Source: Fusobacteria bacterium ZRK30 (GTDB taxonomy: Bacteria; Fusobacteriota; Fusobacteriia; Fusobacteriales; Fusobacteriaceae). From it: DNA of 64,000 bases. The stretch is from positions 124,001-188,000 of the forward strand of contig CP102404.1 of NCBI GenBank assembly GCA_024628785.1. The letters are read 5' to 3'. The translations under genes were made by a program, and so were the position numbers. Positions 1 to 64,000 of this stretch are shown in pieces (within the stretch, counting starts at the first letter, position 1; each line of letters opens with the position of its first letter). Under the pieces are notes generated by a model. That model did no database searches, was not told where the DNA came from, and saw nothing but the letters and a program-made list of their open reading frames with translations.

Positions 1-210
1 AATGCAGTTATAGAAATCACCTTTATTTCTATTATAGGTATCCCAAATAATGTAGAAGCTTTAAAACGTTCTTTAGGCGAAGCTAAGCCGGCACACTTAC
101 CGATTAATTATACATTTAAATATCGTACCTGGGGGATGTTACTTCCTAAAACATGGGGATATTATATGCAATACACATGGGGTCAAGTCTTAAAGCAGGA
201 GGTTATATAG
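1..210 (+). CDS. Phage baseplate/tail protein, DUF2313 (YmfQ) type, C-terminal part
   Basis: This frame is open from the first base of the window to TAG at 208-210, so only the last 69 residues are visible. The stretch reading EALKRSLGEAKPAHLPINYT, followed by an aromatic FKYRTWG segment, matches the C-terminus of DUF2313/YmfQ proteins, which sit between the baseplate J-like protein and the tail fibre in contractile-tailed phages and PBSX-like elements. The next gene starts immediately after its stop codon, with the AGGAGG at 197-202 lying inside this gene, so the two are translationally coupled. Family call is from recognised motif and gene order; the N-terminus lies outside the window. Confidence 0.72.
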   Translation, partial: NAVIEITFISIIGIPNNVEALKRSLGEAKPAHLPINYTFKYRTWGMLLPKTWGYYMQYTWGQVLKQEVI

Positions 211-1014
211 ATGGATGGAACTACACCAAATTTAAATTTGGTTAAGCCAGGAAGAAATGGAACAGCCGATATAGAAGTTCTCGATCAAAATATGGAAAAA
301 ATAGATGCCTGGGCAGGAGAAAAAGAAACTGAACTAAGCGGTAAAGAACCTACAATTAATAAAAATAGTGGATTTAATAAAGAAAAAACCGACTCAGTTA
401 CTACCAACAGCTCTGTAATCTTAGCTACAGCAAAAGCTATAAAAACAGTCTGGGATGCTCTCACAAATCATAGGAATAGTACTAGTAATCCTCATACAGT
501 TACTAAGAGTCAAGTAGGATTAGGAAATGTTCCTAATTATACAATTACTGATTCTACAACTGATGGATCTAGTTTAAAATTTGGAAGTGCAAAAGCAGTT
601 AAAACTGTTTGGAATAAAGCTCTCGAGATATTGGGGCTGACTAATACAAATAAAAATGCAATACAAAATAATACAGAACAAATAGAGAATTTTTCTAAAA
701 TTTCAGAAACAAATATAAATATGACTACTGGTACAGGAGTTGTAAATATAAGAAGAATTGGTAACCTAATTTTCATAGGAATAGATACATTGAACACTAC
801 CATATACTATGGTAAGATTGCTTTTTCATTACCTAATGGGTTTCATATAGAAACAGGAAATTATAGAACCACCATCATAGCTTCACAGAGTTCAACGGGA
901 GGTAAATCATGTTGTTTTAGATGTACGAACGGAATTGACTTTATAGCATTTGATGGGGATTCTCTAACATCTTCGGTGGGGTATAATTCATATATAGCTG
1001 CAAATAAAATCTAA
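211..1014 (+). CDS. Phage tail fibre / receptor-binding protein
   Basis: 267 residues. The N-terminus (NLNLVKPGRNGTADIEVLDQ, then MEKIDAW) is the 'adaptor' seen at the start of many tail fibre proteins. Residues ~70-140 contain two copies of an ILATAKAIKTVW-like motif separated by NPHTVTKSQVGLGNVPNY, the collagen-like fibre repeat common in fibres of Firmicutes and Fusobacteria phages. The C-terminal ~100 residues are beta-rich with a short Cys-Cys pair and would be the receptor-binding head; this half is usually hypervariable. It starts one base after the upstream stop, so is coupled to the baseplate gene. Host range would be set here if the prophage is viable. Confidence 0.78.
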   Translation: MDGTTPNLNLVKPGRNGTADIEVLDQNMEKIDAWAGEKETELSGKEPTINKNSGFNKEKTDSVTTNSSVILATAKAIKTVWDALTNHRNSTSNPHTVTKSQVGLGNVPNYTITDSTTDGSSLKFGSAKAVKTVWNKALEILGLTNTNKNAIQNNTEQIENFSKISETNINMTTGTGVVNIRRIGNLIFIGIDTLNTTIYYGKIAFSLPNGFHIETGNYRTTIIASQSSTGGKSCCFRCTNGIDFIAFDGDSLTSSVGYNSYIAANKI

Positions 1015-1051
1015 ATTTGTTTTGGTCAATAGATAAAAAGAGAGGTGAAAA

Positions 1052-1579
1052 ATGAAATACAATTTATTAAAAAAAGAAGCAGCTAACACATGGGAATTGG
1101 CCAAAGAAAAACATATAAAATCTGTTTCTTTGGATAAGAATAGAATCAATAGAAAATATGAAAAAGCATTCCCGTATGATTATGATCCGGAAGTTCATTT
1201 TGTATACGAAGGTAAACTAACAGGACCATATATAATTCAACCTGATTTTACTCTATATTTTTTAAATGATAGAGAGCAAATAGAAAAAGGATATAAAGCT
1301 CTTGGGATTGGTGAAATCCTAGAAGGGAATAAGATAAAAATTATTCCCTCTCCTGGAGAGTTTTATACCTGGAATACTAATACCTGGATCTATGATAAAC
1401 AAAGGGAGATAAATAGTATAAATAATAGGATTAAAGGAATTGAAACTGATTTAGAAAATAAACAGGCTAGATTAGATTCCAGAGAGAAACTAGGTATGAA
1501 AGTATCTAAACCAGACTCTGAAATAGTAAGACTATTACAGCTCCATGCTGATACTTCTCAAGAACTTACTTTAATCTAA
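1052..1579 (+). CDS. Probable tail fibre assembly-like protein
   Basis: 175 residues, start ATG preceded by GAGAGGTG. Position directly after the fibre gene and a central YTWNTNTWIYD segment (near residues 108-118) resemble the W-x-W/WVYD signature of tail fibre assembly chaperones, which fold and trimerise the fibre. The remaining C-terminal ~55 residues are predicted coiled coil (INSINNRIKGIETDLENKQA). No clear full-length family match is recognised, so the functional call rests on context and one motif. It is in the same orientation and close spacing (37 bp) as the fibre gene. Confidence 0.5.
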   Translation: MKYNLLKKEAANTWELAKEKHIKSVSLDKNRINRKYEKAFPYDYDPEVHFVYEGKLTGPYIIQPDFTLYFLNDREQIEKGYKALGIGEILEGNKIKIIPSPGEFYTWNTNTWIYDKQREINSINNRIKGIETDLENKQARLDSREKLGMKVSKPDSEIVRLLQLHADTSQELTLI

Positions 1580-1594
1580 ATTAGGAGGGATTAT

Positions 1595-1894
1595 TTGGAA
1601 TACAATATTACATTAGATTTAATAACCTATATTATAGTCTTAATAGCATTTGGAACCATAGGAAGTTGTTACCAGGCATATAAAGACCAGGGAACTACTA
1701 AGCCATTCTGGGCCAGGGTTATATGTGGGGCATTTGCAGGATCGGTTACAATGCTTGTTGTGTTTATATTAGGACTAGAAGGAACCCAGGCTTTTATTCA
1801 TTTTGGTATAGCAGCTCTTCTAGGCCTTCTATCTGAAAAAGGAGAAACACAGAGAATAGTAGATTTGATCTTTAACAGAGGAGGGAGAACATGA
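1595..1894 (+). CDS. Holin-like small membrane protein
   Basis: 99 residues starting at TTG (1595), chosen because TTAGGAGGGA sits 6-13 bases upstream and no ATG fits. Two or three hydrophobic segments (about residues 8-26, 45-63 and 66-80) with a positively charged tail (FNRGGRT) give a class II/III holin layout, similar to the LydA-like holin group. It overlaps the endolysin start by 4 bp (ATGA-type junction), the typical holin-lysin arrangement. The expected role is to make lesions in the inner membrane so the endolysin can reach peptidoglycan. Holin families are too divergent for a firm family name by eye. Confidence 0.6.
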   Translation: MEYNITLDLITYIIVLIAFGTIGSCYQAYKDQGTTKPFWARVICGAFAGSVTMLVVFILGLEGTQAFIHFGIAALLGLLSEKGETQRIVDLIFNRGGRT

Positions 1895-2265
1895 ATAAAA
1901 TATCGAGTAGAAGCATCAAAAATATCCAAGGAATAGATCCCAGATTACCTCTAATAGTTGGAATGGTATTAGCCAGAGGGAAGGTAGACCTGACTATTAC
2001 GTGTGGTTTAAGGAGCTTAGAGGACCAGCAAAAAGCATTTAAAAATGGGTTCAGTAAATTGGATGGAGTCAATAAGAAATCTAAACATCAAACAGGGAAA
2101 GCGATAGACTTTATTCCATATCCCTTTAATGGATGGGATGACATAGAAAGCTTTAAAAAGGTTGGTGAGGAGTTAAAATTAGTGGCCAATCATTTGGGAT
2201 TTAAATGTACTTACGGTGGTGACTGGAAGAATTTTAAAGATTATCCGCATTTCCAGCTGGATTAG
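1891..2265 (+). CDS. Phage endolysin, M15-type L,D-peptidase (VanY-like)
   Basis: 124 residues. The pattern SKHQTGKAIDFIPY (about residues 61-74) supplies the HxxxxxxD zinc ligands of peptidase family M15, and DYPHFQLD at the C-terminus supplies the third ligand His. Such short single-domain M15 proteins are phage endolysins that cut the peptide cross-links of peptidoglycan (L-Ala-D-Glu or D-Ala cleavage). No signal peptide is seen, consistent with holin-dependent export. It overlaps the upstream holin-like gene and is followed 8 bp later by another membrane protein, completing a lysis cassette. Catalytic residues all appear present. Confidence 0.85.
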   Translation: MNKISSRSIKNIQGIDPRLPLIVGMVLARGKVDLTITCGLRSLEDQQKAFKNGFSKLDGVNKKSKHQTGKAIDFIPYPFNGWDDIESFKKVGEELKLVANHLGFKCTYGGDWKNFKDYPHFQLD

Positions 2266-2273
2266 GAGGGGTC

Positions 2274-2735
2274 ATGAATAAAATTATAAATTTTTTCAAA
2301 GATAAAGGACTCCCGGCACTAGCCCAGGCAGTCATGGGGAACCCTGTAGGAGCATTAACAACTCTTACAGGGCTTACCGGATCATCTACTGAGACAGAAA
2401 TTTTAAAAACCTTACAGGGAGATCCCCAGCTGGTTTTGAAATTAAAAGAAAAGGAAAATGAATATGTAAAATTTATCTTAGATGATAAGAAAAATGCAAG
2501 AGAGATGAACTTTAAAATAAATGACTCCGATAATTCATCCTGGCTCCAAAAGAATATAAGTGCCCTGATTGCCCTTGTATGGGTGTCGTTTTGTATCTAC
2601 CTGTACTGGATAAGCCTAAAGGGAGAAGTAGGCAGTGACAAACAGATGAATAGCATGGTAGTCGGCTCTATAACTAATATCACCATGCTGATAATAGGTT
2701 TCTATTTCGGGAGTTCCGAAATTAAGAAAAAATAA
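2274..2735 (+). CDS. Holin-like protein, 3-TM phage/GTA holin type
   Basis: 153 residues, ATG preceded by AGGAGGGG. The soluble N-terminal half carries small-residue-rich segments and charged helices; the C-terminal half has two strong membrane helices (about residues 97-116 and 128-146) and ends with FYFGSSEIKKK. The 'FYFGSS...K' ending is typical of the GTA_holin_3TM family. It closes the lysis module and is followed by a terminator at 2801. Function as a second holin or a membrane-anchored lysis regulator is inferred from family and position. Confidence 0.62.
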   Translation: MNKIINFFKDKGLPALAQAVMGNPVGALTTLTGLTGSSTETEILKTLQGDPQLVLKLKEKENEYVKFILDDKKNAREMNFKINDSDNSSWLQKNISALIALVWVSFCIYLYWISLKGEVGSDKQMNSMVVGSITNITMLIIGFYFGSSEIKKK

Positions 2736-2800
2736 AATTTTTAGGAGGTCTAATTCAATAAGGGAATTATTCTTTAAGTATAAAAGGAGTAATTAAAAAA

Positions 2801-2824
2801 AAGAGCTTTAATAGCTCTTTTTTT
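2801..2824. terminator. Bidirectional terminator after the prophage lysis genes
   Basis: AAGAGCT (2801-2807) and AGCTCTT (2813-2819) form a stem flanked by A- and T-runs on both sides. It can end the plus-strand lysis operon and the minus-strand gene that stops at 2823. Confidence 0.85.
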
Positions 2825-3176
2825 ACATTTTAGGTAATTCAACTCCGCCAATTCCAGAAAAAACTAAAGTTTCTCCTAACCTTTTTTTCAATTTTTCATT
2901 ATAAACCTTACTAAATAATGTCTTATTTTTTACATTAAGATCAACATCTTCGAATTTTTGATTACATAAATACTCAAAGAGGTATGTCCCTGAATAATCA
3001 AACATTATTTTTTTATTTATTTTCCCTAATAAAGTTACAGAAACTTTACAAGTTTTATCTTCGCTATTTAACCACATTTGAACATTAAGATCCATCTCCA
3101 TTTTTTTTGAAGGAATTTCATCTTCCCTATTAAACTTTTCATCCATTAAGCAAAATTTAGATATACTTGATTTCAT
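2823..3176 (-). CDS. Small uncharacterised protein, possible SecB-like fold
   Basis: 117 residues. It is not firmly recognised. The middle reads as alternating strands (VQMWLNSEDKTCKVSVTLLG, then IMFDYSGTYLFEY), and the C-terminus FSGIGGVELPKM resembles the 'G(I/F)PPLxLPxI' ending of SecB-like chaperones. SecB-like proteins occur outside Sec as stand-alone chaperones, including in toxin-antitoxin-chaperone systems and on mobile elements. It is the last gene of a minus-strand group with two small membrane proteins (3185-3914) beside a prophage lysis cassette, so it may be phage cargo. The SecB idea is inference from short motifs and needs a profile search; otherwise hypothetical. Confidence 0.4.
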   Translation of the reverse strand: MKSSISKFCLMDEKFNREDEIPSKKMEMDLNVQMWLNSEDKTCKVSVTLLGKINKKIMFDYSGTYLFEYLCNQKFEDVDLNVKNKTLFSKVYNEKLKKRLGETLVFSGIGGVELPKM

Positions 3177-3184
3177 TTTCCCTC

Positions 3185-3583
3185 CTAAATCTTAAACTCA
3201 AAACAATCAATATTTTTTGATTGTTCTATATTTGTATTTTTATCGAGTTTTTGATGACTTACTGAAAAAGCAGCGACTAATACTAAACCTGCCATAGATA
3301 ATTTTTCTATTTTTAAAGGTTTATTAGAAAAACTACTAGATAAAGAAAATCCAGTTTCAGCAACTACGATTTCATGTAATAATTCTATTTTTTCTTTTCT
3401 ATTACTTATTTTTGATAATTTTTTTAAAAAATTAAAATTTATAGATTCTCTTAAAATTTTAAAAGTTTGAATTTTATTCATATTAATTGTTTCTTGTTTT
3501 GCTAGAAATCTTATTTCACTATACGTAGCTAATAAGAAGTAAAAAACTATAAATATTATTAATAATAAAAATTTTGTTAGCAT
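3185..3583 (-). CDS. Hypothetical membrane-anchored protein
   Basis: 132 residues. One strong N-terminal membrane helix (residues ~3-21, LTKFLLLIIFIVFYFLLAT) is followed by a basic, helical cytoplasmic-looking region and a weaker hydrophobic stretch near residues 95-108 (AGLVLVAAFSV). The ATG has an ideal AGGAGG upstream (3590s). The gene lies 8 bp upstream of the 2823-3176 gene and ~20 bp downstream of the 3603 gene, all on the minus strand, so the three probably form one transcript. No family is recognised. Confidence 0.55.
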   Translation of the reverse strand: MLTKFLLLIIFIVFYFLLATYSEIRFLAKQETINMNKIQTFKILRESINFNFLKKLSKISNRKEKIELLHEIVVAETGFSLSSSFSNKPLKIEKLSMAGLVLVAAFSVSHQKLDKNTNIEQSKNIDCFEFKI

Positions 3584-3602
3584 AATAACCTCCTGTTATT
3601 GT

Positions 3603-3914
3603 TTAATAATATATACTTAGCATAGGGAAAGGAACTAAAGCTATAAAAAGACCTGCAAAAACATTATTTGAAATTTTTATTGAAGCTATACCTACTCCAA
3701 TAGTTGGTTCAGTATAAAAACCTATAAGCATCATAAAAGATGAAAAAGTTAATAAACCACAAACTACAATAGATAATACAAAAAGTCTTTTTTTAAATTT
3801 AGTATCAAAATTACTATCTGTTCCATACCCTGTTTTTACTACTTCTTTTAAAAATGGAATTGCAAATAAAAAGGAACTTATTGCATAACTGTTCAATTCT
3901 CCCTGAGAACTCAT
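3603..3914 (-). CDS. Hypothetical multi-pass membrane protein; true start probably further upstream
   Basis: From the ATG at 3914 the product has 103 residues with two to three membrane helices (residues ~10-24, 46-66, 80-98). However, the same frame stays open to a stop at 4086-4088 and reads like real protein (LYYFYKSLPRALN..., then GAIVIEIILNFGFWGIYSM, another membrane helix that runs into the ATG). That upstream stretch has no ATG, GTG or TTG. Either a non-standard start such as ATT (4062-4064) is used, or a frameshift has separated the start. The annotated ATG has no good ribosome site. It heads the three-gene minus-strand group ending at 2823. Confidence 0.5.
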   Translation of the reverse strand: MSSQGELNSYAISSFLFAIPFLKEVVKTGYGTDSNFDTKFKKRLFVLSIVVCGLLTFSSFMMLIGFYTEPTIGVGIASIKISNNVFAGLFIALVPFPMLSIYY

Positions 3915-4236
3915 AGAATAAATACCCCAAAATCCAAAATTTAAAATAATTTCAATTACAATTGCACCAAAGCTATTTATTTTTCCCCTCTCCTCTCTTA
4001 CATATTTTTTTAAGTTAAGAGCTCTAGGTAAACTCTTATAAAAGTAATAAAGTCTAATTGTAATGTCCCGTTTAGTAAACTTAACTTAATTTTAATAAAA
4101 TTATACATTTATATTCTAATAAAGTCAATTTAAAACTTCTCTTATCGTATATATATTTTATACTTTTTTAAGCATTTTTTAATTTAAATAAAATTATCTA
4201 GTTCCCTATAAGTGGTAAAAAAGAAGCATAAAATAA

Positions 4237-4275
4237 AAAGTCTACCTTAATTGGTAGACTTTCTTTTGTTTTTCC
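4237..4275 (+). terminator. Strong hairpin with T-run upstream of the OLD nuclease gene
   Basis: AAAGTCTACC (4237-4246) pairs perfectly with GGTAGACTTT (4253-4262), followed by CTTTTGTTTTT. No gene on the plus strand ends just before it, so it may insulate 4399 from prophage transcription or be an attenuator/relic. Confidence 0.65.
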
Positions 4276-4398
4276 GTGTAAGTAAAAATCTCAAATATTA
4301 GTAAAAATTAATTTATATACTATTTATTAAGGGAATATTGATTTTACTTGGAAAAAGTAGTATACAAGAAGAAGTAGAGTAAATTAAAGGAGGGATAT

Positions 4399-6207
4399 AT
4401 GAAATTACATAGCTTAAAGATTGAAAATTTTAGAAAAATTAAAAGTGCTTCAGTACTCTTTGAAGACGCAACTTTTCTCATTGGGGAAAATAATGTTGGT
4501 AAAAGTACTGTTTTAAAATCGATAGATTTTCTATTAAATTCTGAAAGAACAATGAGCGGTGATAATTACTATAAATATTGTGATGAGAGAGGTACACTTT
4601 GTGAACCTACTAATGAAGTAGTGCTAACTGCTGAATTTAGAAATTTACCTACAGAATCTAAAACATGGAAAGGTTTTAAAGGTCGTGTTTTTAATTACGA
4701 TACAGACGATGAAGCGGATACCGGCTTAGGAATTATTTATAGAAAAAAATATCCCTTTAAGAATAACGTTATAATAGAAATGAAATCATTTAAAAGAATT
4801 CTAAAAGAAGAATTTATCGCTTGTAAAACTCTTAATGACTATATAACTAATGGAATAGAAGAATGTATTTTAGTAGAATTATTTCCAGGTATTAAATTAG
4901 ATAAAAACTTAACAGTAGCACAGAAAAAAATCTTATTAGAGTTAGACGAACTATACGATATAAATGAACATGAATATGAATGGCACAATAATCCTGGTGG
5001 AATAATGCAAAACGTACTTTCGAAACTTCCTAAATTATTGTTAATTCCTGCATCAGATAAAAAAGAAGAAATGGGTGAAAAAAAAGGGGCTTTAGTGGAT
5101 ATAATGTCAGAATTATTTTCTGAGGTACGCTCAGAATCTAAAAATTATGAACAAGCACAGGTTTATTTAAATGCATTAAGTAAAGAAATGAATCCAGATG
5201 ATACAACTAGTAAATTTGGTATAATGATGAATGAATTAAATGGTATATTTACCGATGTTTTTCCAGGGTCGCTGATACATACAGATGTTGATTTAAGTAA
5301 TCCAGATAATGCTTTAAAACCAGAATTTAAAATTTCTATGTCAAGTAATGTAAAAACACCAATATCATTCCAAGGAACTGGTTCAATCAGATCAGCGGTA
5401 TTTTCACTATTAAAATTTAGACATGAGAGAGAGTTGAGAAAAGATGAGAGTAAAAGAGCGTCAATTATAATAGCTTTTGAAGAGCCTGAATTGTATTTAC
5501 ATCCAAATGCTGCTAATTCCATAAGAGATACTATCTATGATTTAGCAAATGCTAAATCACAAATAATATGTACAACTCATTCCCCTTTTATGATCGATTT
5601 AAGCAAGAAACCTAAACAAATTCTTAATAATATGACTAATGTAAAAAATAATATTGAAGTAGCTCCTTTCAATACTAGTCATGCATATAAAACTCTCGAA
5701 GGAAATGAACAGCTATATATAAAAATGTTATTAAAAATGGATGATTATTTAACAAGAGTATTTTTTGCAAAAAAAATTATTATAGTTGAAGGTGATACAG
5801 AAGAAATCGTAATGAGAGAAACTATCGAAAGAATGCCTTCAGAAGTAAAAAAACGTGTAAAATCAGAAGTTCAAATCATTCGAGCTCGTGGAAAAGCAAT
5901 AATAATATCTTTAGCCAAATATTTAAATGCTATGAATATTAATTATTATGTAATTCATGATAGAGATAAAGGTGTAGTTAAAGCAGAATCATTTAACGAT
6001 CACATTGTTAGTGCTATAGGAAATCCTGATTTAAGAATTATGCTGGAAGAATGCATTGAAGATGTTCTGGGGTATCAGGCTCCTTCGTCAAATAAACCAT
6101 ATAAAGCATATACACAAGTTTCACAATGGGGAGAAAATTGGGAAGATGTTAATGAGAAATGGCGTACAGTTGTCGAAACTGCATTAAGTGACTATTTCAC
6201 TAGTTAG
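4399..6207 (+). CDS. OLD-family ATP-dependent endonuclease (AAA ATPase plus TOPRIM)
   Basis: 602 residues. The N-terminal ABC/SMC-like ATPase has Walker A GENNVGKST (residues ~28-36), a Walker B region AFEEPELYLHP (~360-370) and the H-loop TTHSP (~392). The C-terminal TOPRIM nuclease domain carries IIIVEGDTEE (~460, catalytic Glu) and VIHDRDKG (~517, metal-binding DxD). OLD-family nucleases (P2 Old, GajA of Gabija, Retron-Eco8 effector) act in phage exclusion. No UvrD-like GajB partner, reverse transcriptase or second effector is next to it, so this looks like a stand-alone class 1 OLD. Its place beside a prophage lysis module supports a superinfection-exclusion role, which is inference. RBS AAAGGAGG precedes the ATG. 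Confidence 0.88.
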   Translation: MKLHSLKIENFRKIKSASVLFEDATFLIGENNVGKSTVLKSIDFLLNSERTMSGDNYYKYCDERGTLCEPTNEVVLTAEFRNLPTESKTWKGFKGRVFNYDTDDEADTGLGIIYRKKYPFKNNVIIEMKSFKRILKEEFIACKTLNDYITNGIEECILVELFPGIKLDKNLTVAQKKILLELDELYDINEHEYEWHNNPGGIMQNVLSKLPKLLLIPASDKKEEMGEKKGALVDIMSELFSEVRSESKNYEQAQVYLNALSKEMNPDDTTSKFGIMMNELNGIFTDVFPGSLIHTDVDLSNPDNALKPEFKISMSSNVKTPISFQGTGSIRSAVFSLLKFRHERELRKDESKRASIIIAFEEPELYLHPNAANSIRDTIYDLANAKSQIICTTHSPFMIDLSKKPKQILNNMTNVKNNIEVAPFNTSHAYKTLEGNEQLYIKMLLKMDDYLTRVFFAKKIIIVEGDTEEIVMRETIERMPSEVKKRVKSEVQIIRARGKAIIISLAKYLNAMNINYYVIHDRDKGVVKAESFNDHIVSAIGNPDLRIMLEECIEDVLGYQAPSSNKPYKAYTQVSQWGENWEDVNEKWRTVVETALSDYFTS

Positions 6208-6253
6208 ATATTTTTTTTGAATAAAAATAACTAAGCCTCTAATAGCTAGTATT

Positions 6254-6363
6254 CTTTAGTAGGGGGAAGGCGTCGTTCATACTGATGCACCATGTTATCT
6301 TCCTTAAATTGGGATATATAATTAGATCTTTTAAAGCTCCCAATTTGGGAGCTTTTTTTATAA
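6254..6363 (+). ncRNA. Duplicated intergenic element, copy A (candidate structured RNA with terminator)
   Basis: About 105 nt closely resembling a second stretch at 18571-18675. Shared blocks are TAGTAGGG, TTCATACTGATGCACCA (identical), ATATATAATTAGAT and a terminator hairpin AAGCTCCCAATTTGGGAGCTT followed by T7. In copy A, GGAAG (near 6265-6279) can pair with CTTCC (6299-6303) around the invariant TTCATACTGATGCACCA block. There is no open reading frame. It lies downstream of the OLD gene on the same strand, so it may be its 3' UTR or an independent RNA. Confidence 0.5.
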
Positions 6364-6401
6364 AAAAAAGAAATATATATAATACACCTTTTAGTTATAG
6401 A

Positions 6402-6717
6402 CTAGAATAATCTCATAATCAAATACCTTTTACTCTCTATCTCAGAAAACAGGATCTCTTTTATTATTATCCTCAAAAGATTTTTTAAACTATCAGAGTT
6501 GTAACTCTTATAATTATTAACCACGTCTTCCAATATCTCATAATTATTTTCATTGCTGCTTTTTTCTCATCCAATATTTGTATTTTTTCTATCAAGATTA
6601 TTTTGTAATTCCTGTAATCCCCCTCTCTCATCATCTCCTGTAATTTTTTTACTCTTCATCTCTCTTTCTCATTTTTTTTAATAACTTCACTATATTAACT
6701 TTTCTCCCATTGCTCAT
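6402..6717 (-). pseudogene. Decayed gene, possibly a serine-recombinase or phage-protein relic
   Basis: A good ribosome site (AGGAGGG, 6726-6732) precedes ATG at 6717, giving MSNGRKVNIVKLLKKMRKRDEE before a stop. Readable pieces continue in other frames (DDERGGLQELQNNLDRK; then EILEDVVNNYKSYNSDSLKN, LLRIIIKEILFSEIESKR) to a stop at 6402. The last piece resembles the C-terminal helix region of large serine recombinases, but this is weak. Several frameshifts and stops show it is not functional. Such a relic could mark the old edge of the prophage. Confidence 0.4.
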
Positions 6718-6739
6718 AAATAATTCCCTCCTAGTTCAG

Positions 6740-7035
6740 ATGAATTTATTTATCTGATTATTTCTTTTTTTTATATCCTCTATTTTTTTACTTAATAACT
6801 TTATTTTGTGTTTTTTTAAACCTCTTTCGATCTTCGCCCTCTCAGAGGCTCTAAAATTCGTTTCTACGCATTCCAATTAATTCTCGACTTACTTGTCGAA
6901 CAACCATTTAATTTCTCTTGTATAAGCAAATTAGAGAGTCGATTTTAAAGCAGTATCCTCTATAAATCAGATTTAAAATTAATATTCGATTTTTTAATTA
7001 ATACCACCTAAACGATTTCTTAATTGTCCTAATAA
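6740..7035 (-). other. Gene-poor AT-rich stretch with protein-like fragments
   Basis: No intact gene. Minus-strand fragments such as RASERAKIERGLKKHKIKLL and KKIEDIKKRNNQINKF read like protein but are broken by stops and frame changes, suggesting an extension of the relic at 6402-6717 or a second one. Confidence 0.3.
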
Positions 7036-7038
7036 ATA

Positions 7039-7066
7039 AAAAACACACTATTTAATAGTGTGTTTT
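7039..7066 (-). terminator. Terminator of the SH3-protein gene
   Basis: AAACACACTATT (from 7041) and AATAGTGTGTTT form a near-perfect hairpin with A/T runs at both sides, just downstream of the stop at 7080. A second copy of the half-site ACACACTATTTAAT occurs near 7489, upstream of the gene. Confidence 0.75.
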
Positions 7067-7079
7067 ATTCTTGAATATT

Positions 7080-7433
7080 TTATTTTATAACTTCTATATG
7101 ATTTAATGGAGCCCACCCTTTCTTTTGTGGTTCTGTTTCTTTATAACCCCAAATCCATCCATTCAAAACTTTTTCTTCAACTAAAATTTCTCCAATTTCA
7201 AGATTAAATTCTGTAGCATCATAACTTTCTAATATAGTTCCTTTACCATTATTTTTATCAATAATTTGTTGTGGAATCCACCCTTCATTATTAGTAGTTT
7301 TACAGAAAATCCAACCTTTCCAATCGCCATTTTCATTAGACTCTTCTATACATTTAACACTCTCTCCTTTCAAAACTTTAATAGGGTTTGGATATTCTGT
7401 TTCTCTTTCTTTATTAACTAAATATTTATTCAT
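7080..7433 (-). CDS. SH3-domain protein (two bacterial SH3-like modules)
   Basis: About 117 residues from ATG 7433; a further ATG 15 bases upstream lies inside the ribosome site (TTGGAGGTTGT), so the inner ATG was chosen. Two repeats each end in a GWIP/GWAP motif (GWIPQQIIDK near residue 52; GWAPLNHIEVIK at the end), the hallmark of bacterial SH3-like beta-barrels. Tryptophans (WKGWIFCK, NGWIWGYKE) line the usual ligand groove. No signal peptide or membrane helix, so it is probably cytoplasmic. Function unknown; no partner gene is adjacent apart from the topoisomerase-tail fragment upstream. Confidence 0.7.
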   Translation of the reverse strand: MNKYLVNKERETEYPNPIKVLKGESVKCIEESNENGDWKGWIFCKTTNNEGWIPQQIIDKNNGKGTILESYDATEFNLEIGEILVEEKVLNGWIWGYKETEPQKKGWAPLNHIEVIK

Positions 7434-7532
7434 TACAACCTCCAACAATAATTTATACTATAAGTATAACTCATAAAATAACCTTTAACACACTATTTAA
7501 TTTCTTTACACTTTTACTTATCATAAATTTAG

Positions 7533-7937
7533 CTACTCCATTTTCTTTAATAATAATTTTGCTTTTGTAATTTTTATTGGATTTTTATAATGCTTTGCTT
7601 CTTCCCATAAAGTAAACTTACAACCATTTTTATATCCTTCACAAGAGTAATTTAATTTATCTATTTTCGTCTTTCCTTGATAAACATTCTTTCCACACTT
7701 TGGACATATAGCTATAATCTCTTTTTTACTATTAGTTTCGATTTTATCAACCTCAATAACTTTTGATAAAGTTTCTATTAAAATCTCACCTTTTGATTCT
7801 ATAGAAAAAATTTGATAAATTAAATGAAAAAAGTAATCAGCTCTGGTATGAATGACTATGGCTAAATTTTTATCGTGTTCTATAATAACAATTATTAATT
7901 TAAGTATAATATAGCCATTCTCAGTAGACAATATCAA
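7533..7937 (-). pseudogene. Fragment: C-terminal zinc-ribbon tail of a type IA topoisomerase-like protein
   Basis: The last ~60 residues (CPKCGKNVYQGKTKID..., CEGYKNGCKFTLWEE..., ITKAKLLLKK) match the repeated zinc-ribbon tail found at the C-terminus of topoisomerase III/TopB-like and related mobile-element proteins (CPKCG, then GCKFxxW). The upstream ~70 residues, beginning at TTG 7937, are hydrophobic and not topoisomerase-like, and there is no good ribosome site. The gene is therefore likely a 3' remnant of a larger topB-like gene, commonly carried by integrative elements. It could still be expressed as a small zinc-ribbon protein, but that is less likely. Confidence 0.5.
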
Positions 7938-7969
7938 AAAGAGTAATTTAGTCTAACATTATTTAGGAT

Positions 7970-9580
7970 TTATTTCCTATATTCTTGCATGTAATCTGCA
8001 AAAGTAAGTGAGCTGCATTTTTTTAATTCTAAGAGAAATTCTTCTACAATTTCTACTATAAACTCAGGGGCTTCTATCACAGTTATAAGATTTTCTTCTT
8101 CTTTAGAAAGTCTTTTTCCTTTAGAATCTATTCTTCCACCAATATATACTTTAAAACATTCTGTTAGTTTCTTATCTATTAATTTTTTTGTCCCCTCAAA
8201 TCCAAGAGGTGCAATCTGATTCCCAGCACATGAACTTCCACACCCTGAGAACTTTATTCCATCTATTATTTCATTATAGACATCTTTATTGTCTGAGTAT
8301 TTTAGAAATAATTCATCTAATTTTTTAGAGATCTTTTCCCCAATTACTGGAGTATCTAAAAGACCTATTCCACAAAGACTTGCTCCTAGACAGGTAACTA
8401 AATGATTTTCAAATTTTATGTCTGCTGCTCCTTGAACCTCTAAATTTTTCATTATTATATTATAAGCATTTTCTAAATACGACTTGTGAACAAAAGGTAT
8501 ATAAATATCTTGTTCTAGTGTAAGTCTAATAATTGAACAACCAATATTTTCCATTACATCTGCTAATTTATATAATTGATTAGCTGTAAAATTTCCTTTC
8601 CCTATAAATAATCTTACTGAAGAGATATCTTTAAACCTAGTTTCTTTTACAGAAACATTAGACCAAGTTTCAAATTCCTTTGAATTGTTATTAAAAGTTT
8701 CTTTTTGACTTAATTTATCTATTATTTCATTATAATTATCAGGTTCAAAACTCAAGTATTCGTTTGGTATCTCAACTTTTGAATAATATTCTAGAAATAA
8801 TTCCTTAAACTCTTGAAAACCTAATTTTTCTGCTAAAAATCTAAGTCTAGCTTTAGTTCTCTGTTCTCTATTACCATGATCATGAAATAACTCTATCATT
8901 GCTACTGTAGCTCTTATACATTCTCTAGCAGGAAGGAAATCCAAAAGGATAGAGCCCATAGCAGGACCTCTTCCTAGTCCTCCTCCACTATATACTGTAA
9001 ATCCTTTTTCTCCATCTTTTACTGTAGCTAAAAAACCTAAATCATTCACAATGGTATTTGCATAATCATCAGTCTCTGCAGAAAATGATATTTTAAATTT
9101 TCTACCTAGATTGAAAGCTTTTTTCATTCCTTGTACAAATAAATCTGTTTGAATAGCATATGGTCTTACATCAAATATACTCTCTTTAGATATTCCAGAA
9201 AGTGGGGATATTAAAGGGTTTCTATAAGAATTCCCTCCTCCTCCTTTAAAAGGCATACCATTTTTCGTACATTCTCTGATTACATCATAAACCGCCTCTG
9301 GATTTACTCCTTGAAGTTGAATACAGTCCCTTGTAGATACATGAGCAAATTTAATACTATATTTTTCCATTATATCTGCTAATTTTTTTAGATTTTCAGT
9401 AGTAAACTCTCCCCCTACTTTTCTTACTCTTGTCATAAATTTCTTGTCTTTTGTACTATATATACCGAATCCAGATGTGATTTTCTTCACATCCATAACG
9501 TTTAATTCACCTAAAATATATTTTTCTATAACTGCTTTTATTTCTAAATGTTCTAAATTTAATTTTTCTTCTGAAATCAT
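7970..9580 (-). CDS. Siroheme-[4Fe-4S] sulfite/nitrite reductase, ferredoxin-dependent type
   Basis: 536 residues, the usual length for this family. Two NiR/SiR ferredoxin-like half domains are followed by siroheme/4Fe-4S halves. The cluster ligands are intact: CLGASLC (C-x5-C, residue ~397) and SGCGSSC (C-x3-C, residue ~443), with the siroheme anion-site region YSGGGLGRGP near residue 200. It catalyses six-electron reduction of sulfite to sulfide or nitrite to ammonia; which substrate cannot be told from sequence alone. AGGAGG precedes the ATG. It stands alone, about 0.8 kb downstream of the sulfo-lyase/TauE operon on the same strand, so it could dispose of sulfite produced there; that link is inference. 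Confidence 0.85.
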   Translation of the reverse strand: MISEEKLNLEHLEIKAVIEKYILGELNVMDVKKITSGFGIYSTKDKKFMTRVRKVGGEFTTENLKKLADIMEKYSIKFAHVSTRDCIQLQGVNPEAVYDVIRECTKNGMPFKGGGGNSYRNPLISPLSGISKESIFDVRPYAIQTDLFVQGMKKAFNLGRKFKISFSAETDDYANTIVNDLGFLATVKDGEKGFTVYSGGGLGRGPAMGSILLDFLPARECIRATVAMIELFHDHGNREQRTKARLRFLAEKLGFQEFKELFLEYYSKVEIPNEYLSFEPDNYNEIIDKLSQKETFNNNSKEFETWSNVSVKETRFKDISSVRLFIGKGNFTANQLYKLADVMENIGCSIIRLTLEQDIYIPFVHKSYLENAYNIIMKNLEVQGAADIKFENHLVTCLGASLCGIGLLDTPVIGEKISKKLDELFLKYSDNKDVYNEIIDGIKFSGCGSSCAGNQIAPLGFEGTKKLIDKKLTECFKVYIGGRIDSKGKRLSKEEENLITVIEAPEFIVEIVEEFLLELKKCSSLTFADYMQEYRK

Positions 9581-10020
9581 GATTGCCTCCTAAATTTATA
9601 AAAATTAATTATACATAATTTAAATTATTTTGATAAATACTTTTTTTTTATTGAAACTATAAGCTTTTACTTATGGCATTTACATCACTGAAATTATATT
9701 TACTTTGATCATCTCAGATAATTTTTAATTATCTAGTTAGCTATTTCCCATCCATTTTAATTTTTTATGATTCTATTCGTTAATTCCTAAATACATTTAA
9801 CCAACCCTTTCAAAGATGAAATTAAATAAGGGTGTTACTTTTATCGCTCGTTAAATTTAGCATACTAAACATTACATTATTTCATTTATTATTTTAATGA
9901 GTTTTGATATACTTTACAGTTAGGTTAAAACTGACATGGTTTGTAGTTAATAAAGATAACTATTACGAAATTTTTGTAATAGTTATTAAGGAATTTTCGC
10001 TAATGATGTTATATTTTTAT
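9581..10020. other. Intergenic region with one perfect inverted repeat
   Basis: No gene seen in this 440 bp. ATAACTATTAC (9956-9966) and GTAATAGTTAT (9976-9986) are perfect inverted repeats around GAAATTTTT. No clear T-run follows on either strand, so it may be a weak terminator or a protein site. The promoter of the reductase gene should lie in this region. Confidence 0.4.
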
Positions 10021-10290
10021 TTAAAATATATAATCTTTTAATTTTTTTCCTTCATTATTTTTAAGATGTTCATATTTTTTTAATTTACCATCTTCGATAT
10101 TATATTCAATTGATACTTTATTATTTATGATGAAAAATTTATCATAATAATCTTCAGATGTATTAAATATTTCATATCCTATATTTATTTTTTTTATTTC
10201 TCCATTAGTCATCTCCTTTACTCTTTGGGCCATATTTTGAGTTTTATTACCGTTTTCTTCTAAACTATTAATTGGAATACCAACAAATAC
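10021..10290 (-). pseudogene. 5'-truncated hypothetical gene
   Basis: From the ATG at 10233 the product is 70 residues, but the frame is open up to a stop at 10291-10293 and the upstream part reads as protein (VFVGIPINSLEENGNKTQNM). There is no ribosome site at the internal ATG and no usable start upstream. The charged, beta-rich C-terminal portion (DYYDKFFIINNKVSIEYN) has no family that I recognise. It is best seen as the 3' end of a lost gene. Confidence 0.45.
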
Positions 10291-10336
10291 TTAAATTATC
10301 TTTATAAATCAAGTTTTAATATATTAATAATAATAT

Positions 10337-10368
10337 AAAAAGAGCTTTTCAATCGAAAAGCTCTTTTT
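10337..10368 (-). terminator. Terminator of the sulfo-lyase/RidA operon
   Basis: AGAGCTTTTC (10341-10350) pairs perfectly with GAAAAGCTCT (10355-10364). On the minus strand it is followed by TTTTTATATTATTATT. It lies 70 bp after the ridA stop. Confidence 0.85.
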
Positions 10369-10435
10369 TCTATTCTCCTGATGAAATCTTCAAAATATTG
10401 ATCTCTCTAAGTTGTATTTTTTTTTAATTTCTAAT

Positions 10436-10816
10436 TTATTTTACAGCAATTACTTCTATTTCAATCTTTACATCTTTTGGAAGTCTTGCCACTTCAATAC
10501 AAGCTCTAGCTGGTTTATTTTCATTGAAATACTGAGCATAAATTTCGTTGATCAATGGAAAGTCATTCATATTTTTAATAAATACTCCTGCCTTTACCAC
10601 ATCATTTAAAGTATAACCCGCTTCCTCAAGGATAGCCTTTACATTCTCTAATGATTGTTTTGTCTGCTCCTGTACATCATCAGAGATACAAATCATAGTT
10701 TCTGGGATAAAAGGAATTTGACCTGATACATATAATGTACCATTTACCTCCATTGCCTGTGAATAAGGTCCTACTGCTGCTGGTGCATTTTTCGTATGAA
10801 TAATTTTTTTTGACAT
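10436..10816 (-). CDS. ridA: RidA family 2-iminobutanoate/2-iminopropanoate deaminase
   Basis: 126 residues, standard RidA/YjgF length. N-terminal NAPAAVGPYSQAMEVNGTLY and VSGQIPF motifs and the C-terminal NKPARACIEVARLPKD carry the conserved Arg/Glu of the trimeric active site. RidA hydrolyses reactive enamines/imines such as 2-aminoacrylate to ketoacids and ammonia, protecting PLP enzymes. It is the last gene of a minus-strand operon whose first gene is a PLP beta-eliminase that releases 2-aminoacrylate, so the pairing is functionally coherent. ATG preceded by GGGGGAA. Confidence 0.93.
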   Translation of the reverse strand: MSKKIIHTKNAPAAVGPYSQAMEVNGTLYVSGQIPFIPETMICISDDVQEQTKQSLENVKAILEEAGYTLNDVVKAGVFIKNMNDFPLINEIYAQYFNENKPARACIEVARLPKDVKIEIEVIAVK

Positions 10817-10851
10817 TTTTATTCCCCCTTTATTTTAATTAATTTTAATTT

Positions 10852-11580
10852 TTAAAAAAACAATGTAAAACCTATACTTATAAGCATTATATGAGTCATA
10901 TATTTAAATTTTTTCTGACTTATTTTATCAACTGTAAAATTTCCAAGTAAATATCCTAATATTACTGCTGGAAAAAGTAATAAAAATAATTTTTGATGTC
11001 CTATACCAATACTTCCTCTTAAAAAATACCCGATAATTATGAATGGATTTAATATACACCAGTATAATGAAATCATTGCTCTATATGTTCTTTTTTCTTG
11101 AGTCTGTGTGTCCATATACGTTCCAATCAGTGGTCCTCCTACTCCATACGCAGTCTGTAGTAACCCACTAAATATAGGATATAGATAGTGATATATCTTC
11201 ATCTCATTGTTTACTTCTTTTTTTGTAGCATCTACATACAAAGAATATCCGGAATTAAAAATTATGAAACATCCCAATAAATAATTTGCTATATTGACAT
11301 CCAAATAATCGGTGATTATCATTCCAAGTGGCGTTCCGACTCCTGCTAAGGCTAGCATAATTATGAACTTTTTTCTATCTATATATTTACGATCTTTATA
11401 TGCCACAGCTAACGATTGAATAACTGACATTAATAATACAACTGGTAAAAACAAAGCTTTGTCTATAAAAAATAAACTAAGAGGCAGTGCAAATATTATT
11501 GCCCCAAAACCAGATATACTTTGTATCCAATAACCAATTAAAACTATAATAAATAATGCGCTACTTGTAAATAAATCCAT
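10852..11580 (-). CDS. TauE/SafE family sulfite (sulfonate/sulfur) exporter
   Basis: About 242 residues from ATG 11580, chosen because TTGGAGATAAT precedes it; the upstream in-frame start 48 bases earlier lacks a ribosome site. Eight or so membrane helices; the GFGAIIFALPLSLF segment near residue 25 and YGVGGPLIGTYM near residue 150 are the two TauE/SafE (DUF81) repeats. Members export sulfite or sulfoacetate, or take up related organosulfur anions. In cysteate-degrading bacteria a DUF81 protein (CuyZ) accompanies the cysteate sulfo-lyase CuyA, the same pairing seen here. Direction and substrate are inferred. Confidence 0.85.
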   Translation of the reverse strand: MDLFTSSALFIIVLIGYWIQSISGFGAIIFALPLSLFFIDKALFLPVVLLMSVIQSLAVAYKDRKYIDRKKFIIMLALAGVGTPLGMIITDYLDVNIANYLLGCFIIFNSGYSLYVDATKKEVNNEMKIYHYLYPIFSGLLQTAYGVGGPLIGTYMDTQTQEKRTYRAMISLYWCILNPFIIIGYFLRGSIGIGHQKLFLLLFPAVILGYLLGNFTVDKISQKKFKYMTHIMLISIGFTLFF

Positions 11581-11664
11581 ATTATCTCCTATTTTAGATT
11601 GTGCTATATAAAAATTATATAGCACCACCTTTAATTTTCTTATTTTTTTAACTAATTTAATTTT

Positions 11665-13047
11665 TTAAACTTCCATCTCCACTTCATCGATATTTACTTT
11701 AACTTTATCAATGTCTTTAACTGGCTTTAATCTAGGAAGATTAAGATATATTGATGCAAATGCTGAGATAAAAACTAAGTGTGAATATGTAGAATATTTT
11801 ATAATCTCGAATGCTTCAAGAGTACCAATTGTCATAGCCGAAGATCCTGCTGCTGCCGCTGCAAGCATCATTCCGCCCCAAGGGACATTAGCCATGGTAG
11901 CTGTACCGAAAATATCTAAATATGAAGCTGTTCTTCTGGGGTCTATACCATATTTATTAGTTGTTTCCATAGCTATGGGAGCTGCTGTAACAATAGCTAC
12001 AGTACTGTTGGCAACAAAGATAGTAACTATCATAGTTAAAAGTGCTATACTTACCATTCCACCTTTTTTAGAAGCAATTCTAGATTCTAATTTTTCAACA
12101 ATCCAATGAATACCGCCATTATACTTTATCATCCCTATTATTCCACCAACAATTAAAACTATCATAGAAATTTTAGCCATTCCCATCATACCTTTTTGAA
12201 TAGTTTGAAGCAATGCAATAAGTTGTCCATATCCCTGGGGAGAAGTGAAAGATCCAAAATACATTCCAACTCCACCAGCAAGAACTATTCCTGATAATAA
12301 AACAAAGAATACATTTACTCCCATTAATGCCGATACCAACACTACTGCAAAGGGAAGAATTTGCAATAAATTATAACTTCCAGGTACAAAATCAAATGTT
12401 CTACCACTTGTTAGAACAGAAAATATAACCATAGTTAAAATAGCCGCAGGTAATATTATTAAAAAATTTACTTTGAATTTATCAGTCATCTTAACGCCAC
12501 ATAACCTAGTAGCCGCAATAGTAGTATCTGAAATAACAGACATATTATCTCCAAAGGCTGCTCCTCCCAATGCTGCCCCAACAGTCATAGCAACTGGAAG
12601 ATTTGTAGCCTCTGCTAAACCAACTGCAATTGGTGCCAACGCTACTACTGTCCCTACTGAAGTTCCCAGCGATAATGCGACAAAACACGCTATTAAAAAT
12701 ATTCCTGAAACCAATAAATTACTAGGTACAAATGTTAAAAAAAGGTTTACTACACTATTAACTGCACCTCCATCTCTTGCCACTGCAGAAAATGCTCCTG
12801 CTAATAAAAATATTACAATCATAATTATTGTATTAGGATTTGCAGCATTTCTAGCAAAAATATCAATTTTTTCCATAATAGGTTTATCCTTATTCATAAA
12901 AATAGAAATAAATGCAGCTATCATAAAAAATACGAGAGCATCTACAACCTTTGAACTTCCCAACACTATCCCAAATCCAAGTGTTAAAGCTAAAAATATT
13001 AAAATTGGTATTAATGCAAAAAAACTTGACTTCTTCTTAACCTCCAT
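11665..13047 (-). CDS. NhaC-family Na+/H+ (or Na+-coupled organic anion) antiporter
   Basis: 460 residues with ~12 membrane helices. Conserved NhaC signatures include LSLGTSVGTVVALAP (residues ~125-140), AALGGAAFGDNMSVISDTT (~158-176) and a C-terminal TASYLDIFGTATMANVPWGG. Family members exchange Na+ for H+ or for metabolites (for example malate/lactate in MleN), so here it may carry the operon's substrate or product. It sits between the PLP lyase and the TauE/SafE exporter in one operon. GGGGGAATATTTT precedes ATG. Substrate is not determinable from sequence. Confidence 0.85.
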   Translation of the reverse strand: MEVKKKSSFFALIPILIFLALTLGFGIVLGSSKVVDALVFFMIAAFISIFMNKDKPIMEKIDIFARNAANPNTIIMIVIFLLAGAFSAVARDGGAVNSVVNLFLTFVPSNLLVSGIFLIACFVALSLGTSVGTVVALAPIAVGLAEATNLPVAMTVGAALGGAAFGDNMSVISDTTIAATRLCGVKMTDKFKVNFLIILPAAILTMVIFSVLTSGRTFDFVPGSYNLLQILPFAVVLVSALMGVNVFFVLLSGIVLAGGVGMYFGSFTSPQGYGQLIALLQTIQKGMMGMAKISMIVLIVGGIIGMIKYNGGIHWIVEKLESRIASKKGGMVSIALLTMIVTIFVANSTVAIVTAAPIAMETTNKYGIDPRRTASYLDIFGTATMANVPWGGMMLAAAAAGSSAMTIGTLEAFEIIKYSTYSHLVFISAFASIYLNLPRLKPVKDIDKVKVNIDEVEMEV

Positions 13048-13091
13048 AAAATATTCCCCCTATAAATTTATATATTTATTCTAATAAATGT

Positions 13092-13165
13092 GGTTTTAAT
13101 CTTCATAAAAAGTTTCTATTCAATGAAGAATCTCCCAGAACCACCAATATACACCAAACTTTAAT
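13092..13165 (-). pseudogene. 3'-end relic of a second copy of the adjacent PLP lyase gene
   Basis: This 74-bp stretch just downstream of the lyase stop is a degenerate copy of the lyase's own 3' end (13190-13262). Reading minus strand, VYIGGSGRFFIE then ETFYED* aligns with YIHTGGTGGLFIGTETFHED of the intact gene, with one frame change. At the DNA level blocks such as AATCTTC, AAAGTTTCT and CCACC line up in order. It points to an earlier tandem duplication or recombination with a paralogue. Confidence 0.65.
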
Positions 13166-13176
13166 TCTACATCTAT

Positions 13177-14286
13177 CTACTTTTTATAAATATGCTTTTT
13201 TAAATCTTCGTGGAAAGTTTCTGTTCCAATAAAGAGTCCACCGGTGCCACCTGTATGTATATATCCAACCTTGCTTCCAGATGGGATTTTTCCGCTTCTT
13301 ATATAATTAAGCAGTCCTGAAAAACTTTTTCCTGTATAGACAGGGTCTAAAAATAGTCCTTCTTTTTTAGCAACTTCTATAATTGCCTCACTACCTGCAG
13401 CTGTAGGCTGTCCATATCCTTTACCTAAATAATCTTGGTCAATATTTATTTCTGCCCATATTTTGTCATCAGCAGGAGCCTCTATATTTAATTTATTAAA
13501 TAAATACTTTACCCTGTCAAAAATATCCTGTTCACTAACTAATTCACCAGGACCATATCTTCTATTGTTAATTGAAATCATTTTAGTCTTAGCACCCATT
13601 AAAAATTTCCCTACAATTAACCCAGGAATAGAACCTGCCGAACCATTAGCATGAAATATATAATCCAACTCACTATCAAAAGATTTCATTTGTTCTACAA
13701 TTTCTTTAAATACAGTTATATAAGACACCCATCCAGCCTGACTGGTACATCCAACAGGGACCTGCATAACTTTATGTCCTTTTTTCTCATATTCTTTTTT
13801 TACTTCTTCAGATTTTTTATCGACTTTCACCCACAATGGATTCATATTATAGTTACCTTTAGGTTCATCTCTATGTACCAGATGTATGTCTGTTCCTAAA
13901 AAACTATTTAATAATAAATTTCCTTTTCTTTCCTTAGGTTCTCCCTCTGTTTTAGTATCCCCCAAGATTGAAATAGCATTTAGATTATTAATATTGCAGT
14001 ATTGAGCTAATTGTAACGCAGCGTTCGATTGGTAACTTCCTACGGTCATTAATGTATCGTAATTCTTTTCTATAGCCTCTCCGACAATATACTCTATTTT
14101 TCTGACCTTATTTCCACCAAAACTACTTGGCCCCGACATATCTTCCCTCTTAATATAGACATCTACTCCATACTCTTTAGAAATATTTTTTAACTTGTGC
14201 AGCGGTGTAGGAAAAAAACCAATTTTAACTTTAGGTATTTTTTCTAATAAACTTTCAATTTGTTTCCCTGATAAAACTTTTTTCAA
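13177..14286 (-). CDS. PLP-dependent D-cysteine desulfhydrase / L-cysteate sulfo-lyase family enzyme
   Basis: 369 residues from TTG 14286 (AAGGAGG 8 bases upstream). Fold-type II PLP enzyme: KREDMSGPSSFGGNK with PLP lysine at residue 60, substrate loop TVGSYQSNAALQLAQYC, and PLP-phosphate loop HTGGTGGLF near the C-terminus. The family includes D-cysteine desulfhydrase (DcyD), ACC deaminase and (R)-cysteate sulfo-lyase (CuyA), all releasing ammonia, with pyruvate plus sulfide or sulfite from D-cysteine or cysteate. It leads an operon with NhaC, a TauE/SafE exporter and RidA. The exporter favours a sulfite-releasing (CuyA-like) role, but DcyD activity cannot be excluded. Divergent GntR gene is the likely regulator. 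Confidence 0.82.
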   Translation of the reverse strand: MKKVLSGKQIESLLEKIPKVKIGFFPTPLHKLKNISKEYGVDVYIKREDMSGPSSFGGNKVRKIEYIVGEAIEKNYDTLMTVGSYQSNAALQLAQYCNINNLNAISILGDTKTEGEPKERKGNLLLNSFLGTDIHLVHRDEPKGNYNMNPLWVKVDKKSEEVKKEYEKKGHKVMQVPVGCTSQAGWVSYITVFKEIVEQMKSFDSELDYIFHANGSAGSIPGLIVGKFLMGAKTKMISINNRRYGPGELVSEQDIFDRVKYLFNKLNIEAPADDKIWAEINIDQDYLGKGYGQPTAAGSEAIIEVAKKEGLFLDPVYTGKSFSGLLNYIRSGKIPSGSKVGYIHTGGTGGLFIGTETFHEDLKKHIYKK

Positions 14287-14300
14287 AATAAATCCTCCTT

Positions 14301-14330
14301 TTGGTTAACTTTTCTTTTTTTGGTTAACCA
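14301..14330. promoter_or_regulatory. Candidate GntR operator: repeated GGTTAAC, one as perfect palindrome TGGTTAACCA
   Basis: TTGGTTAACT (14301-14310) and the perfect 10-bp palindrome TGGTTAACCA (14321-14330) lie just upstream of the lyase ribosome site in the divergent lyase/gntR spacer. Palindromes of this size are typical GntR/FadR-type targets. Confidence 0.6.
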
Positions 14331-14456
14331 GAATTGTTAATATAGTAATACCACTTTGAAATCATTTTGTCAAATTTTAGAACGTTTTTTTTTAACAGGT
14401 TTATTTTTTTTCATTTTGTACTATATTTTTAGTATTAATTTTTTATTAAATAGTCA

Positions 14457-14485
14457 TTGAACGCTTTAACAAAAACAGGTATAAT
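14457..14485 (+). promoter_or_regulatory. Sigma-70-type promoter of the gntR gene
   Basis: TTGAAC (14457-14462), 17-bp spacer, perfect TATAAT (14480-14485), about 30 bp before the TTG start of the regulator. Confidence 0.75.
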
Positions 14486-14515
14486 AACCTTACTAGATAT
14501 CAGGAGGCTTTAAAT

Positions 14516-15163
14516 TTGATTAATAATAAAATGGATATAATTTATAAAGATATAAAAGATAAAATCTATAATAATACCCTTTCAAAAGGTGACCGATTAA
14601 TTGAACGAAAAATATCTGAAACCTTTGGGGTTAACAGGATACATGTAAAAAAAGCACTGCAAAAATTAGAAGATGATAATTTAGTTTTATATACCCCTAA
14701 AAAAGGATATTCTGTTATAGGAATTTCAAAAAAATATTTTTTAGAAATTGCAAAACTTAGAGAAGTCTTGGAAAAAACGATAATAAAAGATGTTATAAAA
14801 AATACGTCACAAGAAAATATCGATTTATTAGCAAATTCAGCATTGCGTAAAGCCATTTTTTTAGAAAATAATTTGGTGGAAGATGCCTTTAAAGAAACTA
14901 AGTATTTTTTTGAAAACCTGTATAATTTTTCTAGTTATGACATTATTATTAATTTATTAGTAGAATATAACAATCTAATCGAAATAATGATAAAAAAAAC
15001 TTTTGAATCTTCAGAAGGTCTGCAAAAATCAATAATAAATTCTCGATTTTTACAGAAAGCATTAATAAAAAAAGATTTAACTTTATTGGATGAATGGATC
15101 CATACTCGTTATAAAAATATTTGTGAGACAATTAATGAGGAATCCCAAATATCGAACGAATAA
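14516..15163 (+). CDS. GntR family transcriptional regulator (FadR/FCD-like)
   Basis: 215 residues from TTG 14516, with AGGAGG at 14502-14507. N-terminal winged helix: IKDKIYNNTLSKGDRLIERK, ISETFGVNRIHVKKALQKLE (recognition helix) and YTPKKGYSVIGIS wing (residues ~10-75). The C-terminal ~130 residues are all helical, as in the FCD ligand-binding domain, but with few of the usual metal-binding histidines. It is divergent from the lyase operon and shares the spacer containing the TGGTTAACCA palindrome, so it most likely controls that operon in response to its substrate. Confidence 0.88.
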   Translation: MINNKMDIIYKDIKDKIYNNTLSKGDRLIERKISETFGVNRIHVKKALQKLEDDNLVLYTPKKGYSVIGISKKYFLEIAKLREVLEKTIIKDVIKNTSQENIDLLANSALRKAIFLENNLVEDAFKETKYFFENLYNFSSYDIIINLLVEYNNLIEIMIKKTFESSEGLQKSIINSRFLQKALIKKDLTLLDEWIHTRYKNICETINEESQISNE

Positions 15164-15174
15164 AGTTGTAAAAA

Positions 15175-15210
15175 AAAATCCCAGAATTTATGAATTTCTG
15201 GGATTTTTCT
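15175..15210 (+). terminator. Terminator of gntR
   Basis: AAATCCCAGAA ... TTCTGGGATTTTT hairpin directly after the gntR stop, with T-run on the plus strand. Confidence 0.85.
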
Positions 15211-15319
15211 ATTTTTCAGCATATATTTTATAACTTTTTTAGCAAAAGTTGATAATAATGATTCGTTAATAAAAAGTAATTTATATAAAGGGATTTATTT
15301 GAATGGGATTTAATAATTA

Positions 15320-15636
15320 TTTTCTTACTATTTTAGTTTCAACACATGCTCTTGCTGGAGTAAAAATTATCCAACTGAGTTCATATCTTGAAACATAGCC
15401 ATGCCTTTTATATGAAACGCTCATAGGTATTCATGACATATTAAATAACCTATTAAAGTATTTCCTTTATGCATTAATACAAACGCTCTCCTATCTTCAT
15501 CTTTCATAGCTTTTTTTTTGGCTTCGTTTATTTCTTTAGGTGTGTATTCTGTTATAATGTAATCTATTAAATTTTCTTCTTCAAATTTTATTTTGTTTAT
15601 CTCCCTTCTAGGGATCTCTCCCCTATATATTTTTAT
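15320..15636 (-). pseudogene. Frameshifted small gene, probably an acetyltransferase-like relic
   Basis: A minus-strand frame from about 15636 reads REINKIKFEEENLIDYIITE, ...EAKKKAMKDEDRRAFVLMHK, GNTLIGYLICHEYL and then stops (15421-15423). The product continues in another frame as SVSYKRHGYVSRYELSWIIF, TPARACVETKIVRK*. GNTLIGYLI followed by a basic 'KRHGY' segment resembles the central beta-strands of GNAT acetyltransferases, but this is not certain. There is no start codon at the 5' end, so at least two lesions disable it. Confidence 0.5.
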
Positions 15637-15721
15637 TTTTTAATTTCTTCTATAATTAAAAACAATTTTGCTGTAACAATTATAAAAAAATAAGATTCTA
15701 TATAACTCAATTGCAAGCAAA

Positions 15722-16075
15722 TTAATTTAAGTGTCCTTGATTTTTAAGTCCTACCATCAAGTTAGATATAAAGCGAAAATATTTCTTTTTTTCTTTAAAA
15801 TTAAGAGTTATTATTTTTTCATCTGTCTTAAGTTTTACACATAAGTTATTTGGTTTGAGATTACTACAGAAAAAGTCATAACCAGTAATAGATGAAAAAT
15901 TTAATTCTATATCAACTATATCTTTTTCAATAATCATTAATCTTTTTAAAGTTAAAACTATTAATTTTTCTTTTAAAGAATAACTTTCATAAATATCCTC
16001 ATTTGGATTGACTATCCCAATATATTTACTAATATCATAAAATTCTTTATTTATATTCAGTTCTCTTTTTATCAT
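15722..16075 (-). CDS. Small protein with bacterial PH-like domain
   Basis: 117 residues from ATG 16075, preceded by GGAGTGTG; a longer in-frame version to 16162 has no ribosome site. The order GIVNPNEDIYESY ... LIVLTLKRLMIIEKD ... FSSITGYDFFCS ... CVKLKTDEKIITLNFKE ... FISNLMVGLKN is the strand pattern plus C-terminal helix of YokE/bPH-type pleckstrin-homology domains. No membrane segment. Role unknown; divergent from the SDR gene whose promoter carries a long palindrome. Confidence 0.55.
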   Translation of the reverse strand: MIKRELNINKEFYDISKYIGIVNPNEDIYESYSLKEKLIVLTLKRLMIIEKDIVDIELNFSSITGYDFFCSNLKPNNLCVKLKTDEKIITLNFKEKKKYFRFISNLMVGLKNQGHLN

Positions 16076-16181
16076 AATTTTCACACTCCATTTATTTAAT
16101 TTAATTAAAGTATAAAACAATAGTGTGAAATTCATGTGAAACTGAAAGAAAATATGATTCAAGAATAAAAAATAAAAAAGT

Positions 16182-16212
16182 TTGCATTAAACCATGGTTT
16201 AACATATATACT
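16182..16212 (+). promoter_or_regulatory. Promoter with embedded 16-bp perfect palindrome TTAAACCATGGTTTAA
   Basis: TTGCAT (16182-16187) and TATACT (16207-16212) frame a perfect palindrome at 16187-16202. An operator between -35 and -10 is the classic position for a repressor such as MarR, HxlR or TetR. No regulator gene is adjacent. Confidence 0.6.
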
Positions 16213-16244
16213 AATTTCATAATAAAACTTTAGGAGGAAATAGA

Positions 16245-16967
16245 ATGAAAAGATTAGTAGTAATTACAGGAGCAAGTAGTGGATTTGGTATGGAGTTAGC
16301 AAAGGAATTTTCAAAAGATGGATATCCTACACTACTATTAGCAAGAAGAGTAGAAAAAATGGAAGCACTTAATTTACCAAACACAATGTGCAAAAAAGTA
16401 GATGTAACTGACAAAGTTGAATTTGAAAATGCAATAAGAGAAGCTGAAGTGAAATACGGGAAAACAGATTTAATAATAAATAATGCTGGAATGATGCTCT
16501 TAGGAGATATAGCAACTCAAGATACCAATGAATGGCAAACTATGTTAAATGTAAATGTAATGGGCGTAATGAATGGGATGCAGATAGTAATGAATGATAT
16601 GAAAGAAAGACAATTTGGTACAATAATCAATTTATCTTCAATAGCAGGATTAAAACCATTTGGTGGTCATGCTGCTTATTGTGCAACAAAATACGGAGTG
16701 ACAGGTCTTACAGAGGTTGCAAGACAAGAGATGTCCTCTCACAATGTAAGAGTATTATCTATTTGTCCAGGAGCAGTCGCAACAGAATTATTAGGCCATA
16801 CTACAGATAAAGATATTATTAACGGATATGAAGCTTGGAAAGAGGCAGTAGGAGCCACAAATATAACGGCAAATGATGTAGCAAAGACTATTAAATATGC
16901 TTATGAACTACCCCAATCAGTATCTTTAAGAGAAATTGTAATTACAGACACAAAGCAAGATGCATAA
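16245..16967 (+). CDS. Short-chain dehydrogenase/reductase (YdfG-like)
   Basis: 240 residues. N-terminal TGASSGFG (residues ~8-15) binds NAD(P); ARR near residue 33 suggests NADP preference; NNAG at ~83, catalytic Ser in INLSSIAG (~130) and YCATK (Tyr/Lys ~146-150) are intact. The PGAVATELLGHTT substrate loop is similar to YdfG/serine 3-dehydrogenase-like SDRs that oxidise 3-hydroxy acids. AGGAGG precedes ATG. Monocistronic, ended by a terminator at 16998. Substrate is not known; the promoter palindrome suggests inducible control. Confidence 0.85.
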   Translation: MKRLVVITGASSGFGMELAKEFSKDGYPTLLLARRVEKMEALNLPNTMCKKVDVTDKVEFENAIREAEVKYGKTDLIINNAGMMLLGDIATQDTNEWQTMLNVNVMGVMNGMQIVMNDMKERQFGTIINLSSIAGLKPFGGHAAYCATKYGVTGLTEVARQEMSSHNVRVLSICPGAVATELLGHTTDKDIINGYEAWKEAVGATNITANDVAKTIKYAYELPQSVSLREIVITDTKQDA

Positions 16968-16997
16968 TAAAAAGTACTCCTAAAATCAGGGGTATTC

Positions 16998-17030
16998 AGA
17001 CTGTAGACGATTAAGTTTACAGTCTTTTTT
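16998..17030 (+). terminator. Terminator of the SDR gene
   Basis: AGACTGTAGAC ... GTTTACAGTCT hairpin followed by TTTTTT. Confidence 0.8.
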
Positions 17031-17264
17031 TAGTCTTTTTTCTGTTTAAAATAGGAATAAATAGAAATAAATCATCTTGCTTAAAGGCAGGGTTAAAAGA
17101 AGCATTTATAGAAGAGGTAAATGATTTTGTAGGAGTTCTATTATTTAGAAAAAAAGTACTGGTAAAACATTGGATAATCAAGAAGAAATAATTTTAGATT
17201 TATCTCTTCTTAATAGATATATTTGTAGTATAATAGTTTAATTATATTTATCAGGGAGGATATC
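17031..17264 (+). other. Spacer with a short protein-like relic
   Basis: CLKAGLKEAFIEEVNDFVGV and LLFRKKVLVKHW can be read around 17075-17180 without a start. It loosely recalls the C-terminal 'GLPEPEFEE..FRVTFYRK' ending of AlbA_2-domain proteins. A TATAAT-like box near 17228 probably serves the next gene. Confidence 0.3.
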
Positions 17265-17714
17265 ATGGATAAGGTTGAACTTCAAAAGTATATTATAGAA
17301 AATATACCTATCGTAAAGGAAATGGGATTTGTTATTGAAAATATAGGGAATAACGAAGTTGTTGTTTCAGGAGAATATAAAAAACACATCAATCATACTA
17401 ATTCTGTATTTGGAGGAAGTATTTCCTCTGTGATGACTTTAGCAGGTTGGGGTAGAGTTAGAATTTTAATAGAAGATATTGATAATAATGCGGTCATTCT
17501 TATAAAGAGCAATAGCACTGATTTCATAAAACCTGTAGTCGAAGACTATGTCGTAATTACAGAACCTCTTCTGGAAAAGGATATAGCAAAGTTAAAAAAA
17601 GTATATAATAAATTCGGTAAAGGCAGGATTATAGTCAATGCTGTTTTAAAACATAAAAATTCATGTGAGGTTTTAGCTAAGTTTACAGGGGAATTTGTTG
17701 CAATAAAAAAATAA
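17265..17714 (+). CDS. YiiD C-terminal-type hotdog thioesterase
   Basis: 149 residues. The sequence KHINHTNSVFGGSISSVMTL followed by AGWGRV (residues ~44-70) matches the YiiD_C putative thioesterase family (hotdog fold), whose N-H-x-G-T-x-F-G-G-S motif marks the acyl-CoA site. The C-terminal half (KGRIIVNAVLKHKNSCEVLA) gives the long beta strands of the hotdog. In E. coli YiiD this domain is fused to an acetyltransferase; here it is free-standing, though a GNAT gene lies convergently at 17778. GGGAGG precedes ATG, and a terminator follows. Confidence 0.75.
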   Translation: MDKVELQKYIIENIPIVKEMGFVIENIGNNEVVVSGEYKKHINHTNSVFGGSISSVMTLAGWGRVRILIEDIDNNAVILIKSNSTDFIKPVVEDYVVITEPLLEKDIAKLKKVYNKFGKGRIIVNAVLKHKNSCEVLAKFTGEFVAIKK

Positions 17715-17718
17715 AATT

Positions 17719-17742
17719 AAGACTCTTTTGAGAGTCTTTTTA
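17719..17742 (+). terminator. Terminator of the thioesterase gene
   Basis: AAGACTC TTTT GAGTCTT hairpin followed by T-run. Confidence 0.8.
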
Positions 17743-17777
17743 TTTGCTATACTACTTTATAATAGCAACTTATTATT

Positions 17778-18323
17778 TTAAGTTATGGTATCATTTAAGA
17801 ACTCATCCTTGCTAATTGAGTAAACATAATGAAGCATGGTCTTATCATCATAAATTCTATTATACTGGCCCTTCTTTGACATTTTTAAATTTTTCGCAAC
17901 TTTTATTGATGAAAGGTTATTATATTTAATCTGCGCAACAACTTCTTCAACTTTAATAACTTTAAAAAGGTAATCTAGACAAACTTTTGTTCCTTCTAGA
18001 GCATATCCCTTTCCCCAACACTTTTTATTTAAAATATATGCTATCCCAGCAAAATTATTATTATCTATAGTTTCAATTAATGGACCCATTAAACCTATAC
18101 ATTCTCCAGATTCCTTTTCATGGGCTATCAAATAGCTATAACCATCACGTTTATATCTTTCAATATTTTTATCAATCCATTGATTAACTTCGTCATTTGA
18201 AAATCCTTTTTCCCAGGCATACATAACTTCTTTATCTTTTAAAATTATAGATATCTCATCAAAATCTTCTTTTTTTATTTTTCTCAGGGTTAATCTTTCA
18301 CTTTCTAATTTTAGATCTTTCAT
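17778..18323 (-). CDS. GNAT N-acetyltransferase, RimJ/RimL type
   Basis: 181 residues. N-terminal LESERLTLRKIKKEDFDEIS is the RimJ/RimL opening; GIAYILNKKCWGKGYALEGT (residues ~92-111) holds the acetyl-CoA pyrophosphate loop (Q/R-x-x-G-x-G/A form, here CWGKGYA); EEVVAQIKYNNLSSIKVAKN with KNLKMSKKG is the C-terminal signature. It likely acetylates a protein N-terminus or small-molecule amine; substrate unknown. GGGGGGAGC precedes the ATG. Complete, single gene. Confidence 0.85.
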   Translation of the reverse strand: MKDLKLESERLTLRKIKKEDFDEISIILKDKEVMYAWEKGFSNDEVNQWIDKNIERYKRDGYSYLIAHEKESGECIGLMGPLIETIDNNNFAGIAYILNKKCWGKGYALEGTKVCLDYLFKVIKVEEVVAQIKYNNLSSIKVAKNLKMSKKGQYNRIYDDKTMLHYVYSISKDEFLNDTIT

Positions 18324-18570
18324 TTAGCTCCCCCCATTGTTGCTTAAATATTGAATATAACCATCTTATCATTTTTAAATAACACGGTAAAGCATTTCGA
18401 GAGTTATTGTAACACTCATAATTTACGTTAATAAAATTAAGCTTAGAAGGACAGTATAAATTAACTCAAGTTCTTCCTAAAGAATTTAAATCATCTTTAC
18501 TAAGTATTGAGGAGATCGAAGCAGAATTAAAATAACTATTTTAAAAATAAGTAAAGAAGGTGCAATTCAT
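18324..18570 (+). other. Spacer with a short 3' gene relic
   Basis: Around 18430-18533 the plus strand reads KLSLEGQYKLTQVLPKEFKS then SLLSIEEIEAELK and a stop, without a start. It looks like the lost end of a small gene; nothing else is seen. Confidence 0.3.
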
Positions 18571-18675
18571 ATAGTAGGGAAAAGATGTCATTCATACTGA
18601 TGCACCACATATCCCCTCTAAAATGGAATATATAATTAGATTTTTAAAAGCTCCCAATTTGGGAGCTTTTTTTAA
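18571..18675 (+). ncRNA. Duplicated intergenic element, copy B (candidate structured RNA with terminator)
   Basis: Matches 6254-6363 in order: TAGTAGGG, the identical TTCATACTGATGCACCA block, ATATATAATTAGAT and the identical terminator AAGCTCCCAATTTGGGAGCTT plus T7. Between the blocks the two copies differ, yet pairing near the invariant block stays possible (GGG...GATGT with ACATATCCCC here). No reading frame and no adjacent gene shared with copy A. Confidence 0.5.
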
Positions 18676-18812
18676 TTAATATCTCCTAACAAGTTCTTAT
18701 TATTAATATTTTGACTTTTCTTAAAAATATACTATACTCATACGAAAGATTTATTATGCTGTCCACAGTTATTCTTTTATTGTTTATTTATGATGATTAT
18801 AAAGGAGCTATA

Positions 18813-19070
18813 TGAAAATAGAAATCCCTAGTTTTAACAGAAAAAAAGAGTTTTTGACAATGCTCAATGATTATGAAAAAAAATGATCCCTCTAATGCTG
18901 AATTTTATCAAGAAGCTAAAAAATTATCTATTGATAAAGTGCTAATAATTGCAGATCAAGATAACATAGCCTCTATCAAAATTATTGAAAACAATGGTTT
19001 TAAACATGAAAGTACTGTCATTTCTAAATGTTATAATATTCCTATAGTAAGATATTGGTTTCACTTTTAA
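18813..19070 (+). pseudogene. GNAT acetyltransferase with internal deletion and frameshift
   Basis: A ribosome site (AAAGGAGC) and ATG 18813 begin MKIEIPSFNRKKEFLTMLND YEKK then stop (18885). The next frame continues DPSNAEFYQEAKKLSIDKVL, IIADQDNIASIKIIENNGFK and ends YWFHF at 19070. The C-terminal half is the GNAT motif 'DKVLIxxDxDNxxSxKIIEKNGF'. Against a normal ~165-residue enzyme of this type some 65 central residues, including the CoA loop, are missing. The gene is dead. Confidence 0.7.
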
Positions 19071-19238
19071 TCTTTATAATTAGAGACTTGGAAATAATTC
19101 ATCATTTTAACCAAAATAAATATTATTTGTTTTTATAAATTAAAAATCCCCTAGAATAAACTGGAGGATTCTTAAGGTATTTAATTGTAATTTTCTAATT
19201 TGTGCATCAATGCAAATTTTAATATTATAGAAAACTTT

Positions 19239-19544
19239 TTATACTGCCTTATTGTACATTTCATCTCTGAGTAACTTCATATCGACTTTAATCATTTCTA
19301 TAGCTTGATTTTCTTTAAGTTTTATATCAGTTTTTTTAGGAGGTTCAGGAATAATTTTTCCATATTCTTCCAGCCTATAAAGGTATGATTCCAAACAGTT
19401 TTTAGCTCTATAATGAGCTTCTTTTGGTGTAGTTCCAAAAGTAAAAACTCCATCTAAATTAGGAAATTCTACCAAAATATCATCATTATCATCATCAATA
19501 GCAGCATATGAAAAAATTGCCGGGTAAATATAAATATCTTTCAT
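19239..19544 (-). CDS. hicB: HicB-family antitoxin-like protein
   Basis: 101 residues. YPAIFSYAAIDDDNDDILVE FPNLDGVFTFGTTPKEAHYR is the HicB partial RNase-H-like fold (PxLxG, GxTxxEAxxxA); YRLEEYGKIIPEPPKK is the usual bridge. The last ~30 residues (ENQAIEMIKVDMKLLRDEMY) are helical rather than a clear ribbon-helix-helix or HTH. AAAGGAGATGATTTAG precedes ATG. It is directly downstream of a broken hicA (19572-19749). The intact antitoxin beside the dead toxin suggests a decaying toxin-antitoxin locus, or retention for another role such as regulation. Confidence 0.8.
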   Translation of the reverse strand: MKDIYIYPAIFSYAAIDDDNDDILVEFPNLDGVFTFGTTPKEAHYRAKNCLESYLYRLEEYGKIIPEPPKKTDIKLKENQAIEMIKVDMKLLRDEMYNKAV

Positions 19545-19571
19545 CTAAATCATCTCCTTTGAGTCACTAAT

Positions 19572-19749
19572 TTAAGGTCCTGCTTTTTTTGGAATACTTC
19601 TTACAGATCCTTTAAGATCTTTTTTAATGATATGGTATTGTAACCCTAGCATTTGTAGATAGATGTTTAAATTTATGGTATAAACCTCTTATATTCACAA
19701 GATGCCATTCATTGTTTTTAATGATCTTAACTAAGTTATTTGATTTAAC
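19572..19749 (-). pseudogene. hicA: HicA mRNA-interferase toxin, inactivated
   Basis: The frame KSNNLVKIIKNNEWHLVNIR, GLYHKFKHLSTNARVTIPYH then frame change to KDLKGSVRSIPKKAGP* is a full-length HicA (~58 residues). Three defects are visible: the expected ATG is GTT (19747-19749), a one-base insertion after the PYH codon causes a stop, and the usual GSHH motif, which carries the catalytic histidine, reads GLYH. A ribosome-site-like GGAGGTGGGG remains upstream. The order toxin-antitoxin and 27-bp spacing to hicB are normal. Confidence 0.8.
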
Positions 19750-20265
19750 TCCCCACCTCCACAATCATGATAGTGCCTTTGGTTAGCTATACGTGAAAAT
19801 AATATTTATCCTCTAATTTATTTAATTTTTAAATCCCTTTCATGAATAAATTTTATAATTGGAGTAATCACCTACAATATTTTGTCAAGGATCCCTATCA
19901 AAATAAAAGAAGATTTCTGTATTGAAAAAGATTTTTTAATTCCATTGATACCTAAAATTATTAATAGTAAATTATATATTTTTATCTTACTTAAAAATAT
20001 TAGTTGAATCTCTTATTTTATAATAATAGTATTATAGAGATTAAAAGATTAAGAAATAGATTTTTAGTCTAAAGCTATTTCTTGATAAGAGGGAAAATTA
20101 ATAGAAAGACTCGTGGGAATACAGGAGATAAATTAACAGAAACAGGTAAAAAAAATACAACTAATTATGGTAGAGGGAACAAAATAAACTTGATATAATA
20201 AGGTTCTCAAAATAGGAAGGATAATTGCTGATTTAGAGGGAAGTGGAAAAGATAAAAATAGAAAT
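19750..20265. other. Gene-free AT-rich spacer
   Basis: About 515 bp with many stops in all frames. I see no intact gene, clear promoter or repeat; plus-strand words such as RVGETKIKD-like fragments are too short to support a call. Confidence 0.4.
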
Positions 20266-20316
20266 AAAAGATCCAGGAGAGAAGCCGTGTGGCTTCTCTC
20301 CTGGATCTTTTTTATT
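20266..20316. terminator. Very strong bidirectional terminator at the end of the sialic acid operon
   Basis: AAAAGATCCAGGAGAGAAGCC (20266-20286 region) pairs perfectly over ~20 bp with GGCTTCTCTCCTGGATC (from 20291) around a GTGT loop, flanked by A- and T-runs. It is ~100 bp downstream of nanE. Confidence 0.9.
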
Positions 20317-20412
20317 TTCTCTTGATTTTTATGGACATCGTATTACTCTTCCTCTAGCGGGCAGAAAATCGCTATAAGAAGCTTACCAGGTCCCTCTGTT
20401 CCTAGGAGTAAT

Positions 20413-21072
20413 CTATCCCTCCTTAATAGCTTCTACAAATCTTTTAGTTATGAACTGAGGTCTTGTTATAATACTCCCAACAACCACAGAAGAGGCCCCC
20501 AGTTCAAGAGCTTTCTTTACCTTAGATGGAGTATCTATATTGCCTTCTGCTATTACAGGAACCTTCACTTTATCCAGTACTCTAGCGAGCTCTTCCAATG
20601 GCACAAATCCCCTAGTATATTCAGTATATCCCACAAGGGTAGTACCTACTATATCTACTCCTGCTGCTGTTGCTGCTACTGCTTCTTCTGCACAGGAAAT
20701 GTCTGCCATGATAAGTTGATCTGGATACTTATTTTTTATATTTTTTATAAATTCTTCCATAGATATCCCATCTGGCCTTTCTCTCTTAGTTGCATCTATG
20801 GCTATTATGTCTACCTCTTCTCTATAGAGTTCATCCACCTCCTTCATCGTCGGAGTAATAAATACAGGACACTCTCCATAGTTTTTCTTTATTATCCCTA
20901 TTATAGGAAGATCCACTTCCTTTTTTATTTCCTTTATATCTTCTACAGTATTAGCTCTTATTCCAGAAGCTCCTCCCTCTGCCGCTGCTCTTGCCATTCT
21001 TCCCATAATGAAAGAACTGTACAAAGGCTCAGATGGCAGTGCCTGACACGAAACTATTAATCCTTTTTTCAT
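20413..21072 (-). CDS. nanE: N-acetylmannosamine-6-phosphate 2-epimerase
   Basis: 219 residues, TIM-barrel epimerase that converts ManNAc-6-P to GlcNAc-6-P. Recognisable NanE features: start [14 protein letters not shown] with substrate loop, [15 protein letters not shown] (residues ~34-48), catalytic Lys in GIIKKNY (~62), [11 protein letters not shown] (~94), and phosphate loop [13 protein letters not shown] plus [27 protein letters not shown] precedes ATG. It is the last gene of the nan operon, separated by 120 bp from nanK and followed by a strong terminator. Confidence 0.95.
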
Positions 21073-21195
21073 TTATTCTACTCCTTTAATATCTTAATTT
21101 GAGGGAACTATATTTTTATCTACATTTTACTATATAACCATTTAGTAACTCTTTTAGACCTCTTCTAATCACTGGAAATAATTGAAGTTGTTTTA

Positions 21196-22128
21196 TTAAT
21201 ATAATTTACTTTCTTTTGGAAGTTCTTGAGTTATTAAGTATAGTGCCCCCAACATGCCTGCATCATTTTTTAAGTCAGCAATTCTAATCTCTAAATTTTC
21301 ATAAAAATTAATTTGCAGCTTTTCCTTTAAATCATTTTTTATTTTATCTAGTAAATAATCACCTTGGGCAGATACTCCACCACCTATAATTAATGCTTCA
21401 GGGTTGAATGATACAATAATATTTTTTAAACCATCACCAATATCACTTATCCATTTAGAAACTAAGTTTTTATATGGTTCTTTTCCTAACTTTTCATACT
21501 CAAATATCTCTTTTCCTGTTATATCCTCCTCTCCAGTTACTTCCTTTACAATAGATACAAGAGCCAAGGTAGAAGCATGAGCTTCGTAACATCCGTAATC
21601 ACCACACTTACATTTTCTACCGTTATCCTTAATTTTTAAGTGTCCAAATTCCCCTGCGGAATAATGTGCTCCTCTGAATAAACTCCTATTTAAGATTATT
21701 CCTCCCCCTATACCAGTTCCTAGAGCTATAGAAATAAAACTATTCAAATCTCTACCATTCCCTTTCCACATCTCTCCTAGGGCAACGCAATTAACATCAT
21801 TTTCTACTGCTACTGGTAATTTGTACTCATCCATAAAATATTTTTTTATGTTCGTACCAACCCAACCCGGAATTAAATCTGTTGCTGCTGATATTATTCC
21901 ATCTTTATAATTAACTTGTCCTGTAGCGCTAATTCCTATTCCAGAAATATCATATATTTTTTTACAGCTGTCTATCTGTCTTTTGATATGTTCTAGTAAG
22001 CTTCTACTTCCTTTCTCCGGGTATGTAGGAATCGTTTTTTTCAATAAAAAATTTCCATTACTATCCGTTATTCCATACTTGATACTTGTGCCTCCTATAT
22101 CAAATAAAGCAAATTTTCTAATTTTCAC
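21196..22128 (-). CDS. nanK: ROK-family N-acetylmannosamine kinase
   Basis: 310 residues from GTG 22128 (AGGAGGGAAAG upstream). ROK pattern: ATP site DIGGTSIKYGI (residues ~10-20), GISATGQVNYKDG (~63), VENDVNCVALGE (~104), GTGIGGGIILN (~137) and the ROK zinc site with HLKIKDNGRKCKCGDYGCYE (His plus three Cys). It phosphorylates ManNAc made by NanA. Context in the nan operon between yhcH and nanE fixes the substrate assignment better than sequence alone; glucose or allose kinase are the alternatives. Confidence 0.88.
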   Translation of the reverse strand: MKIRKFALFDIGGTSIKYGITDSNGNFLLKKTIPTYPEKGSRSLLEHIKRQIDSCKKIYDISGIGISATGQVNYKDGIISAATDLIPGWVGTNIKKYFMDEYKLPVAVENDVNCVALGEMWKGNGRDLNSFISIALGTGIGGGIILNRSLFRGAHYSAGEFGHLKIKDNGRKCKCGDYGCYEAHASTLALVSIVKEVTGEEDITGKEIFEYEKLGKEPYKNLVSKWISDIGDGLKNIIVSFNPEALIIGGGVSAQGDYLLDKIKNDLKEKLQINFYENLEIRIADLKNDAGMLGALYLITQELPKESKLY

Positions 22129-22147
22129 CTTTCCCTCCTGCTCTCCT

Positions 22148-22591
22148 TTAAACTAAAAGTTTTACAACTATCTTTTTTATTTTTTCCTTATCTATATTTT
22201 TAATTCCAACTCTGTGTGCATCCTTAGGATAACAAACTAAAAAATCATTTTTTTCTAATATTATTTTTTGAGAAGTTTTCCCAGATAATATTAAACAGTC
22301 ATTCTCCTCATCATACTCCTTCTCAACCTGGAGTTTCCTTATATCTTCTACCTCAATTACTTCTGATCCGCATAAAGTGACATGAATATCTATATATTTT
22401 TTATGTGCCTCTATAAATGAACCTTCATAATCTTTAGTTTCATATTCAGTTCTAACAAAGAAATCTTCTCCATCTAACTTATGTAACCCCAGTTCTTTAG
22501 ACAATAACTCCTCATCTTTTAGCTTATTTAATATCGTATAAATATCTTTATCTAAGTTTTTATCTAAGCTTTTTAAGTTTCCCTTTATCAC
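22148..22591 (-). CDS. YhcH/YjgK/YiaL family protein (sialic acid anomerase-like)
   Basis: 147 residues from GTG 22591 (AAAAGGAGTATAGATT upstream). FIEAHKKYIDIHVTLCGSEV and YPKDAHRVGI are the metal-binding cupin motifs of the YhcH/DUF386 family, members of which act on sialic acid anomers (NanQ/YhcH) or related sugars. It lies between siaM and nanK in the operon. Chemistry is inferred from family and context. Confidence 0.85.
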   Translation of the reverse strand: MIKGNLKSLDKNLDKDIYTILNKLKDEELLSKELGLHKLDGEDFFVRTEYETKDYEGSFIEAHKKYIDIHVTLCGSEVIEVEDIRKLQVEKEYDEENDCLILSGKTSQKIILEKNDFLVCYPKDAHRVGIKNIDKEKIKKIVVKLLV

Positions 22592-22610
22592 AATCTATAC
22601 TCCTTTTTAT

Positions 22611-22640
22611 TGAAAAGGACTAGAATACTAGTCCTTTTCT
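22611..22640 (-). terminator. Intra-operon hairpin after siaM
   Basis: AAAAGGACTAG (22613-22623) and CTAGTCCTTTT (22628-22638) are perfect inverted repeats between siaM and yhcH. Likely partial terminator or mRNA-end stabiliser. Confidence 0.7.
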
Positions 22641-22648
22641 TAAGTTTT

Positions 22649-23929
22649 CTACCCCAATAAATTTGGCAAAAACATTATAATTTGCGGGAACAATGTTAAG
22701 ATCACTAATGTTATCAGCAGTGGTATTAAAAATGGAATTATCCCCTTTATTATTACATGGGATGGAATATTTCCTACTCGGGAAACTACAAATAGCGCTG
22801 TTCCCATTGGAGGTGTTAAGATTCCTATCATCAGGTTAAATATAACCATTACACCAAAGAATATCGGATCTATTCCAACACTCATTACTGCTGGTACAAA
22901 TATTGGTACAACCAAGATTATTAAAGGTAAGGCATCTATAAACATTCCTAAGAATAGTAGTGTCAGGTTTATCATCACAAGAAGCATCAATGGGCTATTG
23001 GCTATAGAAATAAAGTATTCCGCTACTTTTATAGCAGTCTGTTCTCTAGCTATTACCTGGCCAAAGATTCCTACTCCCATTATCATAAGGCAAGTTACTC
23101 CAGATACTTTTACAGCTTCAATAAAATCTTCAAACAATTTTTTTATTGTAAGCTCCTTAAAAAAGAATACACCTAAAAATATTGAATATACCGTTGCTAC
23201 TACCGAGGCCTCTGTTGGAGTAAAGAATCCGGAGAATATCCCACCTATAATAATTATAGGGGTTAATAATGCCCAAAAGGACTCTTTAAAAGCTATTTTT
23301 TTCTCTGCAAATGTTGCCTTAGGTGCTTTTTTATACCCTCTTTTTTTAGCTAGAAGATAAGCCGTTATCATTAAAAGAGCTGCCGTCAGCATTCCAGGTA
23401 TGAATCCTGCTAAAAAAAGTTTAGATATCGACTGATTGGCCACAACACCATATATAACCATAATTGAACTAGGAGGTACAAGGGGTCCTATTATACAAGA
23501 AGCTGCTGTTAGTCCCCCGCTGTAATCATCATCATATCCTTCATCTCTCATAGACTTTATCTCCAGCTGACCAAGTCCTCCTGCATCTGCAAGAGCAGAT
23601 CCGCTCATTCCGGAAAATAATAAACTTGCAGCTACATTTACATGGCCCATCCCCCCTGTATAGTGACCTAACATTGATTTTGCAAAGTTAAATATCCTAT
23701 CTGTAATCCCTGAACTATTCATCAATATCCCTGTCAGAATAAAAAACGGTACGGCAAGTAAACTAAAACTATTTAACTGGTCTACAAACTGACTACCTGC
23801 AAAATATACTAAATTCCAGTCTCCTGTTATAAAAAAGAATAAAAGGGCTGAGATTATTAGTGAAAATCCTACTGGAAATCCTATAGCCAATAGTACAAGC
23901 CACACCCCAAACATAATTCCTACATACAT
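22649..23929 (-). CDS. siaM: TRAP transporter large permease (DctM type), sialic acid
   Basis: 426 residues, ~12 membrane helices. DctM/TRAP hallmarks: [20 protein letters not shown] (residues ~56-75), [19 protein letters not shown] (~106-124), [14 protein letters not shown] (~147-160), and C-terminal [18 protein letters not shown]. It starts a base or two after siaQ stops, indicating translational coupling. With SiaP and SiaQ it imports N-acetylneuraminate using the Na+ gradient. In many organisms Q and M are fused; here they are separate. Confidence 0.93.
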
Positions 23930-23930
23930 A

Positions 23931-24410
23931 TTATCTCACCTCTACTTCATTTAGCTTTTTTGCTTTTCTTCTGTAATATATCTTCTCTATATATCTTATT
24001 CCCATCATAACTCCCCCTAACGGTAAAGCTCCATACAGATATCCCGATGATATTCCAAGTGATATCAAATCAAGGGAGGCCTTTCTTTTGGTTATTCCTA
24101 AGCCTATTACTATAAGAAGTACAATGATTATCCCTGTTAATATAGTTTTTACTATATCCATAACTTTAGCTGCCCTTGGAGAAAACTTGTCTGAGAGAAC
24201 CTCTATTCCCACATGTTGATCATATTTTATCCCCAGTGTAACTCCAAGCATAGCTATATATACAAATACTAATCTTGCTACTTCCTCAGTCCAGATAAGA
24301 GGTTTATTTAATATCTGCCTTGAAAAAATTTGTATGATAAGTGTTATAAACATTACCGAGAATAGAATTCCACCCAGATATTCCTCATAATATTTCAATA
24401 TTTTTTTCAT
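23931..24410 (-). CDS. siaQ: TRAP transporter small permease (DctQ type), sialic acid
   Basis: 159 residues with four membrane helices (about 12-30, 46-64, 88-108, 127-146). [20 protein letters not shown] (residues ~38-57) is the DctQ signature. It lies between siaP and siaM with tight spacing and its own ribosome site (AAGGAGTATTAT). The DctQ subunit supports membrane-domain function with SiaM. Confidence 0.92.
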
Positions 24411-24431
24411 ATAATACTCCTTATGGTAGAA

Positions 24432-24460
24432 TAAAAGGCCAATAGTATTGGCCTTTTATT
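24432..24460 (-). terminator. Intra-operon hairpin after siaP
   Basis: AAAAGGCCAAT (24433-24443) and ATTGGCCTTTT (24447-24457) form a perfect stem with T-run between siaP and siaQ. It would let the binding protein be made in excess over the permease. Confidence 0.8.
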
Positions 24461-24464
24461 AATA

Positions 24465-25466
24465 TTATCTTGCCGAATTTATAGCTTCTAATAACTTCTT
24501 ACCTAATTCACCGTTTTTATTTACGTATTCATCATGTACTGGCTTAAGTGCTGCTTTGAAAGCGTCTAAATTAGGCTCAGTAATAGTTACACCATTTTCC
24601 TGGAAGTAATTTATTAGGTTCTTCTCATCATTCATAAACATTTCAGTATGAGATTTTCCTGCTTTTTCTACTCCATCAGCTAATATTTGCTGAAGATCTT
24701 CTGGAAGCTTTTGCCAAGTACTTTTCCCTACAATGTAGTTCTGATCATTGATTATATGGTTTGTCATTGCTATATAACTCTGAACCTCATAAAATTTAGA
24801 ACTCTTTATTGCTGAAAGCGGATTTTCTTGACCATCCACTGCATTAGTCTGAAGTGCAAGATAAACTTCTGTAAAGGCCATAGGTGTAGGTGAAGCCCCT
24901 ACAAACTTTGCATAGTCGAGGTTAGCTTGAGCATTAGGTACTCTTAGTTTCATCCCCTTCATATCTTCAATACTCTCTATTGGTTTATTTGAACTTGTTT
25001 GTCTAGAACCATTATAGGCATTTGTAAGAATCTTCCAGTTATTTTCTTCTTCAAACTTCTTTAATAAGTTTTTACCTTCAGCAGTTTTAAAAAGACTATT
25101 TCTCAAGTGGTCATAGTTATCAAATACGTATGGTAACTGAAATATTTCCGCTTCCTTTACCCATAGACCTAAACGTCCTGTTTCAGCAAGAACAAGATCT
25201 AAAGACCCCTCCTTTACCTGTGAAAGCATCTCTCTGTCGTCTCCAAGCTGTGAATCAGGGTATATTTTTATTATTAGTCTGTTCCCACTCTTTTCAGCTA
25301 CATAATCTGCCAGTCCCTTCACAGCTTTATATTCATTTGACTGAACACCAGGTGTCAGTCCAAATTTTAATTCGAATTTTTCTGCTGCACCTTCCTTGTT
25401 TCCGCCACACCCTACTAAAGTCATAATCATTCCTAAAGTCAACAACAATCCCATAATTTTTTTCAT
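24465..25466 (-). CDS. siaP: TRAP substrate-binding protein, sialic acid
   Basis: 333 residues. Lipoprotein-type signal (LLTLGMIMTLVGCGG, lipobox cysteine at ~20), which in a diderm would anchor it in the periplasm. DctP-type motifs: YPDSQLGDDREMLSQVKEGS (residues ~71-90), MKGMKLRVPNA with the carboxylate-binding Arg (~175), and AFTEVYLALQTNAVDGQENP (~197-216). SiaP proteins are usually soluble, so a lipobox is a small variation. Substrate assignment comes from the nan operon. Confidence 0.92.
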   Translation of the reverse strand: MKKIMGLLLTLGMIMTLVGCGGNKEGAAEKFELKFGLTPGVQSNEYKAVKGLADYVAEKSGNRLIIKIYPDSQLGDDREMLSQVKEGSLDLVLAETGRLGLWVKEAEIFQLPYVFDNYDHLRNSLFKTAEGKNLLKKFEEENNWKILTNAYNGSRQTSSNKPIESIEDMKGMKLRVPNAQANLDYAKFVGASPTPMAFTEVYLALQTNAVDGQENPLSAIKSSKFYEVQSYIAMTNHIINDQNYIVGKSTWQKLPEDLQQILADGVEKAGKSHTEMFMNDEKNLINYFQENGVTITEPNLDAFKAALKPVHDEYVNKNGELGKKLLEAINSAR

Positions 25467-25495
25467 TGCCTTTCCCCCTTTTTATTTTTAGTTTT

Positions 25496-26374
25496 TTAAA
25501 TATATTTTCTAGAAAGCTCTTTTGCTTTCTCTATCTTTTTCATAGACAGTTTCTTCATTGGCTGCTTTGTATAACCTGCATCTACTCCCTGTTCCTGAAG
25601 CATCGCCTTAATAGTCTGATATAGGCCGTTGTTCAATATTTCCTCTATAAGGTCATTGGTTATGTGCTGCAGCTCCCTCGCCTCAGCAATCTTCCCTTCC
25701 CTTGTTAGTTCAAATATCTTCTTAGCTCTTACTCCATTTACATTAAAAGTACTGCCAATAGCCCCATCTACTCCCAGTACAGTTGCTGAAAGCATCATTT
25801 CATCAAAACCTGCATAGATAAGGTGTTCTGGAAAATATTTTCTCATTCTTTCAAGAAGGAAGAAATCTCCCGCTGTAAATTTAACACCAATTATATATTT
25901 ATTTTCAAAAAGTTCAGCAAACTGATCTATAGTAATATTTACACCAGTTAAAAACGGAATAGAATAAATTACCATATCCATTTGAGTAGCTTCTATTATA
26001 GCGTTGTAGTAGTATTTTATCTCTTCAAAATCAAATTTATAATAAAATGGTGTCACTGCTGATAATGAGTCATATCCTAAATTTTTTGCATATTTTCCAA
26101 GTTCTATAGATTCATCCAGGTTTATTGATCCTACCTGTGCCATTAACTTTACCTCTCCCTTAGTTTCATCCATTGCAATCTTAAAGATCCTCTTTTTATC
26201 TTCAGTAGCCAGCATAAAGTTTTCCCCTGTACTGCCTCCTACATATAACCCATCTACTCCCATGATATCGATGTTATGTCTTATTATCTCCCTAGTGCCA
26301 GTCTCATTAATCTTTCCATTTTCATCATAAGCTACCATTAGAGCACTAAATACTCCTCCTAATTCTTTTTTCAT
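25496..26374 (-). CDS. nanA: N-acetylneuraminate lyase
   Basis: 292 residues from ATG 26374 (AAGGAGGGAACA upstream); the longer frame to 26422 overlaps the regulator's stop and has no ribosome site. DHDPS-family TIM barrel: GLYVGGSTGENFML (phosphate/carboxylate loop, residues ~43-56), MVIYSIPFLTGVNI with catalytic Tyr (~133-146), Schiff-base Lys in GVKFTAGDF (~162), YAGFDEMM (~187). It cleaves Neu5Ac to ManNAc and pyruvate. First metabolic gene of the operon, starting 10 bp after the regulator. Confidence 0.94.
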   Translation of the reverse strand: MKKELGGVFSALMVAYDENGKINETGTREIIRHNIDIMGVDGLYVGGSTGENFMLATEDKKRIFKIAMDETKGEVKLMAQVGSINLDESIELGKYAKNLGYDSLSAVTPFYYKFDFEEIKYYYNAIIEATQMDMVIYSIPFLTGVNITIDQFAELFENKYIIGVKFTAGDFFLLERMRKYFPEHLIYAGFDEMMLSATVLGVDGAIGSTFNVNGVRAKKIFELTREGKIAEARELQHITNDLIEEILNNGLYQTIKAMLQEQGVDAGYTKQPMKKLSMKKIEKAKELSRKYI

Positions 26375-26384
26375 TGTTCCCTCC

Positions 26385-27425
26385 TTAGAATATATTAAAG
26401 TTTTTAAATATGTCTCTTTCATGATTTGCTTCTATCTGATTCAGATTTTCTTTAAAAACTATCTCAGTTTTAGTCGTATATCCGATCTTTTCCTTTTTCC
26501 CATTTAATTTATTAAAAATAATCTTTCCTGCAAGGTAAGCCTGTAAAAAATAATTTTCTTTTGTTGTAGCTACAATTTGATCCTTTTTTATAAGATTTAT
26601 AGTTTCTTTGTCTATTCCATTGGCCATTAATTTAATATTATTTAGTCCTGCATCTTTTAAAAAATTCGCTACCTTATCTACATACCTCGATGTATAAATA
26701 TATTTTGCTTCATCTATACTGTCTATCTTTAATATCTCATCTAAATTATTGTTTAGATTTTTTATATAATTTACTTTAATATCTTTTAAATTACTAGCAT
26801 CTAACTCTTCTAGGAATCCTTCCATATAAACACTAGAAGATATCTTATCGTCATCTGAATCTAATACTATTACCTTGTCTTCTGCTCGAGCCAATTTAGT
26901 TAAAATCCCTGCTGCAATTCTTCCTGAATTTTTGTAATCCGATCCTATAAATGATATTTCATCATTTATTTTTTTGTCCAAACTTACCAGAGGAATATGA
27001 GGGTATTTCTTAAGAGAAGTCACTACTTCCTCCTTTAGCATAGGAGTAATTATTATTCCATCTACATTATTATATTCTAAAATTGTATTCAGCTTTATAA
27101 TTTGTTCCTTTGGTTTTGCTATATCTGTCACGATTATCTCTAAAGAAACATTGTATTTAGATGTCTCTTCCTTAAGCATCTCGAGCCCCTCTATTATCTC
27201 TTCCAGGTATTTTTGGTTTTTAGATTTCACCAAAAAGGCATAGATCTTCCTGTCCTTTTGATTAGCCAGGATGCTTCCCACATAATTTTTTTTATAGCCT
27301 ACTTCCTCACATAATTTCAATATTTTATTTTTAGTCTCAGGCTTTATACTTTCATCTCCCTTGAGGGCTCTAGCTACTGTCGTTCTAGAAACACCTAACA
27401 TGGAAGCTATTTCTTTTTGTGTCAT
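26385..27425 (-). CDS. LacI family regulator of the sialic acid operon
   Basis: 346 residues from ATG 27425 (AAAGGAGTGAAATT upstream; the longer frame lacks this). N-terminal HTH MTQKEIASMLGVSRTTVARA with hinge helix, then YVGSILANQKDRKIYAFLVK opens the periplasmic-binding-like sensor domain (DGIIITPM, PLVSLDKKI, FIGSDYKNSG). First gene of the nan operon, so autoregulated. Two CG-centred sites TACACGGGAACA/TACACGAGAACA flank the upstream region (27449-27462, 27581-27592) and are the likely operators. A LacI-type regulator here, rather than RpiR or GntR NanR, is a moderate deviation from textbook systems. Confidence 0.88.
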   Translation of the reverse strand: MTQKEIASMLGVSRTTVARALKGDESIKPETKNKILKLCEEVGYKKNYVGSILANQKDRKIYAFLVKSKNQKYLEEIIEGLEMLKEETSKYNVSLEIIVTDIAKPKEQIIKLNTILEYNNVDGIIITPMLKEEVVTSLKKYPHIPLVSLDKKINDEISFIGSDYKNSGRIAAGILTKLARAEDKVIVLDSDDDKISSSVYMEGFLEELDASNLKDIKVNYIKNLNNNLDEILKIDSIDEAKYIYTSRYVDKVANFLKDAGLNNIKLMANGIDKETINLIKKDQIVATTKENYFLQAYLAGKIIFNKLNGKKEKIGYTTKTEIVFKENLNQIEANHERDIFKNFNIF

Positions 27426-27448
27426 AATTTCACTCCTTTTCAAACTTT

Positions 27449-27496
27449 TGTTCCCGTGTACATTATAAATATAGATCATAAATTTCTATTTGTCAA
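27449..27496 (-). promoter_or_regulatory. nan operon promoter with downstream LacI-type operator
   Basis: On the minus strand TTGACA (27496-27491), 17-bp spacer, TATATT (27473-27468). The operator TGTACACGGGAACA (27462-27449) covers about +6 to +19. Confidence 0.7.
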
Positions 27497-27580
27497 ATGT
27501 TTTTCGTCTTATTTAGACCTATTTAAGTACAAAAATTTTAATTTAAGGTCAATATCATTATTATTTTATACTTATTAAAA

Positions 27581-27592
27581 TACACGAGAACA
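27581..27592. promoter_or_regulatory. Second LacI-type operator TACACGAGAACA
   Basis: Shares 11 of 12 bases (TACACGRGAACA) with the site at 27449-27462, about 130 bp away in the opposite orientation; such spacing permits DNA looping by a LacI tetramer or separate control of the divergent HAD gene. Confidence 0.6.
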
Positions 27593-27866
27593 TTTATATA
27601 TCAACAACAGAAAACCAATACTAAATAGACTCTATGGGAATTAATTAAAAAATCGCGGACAAAAATAAAAGAATTTTTAGATATTACCTGATGTATAATC
27701 GCTATTTTAACTTCATCACTTACGTTAATTTTTAATTATTTTAGCAGTGCTAATCCTCAAGCATAAAAATAAACTCTTATTTGCTTCCTATGAAAATATA
27801 AATTTTGGAAAAATTAAAAAAATGGACTATTATTAAGGGTAATAAAAACATTAAAGGAGGAGATTC

Positions 27867-28622
27867 ATGTATAAGCTCGCAGTATTTGACATAGATGGAA
27901 CCCTAACAGTTAAAGGAAATGAGATCCCAAAAACCGCTCTTATGGCAATAAAAAAAATGAAAGAAAATGGTATCGAATGTCTCATTGCTACAGGGAGAGA
28001 AAGGGAAAATTTAGAAGAGATCCTAAATATAACAGGGATAGATAATTATATAGCATGTAATGGCCAATATGTGAAATACAAAAATGAAATAATATATAGA
28101 TACACCTACCCTGAAGATGTCCTAGAGGAAATAAGGACGATCTGTGAGAATAAAGGCTATTGCTACGGGTTTTCCAATGGAAAGGGACTTTATCTATCTG
28201 ATATAGAAACAATAAGAAAAGAACAAGTTCATCACATGTTAGACAGCATAAAGCTTCTTAAAAACTTAGAGGGAGAAGTCGAAAATATAATTCTTTTTGC
28301 TAAAGACGGTGGAAAACACTTTAAGCCTCTAAAAAAAAATTATGAGTTGGGACCTTGGGGAAATGGTATGTTTGATCTCTTGAAAATTGGTCGATCAAAG
28401 GCTATAGGAGTAGAAGAGATCGCCGGAAGAATAGGAATAGAAAGAGAGAGAATAGTATCTTTTGGTGATGGATTAAATGATTTGGAGATGATAAAATATG
28501 CAGGTCTTGGAGTGGCTATGGGTAATGCAAAAGTAGAATTAAAGAAAGTCGCAGATCATATAACTGACACAGCATCCAATGATGGAATTTATAAGGCATG
28601 CAAAAAGTTTGGATTAATTTAG
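27867..28622 (+). CDS. HAD superfamily Cof-type phosphatase
   Basis: 251 residues. DIDGTLTVKGNEIP with nucleophile Asp (residues ~8-21), LIATGRE with Thr/Ser motif II (~40), Lys of motif III in KIGRSKAIGVEEIA (~174) and FGDGLNDLEMIKYAGLGVAM motif IV (~198-217): a complete class IIB Cof-like HAD that dephosphorylates sugar phosphates or cofactors. AAAGGAGGAGATTC precedes ATG. Divergent from the nan operon across a 387-bp spacer that contains one of the LacI-type sites, so co-regulation with sialic acid use is possible. Confidence 0.88.
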   Translation: MYKLAVFDIDGTLTVKGNEIPKTALMAIKKMKENGIECLIATGRERENLEEILNITGIDNYIACNGQYVKYKNEIIYRYTYPEDVLEEIRTICENKGYCYGFSNGKGLYLSDIETIRKEQVHHMLDSIKLLKNLEGEVENIILFAKDGGKHFKPLKKNYELGPWGNGMFDLLKIGRSKAIGVEEIAGRIGIERERIVSFGDGLNDLEMIKYAGLGVAMGNAKVELKKVADHITDTASNDGIYKACKKFGLI

Positions 28623-28649
28623 AAATGTATTTGATAATTCAGGAAAAAT

Positions 28650-28742
28650 AAAATATGCAAAAGGAGAGATTACAAAGGAACAATATCAAGAGGTTAAAGA
28701 TAAAATTAAATCTAAAAGGCAGTCATATCAGCTGTCTTTTTT
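28650..28742 (+). pseudogene. SHOCT-domain relic followed by a terminator hairpin
   Basis: Without a start codon the plus strand reads SGKIKYAKGEITKEQYQEVK DKIKSKR, the short C-terminal SHOCT motif. AGGCAG ... CTGTCTTTTTTT at ~28719-28742 forms a terminator that may now serve the HAD gene. Confidence 0.55.
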
Positions 28743-28802
28743 TACTCCTTTACTAAAATTTAAAATAAATAAAAAACATCCATATCCTTAAGACTAAAAC
28801 GA

Positions 28803-28837
28803 AAGAAAGAGTCGACTGGTTAGGTTGACTCTTTCAA
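28803..28837 (-). terminator. Terminator after the ROK kinase gene
   Basis: GAAAGAGTCGAC ... GTTGACTCTTTC imperfect hairpin downstream of the stop at 28900. Confidence 0.75.
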
Positions 28838-28899
28838 TAATCAATTATGATAATATAAATTATTACAATTTCATTTATCTTTATACGTTTTATGAAAAT

Positions 28900-29856
28900 T
28901 TAACACTTAGCAAGCAAAGCTGCTGCTCCTATTATTCCTGCTTCATTACCTAATTTTGCAGGTAAAATTTGTAAACCATCAATACATGCTAGCAGGCTAT
29001 ATTTTTTTATCTTCTTTCTGATTCCATCAAATAAAATATCTCCTGCAAGAGCCACTCCTCCTCCTATTACTACTACCTCTGGATTAGTTACATGTAACAA
29101 GATCGATAGTCCATAAGCTATATATTCCGTAATATAGTCAACTATGTCTAAGGAAAAGCTATCTCCTAATTTTGCCGCATCAAATACATCTTTAGCTTCT
29201 ATTTTTTGCCCCTCTTTACTTGAAATAATATCCCAAAGTTTATTATTTTTATTTATAGTCAGTCTTGACTGAGCTTCTCTTTCGATTCCTGTCGCAGAAA
29301 CATATGCTTCAAAACACCCTTTTTTCCCACATCCACAGAGTTTTCCGCTAGGAACTATTGTCATATGACCAATCTCTCCACCTGCACCTTTAACTCCACC
29401 AATTAATTTACCATTGGTTACTATTCCCCCTCCTATTCCAGTCCCTAGAGCCATTCCAACAACATCACTATAGCCCTTAGCTGAGCCCTGCCAAATTTCT
29501 CCTAAAGTAATTACATTAACATCGTTATCTACCTTTACTTTATATCCTGTTTTCTCTTCTAATATCTTAGCCACATTAAGATTTTTCTTCCAAGGAAAAT
29601 TAGCGAAAAAACTTACTATTTCCTGATGAAGTACAGGACCAGGGATTCCCATTCCTACTCCAAGGATATCTTTATTATCAATATTTTTTTCAACACTCAT
29701 TTTTTTTATTACTTCGGCAATTCTATTAAAACAATCATCAAAACCTGCTTCTGAACTGGTTTTTATAGATTCTTTTAACAATATTTCCCCTTCTATGTTG
29801 AGCAACCCAATCTTAGTATTTGTACCGCCAAGATCTACTCCAAATAAATATTTCAT
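28900..29856 (-). CDS. ROK family glucokinase-like sugar kinase
   Basis: 318 residues. GVDLGGTNTKIGLL (residues ~5-18) ATP site, GVGMGIPGPV (~67), VDNDVNVITLGE (~107), GTGIGGGIVTNG (~139) and zinc site GHMTIVPSGKLCGCGKKGCFE (His plus Cys cluster). Bacterial ROK glucokinases have this exact layout, but other hexoses or amino sugars are possible. Last gene of a minus-strand series CutC, PTS EIIC, M81 peptidase, dipeptide transporter. GGGGGGATAG precedes ATG. Confidence 0.85.
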   Translation of the reverse strand: MKYLFGVDLGGTNTKIGLLNIEGEILLKESIKTSSEAGFDDCFNRIAEVIKKMSVEKNIDNKDILGVGMGIPGPVLHQEIVSFFANFPWKKNLNVAKILEEKTGYKVKVDNDVNVITLGEIWQGSAKGYSDVVGMALGTGIGGGIVTNGKLIGGVKGAGGEIGHMTIVPSGKLCGCGKKGCFEAYVSATGIEREAQSRLTINKNNKLWDIISSKEGQKIEAKDVFDAAKLGDSFSLDIVDYITEYIAYGLSILLHVTNPEVVVIGGGVALAGDILFDGIRKKIKKYSLLACIDGLQILPAKLGNEAGIIGAAALLAKC

Positions 29857-29918
29857 ACTTATTCTATCCCCCCTAATTTTTTTCTATTCTCTGAGGTAAA
29901 GGTTTTTCACCCATTTTT

Positions 29919-30542
29919 TCAGGCTAAATTCCCTACGATTTTTTTCCCATGGAATTCAGTAGATGATATTTTTAACTTTACTTTTTCATAATTTTCTAAA
30001 GTAACTCCACCAGCAACAACAATTTTGATTTTATTATCAGCAATTTTAATCATCTTATTTAATATATCCGCTCCTTCTAAGGCCGTCTTACGACCTCCAG
30101 AAGTAAGGATTCTTTTAACTCCTAATTGAGCTAAATTTTCTATCTCATTTTCAGGATTTATAACTTCATCTATGGCTTTATGAAAGGTAACTTCCATACC
30201 ATTAGTTTCTTTTAAAAGTCTCTTTAAAACAGGATAATCAACTTTATTATTAGAAGTTAAAACTCCTAATACTACACCTTTTACACCTAATTTTTTAAAT
30301 AATCTGATATCCTCTACCATAATTTCAATCTCAGTAGGAGAATAGCAAAAGTTTCCTCCTCTAGGCCTTATCATAACTAATGTTGGTATTTTTAATTTTT
30401 CTAAGATTTTCTTTACTGTCCCATATGATGGGGTAGTCCCCCCCTCATACAGATTCTCACAGAGTTCAATCCTTTCAGCACCAGATTTTTCAGCATTTTC
30501 AGCCTCTATAAAGTTTCCAACACAGGCTTCTCTTATTATCAT
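29919..30542 (-). CDS. cutC: CutC family protein
   Basis: 207 residues, slightly short of E. coli CutC (~248). REACVGNFIEAENAEKSGAE, RIELCENLYEGGTTPSYGTV and MIRPRGGNFCYS are diagnostic CutC motifs; VTFHKAIDEV and RILTSGGRKTALEG complete the TIM barrel. Originally linked to copper homeostasis, although the enzymatic role is unresolved; the C-terminal ~40 residues are shorter than usual. Its location between sugar-handling genes argues for a metabolic role here. Confidence 0.9.
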   Translation of the reverse strand: MIIREACVGNFIEAENAEKSGAERIELCENLYEGGTTPSYGTVKKILEKLKIPTLVMIRPRGGNFCYSPTEIEIMVEDIRLFKKLGVKGVVLGVLTSNNKVDYPVLKRLLKETNGMEVTFHKAIDEVINPENEIENLAQLGVKRILTSGGRKTALEGADILNKMIKIADNKIKIVVAGGVTLENYEKVKLKISSTEFHGKKIVGNLA

Positions 30543-30620
30543 ATTTCTAGACCTCCAATTAAATTAATTCACTTAAAATTAGGATAGATTTGGTTTAGAT
30601 CACCTAATATTTCTCTATCC

Positions 30621-31922
30621 TTATTCTTGTTGTTCCTTTTCAAAAGCTTTTACCTGATCCTCTTCATATTTACTAGCTTTATCTAAAATTCTTAAAAATG
30701 GAAGATAAATTAATGCTCCAATAATTAAGTTTGTAATCTGCATCAAGGACCCAGAAATATCTCCTACTGTTATAAACCCACTTATAAGTGCAGGGGTAGG
30801 CCAGGGAAATGGGACTCCTAAAGGTTTAGAAACTAATCCAATAGACATCGCTGCATACTGAGTAGTTAGTATTACTAACGGTACAATATTAAATGGTATC
30901 AACATAATTGGATTTAGTATAATCGGTAAACCAAATAATACAGGTTCATTGATATTAAAAATTCCAGGTATAGCTCCAATCCCTCCAACACTTCTAATAT
31001 GATTACTTCTAGCAAATAGTAGAATTGCCAAAAGTAAAGAAAGTGTACTTCCCGCTCCTCCCATCCAAATAAGATCAAAAAACTGTTCTGTAATTATATG
31101 CGGTAACGGTAATCCTTCTTTTAAAGCATTTATATTGTCAACTTGGTTTTCTAACCAAAATGGTCTTATCAATCCATTTATCATGGATCCACTATTAATC
31201 CCTACGGACCATAAAAGCGAGATACATAAAACAGTTAAAAATGACCCAACAAATGAAGTTCCTAAAGATTTTAATGGTAACGCTAAAATATTATAGATAA
31301 AATCATGAATAGTACCATAATCAGTATTCATCATTGTGACTCTAAGGAGCAGCGCTAAAGAAAGAATAACTGTTCCCGGGATTAATGCTTCAAAAGATTT
31401 TGTGACTTCAGGAGGAACACCATCAGGCATTTTAAGCAATATATTATGAGTTACAAAACATTTAAATATTTTAACAACAACAATACCTACAATCATCGCA
31501 ACAAATAATTCTTTACTTCCAAGCCATGTGAAGGTAATTACCTGTCCAAGGGTAGTTGTAGATTTTAAAGGTGTTAATATTAAAAATGAAGCTAGTGAGA
31601 GCAATCCAACCGCGATACTATCAAGCTTAAATTGCTTACCTAATTGTTGAGCTACTAAAAATGCCACATAGACAGCAATTAGAGAAAATGTTGCATTAAT
31701 AGGAATCTCTAAAGTTCTTTTCCAGCTTGGACCAAATTTATTATACATAAAATCTTGATATACAGTTGAAGGTAACACCGAAATAACCAAAAATATAGAC
31801 CCAATCATAAGTAGGGGCATCAAGATAATAAATGCTTTTCTAATTCCATTAATATAATTATTTTGGTTTATCCAAACTGCTATAGGAACTAACTTTTCTT
31901 CTAAAGTATTAATAATTTTCAT
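30621..31922 (-). CDS. PTS EIIC component, lactose/cellobiose family
   Basis: 433 residues from ATG 31922 (GAGGAGAATTGT upstream; the longer frame has none). ~10 membrane helices. PTS EIIC (LacE/CelB) motifs: LVPIAVWINQNNYINGIRKA near the N-terminus, LKMPDGVPPEVTKSFEALIP (residues ~158-177), GIFNINEPVLFGLPIILNPI (~320-339) and WPTPALISGFITVGD. No EIIA or EIIB gene is present in the window, so it must borrow partners or work differently. It lies between an M81 peptidase gene and cutC. Confidence 0.88.
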   Translation of the reverse strand: MKIINTLEEKLVPIAVWINQNNYINGIRKAFIILMPLLMIGSIFLVISVLPSTVYQDFMYNKFGPSWKRTLEIPINATFSLIAVYVAFLVAQQLGKQFKLDSIAVGLLSLASFLILTPLKSTTTLGQVITFTWLGSKELFVAMIVGIVVVKIFKCFVTHNILLKMPDGVPPEVTKSFEALIPGTVILSLALLLRVTMMNTDYGTIHDFIYNILALPLKSLGTSFVGSFLTVLCISLLWSVGINSGSMINGLIRPFWLENQVDNINALKEGLPLPHIITEQFFDLIWMGGAGSTLSLLLAILLFARSNHIRSVGGIGAIPGIFNINEPVLFGLPIILNPIMLIPFNIVPLVILTTQYAAMSIGLVSKPLGVPFPWPTPALISGFITVGDISGSLMQITNLIIGALIYLPFLRILDKASKYEEDQVKAFEKEQQE

Positions 31923-32063
31923 ACAATTCTCCTCATTAGATATTTTCATAAAATATTTCTTAATATAGTATTATACTACTAGATATTCAAGAGTCAAAAT
32001 TCAAGAATTAACATGATCTTAGATACACCATATTTAAAATCTTTAGGAGATATATTTAAAAAA

Positions 32064-33548
32064 TTATTTTAAATTTTTCTTTGGATCATAATCAAAATCT
32101 TTATCCAAAGGGTAAATAGGTCTTAAAACTTTTTCATATCTAATATTTTCAATGTCTTCATTAGTACTTCCTTTGGAAAGTGCCATTATTGTTTTTTTAG
32201 CAATTTTTTTATGAGGGGCAGTAAGGTATCCTAACTTACAAACAATAATCTCTGTTTTTGAGGGATTAAGCCCTAAATCAGTAAACATTTCAGGGGTAAT
32301 ATATCCCACATGCTTTTCTGAAACAATAATATCTACACCATTGGAATTAATAAGAGCTAAATCACTTTTATAACTACCCCATGATTTTAAATAATTCATT
32401 ACAGTACCTTTAATGATCAAAGGTTTTGTTGTTAAGGTATCGAATTTAGCCCCTATGGTTATTTCTATAGTTCTACCCACTTCCCCTTCACATTGAAGTG
32501 TAGCTTCTGGATCATAAATCCCTCCATAGATAATAGGACTATTTAATTTCCATCTTCTTTCATCTTTTAAAATCAATTCTAGTAGTTCAGTGCAATCAGA
32601 AGATGACCCAGCAGTTGGATTATCTCCAGAATCAGATAAATAAATAGGGAATTTTCCCTCTTTAACAGCTTCAAATACTTTATCTATAGATTTTTGAGGA
32701 TGATAAGTTTCTGTATGGAATTTAAAACTATCTCTTAAACTCCAAAACTCATCTGCCAACTCCAATGCTAATTTATCAGCTAATCCTTGATTATTTGAGG
32801 TAACAACATATGCAGCGACGCCAGCTTCGACACTATCTGCCCATGGGTAACCCATTAAGTAAGAAGCTGCCAAAACGTCTTCTGTTTTTTCTAATTTTCT
32901 TAATTTTTCCATGAGGAAAACCATAGGTTCTGTAGATGTTTCTGATTTTTCTCCGGCTATAAGAGTAGGTAATCTTACCCATGCTTTTGTCAATTTAGTG
33001 TTATTTTCCAATATGTCAATTAACATTTTTGCTGAGTGTTCTCCTGTTTCAAAACAATCAGTATGAGGAGCAAATTTATACCCTACATATCCATCACAAT
33101 TTTGATGCATATTATCCGTCATTGTTGTATGCATATCTAAAGCACAAACTACAGGAATATCAGGGAACAATTCCTTTAAAGCAATCAGTAAATCACCTTC
33201 TGCTTCTCCTAAACCTTTAACTCTCATGGATCCATGCAGTGCAAGATTAATTGCATCAATTTTTTTCTCTTCATTAGCAATAACAGCTCTTTTTAGAAAA
33301 TCTTTTTTTATTGCTTGATAAAAAGATAAGCTAACTTCTCCATTGGGAACAGCTCTAGCATTTACAGCAGGTATTACTTCATAACCCTGGTTAATAAGAG
33401 TATCCACTATTCCCTTAAGGGAATCATTTTTACTTTCAAAGTTTAATATTTCCATCCCATATTCCACATTAAAGTCTTTTTCATCAGCTATTATTGGATT
33501 AAAAGAATTTGATTCATGACGCATTCCTCCAACTAAGATCCTTTTCAT
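32064..33548 (-). CDS. M81 family metallopeptidase (MlrC/microcystinase C-like)
   Basis: 494 residues, typical of the M81/DUF1485 family. N-terminal GGMRHESNSFNPI (residues ~8-20), LALHGSMRVKGLGEAEGDLL (~107-126), ALDMHTTMTDNMH (~141-153) and APHTDCFETGEHSAKML (~166-182) hold the expected His/Asp metal ligands; the MlrC_C half includes LSDSGDNPTAGSSSDCTELL (~303-322). Known MlrC hydrolyses linear microcystin peptides. Directly downstream (10 bp) of the dipeptide ABC transporter, so it likely cleaves an imported unusual peptide or amide. Confidence 0.88.
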   Translation of the reverse strand: MKRILVGGMRHESNSFNPIIADEKDFNVEYGMEILNFESKNDSLKGIVDTLINQGYEVIPAVNARAVPNGEVSLSFYQAIKKDFLKRAVIANEEKKIDAINLALHGSMRVKGLGEAEGDLLIALKELFPDIPVVCALDMHTTMTDNMHQNCDGYVGYKFAPHTDCFETGEHSAKMLIDILENNTKLTKAWVRLPTLIAGEKSETSTEPMVFLMEKLRKLEKTEDVLAASYLMGYPWADSVEAGVAAYVVTSNNQGLADKLALELADEFWSLRDSFKFHTETYHPQKSIDKVFEAVKEGKFPIYLSDSGDNPTAGSSSDCTELLELILKDERRWKLNSPIIYGGIYDPEATLQCEGEVGRTIEITIGAKFDTLTTKPLIIKGTVMNYLKSWGSYKSDLALINSNGVDIIVSEKHVGYITPEMFTDLGLNPSKTEIIVCKLGYLTAPHKKIAKKTIMALSKGSTNEDIENIRYEKVLRPIYPLDKDFDYDPKKNLK

Positions 33549-33557
33549 AAATTCCTC

Positions 33558-34535
33558 CTATTTTATTTTTTCAATTAAATGACATGCTGCACTATGACTA
33601 TTACTTAGTTTAATTAATTTTGGCATCTTATCTTTACAAATATCTAGAACTTCGGGACACCTTGTTGAAAAAGGACATCCTTTTGGTGCATTAATAGGAC
33701 TAGGAATATCACCTTTTAATATGATTCTATTCTTTTTTCTAGTTGGATCCGTCACAGGGATGGCTGATAATAATGCCTTTGTATATGGGTGCATAGGGCT
33801 GCTATACAATTTTTTTTTATCTGCAATTTCTACTAATTTTCCTAGATACATTACTCCAATCCTATCTGAAATCATTTCTACGACACTTAAATCATGAGAT
33901 ATAAATACATATGTTAAATCATATTTTTCTTGCAATTCTTTAAAGATATTAAGCACTTGTGCCTGAATAGAAACATCTAAAGCACTGATAGGTTCATCTG
34001 CGATGATCAAACTAGGATTAACAGAAAGAGCCCTGGCTATACCAACTCTTTGTCTTTGACCACCACTAAACTCATGGGGATAACGAATTGCGTGTTCTTC
34101 ACTTAATCCTACAATATTAAGTAACTCTTTAACTTTATTTTCTCGCTCCACTTTCTTCATACCACTATGAATCAAAAGAGGTTCTCCTACTAAGTCTTTT
34201 ATTTTTAATCTAGGGTTTAAAGAACCGTAAGGATCTTGAAAAATAACCTGCATCTTCTTTCTATACTTTAACATTTCCTTAGTATTGAGACGAGTTATAT
34301 TGCTACCATCAAAATAAACCTGACCTTCTTCTACGTCTAAAATTTTATTAGCAACTCTGCCTAAAGTGGATTTCCCACAGCCACTTTCTCCTACAATGGC
34401 TAAAGTTTCCCCTTTATAAACCTCTAAAGAAACATCATTTAATGCATGTACAAAGGTTGCTTTTTTTCCAAATGTTTTCTTTGTTGCAATAAATTTTTTA
34501 TGAACACCCTCTAATTTTAAAATTACTTCTTTCAT
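33558..34535 (-). CDS. dppF: Peptide ABC transporter ATP-binding protein (DppF/OppF)
   Basis: 325 residues. Walker A GESGCGKST (residues ~53-61), Q-loop VIFQDPYGSLNPRL, signature SGGQRQRVGIARAL (~161), Walker B LIIADEPISALD, H-loop FISHD, and C-terminal oligopeptide-transporter Cys motif CPFSTRCPEVLDICKDKMP (4Fe-4S-like). The final position and 'GGCPFSTRC' tail mark the F subunit. Start is one base after the dppD stop. Confidence 0.93.
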   Translation of the reverse strand: MKEVILKLEGVHKKFIATKKTFGKKATFVHALNDVSLEVYKGETLAIVGESGCGKSTLGRVANKILDVEEGQVYFDGSNITRLNTKEMLKYRKKMQVIFQDPYGSLNPRLKIKDLVGEPLLIHSGMKKVERENKVKELLNIVGLSEEHAIRYPHEFSGGQRQRVGIARALSVNPSLIIADEPISALDVSIQAQVLNIFKELQEKYDLTYVFISHDLSVVEMISDRIGVMYLGKLVEIADKKKLYSSPMHPYTKALLSAIPVTDPTRKKNRIILKGDIPSPINAPKGCPFSTRCPEVLDICKDKMPKLIKLSNSHSAACHLIEKIK

Positions 34536-35510
34536 CTAATTCTCCTTTTCTTCTGTAAGATGACAACGACATTCTCTACTTTGGCTTATTTTTACTAATT
34601 TAGGTTCTCTAGTAAAACAGATGTCTCTTGCAGCATTACACCGAGGAGAAAACTTACATCCCTTTGGCATATTTTCTAAACTAGGCACTTTCCCCTCTAT
34701 AAAAGGTAATTCACTATTTCCACTTCCTAATTTTGGAACTGAAGCAATTAATCCCTTTGTATATGGATGCTTTGGAGATTCGAATAGATCTAATACATCA
34801 GCTTTTTCAACAATTCTACCTGCATACATTACTAAAACTTTATCGCACATTTCTGCAACAACACCAAGGTCATGAGTAATAAGTAAAATTCCCATATTTT
34901 TTTTCTCTTTTAATTCTAAAAGTAATTCCATTATTTGAGCTTGAATAGTCACATCTAAAGCAGTTGTTGGTTCATCAGCAATAAGTAATTCTGGGTTACA
35001 AGCCATGGCCATAGCAATCATAACCCTTTGACACATTCCACCGCTTAACTGATGAGGATATCTAGTTAAAACATTATCTGGACTAGGTATTCCAACAAGA
35101 TCAAGCATTTTTATAGAATGTTTCTTAGCCTCTATTTTTGAAAGTCCTAAATGGAGTTTACTGCTTTCCATAAGCTGATCTCCAATTTTCAAAACTGGAT
35201 TTAAAGAAGACATAGGATCCTGAAAAATCATAGACATCTTTCCACCTCTGAGTTTTCTAATTTCATTTTTACCTAAATCTAGTATATTTATTCCTTTAAA
35301 CTCTACATCCCCTTCTGTTACCTTTCCCTGCTCATCTAAAAGTCTCATTATAGAAAGTGAGGTAACTGATTTACCACTTCCACTTTCACCAACGAGACCT
35401 ATAATTTCACCCTCTTTTATATTAAATGAAACCCCTTCAATAGCAGTAACACTACTTTTATCCTTTTTAAATTCTGTTTTTAAATTATTAATTCTCAATA
35501 AATTTTTCAT
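34536..35510 (-). CDS. dppD: Peptide ABC transporter ATP-binding protein (DppD/OppD)
   Basis: 324 residues. Walker A GESGSGKSV (residues ~39-47), IFQDPMSSLNPVL Q-loop, SGGMCQRVMIAMAMA signature, LLIADEPTTALD Walker B, LLITHDLGVVAE, and C-terminal KGCKFSPRCNAARDICFTRE. Note the signature reads SGGMCQR rather than SGGMRQR; Cys at this spot is unusual but conservative for D-type subunits. AAGGAGATAACT precedes ATG. Confidence 0.93.
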   Translation of the reverse strand: MKNLLRINNLKTEFKKDKSSVTAIEGVSFNIKEGEIIGLVGESGSGKSVTSLSIMRLLDEQGKVTEGDVEFKGINILDLGKNEIRKLRGGKMSMIFQDPMSSLNPVLKIGDQLMESSKLHLGLSKIEAKKHSIKMLDLVGIPSPDNVLTRYPHQLSGGMCQRVMIAMAMACNPELLIADEPTTALDVTIQAQIMELLLELKEKKNMGILLITHDLGVVAEMCDKVLVMYAGRIVEKADVLDLFESPKHPYTKGLIASVPKLGSGNSELPFIEGKVPSLENMPKGCKFSPRCNAARDICFTREPKLVKISQSRECRCHLTEEKEN

Positions 35511-35520
35511 AGTTATCTCC

Positions 35521-36369
35521 TTAATTTAATTTTGGATCCAAGGTATCTCTTAAGCCATCTCCTAATAGATTAAATGCTAGAACAGTTAGAAATATCATGA
35601 GTCCTGGATAAAAAAGCATGTGAGGTGCTAATCCAATATAATCTCTTCCCGTAGATAACATCGCACCCCAGTCTGGCGTTGTCGGGCTTGCTCCAAATCC
35701 TAAAAAACTAAGTGATGCTGCAGAAATTATGGCTGTCCCTATTCTCATTGTTAAAGTAACTATTAATGTTGGAACAGTTCCAGGGAAAATATGAACAAAT
35801 AATATTCTAAAATTACCGACACCAATAGATTTAGAAGCTTCTATATAAAGAAGTTTCTTTATAGATAATGTTGAACTTCTTACAATTCTAGTAAAGGAAG
35901 GTATTCCATATATTGAAATTGCTACTACAACATTTATAATACCTGGCCCGATAATTGCTACAATTCCTATTGCTAGCAATAACCCCGGAAATGAAAATAA
36001 TACGTCACAACTTCTCATTATGATACTTTCTATTTTCCCACCATAAAACCCTGCAATTAATCCTAATAAAGTCCCTATTAATGCTCCTATAAAAACTGAA
36101 CTAAGAGATACTCCCAGAGAAAGTCTGGTACCGACTATTACTCTATTAAAAAGATCTCTTCCATACTCATCTGTTCCAAACCAGTGAGCGGAACTTGGTG
36201 CTGCTAAAAGGTTATCATAATCAGCAAAATCCGGATCTATTGTTATTGGTTGAAAGATTCCTACTAGTATTAGCACTACAATAAATAATAGTGATAATAC
36301 TGCTATTTTTCTTCGCGTAAAATTTTTAACAAATTCTTTATAAGGTTTTTTTATTTTTTCGTCATTCAT
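35521..36369 (-). CDS. dppC: Peptide ABC transporter permease (DppC/OppC)
   Basis: 282 residues from ATG 36369 with AAGGAG upstream; an ATG 21 bases earlier lies in the ribosome site. OppC_N leader plus BPD_transp_1 domain with HWFGTDEYGRDLFNRVIVGT (residues ~61-80), EAA-loop EASKSIGVGNFRILFVHIFP (~178-197). Six membrane helices. Overlaps in the -7 to -20 zone with the end of dppB, suggesting coupling. Confidence 0.93.
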   Translation of the reverse strand: MNDEKIKKPYKEFVKNFTRRKIAVLSLLFIVVLILVGIFQPITIDPDFADYDNLLAAPSSAHWFGTDEYGRDLFNRVIVGTRLSLGVSLSSVFIGALIGTLLGLIAGFYGGKIESIIMRSCDVLFSFPGLLLAIGIVAIIGPGIINVVVAISIYGIPSFTRIVRSSTLSIKKLLYIEASKSIGVGNFRILFVHIFPGTVPTLIVTLTMRIGTAIISAASLSFLGFGASPTTPDWGAMLSTGRDYIGLAPHMLFYPGLMIFLTVLAFNLLGDGLRDTLDPKLN

Positions 36370-36382
36370 TTTTAACTCTCCT

Positions 36383-37303
36383 TTATTCATATCTTATTTT
36401 AGGATTTAATATTCCATACATTACATCTACAACTAGATTTACAATTATAAATTGAAGGGTAAATATTAATAAAATCACTTGAATTACTGTGTAATCTCTA
36501 AATAAGATCGAGTCTATTAACAATCTCCCCAGACCTGGTATTGAAAAAACTGTTTCTACTAATACTGATCCTGCAAGTAAAAATCCGAATTGCAGGCCAA
36601 CTATTGTTACTACGTCAATCAGTGAATTTCTAAGAGCGTGTTTCCCAACTACCAACATCTCTGAAACCCCTTTAGCTCTAGAAGTACGAATATATGGTTC
36701 TCTTAAAATTTCTATCATAGAAGAACGAGTATAACGAGCTATCATAGACATGATCCCGGCCCCAAGTGTAATAGAAGGAAGTACATAACTTTTAAATCCA
36801 TCTACTCCTCCTGTTGGGAACCATCCTAGATCAACAGAAAACACTTGAATGAGCATAAGTCCTAACCAAAATAGGGGTAGGGAAATTCCAGAAATAGCTC
36901 CAATCATTACAAAATAATCGAGAGCCTTTCCTCTGTTAACAGCAGATATAATACCAGTAACCACTCCAAAAATTGATGCCCAAACAATTGAAAAAATAGC
37001 TAAATATAATGTTGGTTTAAATCTTGGAATAAGCATTTCCTTTATAGGTAAGCCTGTTTTTATAGATACTCCTAAATGTCCACTAAAAAAATCTTTTAAA
37101 AAATTAAAATATTGTAGATACATAGGGTCATTAAGCCCTAATTGTTCTCTCATAATTGTTATTTCTTCTAATGTTGCCTGGTGACCTGCTAATAACCTTG
37201 CTGGATCTCCAGGGATTAAATGTATAAATAAAAATACTAAGATTGAAACTATTATTATTATCGGAATAGTATTTAATAAACGTTTTAAAATATAATGTCT
37301 CAT
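36383..37303 (-). CDS. dppB: Peptide ABC transporter permease (DppB/OppB)
   Basis: 306 residues, six membrane helices. IPGDPARLLAGHQATLEEIT near residue 30 and EAA loop RTSRAKGVSEMLVVGKHALR (~200-219) with VETVFSIPGLGRLLIDSILF are DppB signatures. Ribosome site is weak (CAGAAAAAA). It follows dppA after a hairpin terminator at 37412-37443, which lowers permease relative to binding-protein expression. Confidence 0.92.
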   Translation of the reverse strand: MRHYILKRLLNTIPIIIIVSILVFLFIHLIPGDPARLLAGHQATLEEITIMREQLGLNDPMYLQYFNFLKDFFSGHLGVSIKTGLPIKEMLIPRFKPTLYLAIFSIVWASIFGVVTGIISAVNRGKALDYFVMIGAISGISLPLFWLGLMLIQVFSVDLGWFPTGGVDGFKSYVLPSITLGAGIMSMIARYTRSSMIEILREPYIRTSRAKGVSEMLVVGKHALRNSLIDVVTIVGLQFGFLLAGSVLVETVFSIPGLGRLLIDSILFRDYTVIQVILLIFTLQFIIVNLVVDVMYGILNPKIRYE

Positions 37304-37410
37304 TTTTTTCTGTATGATAAGTATATAGGTTTCATCATACCCTCCTTATTTTTTATAATCCTATATATTATTTTTATTAATCCATCTAAAACTTAATATG
37401 AATTTTTCTA

Positions 37411-37445
37411 AAAAAGAAATGTAGTAATACTACATTTCTTTTTTA
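37411..37445 (-). terminator. Hairpin between dppA and dppB
   Basis: AAAGAAATGTAGT AAT ACTACATTTCTTTTTT, a 13-bp stem with T-run on both strands, directly after dppA. Expected to be a partial terminator because the downstream genes have no obvious own promoter. Confidence 0.8.
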
Positions 37446-37449
37446 TTAA

Positions 37450-38970
37450 CTATTTACTTGTGTCAGCTTTCTCTAAATTAATCGAACCATCAGGCATAAC
37501 ATATACATTTTTAGTAGTTTTCCTTTTAGCAGAAACTAATTGATCAGAACCTAAGAAAATCCAAGGAGCATCATCCCAGATAGCAGACTGCATATCTGCA
37601 TAGATCTTTGCTCTCTTTTTAGAGTTAGTTTCAATTGCACCATCGTCAATCATTTTATCTACTTTTGAATTCATATAATAAGCTGTATTAGCAGATACTG
37701 GAGGTATGAAGTGACTATGGAATAAGTTTTTAGTAGCACCATCGATATCAAAAGAAGACCAGTTTACATACCACATATTAATTTTAGCCTCTTCAGAAGT
37801 TTGAGCGCTATAAATTGAATTAGCTAAAGTTCCTTCTTCCATTGGCATAACTTCAACTTTAATTCCTATTTGAGCTAATTGTTGATTAACAAATTGCATC
37901 CCTTTCATATCTTCTGTATTGTTAGACCCCCAAATAGAAGTTGTGAAACCATTAGGATACCCTGCTTCTTTCATTAATTTTTTTGCTTTTTCTAAATTAA
38001 AAGCATATGGTGTTTGATCAACATGATATTCTAAAGCTTCAGGTACAGGTGATGTTAAAGGAACTAAATACCCTGATTTTACTACTTGTGCATAAGCCTT
38101 TTTATTAACTGCATAGTTTATTGCTTGACGAACTTTTTTATTTTTGAATACATCTTTAGTTGTATTCAAAGTAACATATCTAGATATAGTAGAAAAACCA
38201 GTCATAATTTCAATATCTTTATTCCCTTTTATTCTTCTAACTTGTTCTGTAGGCATAGGATAAATAAAATCAGCTTCCCCAGTTTGAAGCATCGCAATTC
38301 TAGATCCATTTTCTATAACAGGTTTAAATGTTACTTTATCGACTTTTGGCTTTTCTCCCCAATAAGAATTATTTTTTCTTATAACTAATTTATCGCCTTG
38401 AACCCATTTATCATAAACATATGGACCTGTTCCAACAGGATGTGTAATAATTCCCTGGTCACCATATTTTTTTAGAGCTTCCGGACTTATAATTTTTAAA
38501 GAGGCAACTCTATTAAGCATTGGTGAATAAGGTGTTTTTAAAATTATTTTTACAGTATCTGCTCCAATTGCTTCAACTTTTTCTACTGCCAAAAAATTTC
38601 TACGTCTTCTTAAATTTTTCTTTTTATCCATAACTCTATCAAAGTTATACTTGACAGCTTTAGCGTCTAAAGTCGTTCCATCACTAAATTTTATCCCTTT
38701 CCTAATTTTAAAAGTATAAGTTAACCCATCATTAGAAATATTATAGCTTTTTGCTAATAGAGGTTTTAGTGACATATCATTTTCATACTTTAATAACCCT
38801 TCATACATAGTCGCACTTGCCGTTCCAGATAATGTATCTGACAAATTATGTGGATCTAAAGAAATAAAATTAGCATTAACTGCTATCACCAATTCTTTAC
38901 TTTTTGCAAATCCTGTTACCGATATTACAAACATTAAAACTGTCAGTAAGAACACCATTCTTTTTTTCAT
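37450..38970 (-). CDS. dppA: Peptide ABC transporter substrate-binding protein (DppA/OppA family 5)
   Basis: 506 residues. Sec signal peptide MKKRMVFLLTVLMFVISVTG then FAK cleavage region without lipobox Cys, so a soluble periplasmic protein, as expected of a diderm. SBP_bac_5 motifs: MYEGLLKYENDMSLKPLLAK (residues ~54-73), YTFKIRKGIKFSDGTTLDAK (~86-105), NHPVGTGPY-type loop THPVGTGPYVYDKW (~177), RQAINYAVNKKAYA (~283). First gene of the cluster; divergent from the Rep_3-like gene across ~300 bp. AAGGAGGC precedes ATG. Confidence 0.92.
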   Translation of the reverse strand: MKKRMVFLLTVLMFVISVTGFAKSKELVIAVNANFISLDPHNLSDTLSGTASATMYEGLLKYENDMSLKPLLAKSYNISNDGLTYTFKIRKGIKFSDGTTLDAKAVKYNFDRVMDKKKNLRRRRNFLAVEKVEAIGADTVKIILKTPYSPMLNRVASLKIISPEALKKYGDQGIITHPVGTGPYVYDKWVQGDKLVIRKNNSYWGEKPKVDKVTFKPVIENGSRIAMLQTGEADFIYPMPTEQVRRIKGNKDIEIMTGFSTISRYVTLNTTKDVFKNKKVRQAINYAVNKKAYAQVVKSGYLVPLTSPVPEALEYHVDQTPYAFNLEKAKKLMKEAGYPNGFTTSIWGSNNTEDMKGMQFVNQQLAQIGIKVEVMPMEEGTLANSIYSAQTSEEAKINMWYVNWSSFDIDGATKNLFHSHFIPPVSANTAYYMNSKVDKMIDDGAIETNSKKRAKIYADMQSAIWDDAPWIFLGSDQLVSAKRKTTKNVYVMPDGSINLEKADTSK

Positions 38971-38999
38971 TTTTTGCCTCCTTAAATTAAATTGTTTAG

Positions 39000-39267
39000 C
39001 ATTAAAAATACTCCATACTATTACAAATCTGTTTTGTTGAATTAAAACTCAAAACAAAATTATATTATCATTCTACTCCCATCTATAATAATGTCAATTT
39101 TACACTTTTAATGTATTTATTTCGTTTATATAGTTTTAATTAAAATCGATATTATTTGAAACTTTAACAAATATAAGTTATAATCGACTATAACGAAATA
39201 ACGAAATACTCTATATCGTTAAAATCCAGAAAAAATATATTGAAAAAAAATAAATTAAGGGGGTTTT
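39000..39267. promoter_or_regulatory. Divergent dppA / Rep_3-like control region with short repeats
   Basis: Very AT-rich. ATAACGAA occurs twice in tandem (ATAACGAAATAACGAAATA near 39191-39209) with related ATCGACTATAAC and ATATCGTTAAAA words nearby. These could be binding sites of the Rep_3-like protein (iteron-like) or simply low-complexity sequence. Confidence 0.4.
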
Positions 39268-40431
39268 ATGGAAAACATTTTAACTTTTGAACAAATTAAA
39301 AGATTAAAAAAAGATATTACAGTAGAATTTTCTAGTCGGTTGACTAAAAAAGAAAAAAAAATTATACAAACAATTATTGATGAAAAAGATTCTGCATCAA
39401 TTTCTATAAAAAAAATGTGTGAAATCTTAGAAATAGAAGGAATAGAGGAAATAAAAAAAATCCTCTCCAAATTTATGACAAAATATTTATTGTTAACTTC
39501 AGATCAAGCCTCTTATTTTAGTTTTGTTAGTATTTTAGAAATGTTTCATATTATAGGTGAAAACATTCATTTAAAATTCTCAAGTCAAATTATCAATTCA
39601 TTTGAAATTGGGAGTAGTTATGAAAAATTAGGAATAAATAAAATTATAACTTTTAAAGAAAAGTTTACCTACAGATTTTATCAACATATAAAAAGAAATC
39701 TTTTTGACAAAGTAGAAATAAGTATGAAAGAATTGAGAGAACTATTAGAGATAAAAGATACTTATAAAAGATTTTATGATATAGAAAAAAACCTCTTAAA
39801 ACCTATTTTTAAAGATTTAGAAGACATAGGAGGTCTGTCTCTAGAATATACTAAAATAAAAGATGGGGAGTTTAAAAGTGCTAAAATTACTGCAATTATT
39901 ATAGAGAAAAAAGTTGTAAAAGATATAACTAATAGTGTCATTAATGAGATAATGACAGAGATAAAATTAAAAGTTGAAAATTTTACATATATATTTGACC
40001 TTATTGAAAAAGCTATAGCTCATAGAGGTGTAAAACATGTTAAAATGGAAGTTGACTATGCACTTAAACACTATAATTACAATGATTTAAGAGTTAGCTT
40101 TGATCTATTTTTAAGTAGAATATTATCCCAAGAAATAAATGTGATTCCAAAGGTAATAATAGAGCCAGATTATATAATAAAGAAAAAATACAAAACATTA
40201 TTTGAACTTCATAGTGAAGTATTGAGTACAATAAAAAAATTCAATAAGGGTACTTCTTACGCTTCTATCTACCTTTTCAATTCCCAATTTTTACTAAAGA
40301 TCTATAATTTAAAAGATGGAGAAAGTATAATTTGTTGTGGTAAGGGAGTAAAGGTAGAAATTCATTATGAAAAAAATAGTGTATCCATACTTAAATTTTA
40401 TTTTGAGGGGACTAAGCAAAAAAGTCTGTAA
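39268..40431 (+). CDS. Rep_3 (RepB-type) initiator-like protein of unknown role
   Basis: 387 residues. Residues ~1-140 have the RepB WH1 order (LTKKEKKIIQTIIDEKD, SISIKKMCEILEIEG, helix, strand, IKRNLFD). WH2 follows: ISMKELRELLEIKDTYKRFY, DIEKNLLKPIFKDLEDIGGL, SLEYTKIKDGEFKSAKITAI, the usual 'RELLGIxDKYxxFxxFKxxVLxPAIxEI...YExIKxG' pattern of Rep_3 plasmid initiators. The C-terminal ~170 residues are extra and unlike the family. No plasmid partition or transfer genes are nearby; the gene is divergent from a peptide transporter. It could be a domesticated initiator acting as a DNA-binding regulator. AAGGGGGTTTT precedes ATG. Confidence 0.6.
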   Translation: MENILTFEQIKRLKKDITVEFSSRLTKKEKKIIQTIIDEKDSASISIKKMCEILEIEGIEEIKKILSKFMTKYLLLTSDQASYFSFVSILEMFHIIGENIHLKFSSQIINSFEIGSSYEKLGINKIITFKEKFTYRFYQHIKRNLFDKVEISMKELRELLEIKDTYKRFYDIEKNLLKPIFKDLEDIGGLSLEYTKIKDGEFKSAKITAIIIEKKVVKDITNSVINEIMTEIKLKVENFTYIFDLIEKAIAHRGVKHVKMEVDYALKHYNYNDLRVSFDLFLSRILSQEINVIPKVIIEPDYIIKKKYKTLFELHSEVLSTIKKFNKGTSYASIYLFNSQFLLKIYNLKDGESIICCGKGVKVEIHYEKNSVSILKFYFEGTKQKSL

Positions 40432-40534
40432 ATAGAATATGAAGAGATAGCTATTCAATTTAGATAGATAAGAGTAAGGTAAAAATTAAAGGTAGGGCAT
40501 CTTCCCTCTATGCGTTAGATGGAGCAGATGAGGA

Positions 40535-40642
40535 TTAGAACTGGGAACTAAAGCAGTTGCATGTGAACTTGACACTAATCACTTCGGTGATGAAGACATG
40601 ATTAAACAACAATATTATTTTGAAGTAAACTTTACATTTTAA
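40535..40642 (+). pseudogene. 3'-end relic of an outer membrane beta-barrel protein
   Basis: Frame without a start reads GTKAVACELDTNHFGDEDMI then KQQYYFEVNFTF and a stop (40640-40642). Alternating hydrophobic residues ending in a terminal Phe are the classic C-terminal beta strand recognised by the BAM machinery. A perfect terminator (AATGATTCCTGT ... ACAGGAATCATTTTTTT, 40651-40690) follows. This supports a diderm host. Confidence 0.55.
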
Positions 40643-40650
40643 TTAAAATA

Positions 40651-40692
40651 TATTAATGATTCCTGTGCTTTACAGGAATCATTTTTTTATTT
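40651..40692 (+). terminator. Terminator after the outer membrane protein relic
   Basis: AATGATTCCTGT GCTTT ACAGGAATCATT followed by T7. Confidence 0.85.
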
Positions 40693-40812
40693 TTTGAGAT
40701 AAATAAATCAAGAAATTAAAGTATATGCTAAAAATAAAACCCTAAACAGCACAGGAAAAAATATTTATAGATAAATAAGATAATAAAAGTAAAATAGTGA
40801 TCATAGATTTAT

Positions 40813-41185
40813 TTACCACCCAAAAGTTGTAAATGGGTTTCTTTTTTTATAATTTTCTATTGCATATTTTATGTAAGGAATCGTATTATCAGGGAGTTTA
40901 TCTGTTTCAAACCATTCTAGTTTATCACACTTGTGAGGTTCCATATTCCTTATTTCTCCTTCCCAAGTAACAGTTTCTAAAAAATAATCAATTCTTTCTT
41001 CAAAAGGTTTTTTTCTATGCATAACTTGAATAGGTAAAATTGTTTCTTTTTTTATAATTATCCCCGCTTCTTCTTTAGCAAGTACACACATTATCCAGCT
41101 TTTAATATCCAATTTATATTTATGAGAAGGGATTTTTGTTTGTTTCGAATAATTATCCCCGGTTGTTAAAACACTTTCTTGTTCT
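40813..41185 (-). pseudogene. NUDIX hydrolase fragment with the Nudix box mostly lost
   Basis: From ATG 41112 the product is 99 residues: KEEAGIIIKKETILPIQVMH, ERIDYFLETVTWEGEIRNME, HKCDKLEWFETDKLPDNTIP are the C-terminal half of a small Nudix protein of the 8-oxo-dGTPase type. Only the end (EEAG) of the catalytic GX5EX7REUXEEXGU box is present. Upstream the frame is open (EEQESVLTTGDNYSKQTKIP SHKYKLDIKSW) but unrelated to a Nudix N-terminus, suggesting an internal deletion. Not expected to be catalytic. Confidence 0.65.
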
Positions 41186-41263
41186 TCTTAAATAAATTTT
41201 CTAGATTACTTTCTATAAAGAGAGTTAAGTGCTATACTTTATTAGAGTCGGAAAAGGAGAGTT

Positions 41264-41554
41264 ATGAAAATTTTTAATAAGAAAATAAAGTATAGCGGGC
41301 TAATAAGCACCGATACTTTAATCGGCGGAACCTCTAAAGGGCACCTTACTTTAGATAACTGCAGTGTAATCATTAACGGAATGCATAAAGGTACAATCAA
41401 TTGTACTCCAAACTCGAAACTTGAAGTAAATGGTATGTTAAAAGGAACCATTACCAATAGTGGAGGTTATGTTAAAATAACCGGAATTATTAATGGCAAA
41501 GTTAATACTATTACTGGTAAAACAATAATTGATGAAACAGCTATAATAAAATAA
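41264..41554 (+). CDS. Small bactofilin (polymer-forming cytoskeletal protein)
   Basis: 96 residues, one of the shortest complete bactofilins. Repeating short strands with Gly turns (YSGLISTDTLIGGTSKGHLT, LEVNGMLKGTITNSGGYVKI, TGIINGKVNTITG) build the right-handed beta-helix of DUF583. Bactofilins self-polymerise and scaffold cell-envelope proteins. Short N- and C-terminal tails, no membrane segment. AAAAGGAGAGTT precedes ATG. Monocistronic; usual M23 peptidase neighbour is not present in the window. Confidence 0.85.
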   Translation: MKIFNKKIKYSGLISTDTLIGGTSKGHLTLDNCSVIINGMHKGTINCTPNSKLEVNGMLKGTITNSGGYVKITGIINGKVNTITGKTIIDETAIIK

Positions 41555-41870
41555 AACTATCCCGACTCTTTATAACTAACCTACCCTTCGGCTTCTACCT
41601 TCAATTTTTTTCTCCAGCTGACAGCATATTCATACTTTCTTCAAGCTCTAAAGATAGAGCTGAATCTAGTTTATCCTCCTCCTAATTTTATTTTTATAAA
41701 ATTTTATACTTTTTACTCTAGAAATATTGAATACTTACAATTTTTAGAGTATACTCAAAGTACAACAATATGGTATAAAATTCTGAATAGTACTGTCCAA
41801 GAAAACTGAAAATCTATTTTGGATATTCTTGAACTATCTATCCAAAGTTTAAAAAAGGGGGGGAGCTTCA
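41555..41870. other. Spacer without recognised gene
   Basis: 316 bp. Pyrimidine-rich plus strand followed by AT-rich sequence that should contain the promoter of the DUF2321 gene; nothing else seen. Confidence 0.35.
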
Positions 41871-42194
41871 ATGGAAAAATTAGTAAAAGTAAAAGTAAAA
41901 AATTTAATGTCTGCTATATGTGAAAAAGGACACCTTCAAACTTCTACACTTGAAAGAGTAGAGGATTTTTGTGGTGATCTATGTATCAAGTGTAATAGTA
42001 AAGTTTTAACTCACTGTACATGTGGCTCACCTATCAAAGGCGGTATCTTAGCTATAAATGCCAGACCTGATTTTACTAATGTTCGAGAACCGCGATATAT
42101 AGAGAGTGAAAAAGTCCCAAATTACTGCCACGACTGCGGTAAAGCCTATCCATGGGTTGAAAAATTTCTAGAAAAATATAAGAATATTTTATAG
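41871..42194 (+). CDS. DUF2321 zinc-binding protein
   Basis: 107 residues. Cysteine pairs C-x6-C-x2-C (EDFCGDLCIKC), HCTCGSPIKGG and YCHDCGKAYPW form at least two zinc-ribbon halves, and the order ICEKGHLQTSTLERVEDFCG matches the DUF2321 family of uncharacterised proteins. AAAAGGGGGGGAGC precedes ATG. Stand-alone; terminator at 42229. Function unknown. Confidence 0.75.
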   Translation: MEKLVKVKVKNLMSAICEKGHLQTSTLERVEDFCGDLCIKCNSKVLTHCTCGSPIKGGILAINARPDFTNVREPRYIESEKVPNYCHDCGKAYPWVEKFLEKYKNIL

Positions 42195-42226
42195 TTCTAA
42201 TCAAAAAACTTGATTATCACTGATCT

Positions 42227-42260
42227 TTTAAGAGTAGATATATTTCTACTCTTTTTTTTT
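42227..42260 (+). terminator. Terminator of the DUF2321 gene
   Basis: AAGAGTAGA TATATT TCTACTCTT followed by T9. Confidence 0.85.
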
Positions 42261-42349
42261 ATTTAAAATAATTTATATTACTACTAAGAAAGGAGCTTGC
42301 TAGAAAAGGTTGGAAATAGAAAATTATTGTATAAGGAAAGTAAAAAAAT

Positions 42350-42535
42350 TTAATGGGGAAGGTGCTCCTTCCAAAACTGAAAGGAGCACCTATGAAAAGA
42401 ATACAACTTAAGACGTATAAAATAAAAGTCTCTGCTCAGTGGATAATCAATAGTTTAATTACTAAAAATAAAAACACTTTTGACCGTATTCTATCCACTT
42501 GAATCAAGTTTATATTGAATTAAAATAAAAGTCAA
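42350..42535 (-). ncRNA. Candidate small RNA T1 with promoter and 3' hairpin
   Basis: Promoter TTGACT (42535-42530), 17-bp spacer, TAAACT (42512-42507). The predicted RNA starts near 42500 with AGTGGATA, which pairs with TATCCACT (42445-42438) to close the 5' domain. The 3' end is a perfect hairpin AGGTGCTCCTT ... AAGGAGCACCT (42391-42360) with U-rich sequence after it. About 150 nt, no start codon with a ribosome site. Confidence 0.55.
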
Positions 42536-42564
42536 TATAAATATTAATTTTTTTTAACGTTGAA

Positions 42565-42766
42565 AAAAAAGAATAAGATCTCTACAGAAATAGAGATCTC
42601 ATACGAATAATATATAAAAGACAATCAAATAAAAAAGTCTTTTTAGGTGGATTTAAAATTTTAAAAAAGCAATTTTGGTATTAACAACAATTTATTAAAT
42701 TTATTAGATAATATCTAATTTAAATCCACCTAAATTAAGTATATCTAACTTTTTTTCGAAAGTCAA
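42565..42766 (-). ncRNA. Candidate small RNA T2 with promoter, closing stem and terminator
   Basis: Promoter TTGACT (42766-42761), 17-bp spacer, TATACT (42743-42738), nearly consensus. RNA predicted from ~42731: its first bases TAGGTGGATTTAAA (42732-42719) pair perfectly with TTTAAATCCACCTA (42657-42644). A second hairpin GAGATCTCTA ... TAGAGATCT (42601-42577) followed by TTATTCTTTTTTTT is the terminator. About 165 nt, no reading frame. Confidence 0.6.
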
Positions 42767-42787
42767 ATATAACATATTAATCATCTA

Positions 42788-42969
42788 AAATAAAAAAATA
42801 GAGCCTCTAATTCTTAAATAACTAGAGGCTCAGAGGAAAAAATAAGTAAATTTACTGTCCGAAATAAATTTACCCTAATGAGCTATATACATTACAACTG
42901 GGATAAGCAATGTATACATTGGTATGCTCACTGTAGATTAATTTTACCTTAAAATAACACTAAAGTCAA
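42788..42969 (-). ncRNA. Candidate small RNA T3 with promoter and terminator
   Basis: Promoter TTGACT (42969-42964), 17-bp spacer, TAAAAT (42946-42941). RNA ~42934 to 42790. Internal pairings include AATGTATA with TATACATT and GTAAATTTA repeats around GTCCGAAATAA; terminator TAGAGGCTC complement GAGCCTCTA (42831-42801) then TATTTTTTTATTTT. It also contains a 14-codon frame MYTLLIPVVMYIAH (hydrophobic), without a convincing ribosome site. Confidence 0.6.
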
Positions 42970-43165
42970 CTAAAAAAAATAAAACATTGAAATTAAAGGG
43001 CTACACAAAGATAAAATAACATCTTTCTATATCTTTAAAAATATTGTAATAAAGTGGACCTCCTAAAACAAACCGCTATTGCAGTATTTCTATTAATATA
43101 TAAAAAGAGAAGTAGATTATAGCAGTCTTTTGGATTTTGAACTAATAAGGTTGAAATGATGATTT

Positions 43166-43295
43166 CCTATAAAAACAAAGAGTTCTCGTAAAATCAACGA
43201 GAACTCTTTGAGGAAAGAAACATACGGCATTAACATTTACTAGCTTAAAATATCAATACACTAGTATTAATACCTTAATAAATACTAAAAGTCAA
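43166..43295 (-). ncRNA. Candidate small RNA T4 with promoter and terminator
   Basis: Promoter TTGACT (43295-43290), 17-bp spacer, TATTAA (43272-43267). RNA ~43260 to 43168 (~93 nt). Terminator is a perfect 14-bp hairpin CAAAGAGTTCTCGT ... ACGAGAACTCTTTG (43210-43176) with TTTTTA. Terminator and following GGAAATCA are shared with T5. Confidence 0.6.
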
Positions 43296-43299
43296 CTTA

Positions 43300-44200
43300 A
43301 AAATAAAAAGAGGAATGAAGGAGATAACAGAATCTTAAAATATGGGACTTTTACAATAGATGACCTGTCTTTTTAAAAAATATCAGATACTATAGGCATA
43401 GCTATAGATCTTAAAGGGGTATAAAATCCACTACGATGATTTAAATATCTATAATGCAAGATACTGACACATTCCAAGGGGAACTGTTAAAAAGCAAATA
43501 TGGAGCTCCTACGAGCTCTTTCTATAAAATAAAAACAAGAAAAAATTTTAAACGAACGACAAAAAAAGATTCTTAGAAATCCGAATAAAAATGAAACAAA
43601 GATAAAAATATCTCATATAAGAAGACTGAAATACTTAGCAGGTCTCACAACTAAAATTTTAAAATTTAAAGGTACGATGATTTCTATCTAATAGCTTCCA
43701 TTACCAAGGAATATATCAGTAGTTCAGATATGAAGAGGAGGTTAGACTTTTAATGGAGTTTAAGTTTTTAAGGACTTGAAAGCTATCCTCTATAAGTTAT
43801 AAGATGATACAACAAGGGTAGAGTTTAGTGATGTTCCTAGAACCATATCTAAACCTTTAAAAGTTTTAATGGATCATAGGAATACAGATGCCTAATATAA
43901 AGGAGAATGTTATATGCCTCATTTTACCTCATGCATCTGGTACAGGCTCTATTTTATGGAGCTATTACAGTGGAAAGAGCCGGTAAGATGAAATATATTA
44001 TCTTTCCAGATGAAACTAAGATTAAATATAAGTTTGAGACACACCTGTTGGAAGTTAATTGTTTGGGAGATATTTATAAAAGATCTTAATAATGTAAATA
44101 TATCTTCTAACAATATAGTGATGATAACAGATCGCTTAATTATCAATTCAAAAGCTATTTTTTCTCACAGAAACTACACTAAATACAGATGCAGAAAATA
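43300..44200 (+). pseudogene. Heavily decayed gene(s)
   Basis: Protein-like pieces appear in changing frames: KYGTFTIDDLSF, TIGIAIDLKG, IHYDDLNIYNARY, HIPRGTVKKQIWSSYEL, later DLKAILYKL, DDTTRVEFSDVPRTISKPLK, VLMDHRNTDA, and KMKYIIFPDETKIKYKFETH. Stops and frame changes occur every 20-40 codons. No family recognised; probably one or two former accessory genes. A ribosome-site-like AAAGGAGAATGTTATATG near 43900 starts only a short frame. Confidence 0.4.
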
Positions 44201-44227
44201 AACCAACAACAATAACAGTATAGTAAT

Positions 44228-44270
44228 TTTTATATAATAAAAGCCTTAACTTCCCAAGTCAAGGCTTTTA
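44228..44270 (-). terminator. Hairpin of unknown origin
   Basis: AAAAGCCTTAACTT CCC AAGTCAAGGCTTTT (44240-44271 region), near-perfect stem with a T-rich tail on the minus strand. No intact gene ends here; could belong to the 44416 frame. Confidence 0.55.
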
Positions 44271-44415
44271 AATGGTAACTAATATGAACATCAAAAAAAC
44301 TTCTTATTCAAAGTATTCCCATAAATTAAAAAAAAAAGCAAATTTAAGACTCATATTTTGTAAATAACGAAATCGAAGTGATAAAATGATAGGAAAGTCA
44401 GATGGGGGATTTCAA

Positions 44416-44664
44416 TTATTTTATCAAAGTTATATCAATATTTTTTATTGCATCAACAATTGCATTTTCTGAATGTTTAGAAATATTCGCATAGTCATCT
44501 ATATGGCTATAACCACTAGATAGGACTAAGTTTCCACTTGAAGTGGAATAATAAAGGCTAGCTTTTATAACATTAATATGTGTCATAATCTGGGTATCAA
44601 AACCGATATCTAGAGTATATTCTTCAGTTAATTTTCTTAATGCTTGATTTATTTGAATTTTAAT
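44416..44664 (-). CDS. Possible small protein with ATT start, or 5'-damaged gene
   Basis: An 82-residue frame that reads as convincing protein (QALRKLTEEYTLDIGFDTQI, MTHINVIKASLYYSTSSGNL, SGYSHIDDYANISKHSENAI, VDAIKNIDITLIK). It has no ATG, GTG or TTG near the 5' end; the upstream stop is followed by AAGGGGGG, an excellent ribosome site, and then ATT at 44662-44664 at 6-7 bases distance. Either ATT is the true start (rare but known, as in infC) or the start codon has mutated. The hairpin at 44228-44270 is downstream. No family recognised. Confidence 0.4.
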   Translation of the reverse strand: MKIQINQALRKLTEEYTLDIGFDTQIMTHINVIKASLYYSTSSGNLVLSSGYSHIDDYANISKHSENAIVDAIKNIDITLIK

Positions 44665-44921
44665 ACTAAGCCCCCCTTAGATTATCCCCATCTAATAAGA
44701 GTATAGCACATAAAATAGGGACTTAAAAAAGGTTCACTAAAATTAGGAAAGAATACTTCCTAACGTTTCACGGCAACATTTTCCATTGTCCTTCCTAGTT
44801 TTAATTTTTTTGAGAAGATGTATATGATAATTAATTCTAGCAGATAGAAAAATCAGCTGAAGATTTATTAATTTTAGAGGGAAGAGTTAGAGAGTAAATT
44901 ATCTAGGTGATAGTGATTTCC

Positions 44922-45049
44922 TGTAAAAAAAAGTAAGAAGTTCCCGTAAAGTCAACGAGAACTTCTTACTAAAGATGTGATATTAATATTTGGTTTGAAG
45001 AAATATTAATACTATTATTTTTATTACTATAAAAAATACAAAAAGTCAA
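44922..45049 (-). ncRNA. Candidate small RNA T5, paralogue of T4
   Basis: Promoter TTGACT (45049-45044), 17-bp spacer, TAATAA (45026-45021). RNA ~45014 to 44922 (~93 nt). Terminator AGTAAGAAGTTCTCGT ... ACGGGAACTTCTTACT (44970-44932) shares the GTTCTCGTTGA(C/T)TTTACG core with T4 and both are followed by TTTTTxAxAGGAAATCA. Same length as T4. Confidence 0.6.
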
Positions 45050-45420
45050 AAAAAATGTACATTTTTTTTTTTGAAAAAACCTTTTAATTTTTAAATATTT
45101 ATATTTAAGGAAGTTCATTAGATATAAATGCAATAACAACTTCTAAAAAATATTAAGGTATAATCTACACAAATATAAAACAGACCAACTACAGTATCAG
45201 AATAAAAATATACACATACAATGATTAAACTTGGAAAAATTTAATTATAAATTAAAAAAAATCAAGTTTATTTTTCACATTTTATGAATGATGAAAGTGA
45301 AATCTAGAGTAAGTAAAACTAGCTGAAAAAATATAAATCTTTTAAAATATTTCAAAAATTACGAAATGAAGGCATATAAGTATTCAGCAGAATCTTTAAC
45401 CTGTGGTCTAAGGCAACCAA

Positions 45421-45456
45421 AAAAAGGAGTCATCAATAAATTGATGACTCCTTTTT
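45421..45456 (-). terminator. Terminator of the grd locus
   Basis: GGAGTCATCAAT AA ATTGATGACTCC (45426-45451) flanked by A6 and T5. On the minus strand TTTTTTTGG follows the stem; ends grdC-grdD transcription. Confidence 0.85.
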
Positions 45457-45499
45457 AGGTTAAACACTGGTCTAATAGTTGCAGTTCATTTCTATGTTC

Positions 45500-45530
45500 T
45501 TAGTCATCAATAATTTGATGACTTCTCTTT
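45500..45530. repeat. Degenerate duplicate of the grd terminator
   Basis: AGTCATCAA TAA TTGATGACT (45502-45522) repeats the core of the terminator 75 bp away and both are followed by CTTTAGRTTAAA. Its T-run is lost. Confidence 0.6.
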
Positions 45531-45540
45531 AGATTAAATA

Positions 45541-46710
45541 TTAGCAGCTTGTTTTTTCTACTGCGATATATTCATTTTCTCCTAAGATAACAATTGCTTT
45601 CTCTTTGTTAGTTTCATTTACTAAGATGATTGGTCCTGTACAACCCATTCCTGCTTCTGCATAGATCCCATTTCTCATAAGTTCTAGTGCTGCATCATCT
45701 AAGTCCATGATATCTATCCCTGATACTTGCGCTGTTACTACTTCTTTTTCAGGCTTTACAAATTCTTCTACTGGTTTTTTAGGTGCTTCAACAAAACCAG
45801 CTAAGATCTCTTCGTATCCTGCTTTTTTTATCATCTCATATTCTTTGCTTACTATTGCAGCAAGATCATTTTTCCCTAATAGTGCAGCATATTTTATTGC
45901 TCCTTCTACTACAGGTACTCCTGATGCTCTAGATAAGATTAATATAGTTCTCTTCATATCAAATGATACTCCTGGACCATATCCATATCCGTTTGCTTCA
46001 TAACTTCCACCTGTTGAGTAAGAAGAAAACATCTTCATAAGAATATTTCCAGTTAAACTATCTGTTACCATTACATCTGATGATCCCATTAAAAGGTCGT
46101 TTCCTCTCATGATTGTTCCACCATCTGCTCTTCTAGATTCACCAAAGTTAATTGCATAACCGTTGTCAGCTAATTTTCTAAGAGATCTTTCTACAGCTCT
46201 TGAGCTGTCTACGTTTAAGATTCCAACACTAGGATTAGCTATTCCAATTGCTTTGGCTGTTGCTATTCCATAAAGTGAGTTTTTAAACATAGCTTCTGTT
46301 CTGTTAGTAGCTGATGTTCCTGTTGTAGTTCCTATTAACATGTCATTTCCAAAAGCAGGTGTTACTACTCTACCTATTGTAGAAGTACCGATTGGGAAAC
46401 TGTAATGCATAGTTACAGCTGAATTGATCTCTTTTGAATCGATTAATTCTTCCATTCTTTTATGCGCTTCTTCCTCAGTGTTAGCTTCTACAACTCTTAA
46501 AGCTGTCTCTACCTTAGGTCCAATTAAAACTACATCAAAGTCACCACTTAAAGCTGCTTTTTCTGCACCTTTAACGATGTTTTCTACTCCATGCTCACTA
46601 CCTATTGTAGTTATTCCTACACATATTCTCTTACCAAACGACCCTGTTTCCATGGCATTGGCTATATCTAAAAAAGTTTCACCTATCATTTGTTTAATAT
46701 CTAAAGACAT
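45541..46710 (-). CDS. grdD: Glycine/betaine reductase protein C, GrdD subunit
   Basis: 389 residues. PlsX-like acyltransferase subunit: FGKRICVGITTIGSEHGVEN (residues ~25-44), FPIGTSTIGRVVTPAFGNDM and TTTGTSATNRTEAMFKNSLY (~105-150), and the reactive Cys near the C-terminus in YAEAGMGCTGPIILV (~355-369). With GrdC it accepts the carboxymethyl-selenide from protein A as an enzyme-bound acetyl thioester and releases acetyl phosphate. AAGGGGGGATTTCTT precedes ATG; 13 bp after grdC. Intact. Confidence 0.94.
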   Translation of the reverse strand: MSLDIKQMIGETFLDIANAMETGSFGKRICVGITTIGSEHGVENIVKGAEKAALSGDFDVVLIGPKVETALRVVEANTEEEAHKRMEELIDSKEINSAVTMHYSFPIGTSTIGRVVTPAFGNDMLIGTTTGTSATNRTEAMFKNSLYGIATAKAIGIANPSVGILNVDSSRAVERSLRKLADNGYAINFGESRRADGGTIMRGNDLLMGSSDVMVTDSLTGNILMKMFSSYSTGGSYEANGYGYGPGVSFDMKRTILILSRASGVPVVEGAIKYAALLGKNDLAAIVSKEYEMIKKAGYEEILAGFVEAPKKPVEEFVKPEKEVVTAQVSGIDIMDLDDAALELMRNGIYAEAGMGCTGPIILVNETNKEKAIVILGENEYIAVEKTSC

Positions 46711-46723
46711 AAGAAATCCCCCC

Positions 46724-48258
46724 TTAACCTAAGAATTGAGAGGCAAAGTTTTTCATAGCTTCTGCAATCATTGTATTAATTTCATCTTTAGAAACTGATC
46801 CTGCTTCCTCTGTAACACCTGTGTTTCTTTCTACCATGATAGATACACCATCGAATAAGTTAGTCATTCTTCCTAAGAATAATGATCCTTTTCCTACTAC
46901 CATTACTCTGTTTAAGTCACCTTTAGTTAACTCATCCATAGCAAATCCTAAGTAAGGTACTCCTGAAGGGATATGACCTTGTGTAGGTGCCCATCCAACC
47001 ATTCCGTTATTTACAACGAAATCTTTCATAGCTTTCTTTTCGATATGTCCTTTCTTAACTCCACAAGCTCCGATCATCTTGTAGTTTCCTTCTGGTACAT
47101 CTCCTGCTCCTGCTGGTTTTGTAACATCTGGGTTTTGCATCTCTACTGAGTACTTATCTACATCTGTAATCTTTAATCCAGCTTTTTCTAATGGCTCGAT
47201 TACTAATGATGAGATAACTGCTTGAGGTGAAGATCCTGTTCCTACAGTATGTCTACCTACGAAATCAGTGTTGATTACCGGGCTAACTCCGTCATTTTCA
47301 GAGATTAAGATAGCGAATGCTCCTAATGTATCCTCTAAGATAGGTAAGTCTTTTTTAACATGGTCTTTACCGTTCATTCCTAACTTAGCTGTAGCTCCAC
47401 CTGCAACAACTACAACGTTCTTGTATGTTCCAGCTTTTACTAATGATGCTGCGTTGATCAATGAATGAGTAGGTGCTGCACAGAATCCTCTAAGGTCTGA
47501 TCCAGTTGCATTTACTGCTCCGATGCTTCGGCGATAGCTTTAGCGAAGTTTCCTCCACCTCTTTGGTTCATATCTCCACAAGCTTCTTCTGAACATTCGA
47601 TTACATAGTCGATAGTTGTAGGATCGATGTTGTTTCTTGCAATTAAGTTTTTAAATGCTAAGATTCCAGATGCTTTTACAACTAAGTTTTCAAATATTAC
47701 ATGTGAACTTAAGTTAGAGTCTACATCATGGGCTCTCTTTACACATCCAACTAATTTATCTTCATGGTATAACCCTTCTGCTCCCTCTTCATTTACTAAA
47801 GCTTCGATTACAGAGAATTCATGACCTTTATTTAATTGAGCTTCGTCAGCTTCTGAATAGAACTCATAGTTTCTATATGCTTCTACTGCGTCAGCTAAGA
47901 ATTTTTCTTCTAATAATACTAAGTCGAAAACGTCAGCTAATTTAACCATTACGATAAATTCTTTTTGAGCTAAGATCTCTCCAAATTTACCTTTGTTTGA
48001 AGAACCTTCAATATTTTTACCTACGAATGGCATTCCAACTTCTTTTAATTTTTCAGGAGTAAGGTTTCCGATGTAAGTTTGGTTAGGTCCGTAGTTTACT
48101 ACTTCTTCATAAGTTCTGTAGCTGTCTCTGATATTTTTTAAATATTCAGAATCCGGGTTAGTATGTTTTTCAACTGTTTGAGTAGTTCCATTGTGTAAGA
48201 TCATGTCTGGAGTATGCACTAAACAATATGCTGCTCCTTTTAAAACTGCAAAATTCAT
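46724..48258 (-). pseudogene. grdC: Glycine/betaine reductase protein C, GrdC subunit, interrupted by one frameshift
   Basis: Two frames make one ~511-residue GrdC. The 5' frame (48258-47512) runs MNFAVLKGAAYCLVHTPDMI to GGGNFAKAIAEAS and then EQ-stop; the 3' frame resumes GAVNATGSDLRGFCAAPTHS LINAASLVKAG and ends NFASQFLG. Codons GCA TC- GGA GCA show that one base is missing near 47518-47520 (minus-strand GCATCGGAGCAG). GrdC is FabH-like and forms the acetyl-thioester complex with GrdD. Because all other subunits are intact, a sequencing or assembly error in a G-run is at least as likely as a real mutation. GGAGGAATAAAAG precedes ATG. Confidence 0.9.
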
Positions 48259-48684
48259 CTTTTATTCCTCCGATTTTATTATATATTTATTTATTTATTT
48301 TTAAAGTTATAAAAAATAAGGGAAAGAGACAATAACTCTTCCCCTTATTTAGGTTTAATTATTTTGTTTTTTGTCTTCTATATTTTTCAATTAGAAGATT
48401 TATTGATTTTAATAATCTAAGAAAGTTGTTATTATTTTTATAAGATTTTTAAATTTAAATTTGCTACCGATAGTTCTTACCTCAATTTTTATTAATAAGG
48501 AAGAATTATTTTATTACTGTTATATAGGCTCATCCTGAGCCATGTGTTCAATGGATTTTTTAAGAATTATTTTTGATTAAAGATTTGTTGTGTGCCTCGC
48601 ATAAGACACGGTTTTTGAATATGATTTCTTAGTTTTTTAGTTATTTTTTGTTGCTGGTTTAGTTATTACAAGTTTTGCGAGAAA
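48259..48684 (-). promoter_or_regulatory. 426-bp leader between grdA and grdC with a terminator-like hairpin
   Basis: AATAAGGGAAAGAG ... CTCTTCCCCTTATT (48318-48352) is a strong terminator-type hairpin followed, in minus direction, by TTTTTTATAAC and 60 bp later the grdC ATG. GGCTCA GGA TGAGCC (~48531-48546) is another hairpin. It separates grdA from grdCD, so the latter need read-through or their own promoter. Confidence 0.6.
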
Positions 48685-49155
48685 TTAAAGGTATTTACAA
48701 CCTTCTCCTCTGATTTCGTTCATTTCTTCTACGATTTCTTCTACTTCTAATACCATTTCCATCATTCCTACTTGCTCTTCAAATACGTCTGCATCTACAG
48801 AACCTTTGAATTGATCTTCTAATACGTGGAATACTGATAATCCTAACGCTTCGTTAGCTAGTACTCCTGAGAATGTAGGGTCTCCCATTGTTACTGTTTC
48901 TGCAGCTAATCCAGATGCCTCTGCTTCTGCTGCTCCTAATATAACTACTAAGTTTTCTGCTCCATATTCAGTTGCGAAATCTTTAATTCTTTTTTGATTC
49001 TCTAAATCCATTGCTCCTGCTGCCGTTCAGACAAAACATTCTGTAGAAGCAAATATTACCTCTACTGAAGGGATTGTTTCTGCACAAGCTTTTATAGCTT
49101 CTCCAGGTACACCGTCTCTATCTCCTACTATTATTAACTTTTTATTTTCGAACAT
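48685..49155 (-). CDS. grdA: Glycine/betaine/sarcosine reductase selenoprotein A (Sec at residue 43)
   Basis: 156 residues with in-frame TGA (49027-49029) decoded as selenocysteine. N-terminal [20 protein letters not shown], then ASTECFVU(43)[10 protein letters not shown]: the CxxU redox motif and AGAMDLENQ are invariant in GrdA. After the Sec the frame continues to YL and stops, with the expected [20 protein letters not shown] near the end. Protein A carries the carboxymethyl group between protein B and C. ORF finders will report only the part after the TGA. TTAGGAGGAAATTAATT precedes ATG; 130 bp after trxA. Confidence 0.97.
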
Positions 49156-49285
49156 AATTAATTTCCTCCTAATATTTTCTAATACTTTTTTTAATGAATA
49201 CATTAGTCTTATAAAAATAACATTTCTTTGATTCCTAAATTATTTATATAATAATTATCAATCTGTAAAGATCGATATATTATTG

Positions 49286-49606
49286 TTACTTGATGTTTTC
49301 TGCTAACATATTTTCAATGTTTTTAGCTGTTGCATCGTCTTTTGTTAATTCTGCTACTTTTTCTCCACCTTTATATAAAGTGATTGTAGGTAATCCTAAT
49401 ACTTTTTGCTTTATCGCCATTCTTCTTGCTTTACTTGTGTTTAATTTTACGAATTTAGCTTTATCAGCATTTTTTTCAGCTATTACTTCTAATTCAGGTA
49501 ATAACGCTTTACACGGTACACACCCGTCACTATAATAATCTACTAATACATAACCTTCTGCATTTAGTACTTCTTCTTCAAATGTTCCCTTATCTACTAC
49601 TAACAT
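49286..49606 (-). CDS. trxA: Thioredoxin of the reductase system (GCVPC active site)
   Basis: 106 residues. Active site [16 protein letters not shown] (residues ~26-41): the usual W-C-G-P-C is G-C-V-P-C, exactly the variant described for thioredoxins of glycine-reductase systems such as in Eubacterium acidaminophilum. Cis-Pro loop [20 protein letters not shown] (~69-88) is normal. It passes electrons from TrxB to selenoprotein A/protein B. 13 bp after trxB. AAGGAGGATCAATTT precedes ATG. Confidence 0.95.
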
Positions 49607-49619
49607 AAATTGATCCTCC

Positions 49620-50561
49620 TTAAAATTTTTCTTCCATATATTTTTCAGCTAACGTTGCTGCGATTGCTCCATCAGCAGTTGCTGTTACTACTTGTCTAAG
49701 TGCTTTAGGTCTGATATCTCCTGCTGCAAATACTCCTTCTACATTTGTTCTCATTTCGTCATCAGTTTTGATATATCCCCAGTCATCCATTTCGATATGA
49801 CCTTTGAATGTATCTGAATGTGGTACATAACCAACAAATGCGAATAATCCAAATGTTCCATCTTCTTCATCTGCATGGAATTCTGTTAATTCTCCAGTTT
49901 TTAAGTTTCTGAATACTGCTGTTTCTAATATTCCGTCACCTTTTAATTCTTCAACTGTTGAATCCCACATAAATTCTAACTTGTCGTTTTTAAATGCTTT
50001 CTCTTGAATAGATTTAGCTGCTCTTAATTCATCTCTTCTATGTACTATAGTTACTTTTCTAGCAAATTTAGTTAGGTACATTGCTTCTTCAACTGCTGTG
50101 TCTCCTCCACCGATTACGAATACTTCGAAATCTTCAAAGAAGTCAGCATCACATGTAGCACAGTATGAAACTCCCTTACCAGTAAATTCAGCTTCTCCAG
50201 GACAACCCATCTTTCTAGGTGTAGCTCCAGTTGCTATAATAACTGATTTAGCTTTATATTCTTCTTTTTCCCCTTTAACAATTTTGATGTCTCCAGAAAA
50301 ATCTACATCTATTACATCGTCAGATTTGATCTCTGCACCGAATTCTACAACTTGTTCTACCATTCTAGCGATTAGAGATGGTCCTGTAGCTTCTCTTACA
50401 GATCCAGGATAGTTTGCTACTTCATGAGTTATAACAATCTGTCCTCCTGTTTTACTCTTTTCCAATACTAATGTAGATAATTTTGATCTTCCTGCATATA
50501 GAGCCGATGATAATCCTGCTGGCCCTGCTCCTACTACTATAAGGTCGTATATTTTTGACAT
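49620..50561 (-). CDS. trxB: Thioredoxin reductase
   Basis: 313 residues. FAD site [20 protein letters not shown] (residues ~9-28), redox [12 protein letters not shown] (CATC, ~136-147), NAD(P)H site [20 protein letters not shown] (~154-173), and C-terminal [29 protein letters not shown] preference: HRRDELRA points to NADPH. Forms with TrxA the electron supply for the grd system. GGGAGGATACA precedes ATG. Confidence 0.95.
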
Positions 50562-51083
50562 TGTATCCTCCCGTTCATTCTATTCCATTTTTAATATTAT
50601 ATCAATGTTTTTTTAATTTATTTGTTCTATTTCTATTCTCTCTGATTGTTCTGCCTCTTCTTTGTTCTATTTTTCCAGATTTTCTTTAACTATTGGATTA
50701 TTACTTAACTACTAAACACCAAAAAAATCACTTTTTCCACTTTGAATATCCTTTTCTTGTTTCTTGTATACTCATTGTATTTCAATCTTATTCCAAAAGT
50801 ATACAACAGAACAAAAAAAATTCCAAAATATTTTTGAAATTATTTTATAAAAATAAAACAATCAAAGTTTTTATAAACTTTAACCTTTCAAAAAAATTTT
50901 CCAAAAAGTTCTATGTCTACTAAGTAAACTACTATCTCAAGGTTCTTAGATTATGTAATAATCTTTATCTCAAAGTTCTTAATTTACACTGTAAATTTTT
51001 AGATACTTTGGTGATACTCTTTATCGAGTAGAAGTCTTGGTGATACTTCTACGGGTATATTTTTCTAAGCAATAAAAACAATT
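50562..51083 (-). other. Long leader of trxB with iterated hairpins
   Basis: 522 bp without a gene. Two direct repeats ATCTCAARGTTCTTA (50934-50948, 50967-50981) and two GGTGATAC words (near 51010 and 51039) lie between hairpins AGATTAT..ATAATCT, AATTTAC..GTAAATT and GTAGAAGT..ACTTCTAC. Could be an mRNA processing or regulatory leader; see findings. Confidence 0.45.
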
Positions 51084-51122
51084 TACTTTTCAATTAATAG
51101 GACATTGCCTATTAATTGAAAG
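51084..51122 (-). terminator. Hairpin after the BCCT gene
   Basis: CTTTTCAATTAATAGG ... CCTATTAATTGAAAG, ~14-bp stem downstream of the transporter stop; T-run is weak on the minus strand. Confidence 0.65.
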
Positions 51123-51137
51123 ATAAATTTTTATTTT

Positions 51138-52709
51138 TTATGCTTCTTTTATTTGCTCTATTTCTACTTCTTCTGTCTCCGCCACTTCTTCTTTGTTCCA
51201 ATTCTTCTCAGCTTTTAATGATCTCATCAATGAAATCATAGCAAAGATCATTATGAATACAAACGGGAAGGCGGCGACCAGAGATATTGTCTGTAACATT
51301 TTAAGTCCATTTGCACTTGCTAACATTAGAGCTAATGCTAATCCAGATTGAATTCCACCCCAAAGAAGTTTTTTTCCAACCGGTGGATTTAAATCCCCTT
51401 TAGAACTTAACATACCTAATACAAACGTAGCTGCATCTGCCGAAGTGATAAAGAATGTACATAATAAAACTACTGCGATTACAGATACTGCCATTCCCAT
51501 TGGATACTTACTTAAAACTACAAATAGTGCTGTAGGAGTAGAAACTATAGCTTCTTTAGCAAGATCTAATCCTTGTGCTAATCCCATACTTCCAAATACT
51601 GAAAACCAGATAAATGAAGCTAATGTAGGAGCTAATAATACTCCTGTAATAAATTCTCTGATAGTTCTTCCTTTAGATATTCTAGCAATAAAACTTCCTA
51701 CAAATGGAGCCCATGCTATCCACCATGCCCAGTAGAATACTGTCCAAGTTCCGTACCAAGAGTCATTTGTAAATGTTCCCATCTCGAAACTGGCACCTAC
51801 AAATCCACCCATATAGTTCCCTAAAGATTCTACAAATACTTTTAATATTAATAATGTAGGTCCCACTAAGAAACAAACAACTAACATTAAAAGGATTACT
51901 CCTACGTTTAAGTTAGATATAAATTTCATACCTTTATCCACTCCAGCCATTGCTGATAACATAAAGATAGCAGTTATTATTCCTACAATTAAAATTTGAA
52001 CTAATTTTGTTTCAGGTACTCCGAATAAATAGTTTAATCCTGCATTTATTTGGTAAGTTCCAAGTCCTAAAGATGTAGCTACTCCTGCAACAGTTGCAAA
52101 AATTGCAAATACATCTATCATCTTCCCAAACCATGATTTAACAGCTTTTTCTCCCACAATTGGAATGAATACACTACTTACAAGAGCTGGCTTACCTTTT
52201 CTAAATTGCATATAAGCCATAGCTAAGGCTAATACTGAATAGTTAGCCCATGGATGAAGACCCCAGTGCATAAATGAATGCTGCATAGCAAAAGCTGCTG
52301 CCCTAGGTGTTCCTCCCTCAATCCCTATAATTGGATTAACATAGAAATTCATAGGTTCTGCTGCTCCCCAGAATACTAATCCTATACCCATTCCTGCTGA
52401 AAAGAGCATAGCAAACCATGATATTAGAGTATATTCTGGTTTAGAATTGTCAGGACCTAATTTTATCGATCCATATTTACTGAATGCTAAGTATGCACAA
52501 AATGCCACAAATGATGACATTGAGATAGTATATAACCATCCGAAATTATTCACAAGATAACCAAAAGTTGCATTTCCTGCCTTTTCAAAACTAGCAGGTA
52601 AAACTAGCCCCCATAATACAATGGCTAAAGTTAGACCTATAGATATATAAAATGTCGCATCACTTTTTTTTATATTAGTTTCTTTAATTACACCTGTATC
52701 CGCTTTCAT
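51138..52709 (-). CDS. BCCT family glycine betaine transporter
   Basis: 523 residues, 12 membrane helices. BCCT motifs: FGYLVNNFGWLYTISMSSFV near the N-terminus, SAGMGIGLVFWGAAEPMNFY (residues ~112-131), WTVFYWAWWIAWAPFVGSF (~325-343, the Trp box) and ISKGRTIREFITGVLLAPTL. The Trp prism in the fourth and eighth helices favours betaine-like quaternary amines. It lies 60 bp downstream of betaine-type grdH, which assigns the locus to betaine rather than sarcosine. AGAAGGGGGATTT precedes ATG; C-terminal tail is acidic. Confidence 0.93.
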   Translation of the reverse strand: MKADTGVIKETNIKKSDATFYISIGLTLAIVLWGLVLPASFEKAGNATFGYLVNNFGWLYTISMSSFVAFCAYLAFSKYGSIKLGPDNSKPEYTLISWFAMLFSAGMGIGLVFWGAAEPMNFYVNPIIGIEGGTPRAAAFAMQHSFMHWGLHPWANYSVLALAMAYMQFRKGKPALVSSVFIPIVGEKAVKSWFGKMIDVFAIFATVAGVATSLGLGTYQINAGLNYLFGVPETKLVQILIVGIITAIFMLSAMAGVDKGMKFISNLNVGVILLMLVVCFLVGPTLLILKVFVESLGNYMGGFVGASFEMGTFTNDSWYGTWTVFYWAWWIAWAPFVGSFIARISKGRTIREFITGVLLAPTLASFIWFSVFGSMGLAQGLDLAKEAIVSTPTALFVVLSKYPMGMAVSVIAVVLLCTFFITSADAATFVLGMLSSKGDLNPPVGKKLLWGGIQSGLALALMLASANGLKMLQTISLVAAFPFVFIMIFAMISLMRSLKAEKNWNKEEVAETEEVEIEQIKEA

Positions 52710-52736
52710 AAATCCCCCTTCTATCGATTAAATAGA

Positions 52737-52768
52737 TTAATAGGGGAGCATACTTGCTCCCCTATGAA
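52737..52768 (-). terminator. Hairpin between grdH and the BCCT gene
   Basis: ATAGGGGAGCA TACT TGCTCCCCTAT (52739-52764) perfect stem without a long T-run on the minus strand; likely partial termination or mRNA stabilisation. Confidence 0.65.
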
Positions 52769-54082
52769 TTAAAACTTAACTTCAAATACTGTTTGATCTT
52801 CAATGTCAGTAGCAAGAGCGTCTAATGCCACTCCAACTCTATGATATCTTAACTTCCATTGTTCTTCTTTAGAAGTATTAGGATCTCCTAGTGGGTAAGG
52901 AATTGAAATTGTAGGAACTATCTTATTGGCACCTACTGTTTTCGCAACCGGTACTAAGTTTGCCATTTGTACAATTGGGAAACCAGCTTTTTCTATTTCT
53001 TTTACCATCGTTGTTCCACAACGAGTACAAGTACCTCATGTAGAAGTCATGATAACGGCGTCAACACCATGTTCTTTTAAGAATGGTACCATTTCTTCAG
53101 CCATTCTAGATGCTTCTGCTTCTGTAGTTCCAGTTCCAACTGTAGTATAGAAATGTGTATCTAAACTTCCAATTTTCCCCTCAGTCTCATATGCTCTCAA
53201 TGCATCTAAAGGTACACATACGTTAGGATCTGCATCTGCTGCTGCTGGATCATAACCTGCATGGATAGTTTTGAATACTCCAGCTTCTAATCTTGGCATT
53301 TCACTTACATCATACATTCCCCATCTTGTAGCTGATGCAGATTGAATTCTATCTGGATTTGCTACTGGTACTATTCCACCTGTAGTAACTATTGCTATTT
53401 TTGAAGTTGATAAGTCTTTAACAGCTGGTGCTATCTCAACTCTATCACTTTTTGGAATAGGTAACTCAGTTACATATTCTTCTCCAGCTAATTTTTTAAG
53501 AAGCATTTTAACTCCTCTAACTGCTGCTGGTTCCATTGTAAAGTCAATTACTTGATGTCTGATTCCTCTTACGTAGAATCCTTCTTCTTCAGCTGTTCCA
53601 ATTTTTTCTCCAGCTAAAATTTTGTCTGCATAAGCAGCCATTTTCTTAGTGTCTTTTCTCATTGCAGCGGCACTTCTACCACCTGGGAAAATAACAACTT
53701 CTTTTTTAAACATGTTTACTCCTGGATTTTCAACATGCATAGATGAAATTACAGGAACTCCAAATTTTTCTTTAACAGCTTTACAGATTACTCCACAAGC
53801 GTTTCCGTATCTTCCTGCTTGGAAAGATGGTCCTGCGAAGAAGATATCAAATTCTTTATCTTCTAAGAATGCTAAAATTCTTTCAACTGCTTCATCTTGA
53901 TTAGAACCCATGAAGTTATCTCCACAAATTACTGTATGAGTTACTTCTGCATTTTTTAGTGCTGCGTCTAACGCTAGTGAAGGACCTACTAATCCTTCTT
54001 TAATTTCTGGAGCATGATCGGCTTTTTCTTCCCCACCAATTCCAGCGAAAAATTGATTTATATATAAAATTGCTTTTTTCAT
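52769..54082 (-). CDS. grdH: Betaine (or glycine/sarcosine) reductase protein B selenoprotein subunit, Sec at residue 349
   Basis: 437 residues with in-frame TGA (53036-53038) read as selenocysteine: DAVIMTSTU(349)GTCTRCG TTMVKE, the U-x2-C-x2-C segment of GrdB/GrdF/GrdH. Downstream of the TGA is a hairpin CGTTGT GGA ACAACG (53023-53009), in the position of a bacterial SECIS element. Protein B binds the substrate amine via GrdI's pyruvoyl group and passes a carboxymethyl group to GrdA. The neighbour BCCT transporter argues for betaine. Standard gene finders split it into two frames. AAGGAGGATTAATCAGT precedes ATG. Confidence 0.95.
53009..53038 (-). promoter_or_regulatory. Sec codon and SECIS-like hairpin of grdH
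   Basis: TGA at 53036-53038 followed after 12 bases by the perfect hairpin CGTTGT/ACAACG with GGA loop; loop G is about 18 nt from the TGA, as in bacterial SECIS. Confidence 0.7.
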
Positions 54083-54097
54083 ACTGATTAATCCTCC

Positions 54098-55423
54098 TTA
54101 ATATTCTTTCATTGTTTTTTGAGACCATCCAAGTACTTGATCTCCACAGAACATTGAGTTATTTTCTAAAATAACTGAACCGTCTTCTCTAACTGAAGGA
54201 CCTAATTTCTCGTCGCCTTCCCATCCACCAGCTAAACCATCTCTACCTAATGCTGCTAATTCACCGATTACTTCTTCCATTGGTGGTAATTTAATTAATT
54301 GTGATACATTTCCACAAGAAACAATTGCATTAGCTTTTTCACTTAGTACAACTAATGGTTGAGATTGACCGTCTCTACCAGTACACTCATTAGTGATTCC
54401 TACAGTTTTTACACCAACATCTTCTAAAGCATCAAAACATGCAATAAAGTCTGCATCTGGGTTTCCGTATCCTTCTTCTGTTAAGATAGCTCCATCTGCA
54501 CCTAATGACTTAGCCATTTGAGCTACGAATGCTGCTGCTCTTTCTTTTTGCTCCATTGCTACATTTAAGTTAGACATGATAACTCCTAAGAAGTTAATAG
54601 TTTCTCCATGTGCTTTGTATAACTCTTTAATTGTAGGACAGTTTTGCATATCATATGTAGACCATTTAGATGAACAAGGCATGAATGAACCACTGATGAT
54701 TGCTCCATCTAAAATTTCATTTGGATTCATGAAAGTTGGAACCATTCTATTTGCATCCCATCCATATACTAAGTCATTGTATCCAGATTCTTCCATTTGT
54801 GATTGTGGTTGCATTACATATACAACTGCTGGAAGTGCTTTTATTTTTTCATCTCTTTTAATGATTGGCTGTAATTCAAACTCTTCTATTTCTTCAGGTT
54901 CCATTTCTTTAACTGCATTACCTAAATATTCAGAAAGTCTCATTGCACCCCATCTAAGAGCTTTATTTTTCTTTTGTTGCTCATATCTTTCAAATTCCTC
55001 ATCTGTGTCAGCTACAAGACAAACATTGATTAGTTTAGAGAAATAAGTTAAATCTGCTCCTTCTCCACTCATATCTATCATTCCGTCTCCAAAACTTCCC
55101 CAGTGCTTTCCTACTGCTAATACACTTGTGTTCTTAAGTGCATGCGTTCTTCCATTACCTGCAGGAGTCATTCCACCTGTTACACCTGGAAATACTGGAT
55201 TTCCATTTACTCTACATCTAGGCTCAACAGCTTCCTTTACAGGAACAATTCTCTTGTTTTCACCAGGTCTAGCGATAACGATATCTGCTTCGGTAATATG
55301 CTCATCTTCCATAACATAAGCCAAGGCTTCATCTTTGTTAATTGTAAGAATACCATTCGCATAAGCTGTAGTATCCCCAAACTTAACATCTTTAACATAA
55401 AAATTTCCCAATTCAAGTTTCAT
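54098..55423 (-). CDS. grdI: Betaine (or glycine/sarcosine) reductase protein B proprotein, GrdI/GrdE/GrdG type
   Basis: 441 residues. MKLELGNFYVKDVKFGDTTA, GNPVFPGVTGGMTPAGNGRT and ISGSFMPCSSKWSTYDMQNC are conserved in these proproteins. The self-cleavage site is the Cys of VGITNECTGRDGQSQPLVVL (residue ~355), which becomes the pyruvoyl N-terminus of the small subunit. In glycine-type proteins the residues around it differ slightly, so the substrate assignment rests on the BCCT neighbour. First gene of the grd locus; operators upstream. AGAGGTGAAGTA precedes ATG. Confidence 0.93.
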   Translation of the reverse strand: MKLELGNFYVKDVKFGDTTAYANGILTINKDEALAYVMEDEHITEADIVIARPGENKRIVPVKEAVEPRCRVNGNPVFPGVTGGMTPAGNGRTHALKNTSVLAVGKHWGSFGDGMIDMSGEGADLTYFSKLINVCLVADTDEEFERYEQQKKNKALRWGAMRLSEYLGNAVKEMEPEEIEEFELQPIIKRDEKIKALPAVVYVMQPQSQMEESGYNDLVYGWDANRMVPTFMNPNEILDGAIISGSFMPCSSKWSTYDMQNCPTIKELYKAHGETINFLGVIMSNLNVAMEQKERAAAFVAQMAKSLGADGAILTEEGYGNPDADFIACFDALEDVGVKTVGITNECTGRDGQSQPLVVLSEKANAIVSCGNVSQLIKLPPMEEVIGELAALGRDGLAGGWEGDEKLGPSVREDGSVILENNSMFCGDQVLGWSQKTMKEY

Positions 55424-55470
55424 TACTTCACCTCTTTTTCATTTTTTTTTAATTAAGGTTAATTAATCGT

Positions 55471-55559
55471 ATAGGTTATTTTAGTAACCAAGATTATTTT
55501 CTAATCGCGATTAATTTCTTCTATACGTAATTTATAACCTATAAAATTCTATAAGTCAA
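55471..55559 (-). promoter_or_regulatory. grdI promoter with two palindromic sites
   Basis: TTGACT (55559-55554), 17-bp spacer, TATAAA (55536-55531). Downstream lie TAATCGCGATTA (55502-55513, perfect 12-bp palindrome) and GGTTATTTTAGTAACC (55478-55493, imperfect). Both fall around +15 to +55, typical of repressor sites. Confidence 0.65.
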
Positions 55560-56188
55560 CTCTTTTTTTTAAATAAAAAGTTATTTTTTTATCAATCTCT
55601 TTCTGAAGCCAACGTTTTCATTAAAAAAAACGAAAAATAAAAAAAAGATTCGTTTTTGAAACTTCGTGTAATATTTTAACGCTTTATCTCGGAATACATT
55701 CACTCTTTATAATGTGTTAAAGTGAAATAAAATTAATAAATATCCAATAAATATAATTATATATATATATTCTCTTTTATATCACTAAAAATTTTATACG
55801 CTTGTGATTTTTTTATTTTTATTTTTTGATTTTTAAAAAAAATAAAGGCTATCATCTGTTTAATTAGTACTTTATAATATATAAGGTACAAATAACCGAA
55901 AAAAACAATGTAATATTAAAAATTATGATACATATGTTGTTGTTTCATCTTCACAGGTCAGACTTTCCTATTTATTACGATACTAAAAAAGGTTACAAAG
56001 TTTATTCAATTTCGACGTAAAATCATAATTCATAGAGATATCAAGATGAAAAGGTCTTTTAATCCACTTTTTCTATTTTTACAAAGATTTAGTTATCCTC
56101 AATAAAATAAAAAAATAAATTTTGTTTTTGGCGTTTTTATTATATACTTAGTTAATAACTAGATTAATTTACAGGAGAGAAGGAAAAG
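55560..56188. other. Divergent spacer between grdI and the TetR gene
   Basis: About 630 AT-rich bases without a gene. TTAGTTAATAACTAG (56147-56161) is an inverted repeat just before the TetR gene and a likely autoregulatory site. Confidence 0.45.
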
Positions 56189-56875
56189 ATGACCAGACTA
56201 GAACGAAAATTAAATGTAAAACGACTTTTTATAGATGCTACCATGACTATTATTCAAGAAGAAGGCTTAGAAGAGGTTAGTATAAGAAAAGTTGCCAAGA
56301 TCACAGGTTACAACAGTGCGACCCTCTATACATACTTTAAGAATTTAGATCACTTAATTCTTTTAGCTTGTATGAAATTTTTAAATGAATATATCACTGG
56401 ATTAGATGCTTATACTGAAGAAGCTGAAAACCCATTGGAGGAATCTATCCTCATTTGGGAGTTTTTCTGTAAATGCTCATTCGAAAGACCAGAGATATAC
56501 AAATCTATATTTTTTTCTAATTTAGATTTTAACAGAAAAGATTTTGAAAATTACTACGAGATAAAGGAATTTTATAAAATTTATCCAGAGGAGATAACAA
56601 CCTCCTTTGCAAAATTTCACCGTATGATCTTAAAATTAGATATCTATGAAAGAAATAAGATCCTTTTGATAAAGACAGCTCGAAAAAAACTGATTTCTCC
56701 GAGTAATATAACCACTATCAATGATATGCAGGTTCTTATGTATAAGGGACTATTAGAGGAAGCTACAAAACCTGAAAATATTTATAGACGTAAAGTTTTA
56801 TGTAATAGAGCTATCAAATACATAAAAAACTGTTTAAAATTATTTGTCTTACAGGATTGTAGATTATTAAAGTAA
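56189..56875 (+). CDS. TetR family transcriptional regulator
   Basis: 228 residues. N-terminal HTH: TRLERKLNVKRLFIDATMTI, EEVSIRKVAKITGYNSATLY, TYFKNLDHLILL (recognition helix GYNSATLYTYFKN). The helical C-terminal ligand domain includes an ERPEIYKSIFFSNLDFNRKD stretch. Divergent from the grd locus; a self-operator-like palindrome lies before it. It may regulate the grd genes or an unseen target. AGGAGAGAAGGAAAAG precedes ATG; terminator at 56880. Confidence 0.85.
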   Translation: MTRLERKLNVKRLFIDATMTIIQEEGLEEVSIRKVAKITGYNSATLYTYFKNLDHLILLACMKFLNEYITGLDAYTEEAENPLEESILIWEFFCKCSFERPEIYKSIFFSNLDFNRKDFENYYEIKEFYKIYPEEITTSFAKFHRMILKLDIYERNKILLIKTARKKLISPSNITTINDMQVLMYKGLLEEATKPENIYRRKVLCNRAIKYIKNCLKLFVLQDCRLLK

Positions 56876-56877
56876 AT

Positions 56878-56915
56878 AAAAATAGGGGTAGTCTAAGACT
56901 ACCCCCTATTTTTAT
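56878..56915. terminator. Bidirectional terminator between tetR and the MBL gene
   Basis: AATAGGGGTAGTC TAA GACTACCCCCTATT with A/T-runs. Confidence 0.88.
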
Positions 56916-56931
56916 TTACTAATTATTATAT

Positions 56932-57558
56932 TTACCTATTCAAATACCTATTATGAATCTTTTCATATTTTAAGTTGGTATCTTCTCCGTGTCCCGGATA
57001 GATAGCTATATCATCGGGATAAGTTTTGATTTTTTTCAGACTTTCCTTCATCTGTTCCTTATTGCTCAGTTGTGTATTGGTTATACCAATAGTTTTTTTG
57101 AACAAAAAATCCCCTGTAAACATTACTTTTTCTGCTAAAAAATAATACACAATTGAACAGGTAGTATGTCCCGGGGTATCTATTACAAAAAATTCAAATT
57201 TTCCTATTTTTTGTTTCCCCTCATCTAAGTATTTGATATCTATCTTATCTATATCAAACCTTGTTCTTATTCCATATTTTTTTATAGTATAATCGAAATT
57301 AGCATCCATTATATAGTTAGGACGATTAGAACTGAGATAGACCGGAACCTTATATTTGTCTACAAATTTTTCCACTCCTAACAAATGATCCCAATGGGTA
57401 TGAGTCAAGAGAACTCCCAACACATTCAACTTAGAGTCTTCTATAAACTTATCAATATTATCAAAATCGCTTAAATCTACAATTAAACAATCATTCCCTT
57501 TTATTAAAATATAATTATTATTTGCAATTATTCCGCAAGTAATTTTCTTTATCTTCAT
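56932..57558 (-). CDS. Metallo-beta-lactamase-fold hydrolase (glyoxalase II-like)
   Basis: 208 residues from ATG 57558 (GGAGGAGTT upstream). Zinc motif HTHWDHLLGVEKFVD (residues ~53-67), IDTPGHTTCSIVYYF (third His), GDFLFKKTIG (Asp bridge) and YPGHGEDTN (last His). Small stand-alone members hydrolyse thioesters such as S-lactoylglutathione or detoxify polysulfide-type adducts; substrate unknown. Convergent with tetR. Confidence 0.85.
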   Translation of the reverse strand: MKIKKITCGIIANNNYILIKGNDCLIVDLSDFDNIDKFIEDSKLNVLGVLLTHTHWDHLLGVEKFVDKYKVPVYLSSNRPNYIMDANFDYTIKKYGIRTRFDIDKIDIKYLDEGKQKIGKFEFFVIDTPGHTTCSIVYYFLAEKVMFTGDFLFKKTIGITNTQLSNKEQMKESLKKIKTYPDDIAIYPGHGEDTNLKYEKIHNRYLNR

Positions 57559-57820
57559 AACTCCTCCACAATCTTTGTCTCTGCTCATTTTAATTTCAGA
57601 CTATAATTCTACTGACACTACTATGGGAGGAAAGATAGACATTTCTTCCAAAATAATAATAAATAATCCATTTTTGCTATTTCTTTAAAAGGTTAAAATT
57701 CATCCAAAACTATATTTTTAATCTTTTTTATTATTTAAGAACTCACAAAATTTATGGAATAAATAAAAGATTATAAAGATCTAAATTATGCTTATCTGGA
57801 TGCAGTGTCACGCTGCTTTT

Positions 57821-58813
57821 TTATTTTAAATATTCCCTTAACTTTTGTTTTTCATCCTCTGAGATAAAAGCTGCTTCTATGCTGTTTAAATATATATCTA
57901 TATATTCGCTTTTTTTCAACTCAAAAGCCTTCTCTATTTGAACACATTCCTCAGTCATAGTAGTGTCTGAAACAGTTCTATTGTCTGTATTTAATGTTAT
58001 CATAATTTCATCATTATAGAAATCATATATTGGATGTTCCCCATATTTTTTTACAGCTTTAGTCTGTACATTACTTGTAGGGCATATTTCCAAAGGAATT
58101 TTCTTTTCCTTTACCAGATTATAAGCTTTCCTGCTATTAGTTATAAATACCCCATGTCCAATTCTCTCTGCTCCTAAAAGTTCAATTGCATCGACAACAT
58201 TTTCACCTATCCCTGTTTCTCCTGCATGGATAGTTATCCTATATCCATATTCTCTGGCTTTTTTCATGGGCTCAATAAATTTATGACAAAATCCTGCCAC
58301 TTCTCCACCACAAAGATCCACTGCCACAACTCCTTTTCCTATGAATGAGCTTCCCTCCTCAACTATCTTCATAGCTGATTCAGCTGACAGGTGTCTCATA
58401 CATGATAAGATGTAGTTTCCCTTTATATCATATATTTTTTCTGCTCTTCTCATCCCACACAGTACACTCTCTATTATCTCTTTCGTAGTCAATCCATCTT
58501 CCGTATGCTGCTGAGGAGCAAATCTTATCTCTATATATTTTATATTTTCCGTGGCAGCATCTTCCATAAGTTCAAAAGATACCCTTTCTAAATCTTCTTT
58601 AGTCTGCATCACAGCTATTGGCAAATCAAAACATCTAAGATATTCATCTAATGAACTACAGCTTAAAGGAGCAGTCAGCCATTCTTTTATATCTTCCAAA
58701 TTTTGAGTTAATTCCAGCCTATTTTTTTTTATTATATCCAAAACTGTTTCAGCTCTTAAACTTCCATCTAAATGGCAGTGTAGATCAATTTTTGGCATTT
58801 CTTTATAATTCAT
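57821..58813 (-). CDS. add: Adenosine deaminase
   Basis: 330 residues from ATG 58813 (ATAGGAGGAATAAA upstream). Metal site PKIDLHCHLDGSLR (residues ~7-20), second His/Glu pair in YRITIHAGETGIGENV (~195), SNVQTKAVKKYGEHPI (~248) and metal Asp with LNTDNR (~276-281). Converts adenosine to inosine plus ammonia. The gene is preceded by an adenine-type riboswitch, a well-matched control. Complete, single gene. Confidence 0.95.
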   Translation of the reverse strand: MNYKEMPKIDLHCHLDGSLRAETVLDIIKKNRLELTQNLEDIKEWLTAPLSCSSLDEYLRCFDLPIAVMQTKEDLERVSFELMEDAATENIKYIEIRFAPQQHTEDGLTTKEIIESVLCGMRRAEKIYDIKGNYILSCMRHLSAESAMKIVEEGSSFIGKGVVAVDLCGGEVAGFCHKFIEPMKKAREYGYRITIHAGETGIGENVVDAIELLGAERIGHGVFITNSRKAYNLVKEKKIPLEICPTSNVQTKAVKKYGEHPIYDFYNDEIMITLNTDNRTVSDTTMTEECVQIEKAFELKKSEYIDIYLNSIEAAFISEDEKQKLREYLK

Positions 58814-58860
58814 TTTATTCCTCCTATTATTTGATCCGATATATAGATTTCTAAGCAATT

Positions 58861-58975
58861 AAAAAATTCCCATTACAAAGAACGCTGTATAAACAGACCC
58901 TCTTCGTAATCAGGAATTATAGGTACCTGGTAGAAACCTCCAAACCATATTATTGGAGTTATACGATATTAAATT
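58861..58975 (-). promoter_or_regulatory. Purine riboswitch, adenine type, with terminator platform
   Basis: Minus strand reads TATAACTCCAATAATATGGT, TTGGAGGTTTCTACCAGG, then CCTATAATTCCTGATTACGA, the conserved purine aptamer core. The specificity position (after CCTGA) is U, as in adenine aptamers (guanine type has C). AATTCCTGATTACGAAG (58918-58902) pairs with CTTTGTAAT...GGAATT (58880-58865) plus T6 to form a terminator that competes with the aptamer, so ligand should turn the gene on. Confidence 0.88.
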
Positions 58976-59013
58976 ATTTATAATATTTTAACAATTATTT
59001 TCCTTTCTGTCAA

Positions 59014-59415
59014 TTATAACTCTTGTGTTTCAACAGTCAACTCTTCATAACCTGTGTCCGAATCCATCACCCTGTCAAACTTATAACTTTCTAATATCCC
59101 TATCACTAATTCACATGTTGTATTAACAATATTTCCCTCTACAAGGTGACCTCCAAAACTATTACCATCTTGGTCACTGCAATTTATATGAAGATGGACA
59201 CCCTTAGGAGAGAGAGTTCCATTCAATGAAAGGATCTCCATATTTTTATCAATCTCCTTAATAGTTATACCATCAGCTACTCTAAACCTAGCCCTTGATA
59301 TACAACCTACAGAGGAAAGTATTGTCCCTGCCTTTACCTTTTTTTCTTTAACTATCCTTTGTATCTCAATTTTTAAATCCATACCCTCAGTTAATCTAAC
59401 AGCATATATCTTCAT
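59014..59415 (-). CDS. PPC-domain (DUF296) protein
   Basis: 133 residues, all PPC/DUF296: start MKIYAVRLTEGMDLKIEIQR, GTILSSVGCISRARFRVADG (residues ~31-50), LSPKGVHLHINCSDQDGNSF GGHLVEGNIV (~70-100) with the three conserved His, then TTCELVIGI. Such proteins are trimeric and found alone in bacteria, or in AT-hook DNA-binding proteins of plants; bacterial role uncertain. AGAGGAGATAAG precedes ATG. Confidence 0.88.
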   Translation of the reverse strand: MKIYAVRLTEGMDLKIEIQRIVKEKKVKAGTILSSVGCISRARFRVADGITIKEIDKNMEILSLNGTLSPKGVHLHINCSDQDGNSFGGHLVEGNIVNTTCELVIGILESYKFDRVMDSDTGYEELTVETQEL

Positions 59416-59506
59416 CTTATCTCCTCTATTATTTAATTCTAAGGTTAATGCTACTACATTTGAATAAAAGATACAAGTTTAAAAAATTTCTTATTCTTTG
59501 ATCTCT

Positions 59507-59785
59507 TTAACTGCTTTTTTCTATAATTATCGAATAATATGATTTGTGGGGATTTCCAGTCTTAATATCAATCACATCCGGATCATGCTCTATAATTTTA
59601 AACTCTTTTAAATATTTTTTTACGTCATTTGCCTCAAATATATGAGGTTCCAATTCAACTGCCTCATTACTGACAAAGCGAATCCGGATCTCCTTGGGAT
59701 GTTCCAAAGCTTTATTTGATCCTGAATCTATAAACTCATAGCCAGCTCCTTCCAATATTTCTCTGATTTCATCGATTAGTTTCAA
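59507..59785 (-). CDS. Small hypothetical protein, probable TTG start
   Basis: ~92 residues. An ATG at 59794 overlaps the ribosome site (AGAGGAGGATGATAG), while TTG at 59785 has correct 9-base spacing, so it is preferred. Acidic sequence EIREILEGAGYEFIDSGSNK, HPKEIRIRFVSNEAVELEPH, KIIEHDPDVIDIKTGNPHKS with a helix-strand pattern. No family recognised; small genes follow on both sides. Confidence 0.5.
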   Translation of the reverse strand: MKLIDEIREILEGAGYEFIDSGSNKALEHPKEIRIRFVSNEAVELEPHIFEANDVKKYLKEFKIIEHDPDVIDIKTGNPHKSYYSIIIEKSS

Positions 59786-59833
59786 ATCTATCATCCTCCT
59801 CTGTTATATTTCTAGATATTTTTTAAGTTTTTA

Positions 59834-59862
59834 TAAAAAAAGCCGCCTCAGAGGCAGCTAAG
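59834..59862 (-). terminator. Terminator of the DUF1540 gene
   Basis: AGCTGCCTC TGA GAGGCGGCT hairpin followed by T7 on the minus strand, 16 bp after the stop at 59877. Confidence 0.85.
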
Positions 59863-59876
59863 GGAGAGAAAGTTCA

Positions 59877-60158
59877 TTATTTTTTTCGATAAGTTTGGCA
59901 GTCTACCTCATTTCCTACAACCGACATATGAATACCAGATGCAGTACATTCCAAAGAACTGTTAAAAGAACATGAATCTACTTTACATGACCCTACTCCA
60001 CCGGAAACATCATTAAATCCGGCTTTCTTAGAACCAGCCATAAATGTATCGCAACATGGTATATCGTCCCCTATATTTATAGCAGGAGTATGGCATTGTT
60101 TATTCTTATTATATACACAACTTTCAGCATTACAATCAAATATTTTTGTAATTTCCAT
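59877..60158 (-). CDS. Protein with two DUF1540 cysteine-rich modules
   Basis: 93 residues. Two repeats: ITKIFDCNAESCVYNKNKQC HTPAINIG...CCDTF and GSCKVDSCSFNSSLECTASG IHMSVVGNEVDCQTY, each with four to five Cys in the DUF1540 spacing, thought to bind metal. Soluble, no signal. Common in clostridia and fusobacteria; function unknown. GGAGGATGAAAT precedes ATG. Confidence 0.88.
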   Translation of the reverse strand: MEITKIFDCNAESCVYNKNKQCHTPAINIGDDIPCCDTFMAGSKKAGFNDVSGGVGSCKVDSCSFNSSLECTASGIHMSVVGNEVDCQTYRKK

Positions 60159-60265
60159 ATTTCATCCTCCACAACTCCCTCCCTTGTTTTATATACTATC
60201 TTCCTCTTAACTTCCTTCAATTAAGTAAATATTTTTTGAAAGTATTTTATAGAACAATATACTTA

Positions 60266-60952
60266 TTAATTAAATAAAAATTTAAAAAATACCCTAGCTA
60301 AATCCCTGCTGCTGTTAAACATATCCGTAAATTGGTAGGTGATCAGAAAAAATAAGGGATAAAAGATATGCGGCTTAAAATCTGACCAAACTACAATCGA
60401 ATTTATATATTTACTTTTTGATATATATACATTTCCTAGTACAGCAATTACTATTCCAACTATGGCACCGAAGATAATATCGGTTGGGTAGTGCAAACCT
60501 AAATATATTCTTGGAATAGCTATAAATAATGTCGTATAAAAAAATGTAAATAATCCTAATTTTTTGGATATAAAAAAAATCCCCGTTGCCAAGCTAAAAA
60601 ATAAAACAGCATGATCACTTGGCATTGAACTCCAGCCAGAAGAATGAAGACTAACCATCCCATGTGGCAGTAAAAAATCCAATCCTTTTTCATGCAGTGG
60701 TCTAAGCCGAAATGGCAGTATTAATGCAAGCCCCCTTGCAAAGAACATTGCAATAATCGAACTAATAAGAATTGAGATGATCTGCTGACGATTCTTTTCA
60801 TCTTTAAACCATCCATACCAAAGAATAAACATAAAAACACTGGCTTTTAAAAGAGAGTTCCCTGATAAAATCAACATAGAGTAATCAAATATTTTTGACT
60901 GCTGAGAAAATTGATTCAGGTAAGTCATTATTTCAAAGTCAAAGAAATTCAT
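60266..60952 (-). CDS. PAP2-superfamily membrane phosphatase
   Basis: 228 residues, five to six membrane helices. Phosphatase motifs: RLRPLHEKG (residue ~82), SGWSSMPSDHAVLFF (~106-120) with PSxH-type loop, and RIYLGLHYPTDIIFGA (~148-163). Likely a lipid phosphatase such as undecaprenyl pyrophosphate phosphatase or phosphatidylglycerophosphate phosphatase. AGGAGGCTCT precedes ATG. Monocistronic. Confidence 0.88.
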   Translation of the reverse strand: MNFFDFEIMTYLNQFSQQSKIFDYSMLILSGNSLLKASVFMFILWYGWFKDEKNRQQIISILISSIIAMFFARGLALILPFRLRPLHEKGLDFLLPHGMVSLHSSGWSSMPSDHAVLFFSLATGIFFISKKLGLFTFFYTTLFIAIPRIYLGLHYPTDIIFGAIVGIVIAVLGNVYISKSKYINSIVVWSDFKPHIFYPLFFLITYQFTDMFNSSRDLARVFFKFLFN

Positions 60953-61207
60953 AGAGCCTCCTATATACTAAATAACGTTAAAACGATAATATATTTTTTA
61001 TACTATTCTAAACAATTGTTGATATTCCTAGTTTTTTTTATATAAATAATATGAATTTGTAAAAAAACCATAATATAAGAAATTATATATTCATAGAGAA
61101 AACTATCAGAGACATATCATTTTAATCTCACAATATATGATATAATATGAGGTATATTGTAAAAACTTACAGACTGGAAGTTTTTATTTTTATTAAAGGA
61201 GGTAGAA

Positions 61208-61351
61208 ATGAAGAAAGGAAAAACAAAAGCCGTTAAAATAAAAGGAAAAAACAAAAACAAAGGAAAAAAACTGGGTAAGCCACTTATAAAAGCAAATGTT
61301 AAAAGAAAGATAAAGATAAAAGAGATACAGGATGAGGGAGAAGCAGGATAA
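61208..61351 (+). CDS. Very basic 47-residue small protein
   Basis: MKKGKTKAVKIKGKNKNKGK, KLGKPLIKANVKRKIKIKEI, QDEGEAG: more than a third Lys, a short acidic end. An ideal AAAGGAGG lies 6 bases before ATG, and a terminator AGCAGGATAATATCCTGCT plus T8 begins at 61342, overlapping the stop. The layout is that of a real small gene; nucleic acid or ribosome binding is the obvious guess, not shown. Confidence 0.6.
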   Translation: MKKGKTKAVKIKGKNKNKGKKLGKPLIKANVKRKIKIKEIQDEGEAG

Positions 61352-61369
61352 TATCCTGCTTTTTTTTCT
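61340..61369 (+). terminator. Terminator of the small basic gene
   Basis: AAGCAGGAT AA TATCCTGCTT followed by T8. Confidence 0.85.
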
Positions 61370-61486
61370 TATAAACTTAATTTAATCAGCCTGTTTTAGA
61401 TGAAAAAATATATAACTTTTTTATAATTCAGAATGATAAAAAGAATAAGAATTCTCCTCCTATTCCCCTACCTCCACTTCCATTAC

Positions 61487-61545
61487 ATTGTAATTAATTA
61501 TTAATTAAAAAAAATTAATTATTAATTAAAAAACTAATCGCGATT
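61487..61545. promoter_or_regulatory. Tandem AT repeat and TAATCGCGATT site upstream of the glycine riboswitch
   Basis: TTAATTATTAATTAAAAAA occurs twice in tandem (~61492-61533), directly followed by TAATCGCGATT (61535-61545), which matches the palindrome at the grdI promoter. Confidence 0.5.
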
Positions 61546-61694
61546 TTTTTCACTTGCCTATTGTATTCTCAAAAAATATATGCTAATATCATAGGGATAT
61601 TCCACATAAGATGTCTTTTAATGGATATAATTTTCATCTTAAAAAATTGCTTTTTCAGAATTTTTTATTATGTATAATATATAAGTTAAAAATC

Positions 61695-61880
61695 GGTTGA
61701 AGGTATAGGGAGAAGATAAGAAATTATCGCCGAAGAAGTAAAACTTTCAGGTGCTTTTATTTAATAAAAGTGGGACCTATACTGGACGAACCTCTGGAGA
61801 GATCCAAAATAATGGACACCGAAGGAGCAAACCCTTAACGGGCGAAACTCTCAGGTAAAAGGGACAGAGGAGTTTAATTA
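61695..61880 (+). promoter_or_regulatory. Tandem glycine riboswitch
   Basis: Two gcvT-type aptamers in a row. First: GGTATAGGGAGAAGA ... CGCCGAAGAAGTAAAA ... CTTTCAGGTG ... GGGACCTATACTGGACG (61702-61787). Second: CCTCTGGAGAGATCC ... CACCGAAGGAGCAAACCC ... AAACTCTCAGGTAAAAGGG, ACAGAGGAG (61790-61872). GGAGA, CCGAAGG-AGCAAA and CTCAGGTAAA are the conserved glycine-aptamer words. It precedes the AGCS symporter; a hairpin between 61880 and 61940 is the expression platform. Confidence 0.94.
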
Positions 61881-61971
61881 TATATATATCAGTGAAACTA
61901 CGTATTTTTATATATAGTTTTTTTCTGTACATATAATTAAATTCCCTACAAATAAAAGGGAGGCACTAAAA

Positions 61972-63357
61972 ATGGATACACTTAATTTTTTTCAAGCAAT
62001 AAATAACTTTGTATGGGGACCACCGCTATTAATACTATTGGTAGGAACAGGTTTTTATCTGACGGTTCGACTGGGATTACTACAAATTTTCAAACTTCCC
62101 CTGGCACTGAAATATCTTTTTGTAAAGGATAGCGATGATTCTGGTGAGGGAGACGTAAGTAGTTTTGCTGCACTTTGTACAGCACTGGCAGCAACTATTG
62201 GTACCGGAAATATTGTAGGAGTAGCAACGGCTATTAGATTAGGAGGACCGGGAGCATTATTCTGGATGTGGATGGCGGCATTCTTTGGAATGGCAACGAA
62301 ATATTCAGAGGGACTTCTAGCCATCAAATATAGAACAAAAGACGAGAATGGACAACAAGCTGGAGGGCCCATGTATTATTTAGAAGGGGGGCTTAAAAAT
62401 AAAAAGCTTGGTAAGATATTAGCGAAATCTTTTGCTATATTTGGGATAGGAGTTGCATTCTTCGGGATAGGAACTTTTGCTCAGGTAAATGCCATCGTTA
62501 CAGGAGTAAGTGGCGGATTTGGAGTTCCAAGAATAATAGTTGCAGTACTTTTAACACTTAGTGTAGCTGCTGTAACTGTAGGAGGAATAAAGAGTATCTC
62601 TAGAGTTTCAGAGATTGTAGTTCCATTTATGGCACTATTTTATGTCTTTGGAGCAACAATAATACTTCTTATGGATAGAAGTGCTACTGCTGCTGCATTT
62701 AATTTAGTTATCAGCAGTGCATTTAATGGCCATGCTGCTGTAGGAGGATTTGCAGGTGCAGGGGTAGCTCTAGCATTAAAAGCAGGGGTAGCTAGAGGAG
62801 TTTTCTCAAATGAATCTGGTTTAGGATCAGCTCCTATTGCATCTGCTGCTGCTAGAACAAATTCTTGTGTAAGACAAGGACTAATCTCTATGACTGGGAC
62901 GTTCTTTGATACTATTGTAGTTTGTACTATGACAGGTCTTGTACTTATTTCTTCTGGATTCTGGAACCATGCAAACCTTGCTGGAGCAGAAGTTACTAAC
63001 GCCGCATTTAATAACCTTCTTACATTTGGAGGTATTGGTGGTCTTATTGTCAACATTGGTATTATTTTCTTTGCCTTCACTACAATCCTTGGTTGGAATT
63101 ACTATGGTGAAAGATGTACTGTATATCTTTGTGGTGTAAAAGGAATAAAATATTTTAAAGCAATCTTTATATTCTTGATTGCCATAGGACCATTTATCAG
63201 ACTAGAACTCATTTGGGTTGTAGCTGATATAGTTAATGGACTTATGGCTATTCCAAACTTAATCGGTTTAATTGCTCTTAGTGGAGTAATCATAAAAGAA
63301 ACGAAAGATTATTTTGAGGAATTAAAGGCAAAAGAAAAAAAGACAAAAACGGTTTAG
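61972..63357 (+). CDS. Na+:alanine/glycine symporter, AGCS family
   Basis: 461 residues, ~11 membrane helices. GPPLLILLVGTGFYLTVRLG (residues ~17-36), ALCTALAATIGTGNIVGVAT (~66-85), GGPGALFWMWMAAFFGMATK YSE (~91-113), QQAGGPMYYLEGG (~128-140) and RGVFSNESGLGSAPIASAAA are textbook AGCS motifs. It imports or exports glycine/alanine with Na+. The glycine riboswitch upstream sets the substrate to glycine and ties it to glycine/betaine reductase metabolism. AAAGGGAGGCACTAAAA precedes ATG. Confidence 0.95.
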   Translation: MDTLNFFQAINNFVWGPPLLILLVGTGFYLTVRLGLLQIFKLPLALKYLFVKDSDDSGEGDVSSFAALCTALAATIGTGNIVGVATAIRLGGPGALFWMWMAAFFGMATKYSEGLLAIKYRTKDENGQQAGGPMYYLEGGLKNKKLGKILAKSFAIFGIGVAFFGIGTFAQVNAIVTGVSGGFGVPRIIVAVLLTLSVAAVTVGGIKSISRVSEIVVPFMALFYVFGATIILLMDRSATAAAFNLVISSAFNGHAAVGGFAGAGVALALKAGVARGVFSNESGLGSAPIASAAARTNSCVRQGLISMTGTFFDTIVVCTMTGLVLISSGFWNHANLAGAEVTNAAFNNLLTFGGIGGLIVNIGIIFFAFTTILGWNYYGERCTVYLCGVKGIKYFKAIFIFLIAIGPFIRLELIWVVADIVNGLMAIPNLIGLIALSGVIIKETKDYFEELKAKEKKTKTV

Positions 63358-63384
63358 AGAAAAAACAAGTGGAATATCAAAAAT

Positions 63385-63413
63385 AAGGCTTCCAAATTTT
63401 GGAAGCCTTTTCA
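63385..63413 (+). terminator. Terminator of the AGCS gene
   Basis: AAGGCTTCCAAA TTTTGGAAGCCTTTT, perfect 12-bp stem. Confidence 0.88.
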
Positions 63414-63486
63414 ATTATATTAACTATAAGATAAATTTTAAAATTATGGTATAATGGTTGTAAATGTTTTTTATCAGGAGGAAAGA

Positions 63487-63696
63487 ATGAAGAAAATTTT
63501 ATGTATACTTGGATTGGTTATATTTTTTACAGGATGTGACTCAATTACTACAAAGGGAAAGTTTGGAAGTATTCAAATAAATAATAATAATAATAACAAA
63601 AAAAACAAATCAAATGGGAACGCATTTGGGCATAAAAACCCTAAAAATCCTCATTATAAAGGTCAGACTACTAACAATATCAATATAGAATTATAA
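63487..63696 (+). CDS. Small Asn/Lys-rich lipoprotein
   Basis: 69 residues from ATG 63487 (ATCAGGAGGAAAGA upstream; the longer frame from 63454 has none). Signal peptide MKKILCILGLVIFFTGCDS with lipobox TGC at residue ~17, so lipid-anchored. The rest is low-complexity Asn/Lys/His (KGKFGSIQINNNNNN then KKNKSNGNAFGHKNPKN). Terminator follows at 63733. Function unknown. Confidence 0.65.
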   Translation: MKKILCILGLVIFFTGCDSITTKGKFGSIQINNNNNNKKNKSNGNAFGHKNPKNPHYKGQTTNNINIEL

Positions 63697-63730
63697 ATAA
63701 ACTAGTTACTTTTTATATTTTTATTAATTC

Positions 63731-63763
63731 AAAAAGGTTTCCAAAATATGGAAACCTTTTTTT
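63731..63763 (+). terminator. Terminator of the small lipoprotein gene
   Basis: AAAGGTTTCCA AAATA TGGAAACCTTT followed by T7. Confidence 0.88.
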
Positions 63764-64000
63764 TATCAATGATAATTTCATAGAAATAGAAGATATGGAA
63801 CCTTTAATTTTTAGACCATTATATATATAGCAAAAAAACTTATTCTCAAATCCCATATTACTTTATTCTTTTATTCCAGATTCTTTCAAAAATTAAACCT
63901 ATTAATATTTCCTTTAAAAGAAATAATTACTTTTTTTGGCAGCTGAAAAAGAAAAATTTTTCATCCTTTATTACAATATTTTTTAAATTTAATTTTACAC
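63764..64000. other. Window end without recognised gene
   Basis: 237 AT-rich bases; no gene, repeat or hairpin of note. Any gene here starts outside the window. Confidence 0.35.

What the first reader, a model, noticed from the sequence alone, without database searches (positions are those of the whole stretch)
42350..45049. Array of five promoter-terminator units in a gene desert: a probable small-RNA locus
Between 42.2 and 45.5 kb there is no convincing intact gene with a normal start, yet five minus-strand units each have TTGACT, an exactly 17-bp spacer, an AT-rich -10, ~90-165 bp of non-coding sequence and a strong terminator hairpin. Promoters (minus strand) are at 42535, 42766, 42969, 43295 and 45049. 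T1 and T2 begin with a sequence that pairs with a site near their 3' domain. Seen: the boxes and hairpins. Inferred: that they are small RNA genes. Such clustered independent sRNAs with a common promoter design are unusual.
Basis: partly seen in the sequence, partly recalled or inferred. Interest (0 to 1): 0.8.

Follow-up and report, generated by a model that had tools for sequence, protein, structure and literature searches.

The report
Small-RNA genes outliving a dead prophage
The "gene desert" is the wreck of an integrated phage in a Fusobacteriaceae bacterium: the phage's protein genes have rotted away, but its set of small, folded RNA genes, most with their own promoter and stop signal, is largely intact, which suggests the host may still use them.

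Summary
On the minus strand, TTGACT-N17-TA... promoters lead into 90-165-nt hairpin RNAs. Four of the five units pass a strict promoter+terminator scan, against none in 1000 shuffles and none elsewhere in the window. The fifth, U1, has a hairpin but no adjacent T-run.

Window 41.6-44.4 kb is a collapsed prophage, colinear with a ~44-kb contractile-tail prophage in a same-genus genome. In intact prophages the units lie between phage genes, opposite in strand to the structural genes. They are RNA families absent from Rfam. U4/U5 (20 sequences) and U3 (5 sequences) show strong compensatory pair changes, and G-U wobbles fix the strand. A Propionigenium maris prophage carries comparable, unrelated units in the same gene gap.

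In the wreck the RNA units are 89% identical to the relative's copies. The phage-gene relic is 81%, gapped and full of stops. Units are over-retained in several relics.

Best reading: prophage "RNA morons", probably trans-acting regulators made during lysogeny. Expression and targets are untested.

The parts
42507..42535 (-). U1 promoter, TTGACT-17-TAAACT
   Evidence: kept in G007 at 83% identity with the same spacing
42352..42500 (-). U1 RNA; 3' hairpin 42360-42391 without an adjacent T-run, 3' end uncertain
   Evidence: 88% identical to the G007 copy
42738..42766 (-). U2 promoter, TTGACT-17-TATACT
42571..42731 (-). U2 RNA with 16-bp closing arms (42719-42734 / 42642-42657) and terminator 42573-42602
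   Evidence: (z -7.4)
42941..42969 (-). U3 promoter, TTGACT-17-TAAAAT
   Evidence: 93% identical in G007
42801..42934 (-). U3 RNA: three hairpins, CCCAG loop, single-stranded UUCCUC, terminator 42801-42831
   Evidence: 5 copies in 3 genomes, 11 of 44 pairs with two-sided changes
43267..43295 (-). U4 promoter, TTGACT-17-TATTAA
43173..43260 (-). U4 RNA (same family as U5): two hairpins, terminator 43176-43210 with conserved GUUGAYUWUAC loop
   Evidence: 20-sequence family, 14 of 22 pairs with two-sided changes
45021..45049 (-). U5 promoter, TTGACT-17-TAATAA
44928..45014 (-). U5 RNA, terminator 44932-44970
   Evidence: same family as U4; 93-96% identical copies in G005 and G007
44236..44346 (-). 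E3: decayed sixth unit, -35 box lost, terminator about 44239-44269 kept
   Evidence: similar to units in G007, G000 prophage 1, G002 and G005
43526..44193 (+). dead phage gene relic (baseplate assembly protein and the end of the gene before it), stops in all frames
   Evidence: 74-76% identical to five intact copies, 44-54 gaps; intact protein hits phrog_6142, baseplate assembly
43310..43393 (+). fragment of the next phage tail gene
   Evidence: 83% identical to G007 prophage
41624..42285 (+). left part of the prophage remnant, including a DUF2321 gene at 41871-42194
   Evidence: 83-84% identical to G007 prophage 49.6-52.9 kb; Pfam PF10083

Best explanation
The array is a set of prophage-borne small RNA genes ('RNA morons') left in a collapsed prophage. 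Units are self-contained: a housekeeping-type promoter, a strongly folded RNA and (except U1) an intrinsic terminator. In intact prophages they sit between phage genes on the opposite strand, where they could be transcribed while lytic genes are silent. The most likely action is as trans-acting regulators: unpaired pyrimidine- or C-rich stretches (the CCCAG loop of U3 and of part of the U4/U5 family, UUCCUC before the U3 terminator) would pair with host or competing-phage mRNAs near ribosome-binding sites. After the phage died the host kept RNA units while protein genes decayed. Shown by computation: anatomy, structural conservation, strand, prophage origin, over-retention. Inferred: transcription during lysogeny, pairing mechanism, benefit to the host.
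For: Strict units 4 against 0 in 1000 shuffles. Covariation in two families with shuffle and slide controls. Wobble asymmetry 30:4 and 28:4. Fold z-scores -5 to -8. Colinear remnant of a G007 prophage. Units at fixed phage sites, opposite strand, also in viral contigs and, without sequence similarity, in Propionigenium maris. Unit identity 88.6% against 81.3% in the gene relic and 77.1% in spacers. Over-retention of units in relics. C-rich seeds are used by Fusobacterium sRNAs (PMC11005410).
Against: No expression data. Target search on 171 start regions gave nothing above shuffled seeds. The CCCAG loop is in only 6 of 20 U4/U5-family members. U1 lacks a proper terminator. Retention p-values rest on unit borders chosen after inspection, on relics that may not be independent, and on a search that favours conserved pieces. 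Recombination with a live phage could also have refreshed the units.
Confidence: 0.66

Rival explanations
1. The RNAs are antisense RNAs against the phage family's own lytic transcripts. Made in the lysogen on the opposite strand, they pair with intergenic parts of late and replication mRNAs of the resident or an incoming related phage, holding lysogeny or giving superinfection immunity; relics are kept as immunity.
For: Units lie opposite the structural and replication genes in intact prophages. A lysogeny antisense RNA to a tailspike gene gives superinfection exclusion in phage BTP1 (STnc6030, PMC12197685).
Against: Units cover only intergenic spacers, not start regions. U3-type units sit between host genes in two species. 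Structure is conserved by compensatory change while sequence drifts, which antisense pairing alone would not need.
Confidence: 0.2
2. Units were live in the phage, and their survival in the window is chance: a recent wreck whose random deletions happened to spare them. They may still be transcribed but do nothing for the host.
For: The wreck is still recognisable; E3 has already lost its -35 box; a few coding pieces survive too.
Against: Lower divergence and fewer gaps in units than in the gene relic (p 4e-4 and 1.5e-4); overlap 811 bp against 88 expected (p 0.0008) and the same trend in four other relics.
Confidence: 0.2
3. The units are not RNA genes: they are chance promoter and hairpin matches, or small peptide genes, in AT-rich decaying DNA.
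For: The region is a wreck, and generic promoter-like sites are no more frequent than in shuffles.
Against: Compensatory changes, wobble asymmetry, frame-breaking length differences, no ORF in the RNAs; 0 of 1000 shuffles with any strict unit.
Confidence: 0.03

Closest known systems
Prophage 'moron-site' sRNAs of E. coli O157 (AgvB, AsxR and relatives; PMC4104026)
   Same: Several short sRNA genes at conserved insertion sites of related prophages, in related but not identical groups, with terminator hairpins.
   Different: Hfq-bound and shown to be expressed; act as anti-sRNAs; convergent pairs near the PR' promoter of lambdoid phages. Here the sites are a tail-gene gap and a replication-gene leader in Fusobacteriaceae phages, with no sequence match (Rfam scan).
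Pas sRNAs of pathogenic E. coli prophages (PMC13192938)
   Same: Horizontally spread, structured, next to phage capsid or tail genes, diverged after integration.
   Different: Mostly in intact prophages; no tandem array of several families; sequence unrelated.
svsR (PMC12803456) and STnc6030 (reviewed in PMC12197685)
   Same: Prophage RNAs that change phage susceptibility, a plausible benefit here.
   Different: Single RNAs, one at the 3' end of cI and one antisense to a tailspike gene; no array.
FoxI and FoxJ sRNAs of Fusobacterium nucleatum (PMC11005410)
   Same: Same phylum, Hfq- and ProQ-independent, cytosine-stretch seeds, in FoxJ within a hairpin loop, as in U3.
   Different: Chromosomal, sigma-E dependent; the units here have TTGACT-17-TA... 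promoters.

Membership tests
Independently transcribed bacterial small RNA genes | own promoter and intrinsic terminator around a non-coding RNA | tested here: met
   4 of 5 units by a strict scan; U1 lacks the T-run
Independently transcribed bacterial small RNA genes | conserved RNA structure with compensatory changes | tested here: met
   U4/U5 and U3 families; U1 and U2 have two genomes only
Independently transcribed bacterial small RNA genes | transcript detected | not testable with these tools
   no RNA data at hand
Prophage-encoded sRNAs (moron type) | gene lies inside a prophage or its remnant | tested here: met
   colinearity with G007 prophage; same units in intact prophages and viral contigs
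Prophage-encoded sRNAs (moron type) | expressed while lytic genes are repressed | not testable with these tools
   only inferred from strand and promoters
AgvB, AsxR, Esr41, STnc100 and other Rfam families | match to the covariance model | tested here: not met
   no Rfam match at gathering score; weak hits are implausible families
FoxI/FoxJ-like sRNAs | cytosine-rich unpaired seed | tested here: inconclusive
   invariant CCCAG loop in U3 and 6 of 20 U4/U5 members; no target shown
FoxI/FoxJ-like sRNAs | sigma-E-dependent promoter | not tested
   promoters fit TTGACT-17-TA...; the Fusobacterium sigma-E motif was not scanned

The most novel reading that the evidence does not exclude
Phages of this group carry a modular set of sRNA genes that the bacteria domesticate: prophage wrecks are pruned down to their RNA (and small-protein) units, so the genus builds up sRNA islands from successive dead phages, acting as RNA-based immunity or as host regulators.
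Probability: 0.3. Interest if true: 0.8.

Novelty: new variant of a known kind. Interest (0 to 1): 0.58.

Why it matters
It gives at least two, probably three or more, undescribed structured RNA families in phages of an under-studied phylum, Fusobacteriota, of which F. nucleatum lacks Hfq and ProQ (PMC11005410). It is also a natural experiment on which phage genes a host keeps: RNA units survived where protein genes decayed. If confirmed, prophage wrecks are a source of new bacterial sRNAs, and their role in host regulation or phage immunity becomes directly testable.

Tried and rejected
Rfam: no match. Phage and plasmid DNA collections: no match. Small peptide genes: no ORF in the RNAs, and copy lengths break frame. 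Transposable or MITE-like repeats: no shared inverted ends seen, and copies sit at homologous phage positions. Leaders or riboswitches: no gene follows the RNAs. Target prediction by duplex energy on 171 start regions: no signal above shuffled seeds. A covariance model for U1/U2 was not built, because the five-sequence alignment was poor. The further strict TTGACT hit at 44262 lies inside the E3 terminator and was not counted as a unit.

Full report
Observation. Generic promoter-like hits in 41.5-46.5 kb are no more frequent than in shuffles (23 against 28.2+/-4.9), while hairpin-terminators are (9 against 1.2+/-1.0). With a strict unit definition (TTGACT, N17, TA..., then a hairpin with a T-run within about 236 nt) the minus strand of 42.3-45.1 kb has 4 units. 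The plus strand has none, the rest of the window has none on either strand, and 1000 dinucleotide shuffles have none. U1 fails only on the T-run after its hairpin. Predicted RNAs fold far better than shuffles (z about -5 to -8, against -0.2+/-1.2 for background stretches). For U2, U3 and U5 this holds after removing the terminator; for U1 and U4 it is weak without it (z -1.6 and -2.2).

Context. BLAST against the own genome and 60 relatives showed that the desert shares pieces with prophages. In G007, same genus, the same glycine-reductase genes are followed by a large prophage (terminase, sheath, tape measure, baseplate genes). Window 41.6-44.4 kb is colinear with 9-53 kb of that locus but keeps only about 2.5 kb of 44 kb. 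It includes a dead baseplate gene (43526-44193, stops in every frame). The genus is probably Psychrilyobacter; this is inference only (named relatives found: Propionigenium maris and Fusobacteriaceae bacterium UBA2433).

The RNA families. U4 and U5 are one family. In intact prophages it occupies the gap between tail-tube and tail-chaperone genes, in one to three tandem copies, opposite in strand (the 'tube' gene itself is labelled head closure by PHROGs). A covariance model of the RNA alone, without promoter, finds 13 confident loci, all in the genus: the 12 it was built from and one new copy (G007 C2), which has TTGACT-N17-TAATAA in front. Weak hits elsewhere look like chance. Viral contigs add further members. 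On 20 sequences aligned without reference to structure, 95.4% of cells pair and 14 of 22 pairs show two-sided changes; none of 500 shuffles reaches either value, and slid controls pair 36-52%. The structure was predicted from the same alignment, so this favours it somewhat. U3 is a second family: five copies in three genomes, three hairpins, 11 of 44 pairs with two-sided changes. Two of these copies, each with another unit beside it, lie at an orthologous place between host genes in G000 and G007. G-U pairs outnumber A-C mismatches 30:4 and 28:4, as expected if the minus strand is the RNA. U1, U2 and a further G007 unit (U2') share a plan, a 5' GTGGAT-type arm pairing far downstream before the 3' hairpin, but this rests on two genomes.

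Beyond the genus. In the Propionigenium maris prophage the same gap holds two promoter-hairpin-terminator units on the opposite strand with no sequence similarity, and a viral contig with a 69%-identical tube protein (L145) holds similar units. These two were judged by eye and by folding, not by a model. Other phages have a short gap and no unit, for example G000 prophage 2, L141 and L144. The gap looks like an insertion site for small RNA genes.

Retention. Against G007, RNAs and promoters of U1-U3 are 88.6% identical (491/554), the gene relic 81.3% (542/667 ungapped) and spacers 77.1% (182/236); Fisher p 4e-4 and 7e-5. Gap columns are 11/565 against 45/712, p 1.5e-4. Intact prophages are 87-90% identical to each other over that gene region, so the relic is decayed, not just divergent. 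Randomly placing the retained blocks on the G007 prophage gives 88 bp of overlap with units; 811 bp is observed (p 0.0008). Relics in G005, G002 (two) and the host-gene locus give p 0.02, 0.10, 0.02 and 0.036, about 1e-5 combined if independent, which I cannot prove. Unit borders were set after seeing the prophage, and sequence search favours conserved pieces, so these p-values are indicative. Re-supply by recombination with a live phage is not excluded.

Mechanism. Prophage sRNAs next to tail genes or at moron sites are known in E. coli (Pas, PMC13192938; AgvB and AsxR, PMC4104026), and some change phage susceptibility (svsR, PMC12803456; STnc6030, PMC12197685). Fusobacterium nucleatum FoxI and FoxJ pair through cytosine stretches, FoxJ's in a hairpin loop, in a species without Hfq or ProQ (PMC11005410). 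U3 has an invariant CCCAG in a loop and an invariant UUCCUC single strand before its terminator, so trans-acting pairing is my best guess. A small target search was negative. Antisense action on lytic mRNAs of related phages is the main rival.

Verdict. Real, non-trivial small RNA genes of prophage origin: new RNA families of a known kind of element, in an unusual array that has outlived its phage. Expression and function are untested.

Noticed in passing
window 44234-44262 (-); also L065:17067, L067:10468, L069:10663, L070:7396, L072:1059: The E-type terminator hairpin doubles as a promoter-like element: TTGACT in its stem-loop, 17 bp, then TATTAT or TACTAT in its T-rich tail; kept in several phages. 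It would fire antisense into the baseplate gene.
   Followed up: partly
L060:2524-2763 and 2915-3136; L058:7230-7451 and 11946-12167; L118:14076-14273: Small proteins (65-79 aa) of a 'YIDxxTxxIHxxxC...NGCxxC' type recur in the prophages on the same strand as the RNA units and are also left in relics; no Pfam match. They look like protein morons beside the RNA ones.
   Followed up: partly
window 44387-44729: A stretch with a 56-aa ORF (44416-44586, -) is 94% identical in G007 beside U5, better kept than the phage relic; function unknown.
   Followed up: no
L064:9034-11330 and the matching part of G000 prophage 1 (L060): A 2.3-kb IS element (Mu-type transposase domain plus ATPase) is 99.7% identical between prophage 1 and the locus beside the U3-type host array, indicating recent movement.
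   Followed up: no
window 45421-45456 and 45502-45523: Two near-identical hairpins, 74 bp apart, at the 3' end of the glycine-reductase genes: a tandem terminator.
   Followed up: no
window 45541-54082: Glycine/betaine reductase cluster with a selenocysteine SECIS_4 element at 52998-53035.
   Followed up: no
window 1-2785: The window starts in the tail end of another prophage of the same kind, 86% identical to G007's over 1001-1594.
   Followed up: no

Follow-up and report, generated by a model that had tools for sequence, protein, structure and literature searches.

BetI, a member of the TetR family (model NCBIfam TIGR03384), is a repressor that responds to choline and acts on the genes of betaine synthesis, and the repressors of the TetR, FadR and KstR type are TetR-family local repressors with a divergent target gene. 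The TetR protein described here has in common with BetI the TetR family, a betaine-linked physiology and the top NCBIfam models for its DNA-binding part, but it would control betaine reduction, whereas BetI controls betaine synthesis. With the TetR/FadR/KstR type the locus shares a divergent regulator gene, a palindrome (here a predicted operator) that overlaps promoter or start, and an all-helical fold; it differs in its small multi-locus predicted regulon, its setting in anaerobic betaine/glycine metabolism and its degenerate copies 17 bp away. CcpA belongs to another protein family than TetR. In Clostridioides difficile, CcpA is a glucose-responsive pleiotropic regulator, and the paper describing it (PMC3510511) contains glycine reductase, grdX and regulator as terms. 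The literature searched, which covered few subscription journals, yielded no description of a dedicated betaine reductase regulator or of a regulon of this kind.

A palindrome at the betaine reductase promoter

We analyzed a window of 64,000 nucleotides from Fusobacteria bacterium ZRK30 (contig CP102404.1, positions 124,001 to 188,000). The following features surround a perfect 12-bp palindrome:

51138..52709, minus strand: BCCT glycine-betaine transporter gene (NF047988, 630.6 bits, cut-off 650; TIGR00842, above cut-off)
52998-53035: SECIS_4 element (60.2 bits)
53036..54082, minus strand: grdH up to the in-frame TGA (Sec), betaine reductase selenoprotein B (NF040795, 614.8 bits)
54098..55423, minus strand: grdI-like gene, glycine/sarcosine/betaine reductase component B subunit (PF09338, 619 bits)
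55485..55496, minus strand: second, degenerate operator TAATCTTGGTTA at a downstream offset of exactly 17 bp from the main one; weak singly (shuffle p 0.088 here)
55502..55513, no strand: exact palindrome TAATCGCGATTA at the grdI promoter, the main operator (predicted TetR operator)
55531..55559, minus strand: predicted grdI promoter, TTGACT-17-TATAAA (consensus match only); relative to its predicted start, the operator centres on about +15.5
56189..56875, plus strand: TetR-family regulator gene (TetR_N), predicted palindrome binder, divergent from grdI

GrdI, a Sec-containing GrdH, a SECIS element and a betaine transporter, by which a betaine reductase operon is recognized, were all found at this locus. 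GrdH was the best of six models on the part before the TGA, although its 614.8 bits lie below the full-length cut-off of 775. The best NCBIfam match of the grdI-like product was GrdG, below the cut-off, and its betaine assignment was made because of the GrdH and BCCT neighbours.

The preliminary description had placed a perfect palindrome at 55502-55513, seen 11 of its bases recur at 61535-61545 and called CG steps rare in this DNA. All three observations held: exact TAATCGCGATTA lies at the grdI promoter, TAATCGCGATTT at 61535-61546 agrees with it in 11 of 12 bases, and CpG is depleted in the window (observed/expected 0.45; GC 30.5%). Among the 50 perfect 12-bp palindromes of the window, TAATCGCGATTA is the sole one containing CG. 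In first-order Markov replicates of the window, an exact copy arose in 0/400 and two copies at ≤1 mismatch in 2/400; with ≤2 mismatches, the four matches in the window were not above chance (shuffle mean 2.74). Evidence for a palindrome excess from the window alone is thus modest. By a promoter consensus scan, the predicted promoter of grdI is a strong one, and TAATCGCGATTA occupies about positions +10 to +21 relative to it.

Copies elsewhere in the genome and their positions

A genome-wide motif scan, which the preliminary description had called for, did not return copies scattered at random with no link to the betaine and glycine pathways. The whole genome (3.6 Mb) contained five exact copies of TAATCGCGATTA and none of the reversed-word control, compared with 0.06-0.35 expected under a Markov model that was trained on 177 kb including the sites, which inflates the expectation. 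All five were intergenic and at predicted promoters:

(a) window 55502: just downstream of the grdI -10
(b) C1:295434: downstream of the -10 of an Nfn-like oxidoreductase gene (746 aa)
(c) C1:361426: downstream of the eamA (EamA transporter) -10; the opposite flank holds an 8-oxoguanine-deaminase-like gene
(d, e) C2:396127 and C2:396162: upstream of a promoter and glycine riboswitch, between an rRNA operon and grdX-trxB-grdE

The pathway link was clear for three of the five, namely the copy at grdI and the two copies ahead of the region with the glycine riboswitch and grdX. With ≤1 mismatch, 12 copies were found against 4 for the control; the one-mismatch copies by themselves (7 vs 4) were near chance level. 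Two of these seven (61535 and C5:88036) were at predicted promoters, two lay between open reading frames (ORFs), two within ORFs and one overlapped an ORF start. One of the ORF-internal copies sits in a gene that, judged by eye, encodes an ATP synthase subunit. A scan of the genome_contigs collection gave at least seven loci.

We propose, at a probability of roughly 0.83, that TAATCGCGATTA is the operator of the TetR protein encoded at 56189-56875, which would repress grdI-grdH-BCCT, nfn and eamA, bind the pair at the grdX region and respond to a betaine-linked ligand. A TetR dimer on TAATCGCGATTA just downstream of the grdI -10 would block transcription of grdI-grdH-BCCT transporter. The same TetR would repress the Nfn-like oxidoreductase and EamA transporter genes elsewhere in the genome and bind the two sites ahead of the glycine reductase (glycine-riboswitch/grdX) region, and a betaine-linked small molecule, at best guess betaine itself, would release it from DNA. 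The sites themselves, where they lie with respect to predicted promoters, how far they are conserved and how motif and TetR co-occur were observed here; that TetR binds and represses, which ligand it responds to and whether it acts positively or negatively at the glycine reductase region are inferred.

Operator positions were compared in a family survey of 61 genomes (TetR at E ≤ 1e-15; GrdI orthologs at ≥70% identity), in which genus g1, that of the window, is taken to be Psychrilyobacter and g5 (G011) is Propionigenium maris; they were counted from predicted starts, at +7 after the -10. Relative to the best-scoring promoter, the grdI operator was centred at +8.5 to +15.5 in eight genomes. 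Its centre was at +16.5 in G004. The second P. maris copy, a word with two mismatches, was centred at +11.5, and both P. maris loci carried an additional operator copy near -40. At eamA the centres were +11.5, +11.5 and +13.5. The nfn operator was centred at +20.5 of a TTGGAA-17 promoter that was picked by eye, the scan ranking another equal or higher, and at pepD of G021 the operator lay within the -35/-10 spacer. Where the site follows the -10, TetR would likely act as a repressor.

A degenerate second copy lay exactly 17 bp downstream of the main operator in 6/10 grdI leaders (single-leader shuffle p 0.004 to 0.088), and the leaders of G002 and G004 had a further degenerate copy at 34 bp. 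No +17 copy was found in the grdI leaders of G008, G032 and G068. The 17-bp spacing hints at cooperative binding.

Paired sites and the glycine genes

The preliminary description had suggested that betaine and glycine genes share a regulator. Exact copies at grdI and at the riboswitch/grdX region support this proposal; the site upstream of the symporter, which it had included, is not well supported. In G000, G007 and G002, two sites spaced 33-35 bp precede the glycine-riboswitch/grdX region, with centres at -70.5/-105.5, -70.5/-104.5 and -71.5/-104.5 of the predicted start. The -70 spacing was constant within 1 bp in the three genomes despite differing sequence between the paired sites. At the C2 locus, a terminator-like hairpin follows the glycine riboswitch, and the riboswitch is separated from grdX by a PTS_EIIC_2 gene read from the other strand. 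Paired sites were found only in Psychrilyobacter. At ≤2 mismatches, the glycine reductase region contained no copy in G008, G011 and G068, which bear TetR, or in G032, and the TetR-less G017 had one two-mismatch copy far from grdX; the regions of G006 and G004 end before grdX.

The window contains a second glycine-linked region with a one-mismatch copy:

61535..61546, no strand: TAATCGCGATTT, a doubtful operator upstream of the symporter promoter; centre at about -56.5 of the predicted start
61784..61877, plus strand: glycine riboswitch aptamer (RF00504, 64.7 bits)
61972..63357, plus strand: AGCS-family amino-acid:cation symporter gene (TIGR00835, above cut-off)

Among four comparable TetR-bearing relatives, this copy was present in G007 alone, where the sequence is 98% identical. 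The aligned place held another word in G003 and P. maris, and the symporter locus read in G002 had no match at ≤2 mismatches. In this comparison the G004 contig ends before the site, G001 and G005 gave no match, and the G002 and G006 rows, which look misplaced, were left out of the alignment. We therefore did not retain 61535 as an equal partner of 55502: it carries one mismatch, it is common only to the near-identical G007, and one-mismatch copies in the genome are near chance level. That it is functional is possible but somewhat doubtful.

The placement of the pair at -70/-105, which is not a classical repressor position, counts against the explanation preferred here, as does the absence of sites from the glycine reductase regions of the TetR-bearing G008, G011 and G068. 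One version of this explanation, the confidence in which overlaps with that in the whole, makes TetR a dual regulator that would repress grdI, nfn and eamA and activate glycine-riboswitch transcripts from -70/-105, perhaps also from 61535, as a betaine/glycine switch. The conserved spacing of the pair in three genomes and the centre of 61535 at about -56.5 are consistent with it, but activation does not follow from position alone, the pair is confined to Psychrilyobacter and 61535 is unconserved; dual control is an unlikely alternative. Marginally less probable again is the full switch, in which TetR would repress the betaine reductase, the transporter and the Nfn-like enzyme from +10 to +20 and activate the putatively riboswitch-controlled glycine reductase region from -70/-105, the two electron acceptors being used in turn.

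The TetR protein and its distribution among relatives

The product of 56189-56875 matched PF00440, the TetR_N helix-turn-helix, over residues 15-57 (34.1 bits; gathering score 24). Its AlphaFold2 model (mean pLDDT 87.7) contained only helices among the elements listed, and the 50 Foldseek matches listed, with E from 1.2e-4, were all TetR-like regulators judging by title or name. The model has the all-helical fold of the family as seen in solved structures. The structure search returned the generic TetR fold, with no hint of a ligand. In an alignment of 15 sequences, S31, I32, R33, K34, S43, Y47 and F50 of the DNA-binding part were invariant down to 32% identity, fitting one common operator. 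BetI models were the top NCBIfam matches of the DNA-binding part, covering only about residues 11-86. The protein was not filed as BetI because this match is partial and the scores are far under the cut-offs (TIGR03384, 32.6 vs 201.3 bits; NF001978, 33.8 vs 118).

In G002 and G004, TetR paralogs lie beside BCCT betaine transporter genes (the G002 gene at L078 was profile-tested, the others named by eye), and a betaine-related ligand is our best guess because of this adjacency. The helix-turn-helix of these paralogs is near-identical, yet no operator is recognizable upstream: a weight matrix built from near-exact sites, and harsh on variants, found none upstream of BCCT genes at five loci, three of them beside full-length TetR paralogs. 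The lack of an operator beside these paralogs counts against the proposed pairing of TetR and palindrome. The TetR gene tree was too poorly resolved for a count of independent gains.

The 61 family genomes contained 24 exact motif copies and 4 reversed-word copies, and 23/24 of the former lay between genes at the loci read. The exact motif was found in 11/61 genomes, TetR in 12/61 and both in 10/61 (Fisher p 7.8e-9, kinship ignored). Many of the genomes are close kin. The genomes with TetR only were G003 (62% complete), whose TetR gene had no operator in the surrounding 12 kb that were read, and G068, which had a one-mismatch copy at the grdI promoter; in the motif-only genome, G029, the copy is inside an ORF. 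A phylum-wide search of 98 genomes found TetR in the same 12. All nine genomes with GrdI orthologs, from which matches of 41-44% identity were left out as GrdE, had TetR, and the grdI promoter operator was exact in eight of them, the ninth (G068) having one mismatch. Part of the co-occurrence reflects linked inheritance, since tetR, operator and grdI adjoin in most genomes. The preliminary description had named the TetR gene at 56189 as one candidate regulator; it is the best candidate.

At the loci read, the palindrome was found in the interval separating tetR from grdI or from another target, and an exact or one-mismatch operator adjoins tetR in five genera. The tetR gene is divergent from grdI, with the operator, in g1, g2, g4 and P. 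maris, and it occurs with an operator and unrelated targets in G021 (g2; peptidase, EamA) and G079 (g13; amidohydrolase, EamA), whose TetR proteins are only 32-35% identical. G079 alone among 12 g13 genomes had either TetR or the motif. The nfn promoter, which is unlinked to tetR, had an exact site in G000, G007 and G005, a one-mismatch site in G003 and a degenerate site in G002; in TetR-less Psychrilyobacter, it had a gap in G006 and lacked the site in G001 (76% complete). This pattern argues for action in trans, at one locus in one genus. Matches in G029 and G055 and a core word in G006 were all inside ORFs. A 14-bp word gave eight stretches in viral contigs, all in ORFs (60 aa or more) in DNA of 46-65% GC, and these were judged chance.

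Another, unlinked regulator of anaerobic amino-acid metabolism might bind the palindrome, with TetR a bystander of the grdI cassette. The linked inheritance of tetR and grdI, the TetR of G003 with no site nearby and the presence, in G000 and G007, of a gene close to the eamA site that by eye looks LacI-type would fit this, but no LacI-type gene was among the ORFs seen near the G002 eamA site, G021 and G079 have a TetR homolog with an operator and no GrdI match, and the exact motif was not found in the TetR-less Psychrilyobacter G006 and G001; a bystander role is improbable. That the two window copies are a chance coincidence is highly improbable: the ≤2-mismatch count was not above shuffles, but the genome excess of exact copies, conservation across genera and promoter placement strongly disfavour chance for 55502, as the preliminary description had argued for both copies, and leave it possible for 61535 alone.

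The motif is a real one, and it very probably serves the adjacent TetR as operator, with a small betaine/glycine reduction regulon. Betaine reductase produces trimethylamine, a methane precursor in marine sediments. For the betaine-reduction genes at a cold seep, one study (PMC8547467) names Psychrilyobacter as a source. The predicted TetR regulon is new, of a known type, and it is directly testable, offering a 12-bp operator, a named candidate protein, a short target list and a clear position pattern.

Further copies of the predicted operator

Copies of the 12-bp palindromic operator, the predicted TetR-binding site, were found at three further loci:

L047 (genus g2 genome G021), 5535 and 6275: exact operators on both sides of a tetR homolog
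L054 6640 (G007:C3:74639, near-identical sister genome): one-mismatch copy, AAATCGCGATTA
L016 8037 (C5:88036, source genome): one-mismatch copy within the -35/-10 interval of a strong predicted promoter

The flanking pair suggests autoregulation of the G021 tetR homolog, and the operator at 6275 also falls between the -35 and -10 boxes in front of a beta-Ala-His dipeptidase gene. The sister-genome copy lies downstream of the promoter of a 223-aa gene (TTGACT/TATAAT-like, identified by eye), which is possibly an extra target. The promoter containing the C5 copy is followed by transposase-like ORFs, and the original target of this copy may be broken.

Elements around riboswitches

Window 58887-58986: purine riboswitch, followed by an adenosine-deaminase-like gene (named by eye)
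L015 7743-8816, opposite strand: PTS_EIIC_2 gene between the glycine riboswitch and grdX
L015 9199-9290 (C2:398198-398289): tRNA-Sec-like element upstream of grdX

Because the PTS_EIIC_2 gene lies on the opposite strand, it would be covered in antisense by a riboswitch transcript that extended as far as grdX. A similar gene occupies the equivalent position in G007 and G002, another TetR-bearing Psychrilyobacter genome.

A tRNA-Sec-like element before grdX

The tRNA-Sec-like element scored 37.8 bits, below the cut-off of 47, and lacks the UCA anticodon; a regular tRNA-Sec is located separately at C1:284609-284701 of the source genome. The element is preceded by a promoter-like sequence and separated from grdX by a terminator-like hairpin, and near-identical versions are present in G007 and G002. 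One possibility is that the element serves the selenoprotein glycine reductase genes as a tRNA-like leader.
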